Shown here: positions 1 through 64,000 of the stretch, piece after piece
Layout of the letters: the number at the start of each line of letters is the position of its first letter
Numbering within the stretch: the first letter of the stretch is position 1
Source: Diphasiastrum complanatum
Taxonomy: Eukaryota; Streptophyta; Lycopodiopsida; Lycopodiales; Lycopodiaceae
DNA length: 64,000 bases
Reading direction: 5' to 3'
Assembly (NCBI GenBank): GCA_029204225.1
Contig: CM055094.1
Span: 19,120,065-19,184,064, forward strand
Made by a program: the position numbers and the translations under genes
Notes under the pieces: model-generated
What the model saw: the letters and a program-made list of their open reading frames with translations, nothing else
Told to the model about the DNA's origin: nothing
Databases searched by the model: none

Positions 1-989
1 AGCTACAACACAAGTTCTGCCAGTTTCTGATGACTGTCATGGGCCAAAGGTTTGAGCAAGATCCACAATTTTCCATCAATCCCAACAAAGCGGTCCTTCA
101 CATGGAGGATACCAGGATCTATTTACGGATTCAATACTTTCCTGCAGACTCCATACATATCTTCGAAGAGATGTGCACTTCAGGATTTATCATCAATGCT
201 GATGAGGGTTAGATGTACACCCAGAGATCAAAAGCATTTACTGGTCGAAGACAAATACTGACTTGAAACTGCTTCAACTGGCTACGTGAGCAAAATCATA
301 AGCATGCCAGTAAGTCGACTCTGATAGGACGAAAAGGCGGGGACAAGTCAGTTCCAACGACGGCATCTAATTCGATTGGGTGCTCTTCTCAGCCAGATTT
401 AATTGCGTCGACCGGTTGGAGAGCTCCATTCCTCAAAGATACGTACGTCTATGAAATGCTTGATCAATCACCAAAGCAAATTCAGAATGATCCTTCTTTC
501 GACCCAAGTTTTCTTAGAAGACGAGCGCTAGCATGGAGATCGGAAGACAACATATCAGCATATCCTTGCAACTTTGCGATAATAGATGGCTCGTTCTCTT
601 CTCAGAAGGAATGTCATACATCCATCAAGAATTTTTGCAAATTAACTTCCGATTCTGACGATCCTACAATCAAGCTACAACACAAGTTCTGCCAGTTTCT
701 GATGACTGTCATGGGCCAAAGGTTGGAGCAGGATCCACAATTTTTCATCAATCCCAAAAAACCGGCGCTTCACATGGAGGATACCAGGTTCTATTTACGG
801 ATACAATACTTTCCTGCAGACTCCATACAAATCTTCGAAGAGATGTGCACTTCAGGCTTTATCATCAATGTTGATAAGGCTTACACCCAGAGATCAAAAG
901 CATTTGCTGGTCGAAGACAAATGCTGACTCGAACCTGCTCCAAGTGGCTGCGCGAGCAATATCATAAGCATGATGCCCACTATTCTTGA
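1..989 (+). pseudogene. Module A copy 1: duplicated-domain protein, 5' truncated by the window edge
   Basis: I do not recognise this protein. The segment holds the end of one domain and a complete second domain of a tandemly duplicated unit of about 210 residues. Recurring landmarks are WRAP, NDPSFDPSF, WRSEDNIS, FAIIDGSFSSQKECHTSI, HMEDTR and TRTCSKWLREQ. The first domain has in-frame stops at 210-212 (TAG) and 264-266 (TGA). From 267 the frame is open to the stop at 987-989. Three other copies lie at 29716-31229 (minus), 49002-50375 and 58999-60252. The TAG at 210-212 is shared with the 29.7 kb copy, where the other two copies have a TAC codon, so these two copies are closest relatives. Coding origin is supported by frame conservation among copies; the function is unknown. 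Confidence 0.5.
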
Positions 990-1322
990 ACAAATGTTAT
1001 GAAGAAAATCCTTTAGGTGCAATTTTTTGAATTGAGTACATTGAAAACATCAACATTTGTTGATTGGAGCTTTTAAGATTGACCATTATAGTCATCTAGG
1101 GCCAATGTATATGGCACTCAACTGCTAATCTCTCTCTTTTGAAATGTCCACTTTAGTTCATAATCTATGATCTAGATATACCTTCTTCTCGTTGTGTATA
1201 TATATATGTTCTCATCGTTGATATTTGATTTAATGTATTAAATGAACATTGAATGCTCATTAAATCAAAATCAACAATAATTAGGTTACACATATTCTGT
1301 TCAAAAAATATTTAGACACACA
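990..1322 (+). other. Spacer between modules A and B
   Basis: AT-rich sequence with no convincing gene. It contains a short TA run near 1199-1206 and an inverted pair around 'ttaatgtattaaatgaac' near 1235-1265. The same spacer, of about the same length, separates A from B near 29.4-29.7 kb (minus) and 60.25-60.59 kb (plus), so A and B are one duplicated unit. Confidence 0.5.
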
Positions 1323-1535
1323 ATGAAAATATCATATAGACAAGAGGGAACATATCACGGCAAAAGGACTAGACAAAAATTGTTTGTTAGTGATCATCCA
1401 TCCAAAGTAGGCGCACCACTTCCAAATTCTAATGTTACTCCAAGCCTTTTTGTGAGACTACTAATATTTTTGGAAAACACATGTTCTTCATATTCCAAGC
1501 ATGCTCAGCATACCTCCAAGCACATAGCAAAGTAA
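1323..1535 (+). CDS. Module B: conserved 70-codon hypothetical ORF
   Basis: Unrecognised 70-residue ORF beginning MKISYRQEGTYHGKRTRQ and ending HTSKHIAK. It is basic, with no signal peptide and no clear membrane segment, although 'LFVRLLIFLE' is a short hydrophobic stretch. Equal-length ORFs occur at 29171-29383 (minus) and 60586-60798 (plus) with only scattered substitutions and no frame break. Each lies 3' of module A in the same orientation. Constant length over three copies is mild evidence for coding, but recent duplication could also explain it. It may be an exon: the stop codon here lies in 'AAAGTAAGT', which resembles a 5' splice site. Confidence 0.35.
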   Translation: MKISYRQEGTYHGKRTRQKLFVSDHPSKVGAPLPNSNVTPSLFVRLLIFLENTCSSYSKHAQHTSKHIAK

Positions 1536-2585
1536 GTCGTACATCTTCTTTCCTTGCCCTACTTGTTGGTCTTCATCTCGTATGGTAAGTACTCGACCCT
1601 TGATTGTTCCTTTGAATAAGAGCTTTTTGCTATAGTTTCAAGAGGGAAGCTTCCTGGGAAAGGGTCAACTTGGGAGTAGCTTAATATATTGATGTCATTT
1701 CAAATCATGATAGCTTCATGGTTGTCACTCAAAATAATAGTAAACTGTTTGGTAACTTGGGGTAGCTTGATATGTAGCTAGGGAACTAAACAACAAATCA
1801 CCTCTAGATGGCTTCACAAGCTTGTCTAACTCATTCTTATAATTACTGCCATTGTGTCTAACTTGCCAAATGCTAGGTGTAAAAGTATTTGACAAATGCA
1901 TAACTCTTTACTCTCCAAGTCTTAAGACTTACCAAGTGTTGTTTGTAGCTCATACTAGATGCTTTGAGAAGTTATATTAAGAATTAGGGGGGGGTGGGGT
2001 AATCGCAAAGAATCCGATCTTGCCAAATACTAGGTGTAAAAGTGTTTGACATATTCCTAACTCTTTACTCTCCAAGTGCTGTTTTTAGCTCATAGTACAT
2101 GCTTTGAGAATAATGTTACTGGTTATATTAATTCGGGGGGATTGCAAAGAATCGAACTTGAGTGTACAAGCCCAACTCAAGTGCAAACACCAACTCACCA
2201 CACATGGGAAGATCATTAAATTTTTTGAGGAAAAATCATTGAAATGTTTGTAGATCGATGTTTAACAAAATCATATATATTATAATCTTCACACATGTGG
2301 AATCAAGATCTACACGAAAGTCAACATTCTACACAGAAAACCAAGATAGAGAACCAATAATATCACAAGCTACATTCAAATGTGCTAAGATAACACGAAA
2401 GTGGAGCACAATTTGCTTATAATAGGCTACTTGCAAATGATCATAATCATGGTGAGCTGCAAACTCGATCTTTGCGATTACAAATTAGCCTACACTTGGT
2501 ATAAATAGCATCATTTTCACCAAAAAGAAACTTTCAAAGGAAGTTGATTTGTAGAAAAACTAGAATTTCAACCTCATAAAACTGT
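1536..2585. repeat. C/D non-coding repeat block
   Basis: AT-rich repeat with no supported gene. It contains the recurring phrases 'ggtaacttggggtagcttga', 'gcttcacaagcttgtctaac' and 'ctttactctccaagt', internally duplicated around 1860-1960 and 2030-2110, and a variable G run near 1987-1994. D ('caccacacatgggaagatc') follows near 2150-2280. Related blocks occur near 8.2, 13.4, 28.6-29.0, 32.3, 41.7, 47.9, 53.1, 58.3 and 61.1 kb. Confidence 0.55.
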
Positions 2586-2768
2586 TTAAGAATCTAGGTC
2601 CTTAATTTTGTCATTTGGTGTAGCTATGTATGTAAGCAAATGTTGCAAAACATTACAAAAAGTCACAATATCATGCTTTACTGCCATGCTGCCATGCATG
2701 CTTTTTAGAAAATGCAAACAAACTCTGATGGGAGAAGATTTGATGCTGGCACTTCCTTCTTCAGGCAT
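2586..2768 (-). pseudogene. Module E copy 1: short conserved ORF
   Basis: Unrecognised 60-residue minus-strand ORF beginning MPEEGSASIKSSPIRVC. Relatives are at 8725-8907 (minus), 47626-47760 (plus) and 58026-58160 (plus). The first 35 or so residues are well conserved, after which the copies diverge or break. It may be an exon or the 5' end of a lost gene. It sits back to back with the X-gene 5' region on the opposite strand in each copy, so a shared divergent promoter region is possible but not shown. Confidence 0.3.
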
Positions 2769-2788
2769 GGAAATGAAATTCAGAAGCT

Positions 2789-3384
2789 TTGAAAAGCTAT
2801 AGCTTCAAAGGATTGATTTTCCATCTTTTAGTGGCGATCTATCATTTGCTACGACCATGCTTGATTACTCCTTCGCATCCTTGGACACCATCTACATACA
2901 TCCACCATGGATCCAGAGCGCCATCATCATCCATTTTCAAAAACCCTAAGCTGCCATTACATGCTACATTACACAAAAATCGTCACATCTAGCACGAGCC
3001 AAATGCTGAGGGGTAGTGCTACTGGAGCTTGTCAAAACCACACATTCAACACCGATTTGGGTTGAAAGCTCTCTACTAGTACGTTATCACGAAGAAACAT
3101 CATCGTTTCCACATCCTATCAGAGCGACAATGCTCCAAATTTTTCCACAAATTTCTAGTCTCCATACACTGCCGAGCAATACTCTACATACACTGCTCAT
3201 AGAGCCGAGCCCCCATACTCTGCAATCACCGTGGACCGAGCCAAGCATCCATACTATGCATTCACTGTGGAGCAAGCGGAGCGTCCATAGTCTGCATACA
3301 AAGTTGACTGAGCCAAGTCCATCAAAAGTCGACCGATCCGAAGCCCTCCACAGTCGATCGAGCCGAGACTCCACTTGTAAATAG
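2789..3384 (+). pseudogene. Gene X 5' fragment with 36-bp in-frame tandem repeats
   Basis: This matches the 5' part of gene X. The segment from 3016 reads into a tandem array at about 3150-3345 with a 36-bp (12-codon) period, of the kind EPSPHTLQSPWT / EPSIHTMHSLWS / KRSVHSLHTKLT. The period is a multiple of three and the frame is kept, as expected for a protein repeat. At about 3380 the sequence switches abruptly to a gypsy-protease fragment, so the rest of X is missing. Fuller versions are at 8928-11431, 16020-18105 and 39000-35547 (minus). Confidence 0.5.
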
Positions 3385-3680
3385 ATTTTAAAAACCATAC
3401 TATGGTATTTAAAGCTAAATTTGACCAGATAGTCTCTATTTATGGGGAGACTAATGTACTCCCATCATCGATGGTTTGCTCGGCGGAAGTTATGGAAAAA
3501 CTACATGATTCTAAGTATGAGCTTTTTCATCTTGTTTTGAAATCTCGTATGCATTGTGATGTGAATGATGATGTGAATGTGTTAACATGCTTTAACACCA
3601 AAAATTAGCATCAAGAACAGCTTTTAATGCAATATTTAAAACAAGAGTTCAATGATGTTTTTCCTAAATAGGTAAGATTT
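3385..3680 (+). pseudogene. Ty3/gypsy-like protease-RT linker remnant
   Basis: Short remnant reading FDQIVSIYGETNVLPSS, then CFNTKN, a stop, and HQEQLLMQDLKQEFNDVFPK. The last phrase resembles the segment between the aspartic protease and reverse transcriptase of Ty3/gypsy polyproteins, where 'EF.DVFP' is common. It joins the X fragment at about 3380. Longer copies with the protease core are at 13570-14780 (plus) and 40380-41347 (minus), and an equivalent truncated one is at 57660-57900 (minus). Confidence 0.5.
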
Positions 3681-3699
3681 TATGAGGTACATACTTCTA

Positions 3700-4125
3700 T
3701 TTATATTTCAGTCCGTTTTAAGCACATAATCAAATTTTTCCAAAATGAAATCTTTGAAATGTTTCAGAAAAGAGCAAGTACATAAAGATAGATTTTCAAT
3801 TTCAAAATTGTAGAAAACATCAAACAGAAAGTACCATTCACTTTTGATGTTAGGTAAGTATGACCAAGCAAACACGATATCATGGAAGGACTTGTGTATA
3901 TAAGGCCAAAGATCTGTAATAAAATACAAGTGTAAAAGTGTCTCACACGAATGGTCTCAAACATTCTATTATAGTAGTGTAAATGTAAAAATATCTTTGC
4001 CTTGTCCTTGTGCGTGCTGAGTTGTAGTCGATCCACCGTATTCCTAGTGAGAGTTCTTCTATGCAGATCCTCAACATCCTGCGAGCCAGTTAATCCCTGT
4101 AAAAGTTTAGTCTTTTAGCCGGTAA
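3700..4125 (-). pseudogene. Module Y copy 1: exon-like segment
   Basis: Unidentified segment with two overlapping open frames: one reads MDRLQLSTHKDKAKIFLHL, the other LWPYIHKSFHDIVFAWSYLP...FKDFILEKFDYVL. Conceptual translation changes frame near 3915. The 5' edge on the minus strand looks like a splice acceptor ('cttttacag') near 4098. Copies are at 14778-15230 (minus), 39890-40330 (plus) and 57190-57664 (plus). It always lies head to head with module Z. No homologue is recognised. Confidence 0.35.
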
Positions 4126-4204
4126 GTCTTCTTTTGCACCACTCCCTTGTCCTTTGTTTCCTTTATATCATGTATACTTTTTTATTTTTCCCATATTTTG
4201 TCCA

Positions 4205-4414
4205 TAAACCACCGAACTAGGGCTGTTTAGGTTGAAAGAACCAGCCCTTTCATTTGAGTTTTGGAAGAATTTATCTTGGACAGCGAAAAAATTTGGTCTT
4301 TTGAGGAGGCGTTCAATCTCTCTGATGTTTTCAGCATCTCCTAAGTTGGCAAGGAGTTTAGCAGAAGGGTTTGCAGCAAATCAATCATGTGCTGGCGTAA
4401 AAAGAGAAAAGTAG
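4205..4414 (+). pseudogene. Module Z copy 1: exon-like segment
   Basis: Unidentified 60-70 codon frame reading LKEPALSFEFWKNLSW, then LLRRRSISLMFSASPKLA and RSLAEGFAANQSCAGVKREK. Homologous frames occur at 15300-15525 (plus), 39584-39856 (minus) and 57077-56886 (minus), with conservative differences and the same end. After the stop a different frame with EEFTKIVHHETR-like sequence continues, which suggests a frameshifted or spliced longer gene. Either strand could be the true coding strand. Confidence 0.3.
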
Positions 4415-4559
4415 GTGTGACTTGACAACATCTCTGACGAGCTTGTGTAGCCAAAGAAAAAAGCCATTCATCTGATTTTGGAAGGATGCACCAGGGAAGA
4501 ATTTACTAAGATTGTTCATCATGAAACACGATGATCCCAAAAAAGAAAAATGACATGGA

Positions 4560-5180
4560 GACCCATTTTTTTTTAATTTTATACAAAAAATACCCGTATT
4601 TAAAATGCTTCAAATAAAGATATTGTAATGCTAAAAAAAGTGCTGTATTTTGCAAGAAAATTAATTAAGCTACTAAAATTTTGTTAATAGATTTTTGTTA
4701 ATAATTGCAAATTAGCTTGAATGAAATAATAATACTATTCAAAATAAAATCATTGGACACAACCATTAGAATAATTAAAAAAAATCTTTTTGCTTTTTAA
4801 AACAAAAGTTTTCAATGTTTTTTTAAAAATTTTAAAAGTGTTTTAAATTACAATTCTTTTATCAAGAAAAATATTTTTTAAATTATGACAAAATTTTAAT
4901 CAGTATTTAAATCTTTACTTATATTTAAACATTAAATGATTGCAAATGAAATTATTTTTAAATTTTTTTTTATAAAAACACAATGAAAAATTAAAATATT
5001 AGAAACCTGACAGTTCGTTGCAATTTTAGTTTTGGTAATATTTAAATTATTAAAAAACTACTAAATCTATATTTTTAATACAAACAAATTTAAAAACATT
5101 AAATTAATCAAAAAGATTTCAATACACAATATTTCAAGAAATATAAACGCAATTGTTTTCTAAAATAAAAGAGAATTTAT
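4560..5180. other. Very AT-rich spacer
   Basis: Long A and T homopolymer-rich stretch with no ORF of note. The equivalent at 56105-56680 is in inverse orientation. Shorter relatives are at 15530-15950 and 39060-39450. It could act as an AT-rich linker or be the decayed non-coding end of a transposon; nothing specific supports either. Confidence 0.5.
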
Positions 5181-5189
5181 TACTCTCAG

Positions 5190-5395
5190 AAATCATCAAG
5201 ATCATTTACATTTTTTGTTTTTTTGAAGGAGCCATTGCAGTGTCAATTGGCACCTCTTCCACAATTTCCTTGACAACTGTAACCACATTTATCCTGAACT
5301 AGGACATCAGCAAACTCCCCTTTATCACCCACTTTTCCACTAGTAGGAGGTTGGGGTTCTTTTTGATAAAAATACAGCAAAATAAATCCATTTGA
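5190..5395 (-). pseudogene. Cysteine-rich exon-like fragment
   Basis: On the minus strand a frame reads YQKEPQPPTSGKVGDKGEF, ADVLVQDKCGYSCQGNCGRGAN, a TGA, HCNGSFKKTKNVNDLDDF, then stops. The spacing C-x3-C-x3-C followed by HC suggests a small metal-binding or disulfide-rich module. The inverse copy at 55900-56105 keeps the same cysteines and the same TGA. It borders the copia-B LTR-like sequence. The family is not recognised. Confidence 0.3.
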
Positions 5396-5399
5396 TTCT

Positions 5400-6034
5400 A
5401 GAAATGATGGAGAAAGCACCTACTTAAAATCCAAACAAGATCTAGAAGCTAGATTACTAATCAATGCATCGATTCCTAGTTCATCTTGGCTTGAACTCCA
5501 TGAATTATCTCCAAAACTCTTCACACATGTGGATTGCTGCTGCCTGCGTACTGTACCTGCAACTCCAATCTCATTTAATGATCATAAAAAATCATAAGCC
5601 AATAGCATTCATCAGTCAAATCATAGACTCAAACTAGTCAAGAAGGAAAATCTCAATTTTGCTCATAATTGGATGGAAATCCCATCACATATTTATACAT
5701 GTAGAGCTCAAATTTGAGCGTATTACGGCTTCTATGTAATCATCACAACCTAACCCTAACATCCAACCTAAAGATCCAGTTGATCCACCCTATTTAGGGT
5801 CGATACCTCGAGATCCAAAAACAATGCAAAAACTGCTATTGTAAGCTCCTACTTTTTTTCTACCCTATCTATGCACTCTTTGGACACATTCCAAAGGTAC
5901 CATTCCAAAGCTAGGTTAACAATTTGACTTAGAATAAGGTATCCTATGTTTTTGGCATGTGTGACATCCCACATCATGGCCTCAAAGTCATTTACAAGTG
6001 GAATTCATGCAAACTAGCTTGTGTAAATTTAACA
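5400..6034 (-). repeat. Copia-B 3' LTR-like sequence
   Basis: On the minus strand, directly after the copia-B RNase H remnant and a purine-rich run, sequence starting 'tgttaaatttacacaagc' (first base 6034) has the expected position and TG start of a 3' LTR. The inverse copy starts at 55248. The inner boundary near 5400 is an estimate, because no matching 5' LTR end or target duplication was found. Confidence 0.45.
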
Positions 6035-6063
6035 CTACTCCTCACAACTAGTTTGAAGATAAC

Positions 6064-7013
6064 ATAGAATTGCTATCAACCCTAGGGCTGACCTTAACTT
6101 CACAAATGCAGCTCTTTGAAGTGGTTTAGTGAGGATATCAGCAACACATTCACTACTTGCCACATGCTCCAAAGATATCTCCTTAGATTGCACCTTCTCT
6201 GACACAAAATGATGAGAGATTTTGATATGTTTTGGTCCTGCATGGAAGATTGGGTTGGTTGCAAGGTGTTGGACTGAAATGTTGTCATTGTAGAGAGTTG
6301 GAACATCATATAAACTTTGCTAAGGATCTTGGAAGTCCTGAGGCAAGCTCCTCCTTGCACATGATCTCCATGGATTTTGAGTTGATGTGGCCAAGTCTTT
6401 TGTGCCGTAGAACATGGTTGGATAGCTTGGTCTCCTTGTCTAGCATCACAATATTAGCATCCACATAGGCATCTAGTTTGAACAGTCTTCCAAACCTTAT
6501 GCCTCTAGCAATGATCTTGCCATCCTTCTTGATGTTACATGTATTTGTGGCGAACTCCACAATCAAACCATTGTCAAGCAATTGTCCTACACTAAGCAAG
6601 TTCTTAGTGATACTAGAAATGTAAAGTACTCCATCAATCTTGATTTTCCTTGAAAATCCCAAGCATAAAGGTATGGATCCTATTCCTTCTATCTTACAAG
6701 CATAATTATTTGCTGTAAAAATGGACTTGATAGGTCCTTCATAGGTAGATAAGGTTGAAAAATACTCCCTCTTATTTGTCATGTGGGAGCTAGCCCCACT
6801 ATCTATCCACCAAGGGTCTTCACCTCTTATCCTTGAAGAAGAGAAACTTGGCATCATGACGAAATCTTCATGAGAGCTCTCCTCTTCCTCTTGACCAAGA
6901 TTTGCTGGACTTTGAGTTTGCTTCTTCTTGAATAGATGCAAAATAGAAATGATTAAAAGACTAGATATCCCACTACCTAGGGACTTGAGAAAGCTCAAAA
7001 CTTGACCTCTCAA
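6064..7013 (-). pseudogene. Copia-B gag-pol, internally deleted
   Basis: Ty1/copia remnant. In order on the minus strand it holds the end of gag, an aspartic protease with WWIDSGASSHMT, and a GAG_pre-integrase segment with HKRLGH. At LPRSLAKFI a stop intervenes and the sequence jumps straight to the copia RNase H C-terminus (FHARPKHI, ECVADILTKPL). Integrase core and reverse transcriptase are absent. The same deletion is present at 54271-55200, so it predates duplication of this block. The element is non-autonomous and distinct from copia-A. Confidence 0.8.
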
Positions 7014-7019
7014 TAAGAT

Positions 7020-8460
7020 CCTACCCGATCTTAAGCCAAATCATATCTATTAATGTTAACAAGAATGGAAACTAGCTTGAATTTGCATAAAAATTGGATG
7101 TAGAACTGCCTCCTCCTTGATCTCGACTTCACAAAAATATAGGATTCACCTAACCTGAACCAAAAGGAATCATATGCACATAAATATGCCTCTTCAAATA
7201 ATTTCTACAAGATCAGTTGAATCATCAAGCAATAATCAATCCAAACTATATCACAAATCAAGCAAAATTGAACACAATCTTGACTAGAATTGCATTCACT
7301 TGATGAGCAATTGTCAAAAACTTTGGGCTGACCCTAAAGTTTAATTTCTAAGATCTCAATAAGACCAAAGATAAGGATCTACCTTCCCTTTGATTGATTG
7401 AAAACTACGTGGTAGACCTATGTCCCTTTGTGTGAATATTTTCTGGATCCAAACATCTAGTGTGTGGCTATTAGGCTAGAGATAACATGATATATTAATC
7501 TCAACATCCATTGGAGCGAGCTTCCGATCCACTTGAATACGAAACTTACAAGACTATTTGCTTCATGATGTAAATGTGAATCCAACTTATCAACAATGTG
7601 ATTCCCTAGTGCACAATGTATCACTATCATCACGTGGCAGAAAGTGATTCACTTTCGTGCATATGTTCCATAGGGATGTGAGACACTTTACCACAAATAG
7701 GCTTGAAAAAATTGGAAGGTAATTTGGTTGTACAAGAAGCAAGCGTTAAAAAATGAACGGGCCTAGACAAATTTTTTTAAGGCTATGTCCTTGGAGGTGG
7801 CCAATAATGAACTCCAAGCATCTACGATGAACTACAACAACACTTGGCTTAACACACAAGCTTCAAACTTTAAAGACTTCTTCAGGAACTACAAAGGACA
7901 TGTTTAAGCTTAAAGACAAGTGGATGCAAAAACATCAGTATGTCTTGAAAACTTCCATACATGTGTATACATTGTTAATTTTAGAGCTCTAGGACTATGG
8001 CACATGCAAAGGGGGGTACCATTATGGTGCATTTAAAAGTAAAGGATCAAGCAAATACTTATAAAACTGGTATATGGCAAGTTAGACACAATGATAAATT
8101 CATGAGAGCAAGTTAGTGAAGCTCAAAAAGTCATTTGGGGTGAGTTCTTGCCGAGTCCCAATTTGTTACCTTGCTATTTGTGAACTTGCCCCAAGATAAG
8201 GTGAAAAATAACTTATAATATTACGAATGACAACCACGAAGCTATCATAGTTTCAATCGACATCGATATAATTAAACAACAAAAATCATCACGTACATGC
8301 AAACAAGATGGCAAACACTCATCAATTTTTCTATGCATGATTCGAGCCGGATTGTCTTCATGCCCAAATTCCTAGAAATTGGAGATACTGGAACAACAAA
8401 TTTACATTTTTCTAGAACCTATTGCATCATTATTTGATTGTGCTCTCTTTCTCTTACCTT
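7020..8460. repeat. Copia-B leader and dispersed C-type repeats
   Basis: No supported gene. 7040-7450 corresponds (minus) to the leader upstream of copia-B protease remnants, and 7450-7760 to a segment ending 'ctagtgtgtggct' that recurs near 31.7, 44.8, 48.5, 53.7 and 58.9 kb. 7980-8460 is C-type repeat. The whole stretch mirrors 52.75-54.25 kb. Confidence 0.5.
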
Positions 8461-8724
8461 AAATGGTGCAAAAAAGCTACTAGAATATCAAACCAATAAT
8501 ATCACAAGCTACATTCAAATGTGCTAAGATAACACAAAAGTGCAGCACAATTTGCTTATAATAGGCTACTTGCAAATGATCATAATGATGGTGAGCTGTG
8601 AACTCGATCTTTGCCATTATAAATTAGCCTACACTTGGTATAAACAGCATCATTTCCACCAAAAAGAAACTTTCAGAGGAAGTTGATTTGTAGAAAAACT
8701 AGAACTTCAACCTGATAAAACTCA
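8461..8724. repeat. Copy of the 2.36-2.58 kb repeat
   Basis: Near-identical to about 2355-2585, including 'cacaatttgcttataatagg' and 'gaaactttca'. It precedes module E in both places, so 2.36-3.38 kb and 8.47-9.5 kb are direct duplicates. No gene is seen. Confidence 0.6.
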
Positions 8725-8907
8725 TTAAGAATCCAGGTACTTAATTTTCTCATTTGGTGTAGCTATGTATGTAAGCAAATGTTGCAGAACATTACAAACA
8801 TTCACAATATCACGCTTTACTGCCATGCTGCCATGCATCCTTTTTAGGAAATGAAAACAAACTCTGATGGGAGAAGATTTGATGCTGGCACTTCCTTCCT
8901 CAAGCAT
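8725..8907 (-). pseudogene. Module E copy 2
   Basis: 60-residue ORF beginning MLEEGSASIKSSPIRVC, about the same length and position as copy 1 at 2586-2768, with scattered replacements. Function unknown. It faces away from the X copy that starts just downstream on the plus strand. Confidence 0.3.
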
Positions 8908-8927
8908 GGAAATGGAATTCAGAAGCT

Positions 8928-11431
8928 TTGAAAAGCTATAGCTTCAAAGGATCGATTTTCCATCTTTTAGTGGTGATCTATCAATCGCTACGACCGTGCT
9001 TGATTACTCATTTGCATCCTTGGACACCATCTACATTCATCCACCACGGATCCAGAGTGCTATCATCGTCCATTTTCAAAAACCCTAAGCTGTCGAGACT
9101 TGCTACATTACACAAAAATCGTCACATCTAGCACGAGAATACTGAGGGGTAGTGCTACTAGAGCTTGTCAAACCCACACATTCAACACCGATTTGGGTTG
9201 AAATCTCTCTACTAGTACGTTATCGCGAAGAAACATCATCGTTTGCACATCCTATCAGAGCAACATTGCTCCAAATTTTTCCACAAATTTCTATTCTCCA
9301 TACACTGCCGAGCAATACTCTACATACACTGCTCATAGAGCCGCGCCCCCATACTCTACAATCACCATGGACCGAGATGAGCGTACATACTCTGCATTCA
9401 CTGTGGAACGAATTGAGCGTCCATACTCTGCATACAAAGTTGACTGAGCCGAGTCCATCAGAAGTCGACTGATCCGAAGCCCTCCACAATCGATCGAGCC
9501 GAGACTCCACTTGTCTGTTACCAGAGTTGAACCTTCAACAGAGTCATCAGCCGAGTCCAGTTCTGATGACCCAACTCAAGACATAATTGACATCACCATG
9601 GAAAGCCTCGATATCTCTGAGATGAACACTTGGTACCAGGAGGCACACTAGTTCTTGAGCCACATAGAGTTCCAACTTCCTCTTTTCAGTGGCTATAAGA
9701 GCCCATTTCTATTGCATATTGCTTATAACCACACCCACAGATTTTCCAGTTCATGTTACCTCCTAACCAAAATTTTGTTTATATTATCCCTATTTATGGA
9801 GCTGACCTCAATACATTTGGCTTCCCTAGGGGACCAAACACAGTCAACAGGACCCTCAAAAAGATTGAATCCACAACATACTTCAAATACATAGACCCCT
9901 CAATGTACAAATGGAAAAAAAAAGATCGTATCGAGGTCATAAATGATAAGCCCTTAGCTGCTCCATGCGCCTATCTAACGAAATATACATAGCGCTATAG
10001 GTCCAAGATCATGCGTATCCCCATGAAACTATTCCACATGATGGCTGATTCTAGACTACACGATAAGAACCTTTATGACTGGGCCCAATTTGCTTCCAAT
10101 TGCCTCCATGACTATATCAAGAACAAGCAAACCTCCAATTATTGGGCTATCTTCTGATAGATGTCACTGTAGCAGTTGAGCCACCGACCTCGAGTTGGAG
10201 ACCACTTGATGCTAGCAGATAAAAGCTTGGGAGACTCCCTCAGAACCAGCCAAGAATACCAACTCTACTTCTAGGCCTATTGCAACAGATTCCACGCAAG
10301 CGGCTTCTCAAAAGAGAAAGAGTTCCTTCTCTCCACAAGGGCCAACTGCAAAGCACCAAACAGTTGGCCTAGTGAAGCTTACATCGAGAAAGACACCCAT
10401 GTCCTCTATGTCACAGACGAAGGATCATTCTGCTGAAGAGTCTTTTGCTCAACATGAAGACACCACCACACTCGTCCAACCACCACCAACACAACAATCC
10501 AGGCAAAGGACCAAGATACAAGCGAAGCGTCATGCTTCATCAAATGAAACAGACTCAGATGATATGGAGCTTGACCTCACTAGTAACGTATGTAGTTAAC
10601 TGGAAGTTGGATAGCCGCAACGCGTGGGGTCCATACTTCAAGATTCTATTTTCTACCATTAACTAACATAACTTCTCATGTAAATGCAAATCGTATTGCA
10701 CATCAAAGTTTTCTTTCCATCTACTCAAAGCGTTCACATCAAAGAAAAACAGTCTTATCGATCTGAAAATCATGGCAAGAAACTTTGAATATTTTGGATC
10801 ACAATGAGCGCCAACGTGAATCTTGAAATTCAGAAAATACGGAGTGTGTTGGATCAAATGGAGCGGCAAGGTTATTTCAAAGTTTTGCAATTCAGAAATT
10901 TGCAATTTCAACACACATCTATTGAAAAAATGTTTTGCTTATTTTGCTCATAACTGCAAAGCTTTGATTTTGCATATAAAGCAAGAAACTTGGAGTGTGA
11001 TGGATCAAAAAGAGCGCCAAGGTCATTTCAAACTTTTCGAATTAGTTTTTTTTTATAATTAAGACGAGTTTTAATAGCTTACAAGATATATAACAAGTTG
11101 GTTTTCTACTAGATTAATCTATCGATTATTAAGATGTCTAAATATCATCTCCATATTGATCTTCCCACAGAATATGCTCCACTGTCGAGAAAAAATCTGA
11201 AAGGATCCACCTTACCAGACAGGAAACAAGTTTCAAACAGGTTTTGAAGAACATCATGAAATTCTATTTTGGATTTTTAGTAAAACAGAATATCCAGAGA
11301 TAATTAAGAATCATATGAGTGACACACCACTCAATGTTCCTAGAATAGGTGATTTTAAGGTGGAATGGCATTTGGTTCACACACCAAGAGCTACAGGGAG
11401 TGAAAATCTAAAATTTAGCGAAATGTTTTAA
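8928..11431 (+). pseudogene. Gene X copy, internally deleted form (RT-linked subtype)
   Basis: Order: 12-codon repeats (about 9290-9480); an acidic Ser-rich link (ESSSDDPTQD, MESLDISEMNTWYQEAH); a conserved domain at 9655-10157 with FMLPPNQNFVYIIPI, FPRGPNTVNRTLKK, INDKPLAAPCAYLTKYT and YDWAQFASNCLHDYI; a Lys/Ser-rich linker (near 10300); a segment at about 10680-11060; MSKYHLHIDLPTEYAPLSRK at about 11132; then a fusion near 11216 to the last exon, ending ENLKFSEMF at 11431. TAG stops interrupt the frame at AH-TAG-FLS and elsewhere. The internal exons and introns seen in the 35.5-39 kb copy are deleted, and the same deletion occurs near 43.9 and 51.9 kb. No known family is recognised. Confidence 0.5.
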
Positions 11432-11444
11432 CTGATCAAACAAC

Positions 11445-11923
11445 ATTTATATAGCTAGAACCAATAAAACCCAAGTCGTACACTCGTCGATCCAACAACG
11501 GATCAGATCTATGGCACGTAATACAACCGTCCACACGTGTGAGACCACACGTGCTACAATACACGTCAATCTGCCATTCGGCCACGTGCCCACACGTGCG
11601 AGCTAACACATGCCAGAACACACGTCACCAAACCATTCGACCACATGGCCACATGTGCAAGTTTCACACATGCGGATACAAAAGTGTGGTCCCAAACATC
11701 AAGTACTCATTGGGCCACGTGACCACACGTGCGAGCCGATACGTGCAAGAACACATGTCGCTGATCCATTCGGCCACGTGTCCCCACATGGGATCCCACA
11801 CGTGTTGATCCAGATGTGCAGTTTCACACATGCGTATACAAACGTGTGGTTCCACATGTCAGCTACTGACTGGGCCACGTGTCGCTGGGATTCACACGTG
11901 CCAACTTTTTTCTCCTATATAAG
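11445..11923. promoter_or_regulatory. CACGTG (G-box) array with outward-facing TATA boxes, copy 1
   Basis: About 390 bp (11525-11910) contain ten exact CACGTG hexamers plus many CACATG/ACGTG variants, built from a degenerate higher-order repeat of roughly 130-160 bp. CACGTG is the plant G-box bound by bZIP and bHLH factors. A TATA box lies at each end, pointing outwards: minus strand at 11445-11455 (agctatataaat, with an upstream ATTGG/CCAAT box) and plus strand at 11915-11923 (ctatataag). The arrangement is kept at 35055-35532, 43273-43736 and 51250-51726. It looks like a bidirectional promoter or enhancer; activity is inferred. Confidence 0.55.
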
Positions 11924-11944
11924 TCCATTCTCGGGGATTGTACA

Positions 11945-12016
11945 ATGGCCGGTGATTCTAGGGATTTCAGAAAGGTCAACATACGACGAGTTGAGGCTAC
12001 AACTACAACCACATAG
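11945..12016 (+). CDS. 23-codon ORF downstream of the G-box array
   Basis: ATG in good plant context (acaATGGCC) just downstream of the plus-strand TATA box, encoding MAGDSRDFRKVNIRRVEA followed by a Thr run and stop. The same mini-ORF is at 43180-43251 (minus) and 51157-51228 (minus) with at most one or two replacements, and is lost at the 35 kb array. It may be the first exon or N-terminus of a gene whose body was replaced by satellite, or a leader ORF. The ATG lies only about 30 nt from the TATA box, so the transcription start may fall at or beyond it. Confidence 0.3.
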   Translation: MAGDSRDFRKVNIRRVEATTTTT

Positions 12017-12420
12017 TCCTACCATAGGCTTGTGTGGTTTACCACATGGCCTACCATAGACTTGTGTAGCAGGCCACATAGGCCTGCGATTGACCAAGGC
12101 TGTCATAGGTGCCCACGTGTCAAGTCACGTATGGCTGCCATGTGGCAAATCATGCAGGCTTGGGGCTAGTCACGAGGCAAGCCACGTAGGCCCGTCATAG
12201 GCTGGCAAGCCAACCAAGCTCTGCCTACGTGGTCTGCTATTTGCGAAGCCTATCGCACACTACCACATGGCAAGCCACGTAGGTCTACCACATGGCAAAT
12301 CATGCAGGCTTGAGGGTTGCCATGTGGCAAGCCATGTAGGCCTACCATAACCTTGTATGTCAAGTCAACTGGGCCCTGTGCCACGTAGGCTTGAGTGGAC
12401 CTAGAGAAGATAAACTTTTT
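12017..12420. repeat. CCACATGG-type satellite fragment
   Basis: Degenerate tandem repeats of 'gccatgtggcaagcc', 'acgtaggc' and 'cataggcttg'. They are related to the roughly 210-bp satellite at 26.0-26.76 kb. The block recurs at 42.75-43.17 and 50.75-51.15 kb. Frames through it are fortuitous. Confidence 0.65.
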
Positions 12421-12430
12421 CAATTCCTAA

Positions 12431-13348
12431 ATGTGCCCTAAAAGACACAAAAAACAGCAAGTATCAAATCTAAAAAGTCAGCACCAAAATGTGTCGAAAC
12501 CACACATTAGATGGATGCAGGAACTCGCCCTCCTACAAGCCTTGTGTGCTGAAAATTTCAGCCTGAAATTGCATTACAAACTCAAAAAACCAGCAAGCAA
12601 AGAATTAGGTTACCCCCAAAAAAGCAATATTCCTTTGAACGGGATTGACGATTTGAAAACTATTATGACTAAAATGATTTGTTCGGCATTTAAAATTGCC
12701 AAAATCAAATTGCTCAAATACAAACGAATATCTGGAACCAATGATTTTAAATGGGTTTCGAAAAATACAGGTTCATATGAATGGAGTACTATAGACCGCA
12801 AGAATACGTTATGCATTTGGAATTCCTATTTGATAGACAATTGCATTATCAGACTTGGGGATCATACTTGGCGACAGGTCGGGGGAATACCAATGGGTTT
12901 TTCATATTCACCAATGTCTTGTAATTGGTACCTTTCTTTTTTTAAAATGTAGTTTATTAAGAGGCTTGCAAGATTAGGGGAAATTAAATTTATAAACGAC
13001 TTCAAATATTCGTTCAAGTACATTGACGATATATGCTTTATCAATAATCATACGGTTGGTCGTTTCCTAGACAAGACTCAACCAAGAACACCTGACAATC
13101 CTTTTTGGATCTATCCCCTGGAATACCTTGAGATAGGCGGAAACGACAACACATGTAATTTGGTGAACTTTCTGAATATTACAATTACCTTTAACCCAAT
13201 TATCGGTTGTACACATCTGTCCAAATATGATAAAAGGGGAGACCTTCCTTTTTGCTTTTTGCAATATATACACCTTGCCTCATATAGACCCGTGTTTAAC
13301 TCATATAATAGGTCTTTGGTAACTTGGGGTAGCTTGATATGTATCTAG
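12431..13348 (+). pseudogene. YIDD reverse transcriptase-like ORF, one nonsense codon (RT copy 1)
   Basis: One frame from MCPKRHKKQQ to a stop at 13346-13348, broken only by TAG at 12950-12952. RT landmarks: RQVGGIPMGFSYSPMS (box B'-like), the catalytic YIDD at 13019-13030, and a downstream LSKYDKRGDLPFCFLQYIHL segment. The last resembles the YDKR-x2-F/PF tail of a family of uncharacterised reverse transcriptases common in algal and invertebrate genomes. No endonuclease, protease or integrase is visible and the N-terminus is short, so it may be a fragment. The C-terminus runs into C repeat. RT copy 2 (41792-42709, minus) has Gln at this stop but its own TAA elsewhere. Confidence 0.7.
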
Positions 13349-13569
13349 GCAACTAATAAAACAACAACACACCTCTGGATGGCTTCACAAGCTTCTCTAA
13401 CTCATTCTTATGATACCATCATTATGTCTAACTTTCCAAATACTAGATGCAAGAGTATTTGACAGATTCCTAATTCTTTACTCTCCAAGTGTTGTTTGTA
13501 GCTCATCGTAGATGCTTTGAGAATAATGTTACTAGTTATATTTATTGGAGGGGGGGGATTTTGGATATT
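13316..13569. repeat. C repeat with G tract
   Basis: 'ggtaacttggggtagcttga' repeat followed by 'ctttactctccaagtgttg' and a short G run near 13550. It starts inside the RT 3' end in both RT copies, so the RT was truncated into this repeat before duplication. Confidence 0.6.
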
Positions 13570-14780
13570 TTGCTCTTGAATAGGTATTTTGGAAGTTCCT
13601 TTATTGCATTTAGGTTTGCCATTACTTTTTCCCTATTTACTTTTTTGGGTTAAGGCAATTGAAAGCCTTAAAAAGAAGCAATTTCTGTGGAGTACTTTTT
13701 GTAGACCTAGCAACCGTATCCTTTTAGAGGTGTATGCTATTTTTTTCCATTTGAAAAAGGCTTCTAATAATCACTTAAGGGTCACTTGATTGGAAATTAG
13801 CACAGTGGCAATTCATAGTATGGATTGTCAGCCGTTTACCAAAAGGAGTGCAAAGGGAATGTCCTCCATATTGAAAGATGCTATCCGAGTAGCTAAAGCC
13901 TACGATAGCACCGTGATTGCCTCACGGAAGAGTTTGCACAGCCAATCAGCCCAAAAGCCTAAGAATGAAAAGCCAAAAAATCTATTTTTTGATGAACTAG
14001 AAGCTACTGCTTGCCAACAAACTTGGGCCTCATGCCAAACAGAGATCCGAGAGGGAAAATAAATCATCAAGTTTCATGGCGATGGATTTACCGACATGAT
14101 TGAAAGTCGATTTGTTAAATGGTTGTGAATTGAAAGCTGATTTGTGAATATACTTGTAACTTCAGTACACTTTCTTTCAAGTCTAATCAATGGTTTCAAG
14201 TTAAAGGCAATATTCTAGGGAAAGACATAAGTATAATGTTTGAATTTGGAGGTACTCACAACCTTTTTGAATGTGCGGCTTGTATAGAAGCTTCGGGTGC
14301 CCACCATGGCCAGTGATCAACATTATGTGGTCCTCTAGCCTCAGGGTCATACATAGAAGTTTGGGATGTGAAAGTCCCTAATTTGGAGGTTCGGATGCAA
14401 GATCATGTTGAGCGGCTCGACTTCCATGTTATCAATCTTGATAGAACTTATGTAATCCTAGGATATGAATGGTTTTTTGATAAATCAGATTCGTTGAAAA
14501 TAGATTTTAAAAACCATACTATTGTATTAAAGATAAGTTTGACCAGATAGTCTCTATTTATGGGGAGACTAATGTACTCCCATCACTAATGGTTTCCTCG
14601 GTGGAAGTTATGGAAAAACTACATAATTCTAAGTATGAGCTTCTTCATTTTGTTTTGAAATCTCGTATGCATTGTGATGTGAATGTGTTAACATGCTTTA
14701 ACACCAAAAATTAGCATCAAGAACAGCTTTTAATGCAAGATTTAAAACAAGAGTTCAATGATGTTTTTCCTAAATAGCTA
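13570..14780 (+). pseudogene. Ty3/gypsy-like gag-protease remnant
   Basis: 13790-14062 encodes a gag-like segment (SILKDAIRVAKAYDSTVIAS, then CQQTWASCQTEIREGK). 14090-14780 continues with a protease core degraded from the D-S/T-G signature to EFGGTHN, then FHVINLDRTYVILGYEWF (the usual gypsy 'ILGMDWL' position), FDQIVSIYGETN and QEFNDVFPK. There are frameshifts and stops; no RT, RNase H or integrase follows. Copy 40380-41347 (minus) is its mirror. LTRs were not identified. Confidence 0.6.
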
Positions 14781-15230
14781 AGATTTTTTGAGGTACATAC
14801 TTCTAATTATATTGCAGTCCGTTGTTAGAACATAATCAAATTTTTCTGAAATGAAATCTTTGAAATGTTTTAGAAAAGAGCAAGAACATAAAGATAGATT
14901 TTCAATTTCAAAATTGCAGAAAACATCAAACAGAAAGTACCATTCACTTTTGATGTTAGGTAAGTATGACCAAGCAAACACAATATTATGGAAGGACTTG
15001 TGTATATAAGGCCAAAGATTGTAATAAAATACGAGTGTAAAAGTGTCTCACATGAATGGTCTCAAACATTCTGTTACAGTAGCGTAAATGTAAAAATATC
15101 TTTGCCTTGTCCTTACGCGTGTTGAGCTGTAGTCGATCCACCGTATTCCTAGTGAGAGTTCTTCTATGCAGATCCTCATCATCCTGCGAGCTAGTTAATA
15201 CCTGTAAAAGTTCAGTCTTTTAGCCAGTAA
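14778..15230 (-). pseudogene. Module Y copy 2
   Basis: Minus-strand frame with FAWSYLPNIKSEWYFLFDV and FKDFISEKFDYVL, related to 3700-4125. The upstream RLQL-type frame is damaged. The acceptor-like 'cttttacag' is at about 15200. Unidentified. Confidence 0.3.
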
Positions 15231-15299
15231 GTCTTCTTTTGCACCACTGCCTTGTCCTTCCTTTTCTTTATATCATGTATACTTCTTTCTTTTTCCCAT

Positions 15300-15525
15300 A
15301 TTTTGTCCATAAACCACCGAACTAGGGTTGTTTAGGTTGAAAGAACCAGGCCTTTCATTTACGTTTTGGAAGAATTTATCTTGGACAGTGAAAAAACGTG
15401 GTCTTTTGAGGAGGCCTTCAATCTCTTTGATGTTTTCAGCATCTCCTAAGTTGGCAAGGAGTTTAGCAGAAGGGTTTGCAGCAAATCAATCATGTGCTGG
15501 TGTAAAAAAAGAAAAGTATGTGTGA
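15300..15525 (+). pseudogene. Module Z copy 2
   Basis: Frame MFRLKEPGLSFTFWKNLSW to SCAGVKKEKYV. It keeps the length and end of the 4.2 kb copy with scattered replacements, and lies head to head with Y copy 2. Unidentified. Confidence 0.3.
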
Positions 15526-15529
15526 CTTG

Positions 15530-15950
15530 ACAACATTTCTGGCAAGCTTGTGTAGCCAAAAAAAAAAGCCATTCATCTAATTTTAGAAGGATGCACCAGG
15601 GAAGAATTTACTAAGATTATTCATAATGAAACACGATGATCCCAAAAAAAAAAATGACATGGAGACAAAAAAAAATTTTAATTTTATAAAAAAAATACCC
15701 ATATTTAAAATGCTTCAAATAAAGATATTGTAATGCTAAAAAAAAAATTTATTAATTTTTGCACATCACCTTATATGAAATAATAATACTATTCAAAATA
15801 AAATCATTTGACACAACCATTAGAATAACTAAAAAAAAACTTTTTGCTTATTAAAACAAAAGTTTTTAATTTTTTTTAAAAAATTTTAAAAGTGTTTTAA
15901 ATTACAATTCTTGTATCAAGAAAAAGATTTTTTAAATTACGACCTAACCT
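15530..15950. other. AT-rich spacer, truncated copy
   Basis: A/T homopolymer-rich, a shortened relative of 4.56-5.18 kb. It breaks at about 15940 into 'cctaacctgaaccaaaagg', a phrase of the copia-B leader region. No gene is seen. Confidence 0.5.
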
Positions 15951-16019
15951 GAACCAAAAGGAATCATATGCACATAAATATGCCTCTTCAAATCATTCCT
16001 ACAAGATCAGTTGAATCAT

Positions 16020-18100
16020 CATGCAATAATCATCGCTTCCACATCCTATCAAAGCAACATTGCTCCAAAGTTTTCCACAAATTTCTAGTCTCCATACACT
16101 GCCGAACAATACTCTACATACACTGCTCAGAGAGCCTAGGCCCCATGCTCTGCAATCACTGTGGACCAAGCCGAGCGTCCATACTCTGCATTCACTATGG
16201 ACTGAGCTGAGCGTCCATACTCTACATACAAAGTTGATTGAGCCGAGTCCATCCAAAGACAACCGATCCGAAGTCCTCCACAGTCGACCGAACTGAGACT
16301 CCACTTGTCTGTTACCAGAGCCGAACCTTCAACAGAGTCATCAGCCGAGTCCAGAACCTGTCTGCCACAACACCTTCCAGTTCTGATGACCCAACTCAAG
16401 ACAGAATTGACATCACCATGGAAAGCCTCGATATCTCTGAGATGAACACTTGGTACCAGGAGGCACACTAGTTCCTGAGCCACATAGAGTTCCAACTTCC
16501 TCTTTTCATCAGTGGCTATCAGAGCCCGTTTTGATTGCATATTGCTTATAACCACACCATCAGATTTTCCAGTTCATGTTACCTCCTAACCAAAATTGTG
16601 TTTATATTATCCCTATTTCTGGAGCTGACCTCAATACATTTGGCTTCCCTACGGGACCAAACACAGTCAATAGGACCCTCAAAAAGATTGAGTCCACAAC
16701 ATACTTCAAATACATAGACCCCTCAGTGGACAAATGGGAAAAAAAAGATGGTTACCTTATCGAGGTCATAAATGATAAGCCCTTAGCTGCTTCGTGCGCC
16801 TATCTAACGAAATATACATAGGGCTATAGGTCCAAGATCACGCGTATCCCCATGAAACTATTTCACATGATGGCTGACTATAAACTACACGATCAGAACC
16901 TTTATGACTGGGCCCAGTTTGCTTCCAACTGCCTCCATGACTATATTAAGAACAAGCAAACCTCCAATTATTGGGCTATCTTCTGATAGATGTCACTTTG
17001 CAACAGTTGAGCCACTGACCTCAATTTTGAGGCCACTTGATGCTAGCAGATAAAAGCTTGGGAGACTCCCTCAAAACTAGCCAAGAATACCAACTCTACT
17101 TCTAGGCCTATTGCAACAGATTCCACGCAAGCGGCTTCCCAAAAGAGAAAGAGTTCCTTCTCTCCACAAGGGCCAACTGCAAAACACCAAACGGTCGACC
17201 TAGTGAAGCTTACATCGAGAAAGACACCCATGTACTCTATGTCACATACGACGGATCGATACAAGCGAAGCGTCATGCTTCATCAGATGAAACAGACTCA
17301 AATGATATGGAGTTTACATTCGAGGAGTTCCATGGCACAAAAGGGCTGTCTAAGAAATGCCATGTAAGAGAGAGAAAATCATCGAATTTTAAAACTCCGA
17401 CCGAGTTTTTGGTCTGCCCGCACAACTCCGATGACTTGACCTCACTAGTAACGTATGTAGTTAACTAGAAGTTGGGTAGCCGCAACGCGTGGGGTCCATA
17501 CTTCAAGATTCTATTTTCTACCATTAACTAACATGACTTCTCATGTAAATGCAAATCGTATTGCACATCAAAGTTTTCTTTCCATCTACTAAAGCGTTCA
17601 CATCAAAGAAAAATAGTCTTATCGATCTGCAAATCATGGCAAGAAACTTTGAATATTTTGGATCACAATGAGCGCCAACGTGAATCTAAATTTTTGAAAT
17701 TCTGAAAATATGGAGTGTGTTGGATCAAATGGAGTGGGAAGGTTATCTCAAACTTTTGCAATTCAAAATTTGCAATTTCAACACACATCCATTGAAAAAA
17801 TATTTTGCTTACTTTGCTCATAACTACAAAGCTTTGATTTTGCATATAAGGCAAGAAACATGAGTGTGATGGATCAAAAAGAGCGCCAAGGTCATTTCAA
17901 ACTTTTACAATTATTTTTTTTTATGATTAAGACGAGTTTTAATAGCTTACAAGATATATAACAAGTGGGTTTTCTACTAGATTAATCTATCGATTATTAA
18001 GATGTCTAAATATCATGTCCATATTGATCTTCCCATAGAATATGCTCCACTGTCGAGAAAGAATATGAAAGGATCCACCTTTCCAGCTCACCAAAGGACG
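16020..18100 (+). pseudogene. Gene X copy, 5' part (interrupted by copia-A)
   Basis: 12-codon repeats (16060-16260), the Ser/Asp link with MESLDISEMNTWYQEAH then TAG, the conserved domain at 16535-16986 (FPTGPNTVNRTLKKIES, KWEKKDGYLIEVINDKPLA, YDWAQFASNCLHDYI), a basic linker (AASQKRKSSFSPQGPTAKHQ), an EFTFEEF-type segment in another frame at about 17310-17470, and the start of the exon MSKYHVHIDLP at about 18003. The reading is cut at 18100 by copia-A and resumes at 24524. Several stops and frameshifts make it non-functional as it stands. It mirrors 39000-37140. Confidence 0.5.
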
Positions 18101-18105
18101 AAAGA
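18101..18105. repeat. Left target-site duplication of copia-A
   Basis: AAAGA directly before the LTR; the same five bases follow the right LTR at 24519-24523. Five-base duplications are typical of copia integration. Confidence 0.95.
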
Positions 18106-18182
18106 TGTGAAAATTGTCAACATTTCCTAGCTAGTTTGAGGCCTAAATTGGCTAAAATTGTAAATAGTTTTGGTTCTGGAGT

Positions 18183-18196
18183 TTCACACGTGTGAA
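18183..18196. promoter_or_regulatory. Perfect palindrome with CACGTG core in the LTR U3
   Basis: TTCACACGTGTGAA is a perfect 14-bp palindrome centred on a G-box, lying upstream of the TATA-like box. The same palindrome is at 23950-23963 in the 3' LTR. It is a plausible bZIP/bHLH binding site and the same core motif as the host arrays at 11.5, 35, 43 and 51 kb. Confidence 0.5.
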
Positions 18197-18310
18197 CCAG
18201 GCCACAATGTTTTTATTTACTGTATTTTTTCAGTATGATGAAGTGTCAAACTTCATACCCTTCAAAATGAGACCATTTTGATGTATTTTGGTCATATAAG
18301 CCATTTTTTC

Positions 18311-18319
18311 CTATATAGG
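18311..18319 (+). promoter_or_regulatory. Copia-A LTR TATA-like box
   Basis: ctatatagg about 205 bp into the LTR; the matching position in the 3' LTR is 24078-24086. It is the best TATA candidate before the R region; the start site is not determinable here. Confidence 0.45.
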
Positions 18320-18751
18320 GAATATCTAGGGTCAAGTACCTTCTAGAGAGAGGAGAGAGAGTCATCTTCCTCATCCATAAATAGTAGGGAAGTCGTGGAG
18401 AACAGGTTGGAGAAACCTTTTGTATGCTTCATTGAGATCAATAGATCATTGTCATTGTTTCTTCCTCCATTGAGAGCATTGTTGTGTGTATTGTCTTCAA
18501 GCTATTGTGTATGATCTTAGGTGCTTTCCAAAAGTGGTAGGCTGATGTATTATGGACTGTATAATGCTATTTTGGGCCGCACTTGATGTTTATGGAAGTT
18601 TCCATTTGTGATAAATGCTTTTTGATCAAGTTCTTTGCATTCTAGGTAGCATAGAATGTGTTGCCAATTCCTAGCTTATGTAGTTTGGAGTGCAAGCATT
18701 CAAGCCAATGATCTTGGAGTTTAGATCCACTTAGGATCTGTATTTTTCACA

Positions 18752-18763
18752 TGGTATCAGAGC
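18752..18763 (+). other. Copia-A primer-binding site
   Basis: TGGTATCAGAGC immediately follows the LTR. It is complementary to the 3' end of plant initiator methionine tRNA, the usual primer for plant copia elements. Confidence 0.93.
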
Positions 18764-19944
18764 TGGTTGGCTTCTATTTACAGTAAGTATTCCATTTTTG
18801 GTGATATTTGGATGTTTGATCAAGTTCTAGCATGATTTTGCATTGCTTTGTTGATCAAATCTTACTAACCTTTGTTTTGTGAGTTGAACTTGTGGATCAA
18901 AAGCATATTTCAGGTCTATTGAAGATCAGAGGCTGAAAAGAAACTATTTTGGATCAGATCATAACACCTAATCATTTGTGATTGTGAGGCTTGTGCATAT
19001 TCAATACTAACAATGTTCTTTTCAATCCTATTGTTGACAATCTCCATTCTTGGATGAACACTCTCCTTAAGTGGATGAAACTTCTCCTTAAGTGGATGAC
19101 AAATGCTCTTTTGAGTGAGTTGTAATTCTCCTAAAGGCTGAGCAAAGCTCCCATTTGGATGAAAGATCCCCTTTTTTGGGTGAACATATTGTAAGCTCCA
19201 TTGTGAAGAGCATATTGTAAAGATTGTCATCAATTTTGGCATAAATTTTGGTGTACTTTGTTGAGCATGTAAGTAACTCTCCTTATGTAATTTGATTGGA
19301 GCATTTGCTGGAAGGTGTTAACCATTATGCAAGTGTGTTTTCAGGTTCTTAACAGGTTGAGGAACATTCTCATGTGAAGTGATCTTAGATCTACATCTAA
19401 ACACCAAGATTTGACAAGATAGTGAAGCTAGTCTTGTGATTCACTAAGTGTGCTCATTCATTCACCTCTAAATCTTGTATTTATCACTTGCTGGAGTTTA
19501 TAAACTTTTAGAAGTGTGGTTTACATGTGGTTTTACAGGTTGAATCAATATCTTAGTGTGTTGATCATATGTTGATCAAGTTTGTTCATTACTAGGTAAT
19601 CTTGGCATCCTAGTTTTGGGTATTTTCTAAGAATGCAAGTAACTCTTCACACCATAACTTGATTTGGTCACTTGCTGGAAAGTTTGAGAGCTTAAGCAAG
19701 AGTGTGTTCAGGTTGGTTTGATTTTGTAATCCATTCTTAGTGTGTGCAAAGTGTTGCATGTGTTTCAATCTTCCTTTCTATGCTTGGAAACCATCTAGGT
19801 TCAAGATAGAAGTGTTTTAGGGTCCTAAATCTTCATAAATCTCTTTATCTATCATTTGTTGAGAGAAAAGTGAGTGCTAAGTGCTTTAGGACAGAACCTA
19901 AAAGTTGAAGAAACATTAGAATCATCGCTTCCAATGGTGGGATC
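18764..19944 (+). other. Copia-A untranslated leader
   Basis: About 1.2 kb without a supported gene, long for a copia leader. It contains short imperfect direct repeats such as 'ctccttaagtggatga' (19055-19100) and repeated 'gtaactc..cac..ttgctgga' units. A five-codon upstream ORF (ATG at 19934) ends at 19951, overlapping the main start, and might reduce initiation. The leader presumably holds packaging signals. Confidence 0.5.
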
Positions 19945-22900
19945 ATGCTAGAGTCTAGTGAAAGGTTGAGTTCATCAAACTACTCTACTTGGAAAGTGAG
20001 GATGGAGTCCTTACTTGAGTTGAATGAACTCATGGACATAGTTGCAGAAATTGAAGAGAGACCTCTCACACTTCAAGAGCAACAAAGGTTTGATAAGAAG
20101 GCCAAAAGGGCTCTTCATATCATTAAAATGAATGTTACAAATGAACTTCTCAAGGAAGTTGGAAAGTGTCAAAGTGCAAGTGAGGCATGGAATGCCTTAA
20201 AGAAGCTCTTTGAATCAAAGTCCACATCTAGGGTATTGACCCTAAGGAGACAAATATTTTCTAGTAGGCAAAGAGAGGGTGAAAGTTCTCATGCATTTAT
20301 CTTGAGAGTTAAGTCCCTAAGTGATGATTTAGCATGCATTGATGAGAACATAAAAGATGGTGAAATAGTCCAAGTTATGTTGAATGGTTTGCTAAATGAA
20401 CATGCTAACCTTGTGCAAAGTTTTGCCATTCAAAGAGTCTTGCCAAGTGTGGTTGACTTGCAAGAAATCTTATTGGCTGAAGAACATAGGTTGCAATCAA
20501 AGCTTGATGGTGCATCCTTGCAAGGTGGAGGTGAAGAGGCTTTCTTCACAAAAGGCAAATTCAAGGGCAAAGGTAAAGGCAAAGGGAAATGGTCCAAAGG
20601 TGGTAACTTTGATCATGATGATCACTCTTCCTCTTCCTCTTCTACTAAGAACAATAAGTCAAAGTTCAAGTGCTTTTATTGTGGGATAAAAGGTCATTTT
20701 GCAAATGAATGTTATAAGAAGAAAAGAGAGCAAGGAGAGAGGCAAGGAAATCTTACAATAGATGAGGAAGAACATAACACATGTGAATCACTTGTTATGA
20801 CTTCAAGTTTGTTAGCCAACATAGATGATAATGATCCTTGGTGGATTGATAGTGGAGCCTCATCTCACATGACAAGACATAAGGAATACTTTACATCCTT
20901 ATTGTCTTATGAGGGAGAAGGTAACATCATCTACACTGCAAATGATGGTCAATGTGACATCAAAGGCATAGGCACTATTCCTATTTCCCTTTCAACAAAT
21001 AGGAAAGCAAATCTTGAAAATGTTTTGTACATTCCTTCAATCACTAAGAATTTGCTTAGTGTAAGTCAAATGATTGACAAAGGACTTGATGTGGAGTTCA
21101 TTGGAGATGCATGTTTGATAAGTAAATGTGGATCCTTGATTGCTCAAGGTAGGAGGCATGGTAAACTTTTCAAGCTTGATGCATGTGTGATCTCTAATCA
21201 TGAAGGATGTATGGCTAGGGAGCAATTGACAAACCAAGAAGTTTGGCACAAGAGGTTGGGCCATCCCAACTTCAAATCTTTGGAGGTAATGGCAAAGAAA
21301 GAGCTTGTTCTTGGTCTCCCTAAAAGTCTTGTTGCAAACAATAGTGTTTGTGAACATTGTGCCTTGTCCAAATCTCATAGACTTGCTTATTCTAGATCTA
21401 CTTCTAGATCTAAAGAAGCTTTTCAACTTGTGCATTCTGATATTCATTCTTCTAGTACAACTAGCAATGGTGGGGCAAAGATGTATGCAACTTTCATTGA
21501 TGACTTTAGTAGGTATACTTGGATCTATCTTCTTAAAAGTAAGGATGAAGTGTTTGCTGCATTTGTCAAGTTCAAGAATGAAATGGAAAACCAATTCAAT
21601 ACAAAGATCAAATGCTTAAGATCTGATAATGGAGGGGAATACACCTCAAATAGGTTCAAAGACTTTTGTATAGCACATGGGATTAAGAGGGAGATGTCTA
21701 GTCCTAGGACTCCACAACAGAATGGAGTGGCCGAGAGGAAGAATAGAACCCTTTGTGAATGTGCCAAGGCAATGAGACTACATGCTAATCTTGCTAAGTC
21801 TTTTTGGGGGGAAGCTTTAGCATGTGCTAACTATCTATGTAATAGATGGACAAGTGCTTCCTTGGATGGTAAAACTCCTCATGAGGTTCTTTATGGTAGA
21901 AGGCCGAGTGTCAAGCATTGTAGGATCTTTGGATGTACATGTTTTGTCAATATCACACTTGATGATAGAACTAAAGAAGATCCTTCATCAAAGAAGGGTG
22001 TGTTTGTTGGCTATAGTGAAGTAAGCAAGGCTTACAAAGTGTACATTCCTTCTACAAAGAAAGTTGTCATAAGTAGGGATGTCATCTTTCATGAAGAGAA
22101 TGTTTCCAATGTTGTTGATGTTGATGTTGATGTGCCTACTAATCATCATGATGTGCAAGATGTCTTGGATGAAGATGGAGATGCCACTCCAAAGCAAACT
22201 TCAAGGAAGACTCAAAGGCAAAGGGCTAAGCCATCAAGGCTAACCTATGATGAAAAAGGAAAGCAAGTGGTGGACAACTCTAACTTTGCTTTTCTTACCT
22301 CTTTTGATGAACCAACTTGTGTAGGTGAAGCAATTCAAAAGAAGGAATGGATCCAAGCCATGGATCATGAGCATCAAGCACTCATCAAAAGCAACACATG
22401 GAGGTTGGTAAAGCTTCCAAAGGACAAGAAGGCAATTGGTTGTAAGTGGATCTTCAAGATCAAGACAAATCAAGATGGATCAATCAACAAGTACAAGGCA
22501 AGGTTGGTGGCAAAGGGGTATGCTCAAGAATATGGTATTGACTATGATGAGACCTTTGCACCCGTGGCAAAGATGGTAACTATTAGAATCCTAATCTCTC
22601 TTGCAACTCTTTATGATTGGGATATGTGGCAAATGGATGTTACTAATGCCTTCTTGAATGGTGATCTTGAAGAAGATATTTACATGGAGCAACCCGAGGG
22701 CTATGTTTCACATGATGAGCCTAATCATGTGTGCTATCTCCAAAAGAGTTTGTATGGGCTAAAGCAAGCACCAAGGAGTTGGTATGCTAAGCTCAATTCC
22801 TTCTTACTTTCTCAAAACTTTGTTATGAGTGAGTATGATCATTCTCTCTACTTTAGATTGAATGAAAATGATATCACTTTACTTTTGATCTATGTTGATG

Positions 22901-23877
22901 ACATTATCTTAAGTGGTGGTAACAATCTAGATATAGATGAAATCAAGATGGCACTCAAAAGAGAATTTGAAATTCAAGATCTTGGTAAACTTCATTATAT
23001 CTTAGGAATAGAGATTATTAGAACTTCTAAATCTACATTCATATGTCAAGAAAAGTATGTTAACTCTATTCTAAAAAGGTTTCATATGGAAGATTGTAAA
23101 GTTGTTTCTACTCCTATGGAATCAAATGTAAAGCTAACTACAAGAAGTAATGAAAGATCCTTCAAGGACATTAATCTCTATAGAAAGCTAATAGGATCTC
23201 TTATATGGTTAACCATCACAAGACCTGATCTAAGCTTTGTGGTTGGTAAACTAAGTCAATTTATGCAAGATCCTAGTGAGGCTCATTGGAAGCTAGGAAA
23301 GAGAGTACTTAGATACATCTCGGGATCTAGAGATTTTGGCATCTTGTATGGAGGTACTACACCTAACCTTTGTGGATTTTCAGATTCAGATTTTGCAGGT
23401 GATCAAATGGATAGGAAGTCAACAAGTGCCTTTGCAATCTATCTTGGAGATGGAGTGGTCTCATGGCTATCAAAGAAGCAACCAACTATCTCTCTATCTT
23501 CCACCGAAGCCGAGTACAAGGCATTAACAACATGCACCAAGGAGATTCTTTGGATCAAGAGGATGTTATTGGATCTTCACTTGCTGGAACCAGAGAAGAC
23601 TCCAATCATACTTTGTGATAACCTTTCAGCCCAAAGCTTGGCAAGCAATCCTGTTTTTCATGCAAGGAGCAAGCACATTGAGATTGCTCACCATTTTGTG
23701 AGAGATCAAGTCATTGCCAAAGAGGTGGAGCTTCAACATGTCTCTTCAAAGGAGTGTGTGGCTGATATCTTCACCAAACCATTGGGAAAGGACCTATATT
23801 TAATGCATAGATCTAATCTTGGAATGTGCTCAAAGACTATGTTGAAACTAGCATCCAATGTTGAAGAGGGAGTGTGA
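19945..23877 (+). CDS. gag-pol: Copia-A gag-pol polyprotein (1310 aa), intact
   Basis: One open frame. Gag (about 1-240, with SSSNYSTWKVRMESLL); zinc knuckle C243-x2-C246-x4-H251-x4-C256; aspartic protease D302-S303-G304 in WWIDSGASSHMT; GAG_pre-integrase HHCC zinc site H435, H440, C469, C472; integrase core D499, D561, E597, with exactly 35 residues between the last two (DD35E); reverse transcriptase with QMDVTNAFLNG and YVDD at 983-986; RNase H with D1147/D1149, E1188/E1190 and D1225. Gag and pol are fused without a frameshift, as in most plant copia elements. Start: the first ATG of the frame, though it follows a short upstream ORF. The stop TGA (23875-23877) lies inside the first five bases of the 3' LTR. 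Confidence 0.97.
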   Translation: MLESSERLSSSNYSTWKVRMESLLELNELMDIVAEIEERPLTLQEQQRFDKKAKRALHIIKMNVTNELLKEVGKCQSASEAWNALKKLFESKSTSRVLTLRRQIFSSRQREGESSHAFILRVKSLSDDLACIDENIKDGEIVQVMLNGLLNEHANLVQSFAIQRVLPSVVDLQEILLAEEHRLQSKLDGASLQGGGEEAFFTKGKFKGKGKGKGKWSKGGNFDHDDHSSSSSSTKNNKSKFKCFYCGIKGHFANECYKKKREQGERQGNLTIDEEEHNTCESLVMTSSLLANIDDNDPWWIDSGASSHMTRHKEYFTSLLSYEGEGNIIYTANDGQCDIKGIGTIPISLSTNRKANLENVLYIPSITKNLLSVSQMIDKGLDVEFIGDACLISKCGSLIAQGRRHGKLFKLDACVISNHEGCMAREQLTNQEVWHKRLGHPNFKSLEVMAKKELVLGLPKSLVANNSVCEHCALSKSHRLAYSRSTSRSKEAFQLVHSDIHSSSTTSNGGAKMYATFIDDFSRYTWIYLLKSKDEVFAAFVKFKNEMENQFNTKIKCLRSDNGGEYTSNRFKDFCIAHGIKREMSSPRTPQQNGVAERKNRTLCECAKAMRLHANLAKSFWGEALACANYLCNRWTSASLDGKTPHEVLYGRRPSVKHCRIFGCTCFVNITLDDRTKEDPSSKKGVFVGYSEVSKAYKVYIPSTKKVVISRDVIFHEENVSNVVDVDVDVPTNHHDVQDVLDEDGDATPKQTSRKTQRQRAKPSRLTYDEKGKQVVDNSNFAFLTSFDEPTCVGEAIQKKEWIQAMDHEHQALIKSNTWRLVKLPKDKKAIGCKWIFKIKTNQDGSINKYKARLVAKGYAQEYGIDYDETFAPVAKMVTIRILISLATLYDWDMWQMDVTNAFLNGDLEEDIYMEQPEGYVSHDEPNHVCYLQKSLYGLKQAPRSWYAKLNSFLLSQNFVMSEYDHSLYFRLNENDITLLLIYVDDIILSGGNNLDIDEIKMALKREFEIQDLGKLHYILGIEIIRTSKSTFICQEKYVNSILKRFHMEDCKVVSTPMESNVKLTTRSNERSFKDINLYRKLIGSLIWLTITRPDLSFVVGKLSQFMQDPSEAHWKLGKRVLRYISGSRDFGILYGGTTPNLCGFSDSDFAGDQMDRKSTSAFAIYLGDGVVSWLSKKQPTISLSSTEAEYKALTTCTKEILWIKRMLLDLHLLEPEKTPIILCDNLSAQSLASNPVFHARSKHIEIAHHFVRDQVIAKEVELQHVSSKECVADIFTKPLGKDLYLMHRSNLGMCSKTMLKLASNVEEGV
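23863..23872 (+). other. Copia-A polypurine tract
   Basis: GAAGAGGGAG directly before the 3' LTR, the expected plus-strand primer. It overlaps the last codons of gag-pol, so the tract is both coding and a priming signal. Confidence 0.85.
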
Positions 23878-24518
23878 AAATTGTCAACATTTCCTAGCTA
23901 GTTTGAGGCCTAAATTGGCTAAAATTGTAAATAGTTTTGGTTCTGGAGTTTCACACGTGTGAACCAGGCCACAATGTTTTTATTTACTGTATTTTTTCAG
24001 TATGATGAAGTGTCAAACTTCATACCCTTCAAAATGAGACCATTTTGATGTATTTTGGTCATATAAGCCATTTTTTCCTATATAGGGAATATCTAGGGTC
24101 AAGTACCTTCTAGAGAGAGGAGAGAGAGTCATCTTCCTCATCCATAAATAGTAGGGAAGTCGTGGAGAACAGGTTGGAGAAACCTTTTGTATGCTTCATT
24201 GAGATCAATAGATCATTGTCATTGTTTCTTCCTCCATTGAGAGCATTGTTGTGTGTATTGTCTTCAAGCTATGGTGTATGATCTTAGGTGCTTTCCAAAA
24301 GTGGTAGGCTGATGTATTATGGACTGTATATTGCTATTTTGGGCCGCACTTGATGTTTATGGAAGTTTCCATTTGTGATAAATGCTTTTTGATCAAGTTC
24401 TTTGCATTCTAGGTAGCATAGAATGTGTTGCCAATTCCTAGCTTATGTAGTTTGGAGTGCAAGCATTCAAGCCAATGATCTTGGAGTTTAGATCCACTTA
24501 GGATCTGTATTTTTCACA
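23873..24518 (+). repeat. Copia-A 3' LTR
   Basis: 646 bp, two base differences from the 5' LTR over the full length by direct reading. Supplies the gag-pol stop codon and, presumably, the polyadenylation site. Confidence 0.95.
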
Positions 24519-24523
24519 AAAGA
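24519..24523. repeat. Right target-site duplication of copia-A
   Basis: AAAGA, identical to 18101-18105; followed by 'caggaaacattatg', the continuation of gene X. Confidence 0.95.
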
Positions 24524-25432
24524 CAGGAAACATTATGATCTATGGGTTGATGGATGTTTGTATCCAATCGATCCAAGCTCAATGCAACATCCAAATTTTA
24601 GATCGGTCATGCAACTCATACTGTTTTCGTGTGAAGGACACAATAGTCTATTGGATTATTGTGAAAGATTGAAAAGTTATGGCATTAGTTATTCAATGAA
24701 AAAAATCCACTGTTTGGAAAATATGTTGAATGGTTTGCTTACTGACTACCGAGAAAAAGAAATTTTTTTTTGCAAACAAAAGAAGAAAATGAAATCTTGA
24801 AAATAGATAATCCTCGTTTGCAAGATATTATATTAAACCTCAACCAAGAAACTGACAATATGAAACTAATTGTACAAACATTGTGTACCTCATATTGTCA
24901 AATAAATGTAGAAGTAAACACATTACGGAAGAAAATACTGAACAATAAGCGAAAAAGAGTTATTTTAAAAACTATTGACGAGCTCTCAACAAGTGGGGTT
25001 CAATGGAAAAAAAGAATATATGCTTTCAAGTAGGATTGTGTTTTAAACTATTCATGTGTTTTGTTTCATCTAGCACATCAATGGCTGTGAATTGTTTTTT
25101 TCTAAATCTTATTTGTATTTTGCAGAGCAGCTTTAGTCAGCAATGAAAATCTGAAAGACAAGGACATGATTGGAAAGTCTTTGAGTGCAGTACTTACAGC
25201 CAAGTCAACGACGAGTCTACTTGGAAATCAACGATATTCTCGAATCAAGCCCAAGATTGCAGAGGCGCTTATGGGTGAAGTCGGCAAGATCATTGACCGA
25301 AAATTGATACAAGGATCATGTGATTATTCTGGTATTAGCAGGGATGCATATGACACAATATTTGAAATTATCAAAGAGGCATTTGGACAAGTACATATAA
25401 AACAATTTCCTGCCCCTCCCCGCCTGTCTTTG
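24524..25432 (+). pseudogene. Gene X copy, 3' part after copia-A, with a 96-bp intron
   Basis: Continues X exon sequence: HYDLWVDGCLYPIDPSSM, then a region of coiled-coil character (24770-25030; ENEILKIDNPRLQDIILNLN...). A T9 run at about 24763-24771 puts the two halves one base out of frame; the mirror copy has the same defect at its T10 run. Intron 25030-25125 (GTAGGA...TTTTGCAG) is supported because splicing joins both flanking frames exactly, giving K-A-A-L-V-S-N-E into MIGKSLSAVLTAKSTTSL. At about 25411 the sequence jumps from VHIKQF into histone upstream sequence, so the last X exons are deleted in this copy. Confidence 0.55.
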
Positions 25433-25553
25433 CCACTCTCTCGCGTTGTAGCGATATCACCCTTAGAGTTCTCAGTGTCACCATTACGCGAGATAATTTA
25501 GCTTTCTCTTCTGCTGTATCTCCGTCCTCGCATGGTATAGATATCCGGCCTCA
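25433..25553 (+). promoter_or_regulatory. Upstream leader of the CENH3-like gene
   Basis: C/T-rich sequence with 'gtagcgatatcacccttaga' and 'tatagatatccggcctca' before the ATG. The 34.73-34.87 kb mirror copy has the same leader, but there it continues into a longer promoter region with a TATA box; in this copy the region upstream was lost at the X junction. No own TATA box is evident. Confidence 0.35.
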
Positions 25554-26012
25554 ATGGCTCGGACGAAGCAAACTGCTAGGCTTACCCATTTTGTTCAACT
25601 GTCCCGTCTCCAGACATCTGAACCCATACGTCCGCAAAGACGCGGAAGACCTCGCCATCCATGGTTGAGGGACATCAAGGCCTTGCAGAGGTACACCAAA
25701 CTTGTGATCCTGAAAGCAGCCTTGTACCGGACTGTGAGGGAGATTACACAAGATATGACAACCCATCTGCCCTATGCAGTGAGGTGGAATATCGCTGCAT
25801 TGGAGGCCCTCCATATTGCATACGAGGACTTCCAGACAAAATTGTTTGAGGATTCAATGCTGTGTTCCATTCATGGCAAGAGGGTGACACTGATGCCCAA
25901 GGACATGCTTCTTGTCATGAGGTTTCGAAACACCTATGACAGCGGTATGCCACATGGAAAATCATGCAGGCTTGAGGGTTGCCATGTGGCAAGCCATGTA
26001 GGCCTACCATAA
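25554..26012 (+). CDS. Centromeric histone H3 (CENH3)-like protein, copy 1, open reading frame
   Basis: 152-residue ORF. Residues 1-9 are MARTKQTAR, identical to the canonical H3 N-terminus; the rest of the tail is unlike H3. From R32 the alphaN and alpha1 region aligns without gaps to H3 (RP..WLRDI..Q to YRTVREI at 58-64). Loop 1 (TQDMTTHLPYAVRWNI, 65-80) is longer than in canonical H3 and contains Arg-Trp (77-78), a mark of plant CENH3. Alpha2 to alpha3 read [16 protein letters not shown] (89-104), [13 protein letters not shown] (105-117), then LLVMRFRN. Residues from about 131 come from satellite DNA. Canonical K9, K14 and K27 are not recognisable. Expected role: centromeric nucleosomes, if expressed. 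It could be an unexpressed retained paralogue. Confidence 0.8.
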   Translation: MARTKQTARLTHFVQLSRLQTSEPIRPQRRGRPRHPWLRDIKALQRYTKLVILKAALYRTVREITQDMTTHLPYAVRWNIAALEALHIAYEDFQTKLFEDSMLCSIHGKRVTLMPKDMLLVMRFRNTYDSGMPHGKSCRLEGCHVASHVGLP

Positions 26013-26753
26013 CCTTGTATGTCAAGCCAACTGAGCCCTGTGCCACGTAGGCTTGAGTGGACCTAGAGATATATATATATATATATATAGGTGGGCTCAA
26101 AAGATGCCACTTGGCAAACCATACAGGCCTACCATAGGCTTGCATGGCAGGCCACATAGGCATGGCATATTTTTTAATCTTCCCACGTAAGCATGTCGCA
26201 GGCTACCACATAGGCTTGCCATAGGCTTGTGTGGCAAGCAAACCAAGCTCTGCCATATAGGCTTGAGTGGAGCTAGAGAGAGAGAGAGCTGGGGCTCCCA
26301 AGTTGCCATGTGGCAAGCCATGTAGGCATGTCATGAGATAAGCCATAGGCTTGCATGGCAGGCCACATAGGCATGGCATATTTCTGATGCTTCCCACGTA
26401 AGCATGTCACAGGATACCACATAGGCTTGCCATAGGCTTGTGTGGCAAGCCAACCAAGCTCTGCCATGTAGGCTTGAGTGGAGCTAGAGAGAGAGAGCTG
26501 GAGCTCCCAAGTTGCCATGTGGCAAGCCATGTAGGCATGTCATGAGATAAACCACATAGGCTTGGGACTTGCCATGTGGCAAGCCATGTAGGCCTATCAT
26601 AGGCTTGCGTGGTAGGTCATATAGGCATGATATAGGCTTGATGCTAGTATGTTCATGCTGGTATGTTGCAGTCTGCCATATAGGCTTGACATAGGCTTGT
26701 GTGGCAAGCCAACTAAGCTATACCACGTGGGTCTGCCATGTAGGCTTGAGTGG

Positions 26754-26757
<4 letters not shown>
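26013..26757. repeat. Tandem satellite, about 210-bp period, with nested subrepeats
   Basis: Units recur at 209-211 bp (for example 'ataggcttgcatggcagg' at 26134 and 26345; 'gctcccaagttgcc' at 26294 and 26503). Each unit is built from shorter variants of 'ccatgtggcaagcc', 'ataggcttg' and 'gtaggc', plus a short GA run. TA run at about 26069-26088. Inverse arrays with the same period are at 33.58-34.3 and 63.06-63.8 kb, always beside the histone gene. Apparent ORFs with MACHMATWE repeats are artefacts of the array. Confidence 0.85.

Positions 26758-26758
<1 letters not shown>

Positions 26759-26831
<73 letters not shown>
26759..26831. repeat. (GA)n microsatellite
   Basis: 73 bp of uninterrupted GA. 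The corresponding (CT)n tracts are 25 bp at 33559-33583 and about 81 bp at 62981-63061, so the locus is length-variable among copies. Confidence 0.97.
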
Positions 26832-26833
<2 letters not shown>

Positions 26834-27061
26834 TATGGCCTAGCATCAACGTTGAAAAAAATATCTGATGGAGATAAGAAGGGTCCCAAGAAAATTTCAA
26901 ATGAGAATCTTGCAGAGAAAGTATTGAAACCACAGTTGGCGAGGGATCCCAAAGAATCGAACTTGAGTGTACAAGCCCAACAAAAGCGCATACACCAACT
27001 CACCACACATGGGAAGATCGTTAAATTTGAATTTGAAGAAAAATCATTGAAATGTTTGTAG
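26832..27061 (+). CDS. Conserved Lys-rich exon-like ORF
   Basis: Frame with LKKISDGDKKGPKKISNENL, then QLARDPKESNLSVQAQQKRI and HQLTTHGKIVKFEFEEKSL, ending at 27061. The inverse copy at 33291-33500 is almost unchanged, and its C-terminal half reappears at 28604-28410 (minus) and 61362-61574 (plus). Highly charged, no recognised domain. It is probably an exon or ORF fragment caught in the repeat. The 5' boundary is uncertain because the GA array precedes it. Confidence 0.3.
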
Positions 27062-28409
27062 ATCGATGTTTAACAAAATCATATATATTATAATCTTCAC
27101 ACGTGTGGAATCAAGATCTACAAGAAAATCAACATTCTACACATAGAAAACCAAGATAGAGAAAATCACATGAGATGGACATAAGAGATGAATTCTCCAC
27201 AAAGAAAGAAACTTTGATGATTATTTCTCCACTTAGGTACAACTATTTATAGCTTCCAAAATGTCATTTGGCCACTTGCCCCAAACTTGACCTAATTTGA
27301 AAACTTCTAGATACTTTATCAAAAACCTAGAAAATCTAGTCTAGATGCAATGTACCAAAATTAGCCAATTAGAATGGGTCCAAACTCGACCTCATACACT
27401 GATCTACTTGCCAGAGGTAGTTAAACCACTATTTAAGCCCTAAGGATTAACAAATATGAAACTAACTCGAAGTTGAGATTCATTTTGGCCTCCAAAATTG
27501 CCAAATGAAAAACCAAACTAGTTGACAATTTTTCACACCATGTCCTCTAGACATCTCCATTGATGAATACAATTTATAAGCTTTTGAAAGCAATGTACCA
27601 AAACTTAGCCAATTAGAATGGGTCCAAACTCGACCTCATCCACTTATCTACTTGCCAGAGGTAGTTAAACCACTATTTAGGCCCTTATTAACAAATATGA
27701 AACTAACTCGAAGTTGAGATTCATTTTGGCCTCCAAAATTGCCAAATAAAAAACCAAACTAGTTGACAATTTTTCACACCATGTCCTCTAGACATCTCCA
27801 TTGATGAATACATTTTATAAGTTTTTGAAAGCAATTCCGAATGCAATCAGGGTCATGTTTTAGCTCAATGATCTCTCTTTCACATTACAAAAGTTTTTAA
27901 AATTCATCGTTCTAGGATTCGAGAATGGATTTTGGAATGAATTATATTTCATTGAAGTTTGAACGAGCTTGGAAATTTGAAGATTGAATGAAGCTGTAAT
28001 CTAGGATTTTCAAAACCCAAAGTTGTTCATGCAAATTAAGTCATTTTTGTTAATATATTAAAATGTTGTAATCTAGGGTTTCCAAAAACAAATTGAAAAT
28101 TTGTTAAAAAAAATGCTTATTCCTTGTTACACGACTAAATAACATATAGTTAAAAAGCATATAATGAATTTATGCTATGTTCCAAACATATGCAAGTTAC
28201 ATTGCATTCATTCACACTTCACAAATCATTGGAATTCGAATTTGAACGAAATCATTGAAATGAGTAGATCAATGTTTAAATGAAGCGATAAATATTATAA
28301 TCTTCCCGTTTAATTCAATTATATTTATATATTATTGGTGCATTAATAGGATAAAAGTTGGTTATTATTATTTTCTTTGTTTCTATTGATTCAAGCAAGC
28401 ACAGCTCGT
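27062..28409. repeat. AT-rich spacer with a ~244-bp tandem duplication
   Basis: No gene seen. 'ttagccaattagaatggg' occurs at 27361 and 27605, marking a duplicated unit of about 244 bp (27.35-27.84 kb). The inverse copy at 61.58-62.88 kb has the same duplication with 241-bp spacing ('gacccattctaattggct' at 62341 and 62582). Another partial copy lies at 32.92-33.25 kb. 'cacacgtgtgg' near 27100 is a lone G-box-like site. Confidence 0.6.
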
Positions 28410-29170
28410 CTAGATGATGACCGCAATGCCTCTAAGGAGAAATAGTTTTTCATTTTTTTTTAATTTTGATTTTTTCTCAAATTCAAATTTAATGATCTTC
28501 CCATGTGTGGTGAGTTGGTGTCTGCACTTTAGTTGGGCTTGTACACTCAAGTTCGATTCTTTGCAATCCCCCCAAATTAATATAACCAGTAATATTATTC
28601 TCAAAGCATGTACTATGAGCTAAAAACAACACTTGGAGAGTAAAGAGTTAGGAATATGTCAAACACTTTTACACCTAGTATTTGGCAAGATCGGATTCTT
28701 TGCGATAAACCCGCCCCCCCAATTCTTAATATAACTTCTCAAAGCATCTAGTATGAGCTACAAACAACACTTGGTAAATCTTAAGACTTGGAGAGTAAAG
28801 AGTTATGCATTTGTCAAATACTTTTACACCTAGCATTTGGCAAGTTAGACACAATGGTAGTAATTATAAGAATGAGTTAGACAAGCTTGTGAAGCCATCT
28901 AGAGGTGATTTGTTGTTTAGTTGCCTAGCTACATATCAAGCTACCCCAAGTTACCAAACAGTTTACTATTATTTTGAGTGACAGCCATGAAGCTATCATG
29001 ATTTGAAATGACATCAATATATTAAGCTACTCCCAAGTTGACCCTTTCCCAGGAAGATCCTCTCTTGAAACTATAGCAAAAAGCTCTTATTCAAAGGAAC
29101 AATCAAGGGTCGAGTACTTACCATACGAGATGAAGACCAACAAGTAGGGCAAGGAAAGAAGATGTACGGT
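28410..29170. repeat. D and C repeats (minus orientation)
   Basis: Mirror of 1.56-2.3 kb and of 60.8-61.56 kb: D at 28410-28600, then C with a C8 run near 28714 and 'gctaccccaagttacc' near 28942. No supported gene apart from the ORF fragment shared with 26.9 kb. Confidence 0.6.
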
Positions 29171-29383
29171 TTACTTTGCTATGTGCTTGGAGGTATGCTG
29201 AGCATGCTTGGAATATGAAGACCATGTGTTTTCCAAAAATATTAGTAGTCTCACAAAAAGGCTTGGAGTAACATTAGAATTTGGAAGTGGTGCACCTACT
29301 TTGTATGGATGATCACTAACAAACAATTTCTGTCTAGTCCTGTTGCCTTGATATGTTCCCTCTTGTCGATATGATATTTTCAT
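29171..29383 (-). CDS. Module B copy 2, 70-codon hypothetical ORF
   Basis: Same length as the 1323 and 60586 copies, with a few replacements (GNRTRQ for GKRTRQ; a Trp for Cys near the end). It lies 3' of A copy 2. Function unknown. Confidence 0.35.
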   Translation of the reverse strand: MKISYRQEGTYQGNRTRQKLFVSDHPYKVGAPLPNSNVTPSLFVRLLIFLENTWSSYSKHAQHTSKHIAK

Positions 29384-29715
29384 TGTGTGTCTAAATATTT
29401 TTTGAACAGAATATGTGTAACCTAATTATTGTTGATTTTGATTTAATGAGCATTCAATGTTCATTTAATACATTAAATCAAATATAAACGATGAGAACAT
29501 ATATATATACACAACGAGAAGAAGGATCATAGATTATGAACTAAAGTGGACATTTCAAAAGCAGTGGAGAGATAGATTAGCAGTTGAGTGCCATATACAT
29601 TGGCCCTAGATGACTATAATGGTCAATCTTAAAAGCTCCAATCAACAAATGTTGATGTTTTCAATGTACTCAATTCAAAAAATTGCGCCTAAAGGATTTT
29701 CTTCATAACATTTGT

Positions 29716-31229
29716 TCAGGAATAGTGGGCATCATGCTTATGATATTGCTCGCGCAGCCACTTGGAGCAGGTTCGAGTCAGCATTTGTCTTCGACCAGCA
29801 AATGCTTTTGATCTCTGGGTGTAAGCCTTATCAGCGTTGATGATAAAGCCTGAAGTGCACATCTCTTTGAAGATTTGTATGGAGTCTGCAGGAAAGTATT
29901 GTATCCATAAATAGATCCTGGTATCCTCCATGTGAAGCGCCGGTTTGTTGGGATTGATGAAAAATTGTGGATCCTGCTCAAACCTTCGGCCCATGATAGT
30001 CATAAAAAACTGGCAGAACTTGTGTTGTAACTTGATTGTAGGATCGTCAGAATCGGAAGTTAATTTGCAAAAATTCTTGATGGATGTATGACATTCCTTC
30101 TGAAAAGAGAACGAGCCATCTATTATCGCAAAGTTGCAAGGATATGCTGATATGTTGGCTTCCGATCTCCATGCTAGCGCTCGTCTTCTACGAAAACTTG
30201 GGTCGAAAGAAGGATCATTCTGAATTTGCTTTGGTGATTGATCAAGCATTTCATAGACGTATGTATCTTTGAGGAATGGAGCTCTCCAACCGGTCGACGC
30301 AATTAAATCTGGCTGAGAAGAGCTCCCGATCGAATTAGATGCCGTCGTTGGAACTGACTTGTCCCCGTCTTTTCGTCCTATCACAGTCGACTTACTGGCA
30401 TGCTTATGATTTTGCTCACGTAGCCAGTTGAAGCAGTTTTGAGTCAGTATTTGTCTTCGACCAGTAAATGCTTTTGATCTCTGGGTGTACATCTAACCCT
30501 CATCAGCATTGATGATAAATCTTGAAGTGCACATCTCTTCAAAGATATGTATGGAGTCTGCAGGAAAGTATTGAATCCGTAGATAGATCCTGGTATCCTC
30601 CATGTGAAGGACCGCTTTGTTGGGATTGATGGAAAATTGTGGATCTTGCTCAAACCTTTGGCCCATGATAGTCATCATAAACTGGCAGAACTTGTGTTGT
30701 AGCTGGATTGTAGGATCGCGAGAATCGAAACTCAGTTCCCACAAATTATTGATTGATGTATGGCATTCCTTCTGAGAAGAGAACGAGCCATTTATTATCG
30801 CAAAGTTGCAAGGATATGCTGATATGTTGTCTTCCGATCTCCATGCTCGTCTTCTACGAAATATTGGGTCGAAAGAAGGATCATTCTGGACTTGCTTTGG
30901 TGCTTGCTCAAGCCTTTCATTCACGTGCGTATCTTTGAGGACTGGAGCTCTCCAATCGGTAGACGCCATTAATTTTGGCTGAGAAGAGCTCCCGATCAAA
31001 TTAGATGCCGTCGTTGGAACTGACTTGTCCGCGTCTTTGCGTCGTACCAGAATCGAATTACTGATATCATGTGCCTCCAAATCTCTTCCGCATATAGATT
31101 TCGTAGTTTCTGATATTTTGGCATACGGATTTTCTCAGCCGCCGATACTATGTTCATTTCTAGGTCCTGCTCCATCTTCCTAAGCCGATGTTGGAGATCA
31201 ACAATCCTTTTCGGAGACTCTTCAGCCTC
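29716..31229 (-). pseudogene. Module A copy 2: near full length, one stop and one frameshift
   Basis: On the minus strand an acceptor-like 'gtcatttacag' precedes 31229, followed by a helical, charged segment (EAEESPKRIVDLQHRLRKME...EMNIVSAAEKIR). A one-base difference near 31125 shifts frame, then 31080-30493 encodes domain 1 (DISNSILVRRKDADKSVPTT to FIINADEG). TAG at 30493-30495 separates it from 30492-29716, domain 2, which ends HKHDAHYS. The two domains share the WRAP/NDPSF/WRSE/SFSSQKECHTSI/HMEDTR/NWLREQ landmarks. The upstream (CT)n around 31286-31309 is probably intron or leader. No known family recognised. Confidence 0.5.
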
Positions 31230-32479
31230 CTGTAAATGACGAAAATAAGAGGCGAAAACAGAAGGACAGAGAACATCGATAATGCAGAGAGAGAGAGAGA
31301 GAGAGAGAGGGATAGAGAGATTCATGCATTGCATTCTATTTGTACTATTTCGGGTTAGACGTTGAGGCATTGTAGTCATATGTATAGAGCATCCCATCAT
31401 TAAAGGAGAACTTGTGACCATTCTCTAGGTGACTTGAATAAGCCCGCCCCTTTCACACTCATACACCCCCCCCCCTTACAACAATCAAATTTTACTTGTC
31501 CAAGAATAGGAGAAAGATAAGCATGAGAAAAGGTCACAATTGTATCACATTTAAGTTGCCCAAGACAAAGGTAGTGCATGAGAAATTAAGGCAACAGGAA
31601 AGGCACATTCACAGGTTTGTTTGAAGGGAGCTTTTCATGTTGCATAAGCACAAAGAGATGTGACGAAATAAAAGGTGAAAGTAGATTAATATTGATGTGT
31701 GATATCCCTTTGTGTGAATATTTTCTGGATCCAAACATCTAGTGTGTGGCTGTTAGGCTAGAGATAGCATGATATATTAATCTCAACATCCATTGGTGCG
31801 AGCTTCCGATCCACTTGAACACAAAACTTACAAGACTATTTGCTTCATGATGTAAATGTGAATCCAACTTTTCAACCATTACAGAAAAATTGAGCACAAA
31901 AGGGGCCTTTCAAAAACTTACATTTTATTTATTTTCTCAAAAGTTTTTTCCACATGGTCCAATCAAAACACTAAAATTTGAAATCTACGTAACGTAGCTC
32001 CTTCAAATTGATCTTCTTTCCTTTTTAAAAGAACTGTAATTTTGCGTCGGGGCAGCCCGTAAATAAGTCATTTTATTTGTAGTATAGTATGCAACTCAGC
32101 AAAAAAACAGTGTAACTTTTGAACGGCAACTCGGATAGAGACGATTACGGTGCCATTAGAAAGCCGTCGACGAGAGCTTTTTCATCGACACCCAACATGA
32201 CCCAGTTCGGAGCTACGGTGAAGAAGTTATGGCCAGTAAGGAAGTAGCACTATGGTGCATTTAAGAGTAAAGGATCAAGCAAATACTTATAAAACTGGTA
32301 TATGGCAAGTTAGACACAATGACAGATTCATGAGAATAAGTTAGTGAAGCTCAAAAAGTCATTTGGAGTGAGTTCTTGCCAAGTCCCAATTTGTTACCTT
32401 GCTATTTATGAACTTGCCCCAAGATAAGGTGAAAAAAAACTTTTAATATTACGAATGACAACCACAAAGCTATCATAGT
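31230..32479. repeat. Upstream region of module A and dispersed repeats (minus orientation)
   Basis: Mirror of 47.8-49.09 and 58.2-58.98 kb. It contains a C10 tract at 31466-31475, 'ctagtgtgtggct' near 31740, 'cgtaacgtagctccttc' near 31990, and a segment at 32040-32230 with few homopolymers ('gacccagttcggagctacgg') that recurs at 48.06 and 58.46 kb. No ORF of note. Confidence 0.5.
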
Positions 32480-32915
32480 TTCAATGAAGATCCCAAGCAT
32501 AAAGGTATGGATCCTATTCCTTCTATCTTATAAGCATAATTATTTGCTATAAAAATTTACGTGATAGGTCCTTCATAGGTAGATAAGGTTGAAAAATACT
32601 CCCTCTTACTTGTCATGTGGGAGCTAGCCCCACTATCTATCCACCAAGGGTTTTCACCTCTTATGCTTGAAGATGAGAAATTTGACATCATGACGAAATC
32701 TTCATGAGAGCTCTCCTCTTCCTCTTGACCAAGGTTTGCTTGACTTTGAGTTTGCTGCTTCTTGAAGCACTCCGAGGCATAGTGCCCCGTCTTGCCACAA
32801 AAGTAGCATTTGATCTTCGACTTATCCTTCTTTGGCTTGCTCGAGCTTTGACTTGGTTCTTCTTGAATGCAACACCTTTGCCTTTGGATTTTCTCTTAAT
32901 CTTCATGAAAAGGGC
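32480..32915 (-). pseudogene. Copia-B gag-protease fragment
   Basis: Minus strand: basic region KIKRKSKGKGVAFKKNQVKA, then (other frame) the zinc knuckle KCYFCGKTGHYASECFKK, a Glu-rich linker, and WWIDSGASSHMT protease sequence before the fragment breaks at about 32480. At 32916 it abuts the spacer repeat, one of the breakpoints that disrupt the mirror symmetry. Confidence 0.65.
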
Positions 32916-33290
32916 CTAAATAGTGGTTTAACTACCTCTGGCAAGTAGATAAGTGGATGAGGTCGAGTTTGGACCCATTCTAATTGGCTAATTTTGGTAC
33001 ATTGCATCTAGACTATATTTTTTACGTTTTTGATAAAGTATCTAGAAGTTTCCAAATTAGGTCAAGTTTGGGGCAAGTGGCCAAATGACATTTTGGAAGC
33101 TATAAATAGTTGTACCTAAGTGGAGAAATAATCATCAAAGTTTATTTCTTTGTGGAGAATTCATCTCTTATGTCCATCTCATGTGATTTTCTCTATCTTG
33201 GTTTTCTATGTGTAGAATGTTGATTTTCTTGTAGATCTTGATTCCACATGTGTGAAGATTATAATATATATGATTTTGTTAAACATCGAT
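32916..33290. repeat. Spacer repeat, minus orientation
   Basis: Mirror of 27.06-27.42 kb ('gaagctataaatagttgtac', 'cacatgtgtgaagattataa'). No gene seen. Confidence 0.6.
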
Positions 33291-33500
33291 CTACAAACAT
33301 TTCAATGATTTTTCTTCAAATTCAAATTTAACGATCTTCCCATGTGTGGTGAGTTGGTGTATGCGCTTTTGTTGGGCTTGTACACTCAAGTTCGATTCTT
33401 TGGGATCCCTCGCCAACTGTGGTTTCAATACTTTCTCTGCAAGATTCTCATTTGAAATTTGCTTGGGACCCTTCTTATCTCCATCAGATATTTTTTTCAA
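33291..33500 (-). CDS. Conserved Lys-rich exon-like ORF, copy 2
   Basis: Inverse copy of 26832-27061 (KKISDGDKKGPKQISNENLA to EEKSLKCL). Frame and end are unchanged with one clear replacement. Function unknown. Confidence 0.3.
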   Translation of the reverse strand: MKKISDGDKKGPKQISNENLAEKVLKPQLARDPKESNLSVQAQQKRIHQLTTHGKIVKFEFEEKSLKCL

Positions 33501-34300
33501 CGTTGATGCTAGGCCATACCACAGGGAAGTAGTTCATGTGTGACTCCTCACTCACACACTCTCTCTCTCTCTCTCTCTCTCTCATTCCACTTAAGCCTAC
33601 ATGGCAAACCCATGTGGTATAGCTTAGTTGGCTTGCCACACAAGCCTATGTCAAGCCTATATGGCAGACTGCAACATACCAGCATGAACATACTAGCATC
33701 AAGCCTATGTCATGCCTATATGACCTACCACACAAGCCTATGATAGGCCTACATGGCTTGCCACATGGCAATTCCCCAGCCTGTGTGGTTTATCTCATGA
33801 CATGCCTACATGGCTTGCCACATGGCAACTTGGGAGCCCCAGCTCTCTCTCTCTAGCTCCACTCAAGCCTACATGGCAGATCTTGGTTGGCTTGCCACAC
33901 AAGCCTATGGCAAGCCTATGTGGTATCTTGCGACATGCTTATGTGGGAAGCATCAGAAATATGCCATGCCTATGGTTTATCTCATGACATGCCTACATGG
34001 CTTGCCACATGGCAACTTGGGAGCCCCGCTCTCTCTCTCTAGCTCCACTCAGGGCTACATGGCAGAGCCTGGTTTGCTTGCCACACAAGCCTATGGCAAG
34101 CCTATGTGGTAGCCTGCGACATGCTTACGTAGGAAGCATCAGAAACATGCCATGCCTATGTGGCCTGCCACGCAAGCCTATGGTAGGCCTGTGTGGTTTG
34201 CCAATTGGCAACTTTTGAGCCCACCTATATATATATATAGATCTCTAGGTCCACTTAAGCCTACGTGGCACAGGGCTTAGTTGGCTTGACATACAAGGTT
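33501..34300. repeat. (CT)n plus ~190-210-bp satellite, minus orientation
   Basis: (CT)n at 33559-33583, then an array of 'gcctacatggcttgccacatgg' units. Some units are shorter than in the 26 kb array because 'gtggcctgccacgcaagc' segments are missing. TA run near 34226-34239. It adjoins the 3' end of the histone copy at 34310. Confidence 0.8.
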
Positions 34301-34309
34301 ATGGTAGGC

Positions 34310-34726
34310 CTACATGGCTTGCCACATGGCAACCCTCAAGCTTGCATGATTTGCCATGTGGCATACCGCTGTCATAGGTGTTGGCATCAGTGTCACCCTC
34401 TTGCCATGAATGGAACACAGCATCGAATCCTCAAACAATTTTGTCTGGAAGTCCTCGTATGCAATATGGAGGGCCTCCAATGCAGCGATATTCCACCTCA
34501 CTGCATAGGGCAGATGCGTGGTCATATCTTGTGTAACCTCCCTCATAGCCCGATACAAGGCTGCTTTCAGGATCACAAGTTTGGTGTACCTCTGCAAGGC
34601 CCTGATGTCCCTCAACCATGGACGGCGAGGTCTTCCGCGTCTTTGCAGACGTATGGGTTTAGATGTCTGGGGACGGGATGGTTGAACAAAATGGGTAAGC
34701 CTAGCAGTTTGCTTTGTCCGAGCCAT
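34310..34726 (-). pseudogene. CENH3-like copy 2, C-terminally truncated
   Basis: Begins MARTKQTARLTHFVQPSRP and keeps the alphaN, alpha1, loop 1 (HLPYAVRWNIAAL) and alpha2 sequence through KRVTLMP. There a deletion removes the coding sequence for KD and the C-terminal helix, and the frame runs into satellite (138 residues). Replacements against copy 1 include V61M and I64V in alpha1 and several in the tail. Without the alpha3 end a normal histone fold is unlikely. It is the only histone copy here with the G-box array and TATA box in place upstream. Confidence 0.75.
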
Positions 34727-35054
34727 TGAGGCCGGATATCTATACCATGCGAGGATAGAGATACAGCAGAAGAGAGAGCTAAATTATCTCGCGTAATGGC
34801 GACACTGATAACTCTAAGGGTGATATCGTTACAACGAGAGAGAGTGGCAAAGATAGGCAGGGAGAGGCAGGGGCTTGCATGATGGTGATACTGGGAAAGT
34901 CAGGCTGATATCGCTACGACATGAGAGGCTGTAAGGAATAGGCCTGGGGACAAGGTCGCTCGCATGATGGCGATATCACGAATGCAGGTCATATGGAAGC
35001 AATCAAACATGACAGCAAATTACGCGAAAAACCTATACAATCCCCGGGAATGGA
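34727..35054 (-). promoter_or_regulatory. Leader region between G-box array and CENH3-like copy 2
   Basis: About 330 bp with repeated 'gatatcgctacgac / gatatcacgaatg / gatatcgttacaacg' phrases, that is recurrent GATATC-centred motifs, between the minus-strand TATA box (35055-35063) and the histone ATG at 34726. It probably serves as 5' UTR or proximal promoter. Only its 3' part is retained before histone copy 1. Confidence 0.4.
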
Positions 35055-35532
35055 CTTATATAGTAGAAAAAAGTTGGCACGTGTGAATCCCAGCCACACG
35101 TGGCCTAGTCAATAGCTGACATGTGGAACCACATGTTTGTATACGCATGTGTGAAACTGCACATCTAGATCAACATGTGTAGGATCCCATGTGGGGACAT
35201 GTGGCCGAATGGATCAGCAACATGTGTTCTTGCACGTATCGGCTCGCATGTGTGGTCACGTGGCCCAATCAGTAACTAACGTGTGAGACCACACTTCTGT
35301 GTCTGCACGTGTGAAACTTGCACATGTGGCCATGTGGTCGAATGGTTTGGTGACGTGTGTTCTGGTACGTGTTAGCTCGCACGTGTGGGCACGTGGCCGA
35401 ATGGCAGATTGACGTGTATTGTAGCACGTGTGGTCTCACACGTGTGGACGGTTGTATTACGCGCCATAGATCTAATCCGTTGTTGGATCGACGAGTGTAC
35501 GACTTGGGTTTTATTGGTTTTAGCTATATAAA
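35055..35532. promoter_or_regulatory. G-box array with outward TATA boxes, copy 2
   Basis: Same design as 11445-11923: TATA boxes at 35055-35063 (minus strand, towards the CENH3-like ORF) and 35524-35532 (plus strand, preceded by ATTGG). The array between has several exact CACGTG and many CATGTG/ACGTG variants. The Kozak-ATG mini-ORF found beside the other arrays is missing here and the histone leader lies in its place. Confidence 0.5.
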
Positions 35533-35546
35533 TGTTGTTTGATCAG

Positions 35547-38500
35547 TTAAAACATTTCGCTAAGTTTTGGATTTTCACTCCCTGTAGCTCTTGGTGTGTG
35601 AACCAAATACCATTCCACCTTAAAATCACCTATTCTAGGAACATTGAGTGGTGTGTCGCTCATATGATTCTTAATTATCTCTGGATATTTTATTTTACTA
35701 AAAATCCAAAATAGAATTTCATGATCTTCTTTGAAACCTGTTTGACACACAAAATCATGAATTATTTTAAGAGAATTGAACTCAGACCTATAATAACAAA
35801 ACAATATTAGCTTAAAACACAAAACCATTAATTCTCAAAATGAATTAGTTGCTTGTACTCAATAGAATAGATTTAAACCTGGAAAGTTGCCAACCACCAA
35901 ATATTATTTTCGGACTGCACACTGAAATTAAGACTCTCCGAGTTTATCGTATTGCTTAATGTTCCATTCATAAGTGTAACACTAACCCTTTCCAGCTTTT
36001 GTCTCTTTATTACTTCTGATTCATCTAACTTGGAGAACTAATATCAATTTTTCAACAATTTCGTTTGTGATTCCATAAAACTTTACAATAAATCTCTATA
36101 AATGATTCAGATCTACAAACATATTTTTGGTAGAATCATATGACAAAGTGCCATGTTTTGAGTTATACATAAGGAATACCAATGATGTTTTGCAAACCCC
36201 TGTTTAACACATCCCTCTCTAATTTGATTTGGAAGGGTCAGGGATTAGAAAATTGTTTTATATGTACTTGTCCAAATGCCTCTTTGATAATTTTAAACAT
36301 TGTGTCATATGCATCCCTGCTAATACCAGAATAATCACATGCTCCTTGTATCAATTTTCGGTCAATGATCTTGTCGACTTCGCCCATAAGGGCCTCTGCA
36401 ACCTTGGGCTTGATTCGAGAATATCGTTGATTTCCAAGTAGACTCGTCGTTGACTTGGCTGTAAGTACTGCACTCAAAGACTTTCCAATCATGTCCTTGT
36501 CTTTCGGATTTTCATTGGTGACTAAAGCTGCTCTGCAAAAAAAAAATAAGATTTAGAAAAAGACAATTCACAACCATTGATGTGCTACATGAAACAAAAC
36601 ACATGAATAGTTTAAAACATAATCCTACTTGAAAGCATATATTCCTTTTTTCCGTTGAACCCCACTTGTTGAGAGCTCGTCAATACTTTTTAAAATAACT
36701 CTTTTTCGCTTATTGTTCAGTATTTTCTTCCGTAATGTGTCTACTTCTACATTTATTTGACAATATGAGGTACACAATGTTTGTACAATTAGTTTCATAT
36801 TGTTAGTTTCTTGGTTGAGGTTTAATATAATATCTTGCAAATGAGAATTATCTATCTTCAAGATTTCATTTTCTTCTTTTGTTTGCAAAAAAAAAATTCT
36901 TTTTCTTGGTAGTCAGTAAGCAAACCATTCAACATATTTTCCAAACAGTGGATTTTTTTCATTGAATAACTAATGCCATAACTTTTCAATCTTTCACAAT
37001 AATCCAATAGACTATTGTGTCCTTCACACGAAAACAGTATGAGTTGCGTGACCGATCTAAAATTTGGATGTTGCATTGAGTTTGGATCGATTGGATACAA
37101 ACATCCATCAACCCATAGATCACAATGTTTCCTGTCTTTCGTCCTTTGGTGAGCTGGTAAGGTGGATCCTTTCAGATTTTTTCTCGACTGTAGAGCATAT
37201 TCTATGGGAAGATCAATATGGAGATGATATTTAGACATCTTAATAATTGATGGATTAATCTAGTAGAAAACTATATATGTTATATATCTTGTAAGCTATT
37301 AAAACTCGTCTTAATTATAAAAAAAAAATAATTGTAAAAGTTTGAAATGACCATGGCGCTCTTTTTGATCCATCACACTCCATGTTTCTTGCCTTATATG
37401 CAAAATCAAAGCTTTGCAGTTATGAGCAAAGTAAGCAAAATATTTTTTCAATAGATGTGTGTTGAAATTGCAAATTTTGAATTGCAAAAGTTTGAGATAA
37501 CCTTGCCGCTCCATTTGATCCAACACACTCCATATTTTCAGAATTTCAAAAATTTAGATTCACATTGGCGCTCATTGTGATCCAAAATATTCAAAGTTTC
37601 TTGCCATGATTTGCAGATCGATAAGACTATTTTTCTTTGATGTGAACGCTTTAGTAGATGGAAAGAAAACTTTGATGTGCAATACGATTTGCATTTACAT
37701 GAGAAGTCATGTTAGTTAATGGTAGAAAATAGAATCTTGAAGTATGGACCCCACGCGTTGCGGCTACCCAACTTCCAGTTAACTACGTACGTTACTAGTG
37801 AGGTCAAGTCATCGGAGTTGTGCGGGCAGACCAAAAACTCGGTCGGAGTTTTAAAATTCGACGATTTTCTCTCTCTTACATGGCATTTCTTAGACAGCCC
37901 TTTTGGGCCATGGAACTCCTCGAATGTAAACTCCATATCATTTGAGTCTGTTTCATCTGATGAAGCATGACGCTTCGGTTGTATCGATTTGTCGTCTGTG
38001 ACATAGAGTTCATGGGTGTCTTTCTCGATGTAAGCTTCACTAGGTCGACCGTTTGGTGCTTTGCAGTTGGCCCTTGTGGAGAGAAGGAACTCTTTCTCTT
38101 TTGAGAAGCCGCTTGCGTGGAATCTGTTGCAATAGGCCTAGAAGTAGAGCTGGTATTCTTGGCTGGTTCTGAGTGAGTCTCCCAAGCTTTTATCTGCTAG
38201 CATCAAGTGGTCTCAAAACCAAGGTCAGTGGCTCAACAGCTGCAAAGTGACATCTATCAGAAGATAGCCCAATAACTGGAGGTTTGCTTGTTCTTCATAT
38301 AGTCATGGAGGCAGTTGGAAGCAAACTGGGCCCAGTCATAAAGGTTCTGATCGTGTAGTTTAGAATCAGTCATGTGGAATAGTTTCATGGGGATACGCGT
38401 GATCTTGGACCTATACCAGTTGACTGAGTTTGGTCCCCTAGGGAAGGAAAATGTATTGAGGTCAGCCCCAGACATAGGGATAATATAAACAAAATTTTGG

Positions 38501-39000
38501 TTAGGAGGTAACATGAACTGAAGAATCAGTCAGTGTGGTTATAAGCAATATGCAATCAAAACAGGCTCTGCTAGCCACTGATCAAAAGAGAAAGTTGGAA
38601 CTCTATGTGGCTCAGGAACTAGTGTGCCTCCTAGTACCAAGTGTTCATCTCAGAGATATCGAGGCTTTCCATGGTGATGTCAATTCTGTCTTGAGTTGGG
38701 TCATCAGAACTGGAACATGTTGTGGCAGACAGGTTCGGCTCTGGTAATAGACAAGTGGAGTCTCGGCTCGGTCGACTGTGGAGAGCTTCGGATTGGTCGT
38801 CTATGGATGGACTCGGCTCAGTCAAATTTGTATGCAGAGTATGGACGCTCAGCTCAGTCCACAGTGAATGCAGAGTATGGACTCTCGACTCGGTCCACAG
38901 TGATTGCAGAGCATGCGGGCTAGGCTCTCTGAGCAATGTATGTAGAGTCTTGCACGACAGTGTATGGAGACTAGAAATTTGTGGAAAACTTTGGAGCAAT
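35547..39000 (-). pseudogene. Gene X, best-preserved copy: multi-exon gene of unknown function
   Basis: Minus strand, in order: 12-codon repeats and Ser/Asp link (38999-38631, open until TAG in W-Y-TAG-EAH); conserved domain with a deletion (38514-38257); basic linker (about 38150-37990); EFTFEEFHGPKGLSKKCHVR segment (37936-37712); 37526-37311 segment; exon MSKYHLHIDLPIEYAL (37238) through a predicted coiled coil, with a T10-run frameshift near 36895; intron 36533-36628 (96 bp, GT-AG); exon to about 36238; exon VIKRQKLERVSVTLMNG to QSENNIWWLATFQ near 35880; intron from 35788 upstream to about 35877; last exon SEFNSLKIIHDFVCQTGF to SENPKLSEMF, stop at 35547. Several stops remain. Introns argue for a captured nuclear gene. 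No family recognised. Confidence 0.55.
37135..37139 (-). other. Pre-insertion (empty) site of copia-A
   Basis: TCTTT (AAAGA on the minus strand) occurs once within 'ccaaaggacgaaagacagg' read on the minus strand, the exact join of the two flanks of copia-A. It shows that the mirrored X copies existed before copia-A inserted in the other one. Confidence 0.9.
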
Positions 39001-39059
39001 ATTGCTCTGATAGGATATGGAAACGATGATTATTCCATGATGACAACTGATCTTGTAGG

Positions 39060-39470
39060 AATGATTTGAGGAGACATATTTATGTGCATATGATTCCTTT
39101 TCGTTCAGGTTAGGTCATAATTTAAAAGATATTTTTCTTGTTACAAGAATTGTAATTTAAAACACTTTTAAAATTTCTAAAAAAAAAATGAAAAACTTTT
39201 GTTTTAATAAGCAAAAAGTTTTTTTTTAGTTATTCTAATGGTTGTGTCCAATGATTTTATTTTGAATAGTACTATTATTTTATATAAGCTAATGTGCAAT
39301 TATCAATAAAAATCTATTAACAAAATTTTAGTAGCCTGATTAATTTTCTTGCAAAATACAACATTTTTTTTAGCATTACAATATCTTTATTTGAAGCATT
39401 TTAAATATGGGTATTTTTTTTATAAAACTAAAAAAAAATGGGTCTCCCTGTCATTTATTTTGTTTGGGAT
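39060..39470. other. AT-rich spacer
   Basis: Mirror of 15.55-15.95 kb, rich in A/T runs, no gene. 'tgcatatgattccttttcgtt' near 39090 is a copia-B-leader phrase marking an old junction. Confidence 0.5.
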
Positions 39471-39583
39471 CATCGTGTTTCATGATGAACAATCTTAGTA
39501 AATTCTTCCTTGGTGCACCCTTCCAAAATTGGATGAATGGCTTTTTTCTTTGGCTACACAAGCTCGCCAGAGATATTGTCAAG

Positions 39584-39856
39584 TCACACATACTTTTCTC
39601 TTTTTACGCCAACACATGATTGATTTGCTACAAACCCTTCTGCTAAACTCCTTGCCAACTTAGGAGATGCTGAAAACATCAGAGAGATTGAACGCCTCCT
39701 CAAAAGACCGCGGTTTTTCACTGTCCAAGATAAATTCTTCCAAAACTCAAATGAAAGGTCTGGTTCTTTCAACCTAAACAACCTAGTTCGGTGGTTTCTG
39801 GACAAAATATGAGAAAAAGAAAGAAGTATACATGATGTAAAGAAAAGGAAGGACAA
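39584..39856 (-). pseudogene. Module Z copy 3
   Basis: Longest Z frame: an N-terminal hydrophobic stretch (MSFLFFTSCILLSFSHILS), then LFRLKEPDLSFEFWKNLSW to SCVGVKREKYV, 90 residues. The hydrophobic start could be a signal or membrane segment or simply translated leader. Head to head with Y copy 3. Unidentified. Confidence 0.3.
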
Positions 39857-39889
39857 GGCAGTGGTGCAAAAGAAGACTTACTGGCTAAA

Positions 39890-40330
39890 AGACTGAACTT
39901 TTACAGGTATTAACTAGCTCGCAGGATGACGAGGATCTGCATAGAAGAACTCTCACTAGGAATACGGTGGATCGACTACAGCTCAGCATGCGCAAGGACA
40001 AGGCAAAGATATTTTTACATTTACGCTACTGTAATAGAATGTTTGAGGCCATTCATGTGAGACACTTTTACACTCGTATTTTTTTACACTCTTTGGCGTT
40101 ATACACACAAGTCCTTCCATAATATTGTGTTTGCTTGGTCATACTTACCTAACATCAAAAGTGAATGGTACTTTATGTTTGATGTTTTCTGCAATTTTGA
40201 AATTGAAAATCTATCTTTATATTCTTGCTCTTTTCTAAAACATTTCAAAGATTTCATTTCAAAAAAATTTGATTATGTTCTATTAACGGACTGCAATATA
40301 ATTAGAAGTATGTACTTTAGAAAAACTTAG
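39890..40330 (+). pseudogene. Module Y copy 3
   Basis: Begins at an acceptor-like 'cttttacag' (about 39906), then VDRLQLSMRKDKAKIFLHL in one frame and FAWSYLPNIKSEWYFMFDV to FDYVLLTDCNIIRSMY in another. An indel near 40085 disrupts the middle. Unidentified. Confidence 0.3.
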
Positions 40331-40379
40331 CTATTTAGTAAAAACATCATTGAACTCTTGTTTTAAATCTTGCATTAAA

Positions 40380-41347
40380 AGCTGTTCTTGATGCTAATTT
40401 TGGGTGTTAAAACATGTTTACACATTCACATCACAATGCATACGACATTTCGAAACAAGATGAAAAAGCTCAAACTTAGAATTATGTAGTTTTTCCATAA
40501 CTTCCGCCGAGGAAACCATCGGTGATGGGAGTACATTAGTCTCCCCATAAATGGAGACTATCTGGTCAAACTTATCTTTAAATACAATAGTATGGTTTTT
40601 AAAATTTATTTTCAACGAATCTGATTTATCAAAAAACCAATCATATCTTAGGATGACATAAGTTCTATCAAGATTCATAACATGGAAGTCGAGCCGCTCA
40701 ACATGATCTTGCATCCGAACCTCCAAATTAGGGACTTTCACATCCCAAACTTCTGTGTCTGACCCTGAGGCTAGAGTACCACATAATGTTGATCACTGGC
40801 CATGGTGGGCACCCGAAGCTTCTATACAAGCTGCACATTCAAAAAGTTGTGAGTACCTCCAAAATCAAACATTATACTTATGTCTTTCCCTAGAATATTG
40901 CCTTTAACTTGAAACCATTGATTAGACTTGAAAGAAAGTGTACTGAAGTTACAAGTATATTCACAACCATTTAACAAATCAACTTTCAATTCACAACCAT
41001 TTAACAAATCGACTTTCAATTTACCTGTCGGTAAATCCATCGCCATGAAACTTGATGATTTATTTTTCCTCTCGGATCTCTGTTTGGCATGATGCCCAAG
41101 TTTGTTGGCAAGCAATAGCTTCTAGTCCATCAAAAAATAGATTTTTTATCTTATTATTTTTTGGCTTTTCAGTCTTAGGCTTTTGGGCTGATTGGCTGTG
41201 CATACTCTTCCGTGAGGCAATCACGGTGCTATCATAGGCTTTAGCTACTCGGATAGCATCTTTTAGTATGGAGGACAATCCCTTTGCACTCCTTTTGGTA
41301 ATCGGCTGACAATCCATACTATGAATTGCCACTGTGCCAATTTCCAA
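40380..41347 (-). pseudogene. Ty3/gypsy-like gag-protease remnant, mirror copy
   Basis: Minus strand: gag-like SILKDAIRVAKAYDSTVIAS (41347-41060); then LKVDLLNGCE, directly duplicated in this copy, and the protease core ISIMFDFGGTHNFL (41115-40822), with DFG in place of the catalytic D-S/T-G; then LDFHVMNLDRTYVILRYDWF and FDQIVSIYGETN. Mirror of 13570-14780. The active-site change means the protease is dead. Confidence 0.6.
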
Positions 41348-41559
41348 TCAAGTGACCCTTAAGTAATTATTAGAAGCCCTTTTCAAATGGAAAAAATAGC
41401 ATACACCTCTAAAAGGATATGGTTGCTAGGTCTACAAAGTACTCAACAAAAATTGTTTTTTTTTTTAAGGCTTTCAATTGCCTTAACCCAAAATAGTAAA
41501 TAGGGAAAAAGTAATGGCAAACCTAAATGCAATAAAGGAACTTCCAAAATCCCTATTCA

Positions 41560-41830
41560 AGAGCAAAAATTCCAAAATCCCACCCCCCCCCGCAATTAAT
41601 ATAACTAGTAACATAATTCTCAAAGCATCTACGATGAGCTACAAACAACACTTGGAGAGTAAAGAATTAGGAATCTGTCAAATACTCTTGCATCTAGTAT
41701 CTGGAAAGTTAGACATAATGATAGTATCATAAGAATGAGTTAGAGAAGCTTGTGAAGCCATCCAGAGGTGTGTTGTTGTTTTATTAGTTGCCTAGATACA
41801 TATCAAGCTACCCCAAGTTACCACAGATCT
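41560..41830. repeat. C repeat, minus orientation
   Basis: Mirror of 13.32-13.57 kb with a C9 tract near 41582. It overlaps the 3' end of RT copy 2. Confidence 0.6.
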
Positions 41831-42709
41831 ATTATATGAGTTAAACACGGGTCTATATGAGGCAAGGTGTATATATTGCAAAAAACAAAAAGGAAGTTCT
41901 CCCCTTTTATCATATTTGGACAGATGTGTACAACCGGTAATTGGGTTAAAGGTAATTGTAATATTCAGAAAGTTCACCAAATTACATGTGTTGTCGTTTC
42001 CGTCTATCTCAAGGTATTCCAGGGGATAGATCCAAAAAGGATTGTCAGGTGTTCTTGGTTGAGTCTTGTCTAGGAAACGTCCAAACGTATGATTATTGAT
42101 AAAGCATATATCGTCAATGTACCTGAACGAATATTTGAAGTCGTTTATAAATTTAATTTCCCCTAACCTTTCAAGCCCCTTAATAAACTGCATTTTAAAA
42201 AAAGAAAGGTACCAATTACAAGACCTTGCTGAATATGAAAAACCCATTCGTATTCCCCCGACCTGTCGCCAAGTATGATCCCCAAGTCTGATAATGCAAT
42301 TGTCTATCAAATAGGAATTCCAAATGCATAAGGTATTCTTGCGGTCTATAGTACTCCATTCATATGAACCTGTATTTTACAAAACCCATTTAAAATCATT
42401 GGTTCCAGATATTCGTTTGTATTTGAGCAATTTGATTTTGGCAATTTTAAATGCCGAACAAATCATTTTAGTCATAATAGTTTTCAAATCGTCAATCCTG
42501 TTCAAAGTAATATTGCTTTTTTGGGGGTAACCTAATTCTTTGCTTGCTGGTTTTTTGAGTTTGTAATGCAATTTCAGGCTGAAATTTTCAGCACACAAGG
42601 CTTGTAGGAGGGCGCGTTCCTGCATCCATCTAATGTGTGGTTTCGACACATTTTGGTGCTGATTTTTTAGATTTGATACTTGCTGTTTTTTGTGTCTTTT
42701 AGGGCACAT
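41792..42709 (-). pseudogene. YIDD reverse transcriptase-like ORF, copy 2
   Basis: Minus strand MCPKRHKKQQVSNLKNQ to LVTWGSLICI-type end. TAA at 42377-42379 interrupts after NDFKWVL; from 42374 on the frame is open again, including GDHTWRQVGGIRMGFSYSA and YIDD at 42121-42110. Where copy 1 has TAG this copy has Gln. GIPMG is GIRMG here, a change in a usually conserved RT box. It looks like a degraded retroelement RT. Confidence 0.7.
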
Positions 42710-42749
42710 TTAGGAATTGAAAAAGTTTATCTTCTTGGCTGGTTTTTAT

Positions 42750-43170
42750 GGCAAGAGATTTGAGCCCACCTATATATATATATATATATCTCTAGGTCCA
42801 CTCAAGCCTACGTGGCACAGGGCCCAGTTGACTTGACATACAAGGTTATGGTAGGCCTACATGGCTTGCCACATGGCAACCCTCAAGCCTGCATGATTTG
42901 TCATGTGGTAGACCTACGTGGCTTGCCATGTGGTAGTGTGCGATAGGCTTCGCAAATAGCAGACCACGTAGGCAGAGCCTGGTTGGCTTGCCAGCCTATG
43001 ATGGGCCTACGTGGCTTGCCATGTGGCTAGCCCCAAGCCTGCATGATTTGCCACATGGCTGTCATACGTGACTTGACACGTGGGCACCTATGACAGCCTT
43101 GGTCAATCGCAGGCCTATGTGGCCTACTACACAAGTCTATGGTAGGCCATGTGGTAAACCACACAAGCCT
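42750..43170. repeat. CCACATGG-type satellite fragment, minus orientation
   Basis: Mirror of 12.02-12.42 kb, with a TA run near 42771-42788. Related to the 210-bp satellite but without its regular period. Confidence 0.65.
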
Positions 43171-43179
43171 ATGGTAGGA

Positions 43180-43251
43180 CTATGTGGTTGTAGTTGTAGC
43201 CTCAACTCGTCGTATGTTGACCTTTCTGAAATCCCTGGAATCACCGGCCAT
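43180..43251 (-). CDS. MAGDS mini-ORF, copy 2
   Basis: 23-codon ORF identical in predicted sequence to that at 11945 (MAGDSRDFRKVNIRRVEA then Thr run). It lies just downstream of the minus-strand TATA box at 43273-43281. Confidence 0.3.
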   Translation of the reverse strand: MAGDSRDFRKVNIRRVEATTTTT

Positions 43252-43272
43252 TGTACAATCCCCGGGAATGGA

Positions 43273-43736
43273 CTTATATAGGAGAAAAAAGTTGGCACGT
43301 GTAAATCCCAGCGACACATGGCCCAGTCAGTAGCTGACATGTGGAACCACACGTTTGTATACGTATGTGTGAAACTACACGTCTGGATCAACACATGTGG
43401 AATCCCACGTGGGGACACGTGGCCGAATGGATCAGCGACATGTGTTCTTGCACGTATCAGCTCGCATGTGTGGTCACGTGGCCCAATCAGCACCTGACGT
43501 GTGGGACCACACTTCTGTATCTGCATGTGTGAAACTTGCACATGTGGCCATGTGGTCGAATGGTTTGGTGACGTGTGTTCTGGCATGTATTAGCTCGCAC
43601 GTGTGGGCACGTGGCCGAATGGCAGATTGACATGTATTGTAGCACGTGTGGACGGTTGTATTACGCGCCATAGATCTGATCCGCTGTTGGATCGACGAGT
43701 GTACGGCTTGGGTTTTATTGGTTTTAGCTATATAAA
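43273..43736. promoter_or_regulatory. G-box array with outward TATA boxes, copy 3
   Basis: TATA boxes at 43273-43281 (minus) and 43728-43736 (plus, with upstream ATTGG), enclosing an array of CACGTG/CATGTG motifs. It is slightly shorter than copy 4 because the 'ggtctcacacgtgt' piece next to the plus-strand side is missing. Confidence 0.5.
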
Positions 43737-43738
43737 TG

Positions 43739-44590
43739 TTGTTTGATCAATTAAAACATTTCGCTGAGTTTTGGATTTTCACTCCCTGTAGCTCTTGGTG
43801 TGTGAACCAAATGCCATTCCACCTTAAAATCACCTATTCTAGAAACATTGAGTGGTGTGTCGCTCATATGATTCTTAATTATCTCTGGATATTATGTTTT
43901 ACTAAAAATCCAAAATAGAATTTCATGATCTTTTTTAAAACCTGTTTGAAGCTTGTTTCCTGTCTTTTGTCCTTTGGTGAGCTGGTAAGGTGGATCCTTT
44001 CAGATTTTTTCTGGACAATGGAGCATATTATGTGGGAAGATCAATATGGAGTTGATATTTAGACATCTTAATAATCGATAGATTAATCTAGTAGAAAACC
44101 AACTTGTTATATATCTTGTAAGCTATTAAAACTCATCTTAATTATAAAAAAAAGTTAACTGGAAAAGTTTGAAATGACCTTCGCGCTCTTTTTGATCCAT
44201 CACACTTCAAGTTTCTTGCTTTATATGCAAAATCAAAGCTTTGCAGTTATGTGCAAAATAAGCAAAATAGTTTTTCAATAGATGTGTGTTGAAATTGCAA
44301 ATTTCTGAATTGCAAAAGTTTGAAATAAACTTGCCACTCCATTTGATCCAACACACTCTGTATTTTATGAATTTCAAGATTCACGTTGGCGCTCATTGTG
44401 GTCCAAAATATTCAAAGTTTCTTGCCATGATTTTCAGATCGATAAGACTGTTTTTCTTTGATGTGCACGCTTTGAGTAGATGGGAAGAAAACTTTGATGT
44501 GCAATACGATTTGCATTTACATGAGAAGTTATGTTAGTTAATGGTAGAAAATAGAATCTTGAAGTATGGACCCCACTCGTTGCGGCTATC
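43739..44590 (-). pseudogene. Gene X 3' part, deleted form
   Basis: Minus strand from about 44590: the 10.68-11.06 kb-type segment, MSKYQLHIDLP at about 44060, the same fusion to the last exon as at 11216, then WIFSKT-stop-YPEIIKNHMSDTPLN and the end SENPKLSEMF. Only the 3' part is present; at about 44590 it switches to copia-B leader sequence. Confidence 0.45.
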
Positions 44591-44595
44591 CAACT

Positions 44596-46266
44596 TCCTG
44601 TACAACCAAATTACCTTCCAATTTTTTCAAGACTATTTGCGGTAAAGTGTCTCACATCTCTATGGAACATATGCACAAAAGTGAATCACTTTCTGCCACG
44701 TGATGATAGTGATACATTGTGCACTAGGGAATCACATTGTTGATAAGTTGGATTCACATTTACATCATGAAGCAAATAGTCTTGTAAGTTTCGTGTTCAA
44801 GTGGATCGGAAGCTCGCTCCAATTGATGTTGAGATTAATATATCATGCTATCTCTAGCCTAATAGCGACACGCTAGATGTTTGGATCCAGAAAATATTCA
44901 CACAAAGGAACATAGGTCTACCACGTAGGTCTGCCACGTAGTTTTCAATCAATCAAAAGGAAGGTAGATCCTTATCTTTGGTACTATAACAGTTAGTTCT
45001 TAGACTTATTGAGATCTTAGAAATTAAATTTTAGGGTCAGCCCAAAGTTTCTGGCAAGTGCTTATCAAGTGAATGCAATTAGTCGAGATCAAGGAGGAGG
45101 CAGTCGAGATCAATGAATGCATACCTTTTGGATTCACATGATAGATTGAATGCTTCTAATTATTCAATTTGTAAGCTAAGAATGGAATCAATCCTTATTT
45201 TACAAGATCTAATGGATATAGTGAGTGGCGAAGAGGATGAGCCTATTCACCCTCAAGAAGCTACAAAATACAAAAGGAGGTGCAAGGTTGCTCTCCATTG
45301 TATAAAATATATGTAGCTCATGAGCTTATTAAGGAGGTAGGTGCTTGCATCTTGGCTCAAGAATCATGGGAAACTCTTCAAAAAATATATGAATCCAACA
45401 ATACTTCAAGGTTGATATCCTTGAAGAATCAAATCCATATGTGCTGAGAGTCAAGGACTTAAACAAAGAGCTTGCTTACATAGGAGATTCCATTAAGGAA
45501 AGTGAACTTGTTCAACCAATCTTGAATTGTTTAAGTATGGATTTTGCTAACTTGGTGCAAGGCTATGCAGTCATGGGCAAGTTGCCTTCACTTGAAGATC
45601 TCCAAGGATTCCTCATGGTCGAGGAGAGTAGGAGAACTCACATCAAGTCAAGGATGGAGAAGCTCTCCCTCAATGATGGAGATGACAAGGCTCTTTTCAT
45701 CAAGATCAAGAGAAAATACAAAGGCAAGGGTGTTGCATTCAAGAAGAACCAAGTCAAAGCTCGAGCAAGCCAAATAAGGATAAGTCGAAGATCAAATGCT
45801 ACTTTTGTGGCAAGACGGGGCACTATGCCTCGGAGTGCTTCAAGAAGATGCAAACTCAAAGTCAAGAAAACCTTGGTCAAGAGGAAGAGGAGAGCTCTCA
45901 TGAAGATTTTGTCATGATGTCAAGTTCCTCATCTTCAAGCATAAGAGGTGAAGACCCTTGGTGGATAGATGGTGGGGCTACCTCCCACATGACAAGTAAG
46001 AGGGAGTATTTTTCAACCTTATCTACGTATGAAGGACCTATCACGTAAATTTTTACAGCAAATAATTATGCTTATAAGATAGAAGGAATAGGATCCATAC
46101 CTTTATGCTTGGGATCTTCAAGGAAGATCAAGATTGATGGAGTGCTTTACATATTCAGTATGACTAAGAACTTGCTTAGTGTAGGGCAATTGCCTGACAA
46201 TGGTTTGATTGTGGAGTTCGCCACAAATACATGTAACATCAAGAAGGATGGCAAGATCATTGCTAA
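44596..46266 (+). pseudogene. Copia-B gag-protease copy with leader
   Basis: Leader from 44596, then gag starting at about 45113 (DRLNASNYSICKLRMESILI) with stop and frameshift near 45315-45440, gag continuing at 45441 (RVKDLNKELAYIGDSIKESE), the basic region KGKGVAFKKNQVKA, a zinc knuckle KCYFCGKTGHYASECFKK near 45800-45840 (in the second frame), protease WWIDGGATSHMT (the catalytic D-S-G is DGG) and TKNLLSVGQLPDNGLIVEF. It breaks at about 46266. It is the most 5'-complete copia-B copy. Confidence 0.7.
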
Positions 46267-46440
46267 AGGGGTGATGATCTCCACACAACCCGGCCTCACT
46301 CTTCAAAAGGTGAAATGCGAAGAAAGACCAACGGCCTGTCCATCAAAGACAAATCCATGGCCCTGTACACCAAGAAGAAAGACTATTCCAAGGGCAAGAA
46401 TCAAGTGCAGCAGCAATAGCAGAAGCCTCACACTCAAGGT
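46267..46440 (+). pseudogene. Gag fragment of another retrotransposon
   Basis: After the copia-B break a frame reads SIKDKSMALYTKKKDYSKGK then NQVQQQ, typical of the linker before a zinc knuckle in a different plant copia gag. Unique in the window. It joins gene X sequence at about 46445. Confidence 0.4.
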
Positions 46441-46449
46441 GAGAATAGT

Positions 46450-47300
46450 GGATCGCTGGTTCCGAGGGAGTCTCCCAAGCTTTTATCTGCTAGTATCAAC
46501 TGGTCTCGAACTCGAGGTCGGTGGCTCAACTGCTACAGTGACATCTATCAGAAGATAGCCCAATAATTGGAGGTTCGCTTGTTCTTGATATAGTCATGGA
46601 GGCAGTTGGAAGCAAACTGGGCCCAGTGATAAAGGTTCTCATTGTGTAGTCTAGAATCAGCCATCATGGGGAATAGTTTCATGGGGATACGCGTGATCTT
46701 GGACCTATAGCGCTGTGTATATTTCGCTAGATAGGCACATGGAGCAGCTAAGAGCTTATCATTTATGACCTCAACACGATAACCATCTTTTGTTTTCCAT
46801 TTGTCCGCTAAGGGGTCTATTGTTTTTAAGTATGCTATGGATTCAATTTTTTTGAGGGTCCTACTAACTGTGTTCGGTCCCCTAGGGAAGCCAAATGTAT
46901 AGAGGTCAGCTCTAGAAATAGTGATAATATAAACAAAATTTTGGTTAGGAGGTAACATGAACTGGAAAATCTGTCGGTGGGGTTATAAGCAATATGCAAT
47001 CGAAATGGGCTCTGATAGCCAGCGATCAAAAGAGGAAGTTGGAACTCTATGTGGCTCAGGAACTTGTGGGCTTCCTAATACCAAGTGTTCATCTCATAGA
47101 TATGGAGGCTTTTCATGGTGATGTCAATTCTGTCTAGAGTTGGGTCATCAAAACTGGAAGATGTTGTGGCAGACATGTTCTAGACTCGGCTCTATGAGCA
47201 GTGTATGTAGAGTATTGCTCGGCAGTGTATGGAGACTAGAAATTTGTGGAAAAATTTGGAGCAATGTTGTTCTGATAGGATGTGGAAACGATGATGTTTC
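46450..47300 (-). pseudogene. Gene X 5' part, copy with the longest open conserved domain
   Basis: Minus strand: short 12-codon-repeat part (about 47260-47180), the Ser/Asp link, then 46958-46548, open for 136 codons across the conserved domain (FVYIITISRADLYTFGFPRG to YHWAQFASNCLHDYIKNK). In this copy the codon that is TAG in the others (AH-stop-FLS) is AAG, and the codon that is CAG in others is TAG, so the ancestral frame was open through both. Confidence 0.5.
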
Positions 47301-47625
47301 TTTGTAGTAACGTACTAGTAACGAGCTTTCAACCCAAATCGGTGTTGAATGTGCAGTTTTGACAAGCTCCAAGAGCACTACCCCTAAGCATTTGGCTCGT
47401 GCTAGATGTGATGATTTTTGTGTAATGTAGCAGATCTCGGCAGCTTAGGGTTTTTGAAAATGGATGATGATGGCGCTCCGGATCCGTGGTGGATGTATGT
47501 AGATGGTGTCTAAGGATGCGAAGGAGTAATCAAGCACTATCGTAGCGAATGATAGATCGCCACTAAAAGATGGAAAATCGATCCTTTGAAGTTATAGCTT
47601 TTTAAGGCTTCTGAATTTCATTTCC

Positions 47626-47760
47626 ATGCCTGAAGAAGGATGTGCCAACATCAAATCTTCTCCGATCAGAGTTTGTTTTCATTTCCTAAAAAGCATGCAT
47701 GGCAGCATGGCAGTAAAGCGTGATATTGCGATTTTTTGTAATGTTCCCATGTATGTGATG
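47626..47760 (+). pseudogene. Module E copy 3
   Basis: Frame MPEEGCANIKSSPIRVCFHF to about DIAIFCNVPMYVMIFVV, same N-terminus as copies at 2586 and 8725. Function unknown. Confidence 0.3.
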
Positions 47761-47769
47761 ATTTTTGTT

Positions 47770-49001
47770 GTTTAATTATATCGATGTTGATTGAAACTAT
47801 GATAGCTTCGTGGTTGTCATTCTAATATTAAAAGTTTTTTTTCACCTTATCTTGGGGCAAGTTCACAAATAGCAAGGTAACAAATTGGGACTCGGCAAGA
47901 ACTCACTCCAAATGACTTTTTGAGCTTCACTAACTTATTCTCATGAATTTATCATTGTGTCTGACTTGCCATATACCAGTTTTATAAGTATTTGCTTGAT
48001 CATTTACTCTTAAATGCACCATAATGCTACTCCCTTATTGGCCATAACCTCTTCACCGTAGCTCAGAACTGGGTCATGTTGGGTGTCATTAAAAAAGCTC
48101 TCATTGAGGGCTTTCTAATGGCACCGTAATCGTCTCTATTTGAGTTGCCGTTCAAAAGTTACACTGTTTTTTTGTTGAGTTGCATACTATACTACAAATG
48201 AAATGGCTTATTTACGGGCTGCCCCGACGCAAAATTACAATTCTTTTAAAAAGAAAAGAAAATCAATTAGGAGCTACGTTACGTAGATTTCAAATTTGAG
48301 TGTTTTGATTGGACCATGTGGTAGAAACTTTTGAGAAAAAAATAAAAGGTATGTTTTTGAAAGGCCCCTTTTGTGCTCAAATTTTCTGTAATGGTTGATA
48401 AGTTGGATTCACATTTACATCATGAAGCAAATAGTCTTGTAAGTTTTGTGTTCAAGTGGATCGAAAGCTCGCTCCAATGGATGTTGAGATTAATATATCA
48501 TGCTATCTCTAGCCTAACAGCCACACACTAGATGTTTGGATCCAGAAAATATTCACACAAAGGGACATCACACATCAATATTAATCTACTTTCACCTTTT
48601 ATTTCGTCAAATCTCTTCGTGCTTATGCGACATGAAAAGCTCCCTTCAAACAAACCTGTGAATGTACCTTTTCTGTTGCCTTAATTTCTCATGCACTACC
48701 TTTGTCTTGGGCAACTAAAATGAGATACAATTGTGACCATTTCTCATGCTTATCTTTCTCCTATTCTTGGACAAGTAAAATTTGATTGTTGTAAGGGGGG
48801 GGGGGGGGGGGGGGGTGTATAGTATAGATGGCTATGAGAGTGAAAGGGGCATGGATTATTCTTGACTTTGAAATGAATGGAGGGCGGGCTTATTCAAGTC
48901 ACCTAGAGAATGGTCACAAGTTCTCCTTTAAGGATGCGATGCTCTATACATATGACTACAATGCCTCAACGTCTAACCCGGAATAGTACAAATAGAATGC
49001 A
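47770..49001. repeat. C-type and upstream-A repeats with a 21-G tract
   Basis: Mirror of 31.4-32.46 kb, including 'tgacttgccatataccag', 'gaactgggtcatgttgg', 'ctagatgtttggatccag' and a pure G21 run at 48795-48815 (C10 in the mirror copy). No gene seen. Confidence 0.6.
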
Positions 49002-49013
49002 ATGCATGGAATA

Positions 49014-49044
<31 letters not shown>

Positions 49045-50375
49045 TATTGATGTTCTCTGTCCTTCTGATTTCAGCTCTTATTTTCGTCATTTACAGGAGG
49101 CTGAGGAGTCTCAGAAAAGGATTGTTGATCCAACATCGGCTTAGGAAGATGGAGCAGGACCTAGAAATGAACATAGTATCGGCGGCTGAGAAAATCCGTC
49201 TGGCCAAAATATCAGAAACTACGAAATCTATATGCGGAAGAGATTTGGAGGCACATGATATCAGTAATTCGATTCTGGTACAACGCAAAGACGCGGACAA
49301 GTCAGTTCCAACGACGGCATCTAATTTGATCGGGAGCTCTTCTCAGCCAAAATTAATGGCGTCTACCGATTGGAGAGCTCCAGTCCTCAAAGATACGCAC
49401 GTGAATGAAAGGCTTGAGCAAGCACCAAAGCAAGTCCAGAATGATCCTTCTTTCGACCCAAGATTTCGTAGAAGACGAGCATGGAGATCGGAAGACAACA
49501 TATCAGAATATCCTTGCAACTTTGCGATAATAGATGGCTCGTTCTCTTCTCAGAAGGAATGTCATACATCAATCAATAATTTATGGGAACTGAGTTCCGA
49601 TTCTCGCGATCCTACAATCCAGCTACAACACAAGCTCTGCCAGTTTCTGATGACTATCATGGGCCAAAGGTTTGAGCAAGATCCACAATTTTCCATCAAT
49701 CTCCTTCACATGGAGGATACCAGGATCTATTTACGGATTCAATACTTTCCTGCAGACTCCATACATATCTTCGAAGGGATGTGCACTTTAGGATTTATCA
49801 TCAATGCTGATGAGGGTTACATGTACACCCAGAGATCAAAAGCATTTACTGGTCGAAGACAAATACTGACTCAAAACTGCTTCAACTGGCTACGTGAGCA
49901 AAATCATAAGCATGCCAATAAGTCGACTCTGATAGGACGAAAAGACGGGGACAAGTCAGTTCCAACGACGACATCTGATTCGATCTGGAGCTCTTCTCAG
50001 CCAGATTTAATTGCGTCGACCGGTTGGAGAGCTCCATTGCTCAAAGATACGTACGTCTATGAAATGCTTGATCAATCACCAAAGCAAATTCAGAATGATC
50101 CTTCTTTCAACCCAAGTTTTCGTAGAAGACTAGCGCTAGCATGGAGATCGGAAGACAACATATCAGCATATCCTTGCAACTTTGCGATAATAGATGGCTC
50201 GTTCTCTTCTCAGAAGGAATGTCATACATCCATCAAGAATTTTTGCAAATTAACTTCCGATTCTAACGATCCTACAATCAAGCTACAACACAAGTTCTGC
50301 CAGTTTCTGATGACTGTCATGGGCCGAAGGTTTGAGCAGGATCCACAATTTCTCATCAATCCCAACAAACCGGCG
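49002..50375 (+). pseudogene. Module A copy 3: longest open copy, 3' end replaced
   Basis: The frame is open from the (CT)n tract (49014-49040) to beyond 50375. The likely exon starts at 49097, after 'gtcatttacag'; a one-base loss near 49131 means the true coiled-coil frame (EAEESQKRIV...) joins the long frame only after it. Then domain 1 (VPTTASNLIGSSSQ to NWLREQNHKH) and domain 2 (VPTTTSDSIWSSSQ to DPQFLINPNKPA) follow with no stop, each about 200 residues. At about 50376 the frame runs into antisense RT sequence, so the normal C-terminus (HDAHYS) is lost. Confidence 0.5.
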
Positions 50376-50686
50376 TTGGTTCCGGATATTCGTTTGTATT
50401 TGAGCAATTTGATTTTGGCAATTTTAAATGCCGAACAAATCATTTTAGTCATAATAGTTTTTAAATCGTCAATCCCGTTCAAAGAAATATTGCTTTTTTG
50501 GGGTTAACCTAATTCTTTGCTTGCTGGTTTTTTGAGTTTGTAATGCAATTTCAGGCTGGAATTTTCAGCACACAAGGCTTGTAGGAGGGCGAGTTCCTGC
50601 ATCCATCTAATGTGTGGTTTCGACACATTTTGGTGCTGATTTTTTAGATTTGATACTTGCTGTTTTTTGTGTCTTGTAGGGCACAT
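50376..50686 (-). pseudogene. RT N-terminal fragment (copy 3), fused tail to A
   Basis: Minus strand MCPTRHKKQQVSNLKNQHQN to KYKRISGTN, the first 100 or so codons of the RT-like ORF, cut off before the catalytic part at the junction with module A. A stop follows KPASKELG at 50504-50506. Confidence 0.65.
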
Positions 50687-50744
50687 TTAGGGTTTGAAAA
50701 AGTTTATCTTCTTGGCTGGTTTTTATGGCTAGAGATTTGAGCCC

Positions 50745-51150
50745 ACCTATATATATATATATAGATCTCTAGGTCCACTCAAGCCTACGTGGCACAGGGT
50801 CTAGTGGACATGACATACAAGGTTATGGTAGGCCTACATGGCTTGCCACATGGCAACCCTCAAGCCTGCATGATTTGCCATGTGGTAGACCTACGTGGCT
50901 TGCCATGTGGTAGTGTGCGATAGGCTTCGCAAATAGCAGACCACATAGGCAGAGCCTGGTTAGCTTGCCAACCTATGATGGGCCTACGTGGCTTGCCACG
51001 TGGCTAGCCCCAAGCCTGCATGATTTGCCACATGGCAGTCATACGTGACTTGACACGTGGGCACCTATGACAGCCTTGGTCAATCGCAGGCCTATGTGGC
51101 CTGCTACACAAGTCTATGGTAGGCCATGTGGTAAACCACACAAGCCTATG
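50745..51150. repeat. CCACATGG-type satellite fragment, minus orientation
   Basis: Same as 42.75-43.17 kb with few differences; TA run near 50748-50762. No gene. Confidence 0.65.
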
Positions 51151-51156
51151 GTAGGA

Positions 51157-51228
51157 CTATGTGGTTGTAGTTGTAGCCTCAACTCGTAGAATGTTGACCT
51201 TTCTGAAATCCCTGGAATCACCGGCCAT
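51157..51228 (-). CDS. MAGDS mini-ORF, copy 3
   Basis: Same 23-codon ORF as 11945-12016 with one Arg-to-Leu change, downstream of the minus-strand TATA box at 51250-51258. Confidence 0.3.
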   Translation of the reverse strand: MAGDSRDFRKVNILRVEATTTTT

Positions 51229-51249
51229 TGTACAATCCTCGGGAATGGA

Positions 51250-51726
51250 CTTATATAGGAGAAAAATTTGGCATGTGTGAATCCCAGCGACACGTGGCCC
51301 AGTCAGTAGCTGACATGTGGAACCACTCGTTTGTATATGTATGTGTGAAACTGCACGTCTGGATCAACACATGTGGGATCCCACGTGGGGACACGTGGCT
51401 GAATGGATCAGCGACATGTGTTCTTGCACGTATCAGCTCGCACGTGTGGTCACGTGGCCCAATCAGTACCTGACGTGTGGGACCACACTTCTGTATCCGC
51501 ATGTGTGAAACTTGCACATGTGGCCATGTGGTCGAATGGTTTGGTGACGTGTGTTCTAGCACGTGTTAGCTCGCACGTGTGGGCACGTGGCCGAATGGCA
51601 GATTGACGTGTATTGTAGCACGTGTGGTCTCACACATGTGGACGGTTGTATTACGCGCCATAGATCTGATCAGCTGTTGGATCAACGAGTGTACGGCTTG
51701 GGTTTTATTGGTTTTAGCTATATAAA
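51250..51726. promoter_or_regulatory. G-box array with outward TATA boxes, copy 4
   Basis: Nine exact CACGTG motifs by direct count, flanked by TATA boxes at 51250-51258 (minus) and 51718-51726 (plus, with ATTGG upstream). Order and spacing match copies 1 and 3. Confidence 0.5.
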
Positions 51727-51728
51727 TG

Positions 51729-52680
51729 TTGTTTGATCAGTTAAAATATTTCGCTAAGTTTTGGATTTTCACTCCCTGTAGCTCTTGGTGTGTGAACCAA
51801 ATGCCATTCCACCTTAAAATCACGTATTCTAGGAACATTGAGTGGTGTGTCGCTCATATGATTCTCAATTATCTCTGGATATTCTGTTTTACTAAAAATC
51901 CAAAATAGAATTTCATGACCTTCTTTAAATCCTGTTTGAAACTTGTTTCCTGTCTTTCGTCTTTTGGTGAGCTGGTAAGGTGGATCCTTTCAGATTTTTT
52001 CTCGACAGTGGAGCATATTCTGTGGGAAGATCAATATGGAGATGATATTTAGACATCTTAATAATCGATAGCTTAATCTAGTAGAAAACCAACTTGTTAT
52101 ATATCTTGTAAGCTATTAAAAAGCATCTTATTTATTAAAAAAAATGAATTGGAAAAGTTTGAAATGACCTTGGCGCTCTTTTTGATCCATCACACTCCAT
52201 GTTTCTTGCTTTATATGCAAAATCAAAGCTTTGCAATTATGAGCAAAATAAGCAAAATATTTTTTCAGTAGATGTGTGTTGAAATTGCAAATTTCTGAAT
52301 TGAAAAACTTTGAAATAACCTTGCCACTCCATTTGATCCAACACACTCCGTATTTTCTGAATTTCAAGATTCACGTTGGCGCTCATTGTGATCCAAAATA
52401 TTCAAAGTTTCTTGCCATGATTTTCAGATCGATAAGGGTGTTTTTCTTTGATGTGAATGCTTTGAGTAGATGGAAAGAAAACTTTGATGTGCAATACGAT
52501 TTGCATTTACATGAGAAGTTATGTTAGTTAATGGTAGAAAATAGAATCTTGAAGTATGGACCCCACGCGTTGCGGCTATCCAACTTCTAGTTAACTACAT
52601 ACGTTACTAGTGAGGTCAAGCTCCATATCACCTGAGTCTGTTTCATCTGATGAAGCATGACGCTTCGCTCGTATCTTGGT
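51729..52680 (-). pseudogene. Gene X 3' part, deleted form, copy 2 of this subtype
   Basis: Minus strand from about 52680: the QAKRHASSDETDSG-type end of the linker, the 52530-52130 segment, MSKYHLHIDLP near 52053, the same deletion junction as at 11216 and 43.95 kb, then WIFSKTEYPEIIENHMSDTP to SENPKLSEIF. At its 5' side (about 52720) it switches to C-type repeat. Confidence 0.45.
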
Positions 52681-52689
52681 CCTTCGCCT

Positions 52690-53500
52690 GGATTGTTGTG
52701 TTGGTGGTGGTTGGACTAGTGTTATCTTAGCACATTTGAATGTAGCTTGTGATATTATTGGTTCGATATTCTAGTAGCTTTTTTGCACCATTTAAGGTAA
52801 GAGAAAGAGAGCACAATCAAATAATGATGCAATAGGTTCTAGAAAAATGTAAATTTGTTGTTCCGGTATCTCCAATTTCTAGGAATTTGGGCATGAAGAC
52901 AATCCGCCTCGAATCATGCACATAAAAATTGATGAGTGTTTGCCATCTTGTTTGCAAGTATGTGATGATTTTTGTTGTTTAATTATATCGATGTCGATTG
53001 AAACTATGATAGCTTCGTGGTTGTCATTCGTAATATTAAAAGTTTTGTTTCACCTTGTCTTGGGGCAAGTTCACAAATAGCAAGGTAACAAATTGGGACT
53101 CGGCAAGAACTCACTCCAAATGACTTTTTGAGCTTCACTAACTTGTTCTCATGAATTTATCATTGTATCTAACTTGCCATATACCAATTTTATAAGTATT
53201 TGCTTGATCCTTTACTCTTAAATGCAACATAATGGTACCCCCCTTTGCATGTGCCATAGTCCTAGAGCTCTAAAATTAACAATGTATACACACGTATGGA
53301 AGTTTTCAAGACATATTGATGTTTTTGCATCCACTTGTCTTTAAGCTTAAACATGTTCTTTGTAGTTCCTGAAGAAGGCTTGAAAGTTTGAAACTTGTGT
53401 GTTAAGCCAAGTGTTCTTGTAGTTCATCGTAGATGCTTGGAGTTGATTATTGGCCACCTCCAAGGACATAGCCTTGAAAAAATTTGTCTAGGCCCCTTCA
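52690..53500. repeat. C-type repeats (mirror of 7.78-8.5 kb)
   Basis: Contains 'ccggtatctccaatttctag', 'caccttgtcttggggcaag' and 'tatggaagttttcaagac'. No gene seen. Confidence 0.55.
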
Positions 53501-53509
53501 TTATTTAAC

Positions 53510-55247
53510 GCTTGCTTCTTGTACAACCAAATTACCTTCCAATTTTTTCAAGCCTATTTGCGGTAAAGTGTCTCACATCTCTATGGAACATATGCACAAA
53601 AGTGAATCACTTCCTGCCACGTGATGATAGTGACACATTGTGCACTAGGGAATCACATTGTTCATAAGTTGGATTCACATTTACATCATGAAGCCAATAG
53701 TCTTGTAAGTTTCGTGTTCAAGTGGATCGGAAGCTCACTCCAATGGATGTTGAGATTAATATATCATGCTATCTCTAGCCTAATAGCCACACACTAGATG
53801 TTTGGATCCAAAAAATATTCACACAAAGGGACAGAGGTCTACCACGTAGGTCTGCCACGTAGTTTTCAATCAATCAAAAGGAAGGTAGATCCTTATCTTT
53901 GGTACTGTGATAGTTAGTTCTTAGACTTATTGAGATCTTAGAAATTAGATTTTAGGCCCAAAGTTTTTGACAATTGCTCATCAAGTGAATGCAATTCTAG
54001 TCAAGATTGTGTTCAATGTTGCTTGATTTGTGATATAGTTTGGATTGATTATTGCTTGATGTTTCAACTAATCTTGTAGGAATTATTTGAAGAGGCATAT
54101 TTATGTGCATATGATTCCTTTTGGTTCAGGTCAGGTGAATCCTATATCCTTGTGAACTCGAGATCAAGGAGGAGGTAGTTCTACATCCAATTTTTATGAA
54201 AATTCAAGCTAGTTTCCATTCTTGTTAACATTAATAGATATGATTTGGCTTAAGATCGGGTAGGATCTTATTGAGAGGTCGAGTTTTGAGCTTTATCAAG
54301 TCCCTAGGTAGTGGGATATCTAGTCTTTTAATCATTTCTATTTTGCATCTATTCAAGAAAAAGCAAACTCAAAGTCCAGCAAATCTTGGTCAAGAGGAAG
54401 AGGAGAGCTCTCATGAAGATTTCGTCATGATGCCAAGTTTCTCTTCTTCAAGCATAAGAGGTGAAGACCCTTGGTGGATAGATAGTGGGACTAGCTCCCA
54501 CATGACAAGTAAGAGGGAGTATTTTTCAACCTATCTACCTATGAAGGACCTATCAAGTCAATTTTTACATCAAATAATTATGCTTTAAGATAGAAGGAAT
54601 AGGATCCATACCTTTATGCTTGGGATTTTCAAGGAAAATCAAGATTGATGGAGTACTTTACATTTCTAGTATCACTAAGAACTTGCTTAGTGTAGGACAA
54701 TTGCTTGATTGTGGTTTGATTGTGGAGTTCACCACAAATACATGTAACATCAAGAAGAATGGCAAGATCATTGCTAAAGGCATAAGGTTTGGAAGATTGT
54801 TCAAACTAGATGCCTATGTGGATGCTAATATTGTGATGCTAGCCAAGGAGACCAAGCTATCCAACCATATTCTACGACACAAAAGACTTGGCCACATCAA
54901 CTCAAAATCCATGGAGATCATGTGCAAGGAGGAGCTTGCCTCAGGACTTCCAAGATCCTTAGCAAAGTTTATATGATGTTCCAACTCTCTACAATGACAA
55001 CATTTCAGTCCAACACCTTGCAACCAACCCAATCTTCCATGCAAGACCAAAACATATCGAGATCTCTCATCATTTTGTGTCAGAGAAGGTGCAATCTAAG
55101 GAGATATCTTTGGAGCATGTGGCAAGTAGTGAATGTGTTGCTGATATCCTCACTAAACCACTTCAAAGAGCTGCATTTGTGAAGTTAAGGTCAGCCCTAG
55201 GGTTGATAGCAATTTTATGTTATCTTCAAACTAGTTGTGAGGAGGAG
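53510..55247 (+). pseudogene. Copia-B leader plus internally deleted gag-pol
   Basis: Leader 53510-54270; 54271-54976 encodes the Glu-rich linker, protease WWIDSGTSSHMT and HKRLGHINSKSMEIM, with a one-base loss near 54535; then LPRSLAKFI, stop, and the RNase H tail (FHARPKHIE, ECVADILTKPL, frame shifted) to about 55240, followed by a purine-rich run. Same internal deletion as 6064-7013, of which this is the inverse copy. Confidence 0.8.
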
Positions 55248-55890
55248 TGTTAAATTTACACAAGCTAGTTTGCATAAATTCCACTTGTAAATGACTTTGA
55301 GGCCATGATGTGGGATGTCACACATGCCAAAAGCATAGGATACCTTATTCTAAGTCAAATTATTAACCTAGCTTTGGAATGGTACCTTTGGAATGTGTCC
55401 AAAGAGTGCATAGATAGGGTAGAAAAAAAGTAGGAGCTTAAAATAGCAGTTTTTGCATTGTTTTTGGATCTCGAGGCATCGACCCTAGAATCAACTGGAT
55501 CTTTAGGTTGGATGTTAGGGTTAGGTTGTGATGATTATATAGAAGCCGTAATACAATCAAATTCGAACTCTACATGTATAAATATGTGATGGGATTTCCA
55601 TCCAATTATGAGCAAAATTGAGATTTTCCTTCTTGACTAGTTTGAGTCTATGATTTGACTGATGGATGCTATTGGCTTATGATTTTTTATGGTCATTGAA
55701 TGAGATTGGAGCTACAGGTACAGTACGCAGGCAGCAGCAAGCCGTACATCCACATGTGTGAAGAGTTTTGGAAATAATTCATGGAGTTCAAGCCAAGATA
55801 AACTAGGAATCAATGCATTGATTAGTAATCTAGCTTCTAGATCTTGTTTGGATTTTAAGTAGGTGCTTTCTCCATCATTTCTGTAATCAA
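55248..55890 (+). repeat. Copia-B 3' LTR-like sequence, inverse copy
   Basis: Starts 'tgttaaatttacacaagc' right after 'gaggaggag'. Contains a TATA-like 'catgtataaatatg' near 55573. Right boundary not defined. Confidence 0.45.
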
Positions 55891-55899
55891 ATGGGTTTA

Positions 55900-56105
55900 T
55901 TTTGCTGTATTTTTTATCAAAAAGAACCCCAACCTCCTACTAGTGGAAAAGTGGGCCATAAAGGGGAGTTTGCTGATGTCCTAGTTCAGGATAGATGTGG
56001 TTATAGTTGTCAAGGAAATTGTGGAAGAGGTGCCAATTGACACTACAATGGCTCTTAAAAAAAAACAAAAAATGTAAATGATCTTGATAATTTCTGGGAG
56101 TAATA
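55900..56105 (+). pseudogene. Cysteine-rich exon-like fragment, inverse copy
   Basis: Frame YQKEPQPPTSGKVGHKGEF, ADVLVQDRCGYSCQGNCGRGAN, TGA, HYNGS, stop, and NVNDLDNFWE. Same cysteine spacing as 5190-5395, though the later HC is HY here. Unidentified. Confidence 0.3.
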
Positions 56106-56680
56106 AATTCTCTTTTATTTTAGAAAACAATTGCGTTTATATTTCTTGAAATATTGTGTATTGAAATCTTTTTGATTAATTTAATGTTTTTAAATTTGTT
56201 TCTATTAAAAATATAGATTTAGCATTTTTTTAATGATTTAAATATTAGCAAAACTAAAATTGCAATGAACTGTCAGGTTTTTAATATTTTAATTTTTCGT
56301 TGTGTTTTTATAAGAAGTTTTTAGAAATAATTTCATTTGCAATCATTTAGTGTTTAAATATAAGTAAAGATTTAAATACTGATTAAAATTTTGTCATAAT
56401 TTAAAAAATATTTTTCTTGATACAAGAATTGTAATTTAAAACACTTTTAAAATTCTTAAAAAAACATTGAAAACTTTTGTTTTAATAAGCAAAAAGATTT
56501 TTTTTAGTTATTCAAATGGTTGTGTCCAATGATTTCATTTTGAATAGTATTATTATTTCATATAAGCTAATTTGCAATTATTAACAAAAATCTATTAACA
56601 AAATTTTAGTAGGTTGATTAATTTTCTTGCAATATACAACATTTTTTTTAGCATTACAATATTTTTATTTGAAGCATTTT
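56106..56680. other. AT-rich spacer, inverse copy
   Basis: Mirror of 4.56-5.18 kb, no gene seen. Confidence 0.5.
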
Positions 56681-56885
56681 AAACATGGATATTTTTTTTA
56701 TAAAATTAAACAAAAAAAGCGACAAAAAAAAATGGGTCTCCATGTCATTTCTTTTCTTTTTTGGTTCATCGTGTTTCATGATGAACAATCTTGGTAAATT
56801 CTTCCTTGGTGCGTTCTTCCAGAATCAGATGAATGGCTTTTTTCTTTGGCTACACAAGCTCGCCAGAGATGTTGTCAAGTCACAC

Positions 56886-57077
56886 CTACTTTTCTCTTTT
56901 TACGCCAACACATGATTGATTTGCTGCAAACCCTTCTGCTAAACTCCTTGCCAACTTAGGAGATGCTGAAAACATCAGAGAGATTGAACGCCTCCTCAAA
57001 AGACCAAATTTTTTCGCTATCCAAGATAAATTCTTCCAAAACTCAAATAAAAGGCCTGGTTCTTTCAACCTAAGCAA
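56886..57077 (-). pseudogene. Module Z copy 4
   Basis: Frame MLRLKEPGLLFEFWKNLSW to SCVGVKREK, the inverse counterpart of 4205-4414. Unidentified. Confidence 0.3.
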
Positions 57078-57189
57078 CCCTAGTTCGGTGGTTTTTGGAA
57101 AAAGTATGGGAAAAAGAAAGATGAATACATGATATAAAGGAAAGAAAGGACAAGAGAGTGGTGCAAAATAAGACTTACCGGCTAAAAGA

Positions 57190-57664
57190 CTAAACTTTTA
57201 CAGGGATTAACTGGCTCGCAGGATGTTGAGGATCTACATAGAAGAACTCTCACTAGGAATACGGTGGATCGACTACAACTCAACACGCAGAATGACAAGG
57301 CAAATATATTTTTACATTTGCGCTATTGTAATAGAATGTTTGAGACCATTCATGTGAGACACTTTTACACTTGTATTTTATTGCAGATCTTTGGCCTTAT
57401 ATACACAAGTCCTTCCATGATATTGTGTTTGCTTGGTCATACTTACCTAACATCAAAAGTGAATGGTACTTGCTGTTTGATGTTTTCTGCAATTTTGAAA
57501 TTGAAAATCTATCTTTATGTTCTTGCTCTTTTCTGAAATATTTCAAAGATTTCATTTTGGAAAAATTTGATTATGTGCTTAAAACGGACTGCAATATAAT
57601 TAGAAGTATGTACCTCAGAAAATCTTATCTATTTAGGAAAAACATCATTGAACTCTTGTTTTAA
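57190..57664 (+). pseudogene. Module Y copy 4, longest frame
   Basis: From the acceptor-like 'cttttacag' (57195-57203): DVEDLHRRTLTRNTVDRLQL region, then 57371-57664, open for 97 codons (FIADLWPYIHKSFHDIVFAW to LFRKNIIELLF). A one-base shift near 57380 separates the two frames. Unidentified. Confidence 0.35.
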
Positions 57665-57900
57665 ATCTTGCATTAAAAGCTGTTCTTGATGCTAATTTTT
57701 GGTGTTAAAGCATGTTAACACATTCACATCATCATTCACATCACAATGCATACGAGATTTCAAAACAAGATAAAAAAACTCATACTTAGAATCATGTAGT
57801 TTTACCATAACTTCCGCCGAGCAAACCATCGATGATGGGAGTACATTAGTCTCCCCATAAATTGAGACTATCTGGTCAAACTTATCTTTAAATATCATAG
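57660..57900 (-). pseudogene. Gypsy-like linker remnant, inverse copy
   Basis: FDQIVSIYGETNVLPSSMV to CFNTKN on the minus strand, counterpart of 3385-3680. It ends at about 57900, where X/E-flank sequence ('gtagatggtgtccgagg') begins. Confidence 0.5.
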
Positions 57901-58025
57901 TATGTAGATGGTGTCCGAGGATGCGAAGGAGTAATCAAGCACTGTCGTAGTGAATGATAGATCGCCACTAAAAGATGGAAAATCAATCCTTTGATAGCTT
58001 TTCAAGGCTTCTGAATTTCATTTCC

Positions 58026-58160
58026 ATGTCTGAAGAAGGAAGTGCCAGCATCAAATCTTCTCCCATCAGAGTTTGTTTTCATTTCCTAAAAAGCATGCAT
58101 GGCACAATGGCAGTAAAGCGTGATATTGTGATTTTTTGTAATGTTCCCATGTATGTGATG
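58026..58160 (+). pseudogene. Module E copy 4
   Basis: MSEEGSASIKSSPIRVCFHF onwards; same N-terminus as the other three copies. Function unknown. Confidence 0.3.
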
Positions 58161-58998
58161 ATTTTTGTTGTTTAATTATATCGATGTTGATTGAAACTAT
58201 GATAGCTTCATGGTTTTCATTCGTAATATTAAAAGTTTTTTTTCACCTTATCTTGGGGCAAGTTCACAAATAGCAAGGTAACAAATTGGGACTCGGCAAG
58301 AACTCACTCCAAATGACTTTTTGAGCTTCACTAACTTATTCTCATGAATTTATCATTGTGTCTAACTTGCCATATACCAGTTTTATAAGTATTTGCTTGA
58401 TCCTTTACTCTTAAATGCACCATAATGCTACTCCCTTACTGGCCATAACATCTTCACCGTAGCTCGGAACTGGGTCATGTTGGGTGTCGTTGAAAAAGCT
58501 CTCGTCGACGGCTTTCTAATGGCACCGTAATCGTCTCTATCCGAGTTGCCGTTCAAAAGTTACACTGTTTTTTTGCTGAGTTGCATACTATACAACAAAT
58601 AAAATGGCTTATTTACGGGCTGTCCCGACACAAAATTACAGTTCTTTTAAAAAGAAAAGAAAATCAATTTGAAGGAGCTACGTTACGTAGATTTCAATTT
58701 TGATTGTTTTGATTGGACCATGTGGAAGAAAATTTTAAGAAAAAAATAAAAGGTATGCTTTTGAAAGGCCCCTTTTGTGCTCAAATTTTCTATAATGGTT
58801 GATAAGTTGGATTCACATTTACATCATGAAGCAAATAGTCTTGTAAGTTTTGTGTTCAAGTGGATCGAAAGCTCGTTCCAATGGATATTGAGATTAATAT
58901 ATCATGCTATCTCTAGCCTAACAACCACACACTAGATGTTTGGATCCAGAAAATATTCACACAAAGGGACATCACACGTCAATATTAATCTACTTTCA
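58161..58998. repeat. C-type and upstream-A repeats
   Basis: Close copy of 47.75-48.58 kb, breaking into module A at about 58998 ('ctactttcag' then 'aattaatgacg'), so about 600 bp of A upstream sequence present at 48.6-49.3 kb is missing here. Confidence 0.6.
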
Positions 58999-60252
58999 GA
59001 ATTAATGACGTGTACCGGTTGGAGATCTCCAGTCCTCAAAGATACGCACGTGAATGAAAGGCTTGAGCAAGCACCAAAGAAAGTCCAGAATGATCCTTCT
59101 TTCGACCCAAGATTTCGTAGAAGACGAGCATGGAGATCGGAAGACAACATATCAGCATATCCTTGCAACTTTGCCATAATAGATGGCTCGTTCTCTTCTC
59201 AGAAGGAATGTCATACATCAATCAATAATTTCTAGGAACTGAGTTCCGATTCTCGCAATCCTACAATCCAGCTACAACACAAGTTCTGCCAGTTTCTGAT
59301 GACTGTCATGGGCCAAAGGTTTGAGCAAGATCCACAATTTTCCATCAATCCCAACAAAGCGGTCCTTCGCATGGAGGATACCAGGATCTATTTATAGATT
59401 CAATACTTTCCTGCAGACTCCATACATATCTTCGAAGAGATGTGCACTTCAGGATTTATTATCAATGCTGATGAGGGTTACATGTACATCCAGAGATCAA
59501 AAGCATTTACTGGTCGAAGACAAATACTGACTCGAAATTGCTTCAACTGGCTACGTGAGAAAAATCATAAGCATGCCAGTAAGTCGACTCTGATAGGACG
59601 AAAAGACGGGGACAAGTCAGTTCCAACCACGGCATCTAATTCGATCGGGAGCTCTTCTCAGCCAGATTTAATTGCGTCGACCGGTTGGAGAGCTCCATTT
59701 CTCAAAGATACGTACGTCTATGAAATGCTTTCACCAAAGCAAATTCAGAATGATCCTTCTTTCGACCCAAGTTTTTGTAGAAGACGAGCACTAGCATGGA
59801 GATCGGAAGACAACATATCAGCATATCCTTGCAACTTTGCGATAATAGATGGCTCGTTCTCTTCTCAGAAGGAATGTCATACATCCATCAAGAACTTTTG
59901 AAAATTAACTTCCGATTCTGATGATCCTACAATCAAGCTTCAAGACAAGTTCTGCCAGTTTCTGATGACTGTCATGGGCCGAAGGTTTGAGCAGGATCCA
60001 CAATTTTTCATCAATCCCAAAAAATCGGCGCTTCACATGGAGGATACCAGGATCTATTTACGGATACAATACTTTCCTGCAGACTCCATACAAATCTTCG
60101 AAGAGATGTGCACTTCAGGCTTTATCATCAATGCTGATAAGGCTTACACCCAGAGATCAAAAGCATTTGCTGGTCGAAGACAAATGCTGACTCGAACCTG
60201 CTCCAAGTGGCTGCACGAGCAATATCATAAGCATGATGCCCACTATTCCTGA
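58999..60252 (+). pseudogene. Module A copy 4, lacks the coiled-coil start
   Basis: Begins inside domain 1 (WRSPVLKDTHVNERLEQAPK). Stops at 59233-59235 (NNF-stop) and in YL-stop-IQYFPAD near 59395; domain 2 has a two-codon loss in EML--SPKQ and a TGA in NF-stop-KLTSD near 59899, then is open to HKHDAHYS at 60252. GYMY is intact here, unlike copies 1 and 2. Followed by B and C/D. Confidence 0.5.
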
Positions 60253-60585
60253 ACAAACGTTATAAAGAAAATCCTTTAGGCGCAATTTTTTGAATTGAGT
60301 ACATTGAAAACATCAACATTTGTTGATTGGAGCTTTTAAGATTGACCATTATAGTCATCTAGGGCCAATGTATATGGCACTCAACTGCTAATCTATCTCT
60401 TTTGAAATGTCCACTTTAGTTCATAATCTATGATCTAGATATACCTTCTTCTCGTTGTGTATATATATATGTTCTCATCGTTGATATTTGATTTAATGTA
60501 TTAAATGAACATTGAATGCTCATTAAATCAAAATCAACAATAATTAGGTTACACATATTCTGTTCAAAAAATATTTAGACACATA

Positions 60586-60798
60586 ATGAAAATATCATAT
60601 AGACAAGAGGGAACATATCATGGCAAAAGGACTAGACAGAAATTGTTTGTTAGTGATCATCCATCCAAAGTAGGTGCACCACTTCCAAATTCTAATGTTA
60701 CTCCAAGCCTTTTTGTGAGACTACTAATATTTTTGGAAAACACATGTTCTTCATATTCCAAGCATGCTCAGCATACCTCCAAGCACATAGCAAAGTAA
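60586..60798 (+). CDS. Module B copy 3, 70-codon hypothetical ORF
   Basis: Predicted protein matches the 1323-1535 copy essentially throughout (MKISYRQEGTYHGKRTRQKL to HTSKHIAK). Here the stop context is AAAGTAAAC, so the splice-donor-like GTAAGT of copy 1 is not conserved. Confidence 0.35.
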   Translation: MKISYRQEGTYHGKRTRQKLFVSDHPSKVGAPLPNSNVTPSLFVRLLIFLENTCSSYSKHAQHTSKHIAK

Positions 60799-60799
60799 A

Positions 60800-61580
60800 C
60801 CATACATCTTCTTTCCTTGCCCTACTTGTTGGTCTTCATCTCGTATGGTAAGTACTCGACCCTTGATTGTTCCTTTGAATAAGAGCTTTTTGCTATAGTT
60901 TCAAGAGAGAAGCTTCCTGGGAAAGGGTCAACTTGGGAGTAGCTTAATATATTGATGTCATTTCTAATCATGATAGCCTCATGGTTGTCACTCGAAATAA
61001 TAGTAAAGTGTTTGGTAACTTGGCATAGCTTGATATGTAGCTAGGCAACTAAACAACAAATCACCTCTAGATAGCTTCACTAGCTTGTCTAACTCATTCT
61101 TATAATTACTACCATTGCGTCTAACTTGCCAAATGCTAGGTGTAAAAGTATTTGACAAATGCATGACTCTTTACTCTCCAAGTCTTAAGACTTACCAAGT
61201 GTTGTTTGTAGCTCATACTAGATGCTTTGAGAAGTTATATTAAGAATTGGGGGGGGGTTATCGCAAAGAATCCAATCTTGCCAAATACTAGGTGTAAAAG
61301 TGTTTGACATATTCCTAACTCTTTACTCTCCAAATATTGTTTTTAGCTCATAGTACATGCTTTGAGAATAATGTTATTGGTTATATTAATTTGGGGGGAT
61401 TGCAAAGAATCGAACTTGAGTGTACAAGCCCAACTCAAGTGCAGACACCAACTCACCACACATGGGAAGATCATTAAATTTGAATTTGAAGAAAAATCAA
61501 AGTTAAAAAAAAATGAAAAACTTTTCTCCTTAGAGGCATTGTGGTCATCATCTAGACGAGCTGTGCTTGCTTGAATCAAT
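60800..61580. repeat. C and D repeats
   Basis: Direct copy of 1.56-2.3 kb and mirror of 28.4-29.15 kb, with a G9 run near 61250. D includes the ORF fragment ESNLSVQAQLKCRHQLTTHG. Confidence 0.6.
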
Positions 61581-62900
61581 AGAAACAAAGAAAATAATAA
61601 TAACGAGTTTTTATCCTATTAATGCACCAATAATATATAAATATAATTGAATTAAATGGGAAGATTATAATATTTATCGCTTCATTTAAACATTGATCTA
61701 CTCATTTCAATGATTTCGTTCAAATTCAAATTCCAATGATTTGTGAAGTGTGAATGAATGCAATGTAACTTGCATATGTTTGGAACATAGCATAGATTCA
61801 TTATATGCTTTTTAACTATATGTTATTTAGTCGTGTAACAAGGAATAAGCATTTTTATTAACAAATTTTCAATTTGTTTTTGGAAACCCTAGATTACAAC
61901 ATTTTAATATATTAACAAAAATGACTTAATTTGCATGAACAGCTTTGAGTTTTGAAAATCCTAGATTACAGCTTCATTCAATCTTCAAATTTCCAGGCTC
62001 GTTCAAACTTCAATGAAATATAATTCATTCCAAAATCCATTCTCGAATCCTAGAACGATGTATTTTAAACACTTTTGTAATGTGAAAGAGAGATCATTGA
62101 GCTAAAACATGACCCTGATTGCATTCGGAATTGCTTTCAAAAACTTATAAATTGTATTCATCAATGGAGATGTCTAGAGGACAAGGTGTGAAAAATTGTA
62201 AACTAGTTTGCTTTTTTATTTGGCAATTTTGGAGGCCAAAATGAATCTCAACTTCGAGTTAGTTTCATATTTGTTAATAAGGGCCTAAACAGTGGTTTAA
62301 CTACCTCTGGCAAGTAGATAAGTGGACGAGGTCGACTTTGGACCCATTCTAATTGGCTAAATTTTGGTACATTGCTTTCTAAAACTTATAAATTATATTC
62401 ATCAATGGAGATGTCTAGAGGACATGGTGTGAAAAATTGTCAACTAGTTTGGTTTTTCATTTGGCAATTTTGGAGGCCAAAATGAATCTCAACTTCGAGT
62501 TAGTTTCATATTTGTTAATAAGGGCCTAAATAGTGGTTTGACAACCTCTCTTAAGTAGATCAGTGGATGAGGTCGAGTTTGGACCCATTCTAATTGGCTA
62601 ATTTTGGTACATTGCATCTAGACTAGATTTTTTAGGTTTTTGATAAAGTATCTAGAAATTTCCAAATTAGGTCAAGTTTGGGGCAAGTGGCCAAATGACA
62701 TTTTGGAAGCTATAAATAGTTTTACCTAAGTGGAGAAATAATCATCAAAGTTTCTTTCTTTGTGGGGAATTCATCTCTTATGTCCATCTCATGTGATTTT
62801 CTCTATCTTGGTTTTCTATGTGTAGAATGTTGATTTTCTTGTAGATCTTGATTCCACACGTGTGAAGATTCTCATTTGAAATTTGCTTGGGACCCTTCTT
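61581..62900. repeat. Spacer with ~241-bp tandem duplication
   Basis: Mirror of 27.1-28.4 kb. The Lys-rich ORF present in the other two spacers is largely deleted here: 'cacacgtgtgaagattctca' near 62857-62876 joins spacer directly to the 'tctccatcagatatttttttc' start segment. Confidence 0.6.
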
Positions 62901-62968
62901 ATCTCCATCAGATATTTTTTTCAACGTTGATGCTAGGCCATACCACAGGGAAGTAGTTCATGTGTGAC

Positions 62969-62977
62969 TCCTCTCTC

Positions 62978-63061
<84 letters not shown>
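62969..63061. repeat. (CT)n microsatellite
   Basis: Almost pure CT, 81 bp uninterrupted from 62981. Expanded relative to 33559-33583. Confidence 0.95.
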
Positions 63062-63064
<3 letters not shown>

Positions 63065-63800
63065 CCACTCAAGCCTACATGACAAACCCACGTGGTATAG
63101 CTTAGTTGGCTTGCCACACAAGCCTATGTCAAGCCTATATGGCAGACTGCAACATACCAGCATGAACATACTAGCATCAAGCCTATGTCATGCCTATATG
63201 ACCTACCACGCAAGCCTATGATAGGCCTACATGGCTTGCCACATGGCAAGTCCCTACCCTGTGTGGTTTATCTCATGACATGCCTACATGGCTTGCCACA
63301 TGGCAACTTGGGAGCCCCAGCTCTCTCTCTCTAGCTCCACTCAAGCCTACATGGCAGAGCTTGGTTGGCTTGCCACACAAGCCTATGGCAAGCCTATGTG
63401 GTATCCTGCGACATGCTTACGTGGGAAGCATCAGAAATATGCCATGCCTATGTGGCCTGTCACGCAAGCCTATGGTTTATCTCATGACATGCCTACATGG
63501 CTTGCCACATGGCAACTTGGGAGCCCCAGCTCTCTCTCTCTAGCTCCACTCAAGCCTACATGGCAGAGCCCGGTTTGCTTGCCACACAAGCCTATGGCAA
63601 GCCTATGTGGTAGCCTGCGACATGCTTACGTAGGAAGCATCAGAAACATGCCATGCCTATGTGGCCTGCCACGCAAGCCTATGGTAGGCCTGTGTGGTTT
63701 GCCAAGTGGCAACTTTTGAGCCCACCTATATATATATATATAGATCTCTAGGTCCACTCAAGCGTACGTGGCACATGGCCCAGTTAGCTTGACATACAAG
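63062..63800. repeat. ~209-bp satellite, minus orientation
   Basis: 'tggcaacttgggagccccag' recurs at 63301 and 63510 (209 bp). Mirror of 26.0-26.76 kb, TA run at about 63725-63742, adjoining the histone copy. Confidence 0.85.
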
Positions 63801-63801
63801 G

Positions 63802-64000
63802 TTATGGTAGGCCTACATGGCTTGCCACATGGCAACCCTCAAGCCTGCATGATTTGCCATGTGGCATACCGCTGTCATTCGTGTTTCGAAACCTCATGAC
63901 AAGAGGCATGTCCTTGGGCATCAGTGTCACCCTCTTGCCATGAATGGAACACAGCATCGAATCCTCAAACAATTTTGTCTGGAAGTCCTCGTATGCAATA
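63802..64000 (-). CDS. CENH3-like copy 3, partial (window edge)
   Basis: Minus strand, from residue 88 of the copy-1 numbering to the stop at 63804-63802: [44 protein letters not shown], then the satellite-derived tail. Alpha3 is intact, unlike copy 2. Two replacements against copy 1 are visible (L119P, Y128N). The rest lies beyond the window. Confidence 0.75.

What the first reader, a model, noticed from the sequence alone, without database searches (positions are those of the whole stretch)
25554..26012. CENH3-like centromeric histone carried inside an amplified repeat
The ORF has the full H3 histone fold with a lengthened loop 1 containing Arg-Trp and the SMLC...KRVTLM block typical of plant CENH3. 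Three copies (25554, 34310, 63802) lie in one 64-kb window, each next to the same 210-bp satellite. Normal genomes keep one or two CENH3 genes in unique DNA. A repeat that carries a centromeric histone could be a captured passenger or a selfish unit that influences centromere identity. The copy-number and sequence facts are read directly; any role is inference.
Basis: partly seen in the sequence, partly recalled or inferred. Interest (0 to 1): 0.9.

Follow-up and report, generated by a model that had tools for sequence, protein, structure and literature searches.

The report
Transposon-encoded CENH3-like histone, amplified fragments
In a clubmoss genome, a DNA transposon family carries a gene that joins a centromere-type histone to a SUMO-protease-like domain, and the copies in this window are cut-down pieces of that gene, fused to a satellite repeat and amplified, probably as passengers.

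Summary
The ORF is real: an H3 fold with a longer loop 1 (Pfam Histone 9.5e-21). Three copies sit beside the same ~210-bp satellite; copy 2 lacks the end of alpha-3 and copy 3 is cut by the window edge. The window lies on chromosome 3 of Diphasiastrum complanatum.

It is not a free-standing CENH3. In dispersed copies the frame continues into a lysine-rich linker and a Ulp1 (C48) protease-like domain, inside an element of up to 10.1 kb with ~28-bp inverted repeats. The window form is cut after codon 130 and joined to satellite: of the loci compared, 0 of 30 array copies but 6 of 6 dispersed copies keep the protease part.

A second, deeply diverged family shares the histone-linker-protease layout and intron position; between families synonymous sites are saturated while the protein is conserved. 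The TE histones group with plant CENH3 (92/91, moderate). All six family-1 copies compared carry lesions, four sharing a stop just after the catalytic Cys.

Transposons with captured H3, and others with Ulp1, are known; I found no CENH3-Ulp1 fusion in print. Function (anti-silencing or targeting) is inferred; constraint within the array is unclear.

The parts
25554..25943 (+). copy 1: CENH3-like H3 domain, complete fold (codons 1-130)
25944..26012 (+). in-frame tail of the ORF made of satellite sequence; stands where the linker and Ulp1 part follow in dispersed copies
25409..25553 (+). 5' leader of the transposon's histone gene, joined here to a gene A fragment by a deletion
26013..26831 (+). 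CATAGGCTTG-type satellite (211-bp period at 26132-26564) and AG run 3' of copy 1
17317..18105 (+). left terminal inverted repeat (CATTCGAGGAGTT..) and first part of transposon gene A
18106..24518 (+). Copia LTR retrotransposon inserted in gene A (LTRs 99.7% identical, open 1310-aa polyprotein)
24519..25408 (+). continuation of transposon gene A (exons and introns inferred from the reading frames)
36247..37926 (-). left end and gene A of the transposon fragment that carries copy 2
35036..35748 (-). last exon of gene A and CACGTG-rich promoter-like region with TATAAG upstream of copy 2; the part with gene B in L031 is deleted here
34383..34726 (-). copy 2: CENH3-like H3 domain lacking the end of alpha-3 (31-nt deletion); the ORF runs on to 34310
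33560..34367 (-). satellite 3' of copy 2
63802..64000 (-). copy 3: C-terminal half of the H3 domain plus satellite tail; cut by the window end
62980..63870 (-). satellite 3' of copy 3

Best explanation
A DNA transposon family of Diphasiastrum complanatum carries a gene whose first exon starts with a CENH3-derived histone domain, followed by a lysine/arginine-rich linker and a Ulp1-type (C48) cysteine protease domain. Shown: the layout, the inverted repeats, the dispersal, a protease profile match just above its cutoff, the sharing of this layout by two deeply diverged families, and constraint on the protein between families. One copy (or a few) was cut after histone codon 130, joined to a CATAGGCTTG satellite, and amplified with neighbouring repeats into arrays of about 3.3 Mb on chromosome 3, with smaller ones on C3 and C14. 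The window lies in the large array, and its ORFs are most likely passengers. Inferred: in the intact element the histone part places the protease on chromatin (by pairing with H4, or through its tail), where it removes SUMO-like modifiers from silencing proteins and so helps the element escape silencing. A targeting role, choosing where the element inserts, is the next most likely.
For: H3 fold. Longer frame in dispersed copies: 376 aa in L031 and 382 aa in L033. Ulp1: exon-1 tail plus exons 2-4 of L034 hit Peptidase_C48 at 21.6 bits against a cutoff of 20.7, E 2.2e-4, with HW, N and QQ..CG in place. Element: matching ends with ~28-bp inverted repeats in three copies of 10.1, 6.4 and 4.9 kb. 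Truncation: satellite junction segment in 30 of 30 array loci and 0 of 6 dispersed; protease part in 0 of 30 and 6 of 6 (in L026 and L027 the best junction hit belongs to a neighbouring copy). Of 151 genome matches to the protease-side part, none of the rows listed falls in the arrays. Second family with the same layout; the next exon after the same intron position in 4 of 5 copies looked at. Constraint: pS 0.83 against pN 0.40 between families 1 and 2; dN/dS 0.50, 0.54 and 0.49 in parts of the gene not used to pick the copies. CENH3 origin.
Against: No transcript or protein evidence was available. The C48 match is only just above its cutoff; exon 1 alone gave none, and PDB matches are weak (6dg4 Ulp1-like, E 0.62). 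All six family-1 dispersed copies compared carry at least one stop or frame-shifting indel; two share a TAG in the linker and four share a TAG five codons after the CG of the protease motif, so a defective lineage has itself spread. No target-site duplication is visible in the three copies with both ends, and no Pfam transposase was found. The CENH3 grouping rests on 98 columns, with 3 of 4 CENH3 rows recalled from memory; sequence and structure searches rank canonical H3 chains first, not CENP-A. Copies were picked by protein score, which lowers dN in the histone part. Passenger status in the array is not proven: histone p 0.043 equals the satellite's but is half the 5' leader's 0.084, and third positions vary most. 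The 7 kb upstream of one family-2 copy show no trace of the family-1 genes, so family 2's vehicle is unknown.
Confidence: 0.7

Rival explanations
1. Selfish centromere repeat: the amplified unit expresses a CENH3-like histone that marks its own DNA as centromere.
For: CENH3-type fold in a megabase-scale array next to a satellite; 54 of 93 array rows have no stop; pN/pS 0.32 among 30 array copies (biased by picking).
Against: The histone is cut off and runs into satellite (30 of 30 array loci carry the junction segment). The satellite was seen only on C3, C14 and one small contig (40 of 1328 candidates scored). 39 of 93 array rows carry stops.
Confidence: 0.06
2. The histone-protease protein mainly steers insertion: the CENH3-derived domain brings the transposition machinery to particular chromatin, possibly centromeric.
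For: CENH3 kinship and fusion to a second domain in two families. Tal1 integrase targets CENH3 chromatin in Arabidopsis (passage in PMC12859917).
Against: Copies with the protease-side part are spread over many chromosomes, although centromere positions are unknown. A protease domain is not needed for targeting.
Confidence: 0.2
3. Captured host sequence without any use to the transposon (transduplication, as in Pack-MULEs).
For: Host gene fragments are often captured; all six family-1 copies compared are broken somewhere, and some lesions are shared between copies.
Against: The same fusion occurs in two families whose synonymous sites are saturated. dN/dS is about 0.5 in regions not used for picking, dead copies included.
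Confidence: 0.15
4. The histone domain derives from canonical H3, not from CENH3, and resembles CENH3 by convergence or decay.
For: The window copy's tail starts ARTKQTAR as in H3. Support for the CENH3 grouping is moderate and the branches are long. PDB searches rank canonical H3 first.
Against: TE histones fall with CENH3 (92/91); holding them with H3 costs 10.7 log units, AU p 0.032.
Confidence: 0.2

Closest known systems
hAT transposons with captured histone H3 in fungi (Pseudocercospora fijiensis, Pyrenophora tritici-repentis); PMC6710886, abstract and passages read
   Same: A DNA transposon (~9.5 kb in P. fijiensis, short TIRs) carries an intronless H3-fold coding sequence in many copies, while the host gene stays elsewhere.
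   Different: There the capture is canonical H3 and no protease fusion is mentioned in the passages I read; 8-bp TSDs are present. In P. fijiensis the copies are inactivated by RIP; in P. tritici-repentis many may be active. Here it is CENH3-like, fused to a Ulp1 domain, conserved between families, with no TSD seen.
Kaonashi/KIU Ulp1 proteases in VANDAL-type MULEs of Arabidopsis; PMC6117577 and PMC13317346, passages read
   Same: A plant DNA transposon carries a C48 protease domain in many copies. KIU-type VANC genes are linked to hypomethylation of related copies.
   Different: Those are non-TIR MULEs; no histone domain is mentioned in the passages. The present element has TIRs, and no MULE domain was detected in the exons scanned.
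Fungal DNA transposons that encode TET/JBP dioxygenase; PMC12730594, abstract part and passages read
   Same: A DNA transposon carries a chromatin-modifying gene besides its transposase, thought to counter silencing.
   Different: Other enzyme, other mechanism.
Plant CENH3 (centromeric histone)
   Same: H3 fold, longer loop 1, Arg-Trp (or Phe) at the start of alpha-2, grouping in the tree.
   Different: Multi-copy, intronless in the histone part, altered alpha-N ([10 protein letters not shown] replaced), fused to a protease domain, mobile.

Membership tests
CENH3 (centromeric H3) | H3 histone fold | tested here: met
   Pfam 9.5e-21; model with helices 36-71, 80-107, 115-129 and nucleosomal H3 as the matches listed, at modest confidence pLDDT 68.5
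CENH3 (centromeric H3) | loop 1 longer than in H3 (that this and the Arg-Trp mark CENH3 is recalled) | tested here: met
   four more residues than H3..LPYAVRW..
CENH3 (centromeric H3) | phylogenetic grouping with CENH3, not H3 | tested here: met
   92/91 for TE histones plus CENH3; AU p 0.032 against grouping with H3; moderate support, three CENH3 rows recalled
CENH3 (centromeric H3) | single or few host genes with introns in unique DNA | tested here: not met
   repeated, intronless in the histone part
CENH3 (centromeric H3) | deposition at centromeres | not testable with these tools
   no ChIP or cytology held
Ulp1/C48 protease | profile match and catalytic His, Asp/Asn, Gln, Cys | tested here: met
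   L034: 21.6 bits against cutoff 20.7; HW, N, QQ, CG in place; that these are the catalytic positions is recalled; activity untested; four of six copies have a stop soon after CG
TIR DNA transposon | terminal inverted repeats | tested here: met
   ~28-bp TIRs at both ends of E32, E34 and L035, the last mutated at its right end
TIR DNA transposon | target-site duplication | tested here: not met
   none seen by eye in three copies
TIR DNA transposon | recognisable transposase | tested here: inconclusive
   gene A exons have no Pfam match; acidic residues and a CLYC motif hint at a transposase
hAT with captured H3 | 8-bp TSD and hAT transposase | tested here: not met
   no TSD seen, no hAT domain in the exons scanned
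KIU/VANDAL MULE | MULE transposase, no TIR | tested here: not met
   TIRs present, no MULE domain in the exons scanned

The most novel reading that the evidence does not exclude
A eukaryotic transposon encodes a chimeric histone: a CENH3-derived, nucleosome-competent domain that brings its own deSUMOylase into chromatin. The element would thus install an enzymatically active histone mimic at its own copies, either to block silencing (the family-1 tail resembles ARTKQTAR but has Leu in place of Lys9) or to steer insertion. This would be a kind of histone fusion and anti-silencing device not described in anything I found.
Probability: 0.3. Interest if true: 0.92.

Novelty: new variant of a known kind. 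Interest (0 to 1): 0.72.

Why it matters
Transposons are known to carry host chromatin genes, but a centromeric histone fused to a SUMO-type protease and conserved between diverged families would mean that a mobile element builds its own modified nucleosome. It could make testable how elements counter silencing and whether TE-borne CENH3 relatives interfere with real centromeres. Lycophytes are counted as having only symmetric meiosis (PMC11687628, passages), so classical centromere drive is not the expected reason. It is also a warning for CENH3 annotation: many CENH3-like frames in this genome (7686 and 5634 first-look candidates scored in each) are not CENH3 genes.

Tried and rejected
Selfish centromeric array: not favoured for the window copies (truncation, satellite seen on two chromosomes and one small contig only). 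My neutrality test on the array is mixed. Viral origin: a scan of viral contigs with alignment A4 gave 149 pattern hits and no relative. Protein-database search with the C-terminal part: 385 candidates, none at E <= 0.01; TE frames are often left out of annotation, so this is weak. The CENH3-profile search listed 120 of 7775 matches, mostly mis-named double H3s, and was of little use. Assigning the transposase: Pfam gave nothing. Searching for further host CENH3 exons in the next ~5 kb: none found, so the host gene rests on one 36-residue exon. In a tree with that exon its nearest rows are canonical H3 (79% identity over 33 columns), so calling it CENH3 rests on PLPFARLV and its introns. One search used wrongly oriented loci and is void. 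One search had one locus (L014) in the wrong orientation; it was turned for the pairwise figure and handled correctly, but the variant counts still hold it and are not used. The indel lists include columns where both rows have gaps; I read them against the alignment. Literature: eight searches, seen as listings, showed no CENH3-Ulp1 fusion and no transposon-borne CENH3.

Full report
What is there. The ORF at 25554-26012(+) is open and encodes 152 aa. It matches Pfam Histone at 9.5e-21 and histone H3 chains of solved nucleosomes, with canonical H3 ahead of CENP-A/Cnp1 chains. Loop 1 is four residues longer than in H3 and contains Arg-Trp. AlphaFold2 gives three helices (36-71, 80-107, 115-129) at modest confidence (pLDDT 68.5), and the 50 Foldseek rows listed are H3-containing structures. 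The second copy, 34726-34310(-), is missing 31 nt at the end of alpha-3; the third is cut by the window end. In copies 1 and 3 the histone part ends at the same point and the frame then runs into satellite. The satellite periods are 211, 186 and 209 bp.

Where it is. The window is G000:C3:19120065-19184064 of a 1.745-Gb genome. Contig C14 of that genome has the length (52,343,242) of the contig holding the best database homologue P0002, Diphasiastrum complanatum O6H91_14G014700, so I take the species as that clubmoss. The window is largely a mosaic of large repeated segments, with an inverted arrangement meeting near 32.9 kb and a Copia insertion at 18106-24518 (LTRs 99.7%).

Genome-wide copies. 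The first look gave 7686 candidates, of which the best 150 were scored and all 150 matched. My tally: 77 at C3:18.5-21.8 Mb (42 without stop), 7 at C3:29.9-30.2 Mb (6), 9 at C14:49.4-49.9 Mb (6), and 57 dispersed over 24 contigs (33). The satellite search scored 40 of 1328 candidates and gave 132 matches; the rows listed lie in the same C3 and C14 regions or on small contig C4891.

The parent gene. Dispersed copies do not stop at the satellite junction. L031 and L033 hold frames of 376 and 382 aa: histone domain, then a PPRKKRKQ..PKRSQPKP linker, then a further domain; exon 1 alone has no Pfam match outside the histone fold. After introns with GT..AG borders, three more exons follow. In L034 these read NKHWSVHVISM..MNSLHATHSM..SSQQDDAFSCGWY. 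Exon-1 tail plus exons 2-4 of L034 match Peptidase_C48 (Ulp1) at 21.6 bits, cutoff 20.7, E 2.2e-4. A PDB search gives only a weak Ulp1-like hit. All 30 array loci cut out carry the satellite junction segment and none the protease part; all 6 dispersed loci carry the protease part and none the satellite (in L026 and L027 the best junction hit belongs to a neighbouring copy). A protein search with the protease-side part gave 151 matches from 5026 candidates; none of the rows listed lies in the arrays. The window ORF is therefore a truncated, secondarily amplified derivative.

State of the copies. Each of the six family-1 dispersed copies compared carries a stop or frame-shifting indel somewhere in the gene. 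Two (L034, L036) share a stop in the linker; four (L031, L032, L035, L036) share a TAG in exon 3, five codons after the CG motif, where L033 and L034 have Trp. At least part of the family thus spreads with a shortened protease. I name no copy as intact.

The element. Comparison of dispersed copies gives common ends in three of them: CATTAGAGGAGTT..CCAAAAGGG at the left and CCCTTTTGG..AACTCCTCTAATG at the right, lengths 10.1, 6.4 and 4.9 kb, one right end mutated. The same left end is in the window at 17317(+) and 37926(-), with the same flank, so one insertion was co-amplified. The long copy contains gene A (several exons, possible transposase), gene B on the other strand, a CACGTG-rich promoter region, and the histone-protease gene. 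No target-site duplication is visible, and Pfam recognises no transposase in the exons scanned. The superfamily is left open.

Relatives in the same genome. A search with a Setaria CENH3-like protein scored 150 of 5634 candidates: 13 ordinary H3 genes, then many dispersed frames. Of 20 loci fetched, 8 form a second family (MDRRKQT..), with the same histone-linker-protease layout; in 4 of 5 looked at, a homologous exon (DHWSLNLISIKRSV..) follows at the same intron position, and the fifth, L053, is rearranged. The other 12 form a third family with an H3 fold at the C-terminal end of a proline-rich frame. One upstream stretch of 7 kb in family 2 shows none of the family-1 genes, so its vehicle is unknown. 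A host CENH3 exon candidate (..[36 protein letters not shown], followed by GT) lies at C3:74.79 Mb; no further exon was found in the next ~5 kb, and in a tree its nearest rows are canonical H3. Its naming is therefore tentative.

Origin and constraint. In a tree of 39 rows and 98 columns the three TE families fall together (94/87), families 1 and 2 are sisters (94/84), and the TE histones join plant CENH3 (92/91) apart from H3. Holding the TE histones with H3 is disfavoured (AU p 0.032); holding families 1 and 2 with CENH3 and without family 3 has p 0.067. Between families 1 and 2, pS is 0.83 and pN 0.40; between 1 and 3, 0.92 and 0.38; between 2 and 3, 0.76 and 0.37. Within families, dN/dS in the histone part is 0.33 (family 1), 0.14 (family 2) and 0.42 (family 3), but copies were picked by protein score, which biases dN down. 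In parts not used for picking it is 0.50 (family-1 exon 1), 0.54 (exons 2-3) and 0.49 (family-2 exon 1), dead copies included and stop codons left out. For 30 array copies mean pairwise distance is 0.043 in the histone part, 0.043 in the adjoining satellite and 0.084 in the 5' leader; codon positions 1, 2, 3 give 0.037, 0.035, 0.058, and pN/pS is 0.32. These array figures are mixed: they fit old constraint plus picking bias, and do not exclude some constraint in the array.

How it may work (inference). C48 proteases cut SUMO-like modifiers, and a CENH3-type domain can pair with H4 (both recalled). The simplest use for a transposon is a chromatin-bound protease that interferes with silencing; KIU-type Ulp1 genes in VANDAL elements are linked to hypomethylation of related copies (PMC13317346, passages), and TET/JBP genes in fungal transposons are thought to serve the same end (PMC12730594, passages). 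The window copy and L034 start ARTKQTAR with Leu at position 9; the other five dispersed copies have one to three changes in ARTKQTAR, and all six have Leu at 9. Whether this matters is not tested. Target choice is the main alternative.

Known systems. Capture of canonical H3 by hAT transposons is described in fungi (PMC6710886, abstract and passages). Ulp1 capture by MULEs is described in plants (PMC6117577, passages). A 2026 review of gene capture by plant transposons has no occurrence of 'histone' in its main text as held (PMC13317346). My eight literature searches listed no CENH3-Ulp1 fusion or transposon-borne CENH3. I therefore rate it a new variant of a known kind.

Noticed in passing
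12405-13560 (+), 42735-41582 (-): Broken ORF with a reverse-transcriptase-like GIPMGFSYSP..FRYIDD motif (recalled resemblance); it is preceded by the same satellite junction segment and CACGTG promoter module that flank the histone copies. No Pfam match for the two ORFs scanned, no meaningful PDB match for one.
   Followed up: partly
456-989, 49002-50507, 59440-59901 (+); 30969-29716 (-): Repeated ~660-bp coding module (..AYPCNFAIIDGSFSSQKECHTSI..), up to 501 aa open; two of these ORFs were scanned and have no Pfam match above its cutoff.
   Followed up: no
18106-24518: Apparently young Copia element with 99.7% identical LTRs and one open 1310-aa gag-pol frame, inserted in the transposon's gene A.
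   Followed up: partly
L049-L051, L054, L055, L059-L063, L065, L066: Third dispersed family: H3 fold at the C-terminal end of a frame that is proline-rich in most of these loci, no protease part seen.
   Followed up: partly
L069 (C3:74791650): Candidate exon of the ordinary host CENH3 with intron borders; rest of the gene not found within ~5 kb, and the fragment is nearest to H3 in a tree.
   Followed up: partly
G000:C3:21274466 and 21382229; 21276327 and 21384090: Pairs of array copies at an identical spacing of 107,763 bases, which suggests large segmental duplications inside the C3 array.
   Followed up: no
L031, L032, L035, L036: Four dispersed copies share a TAG just after the protease CG motif, which may mark a spreading defective lineage.
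   Followed up: partly
L071: A 258-aa open Copia integrase-like frame (recalled resemblance) upstream of a family-2 histone-protease copy.
   Followed up: no
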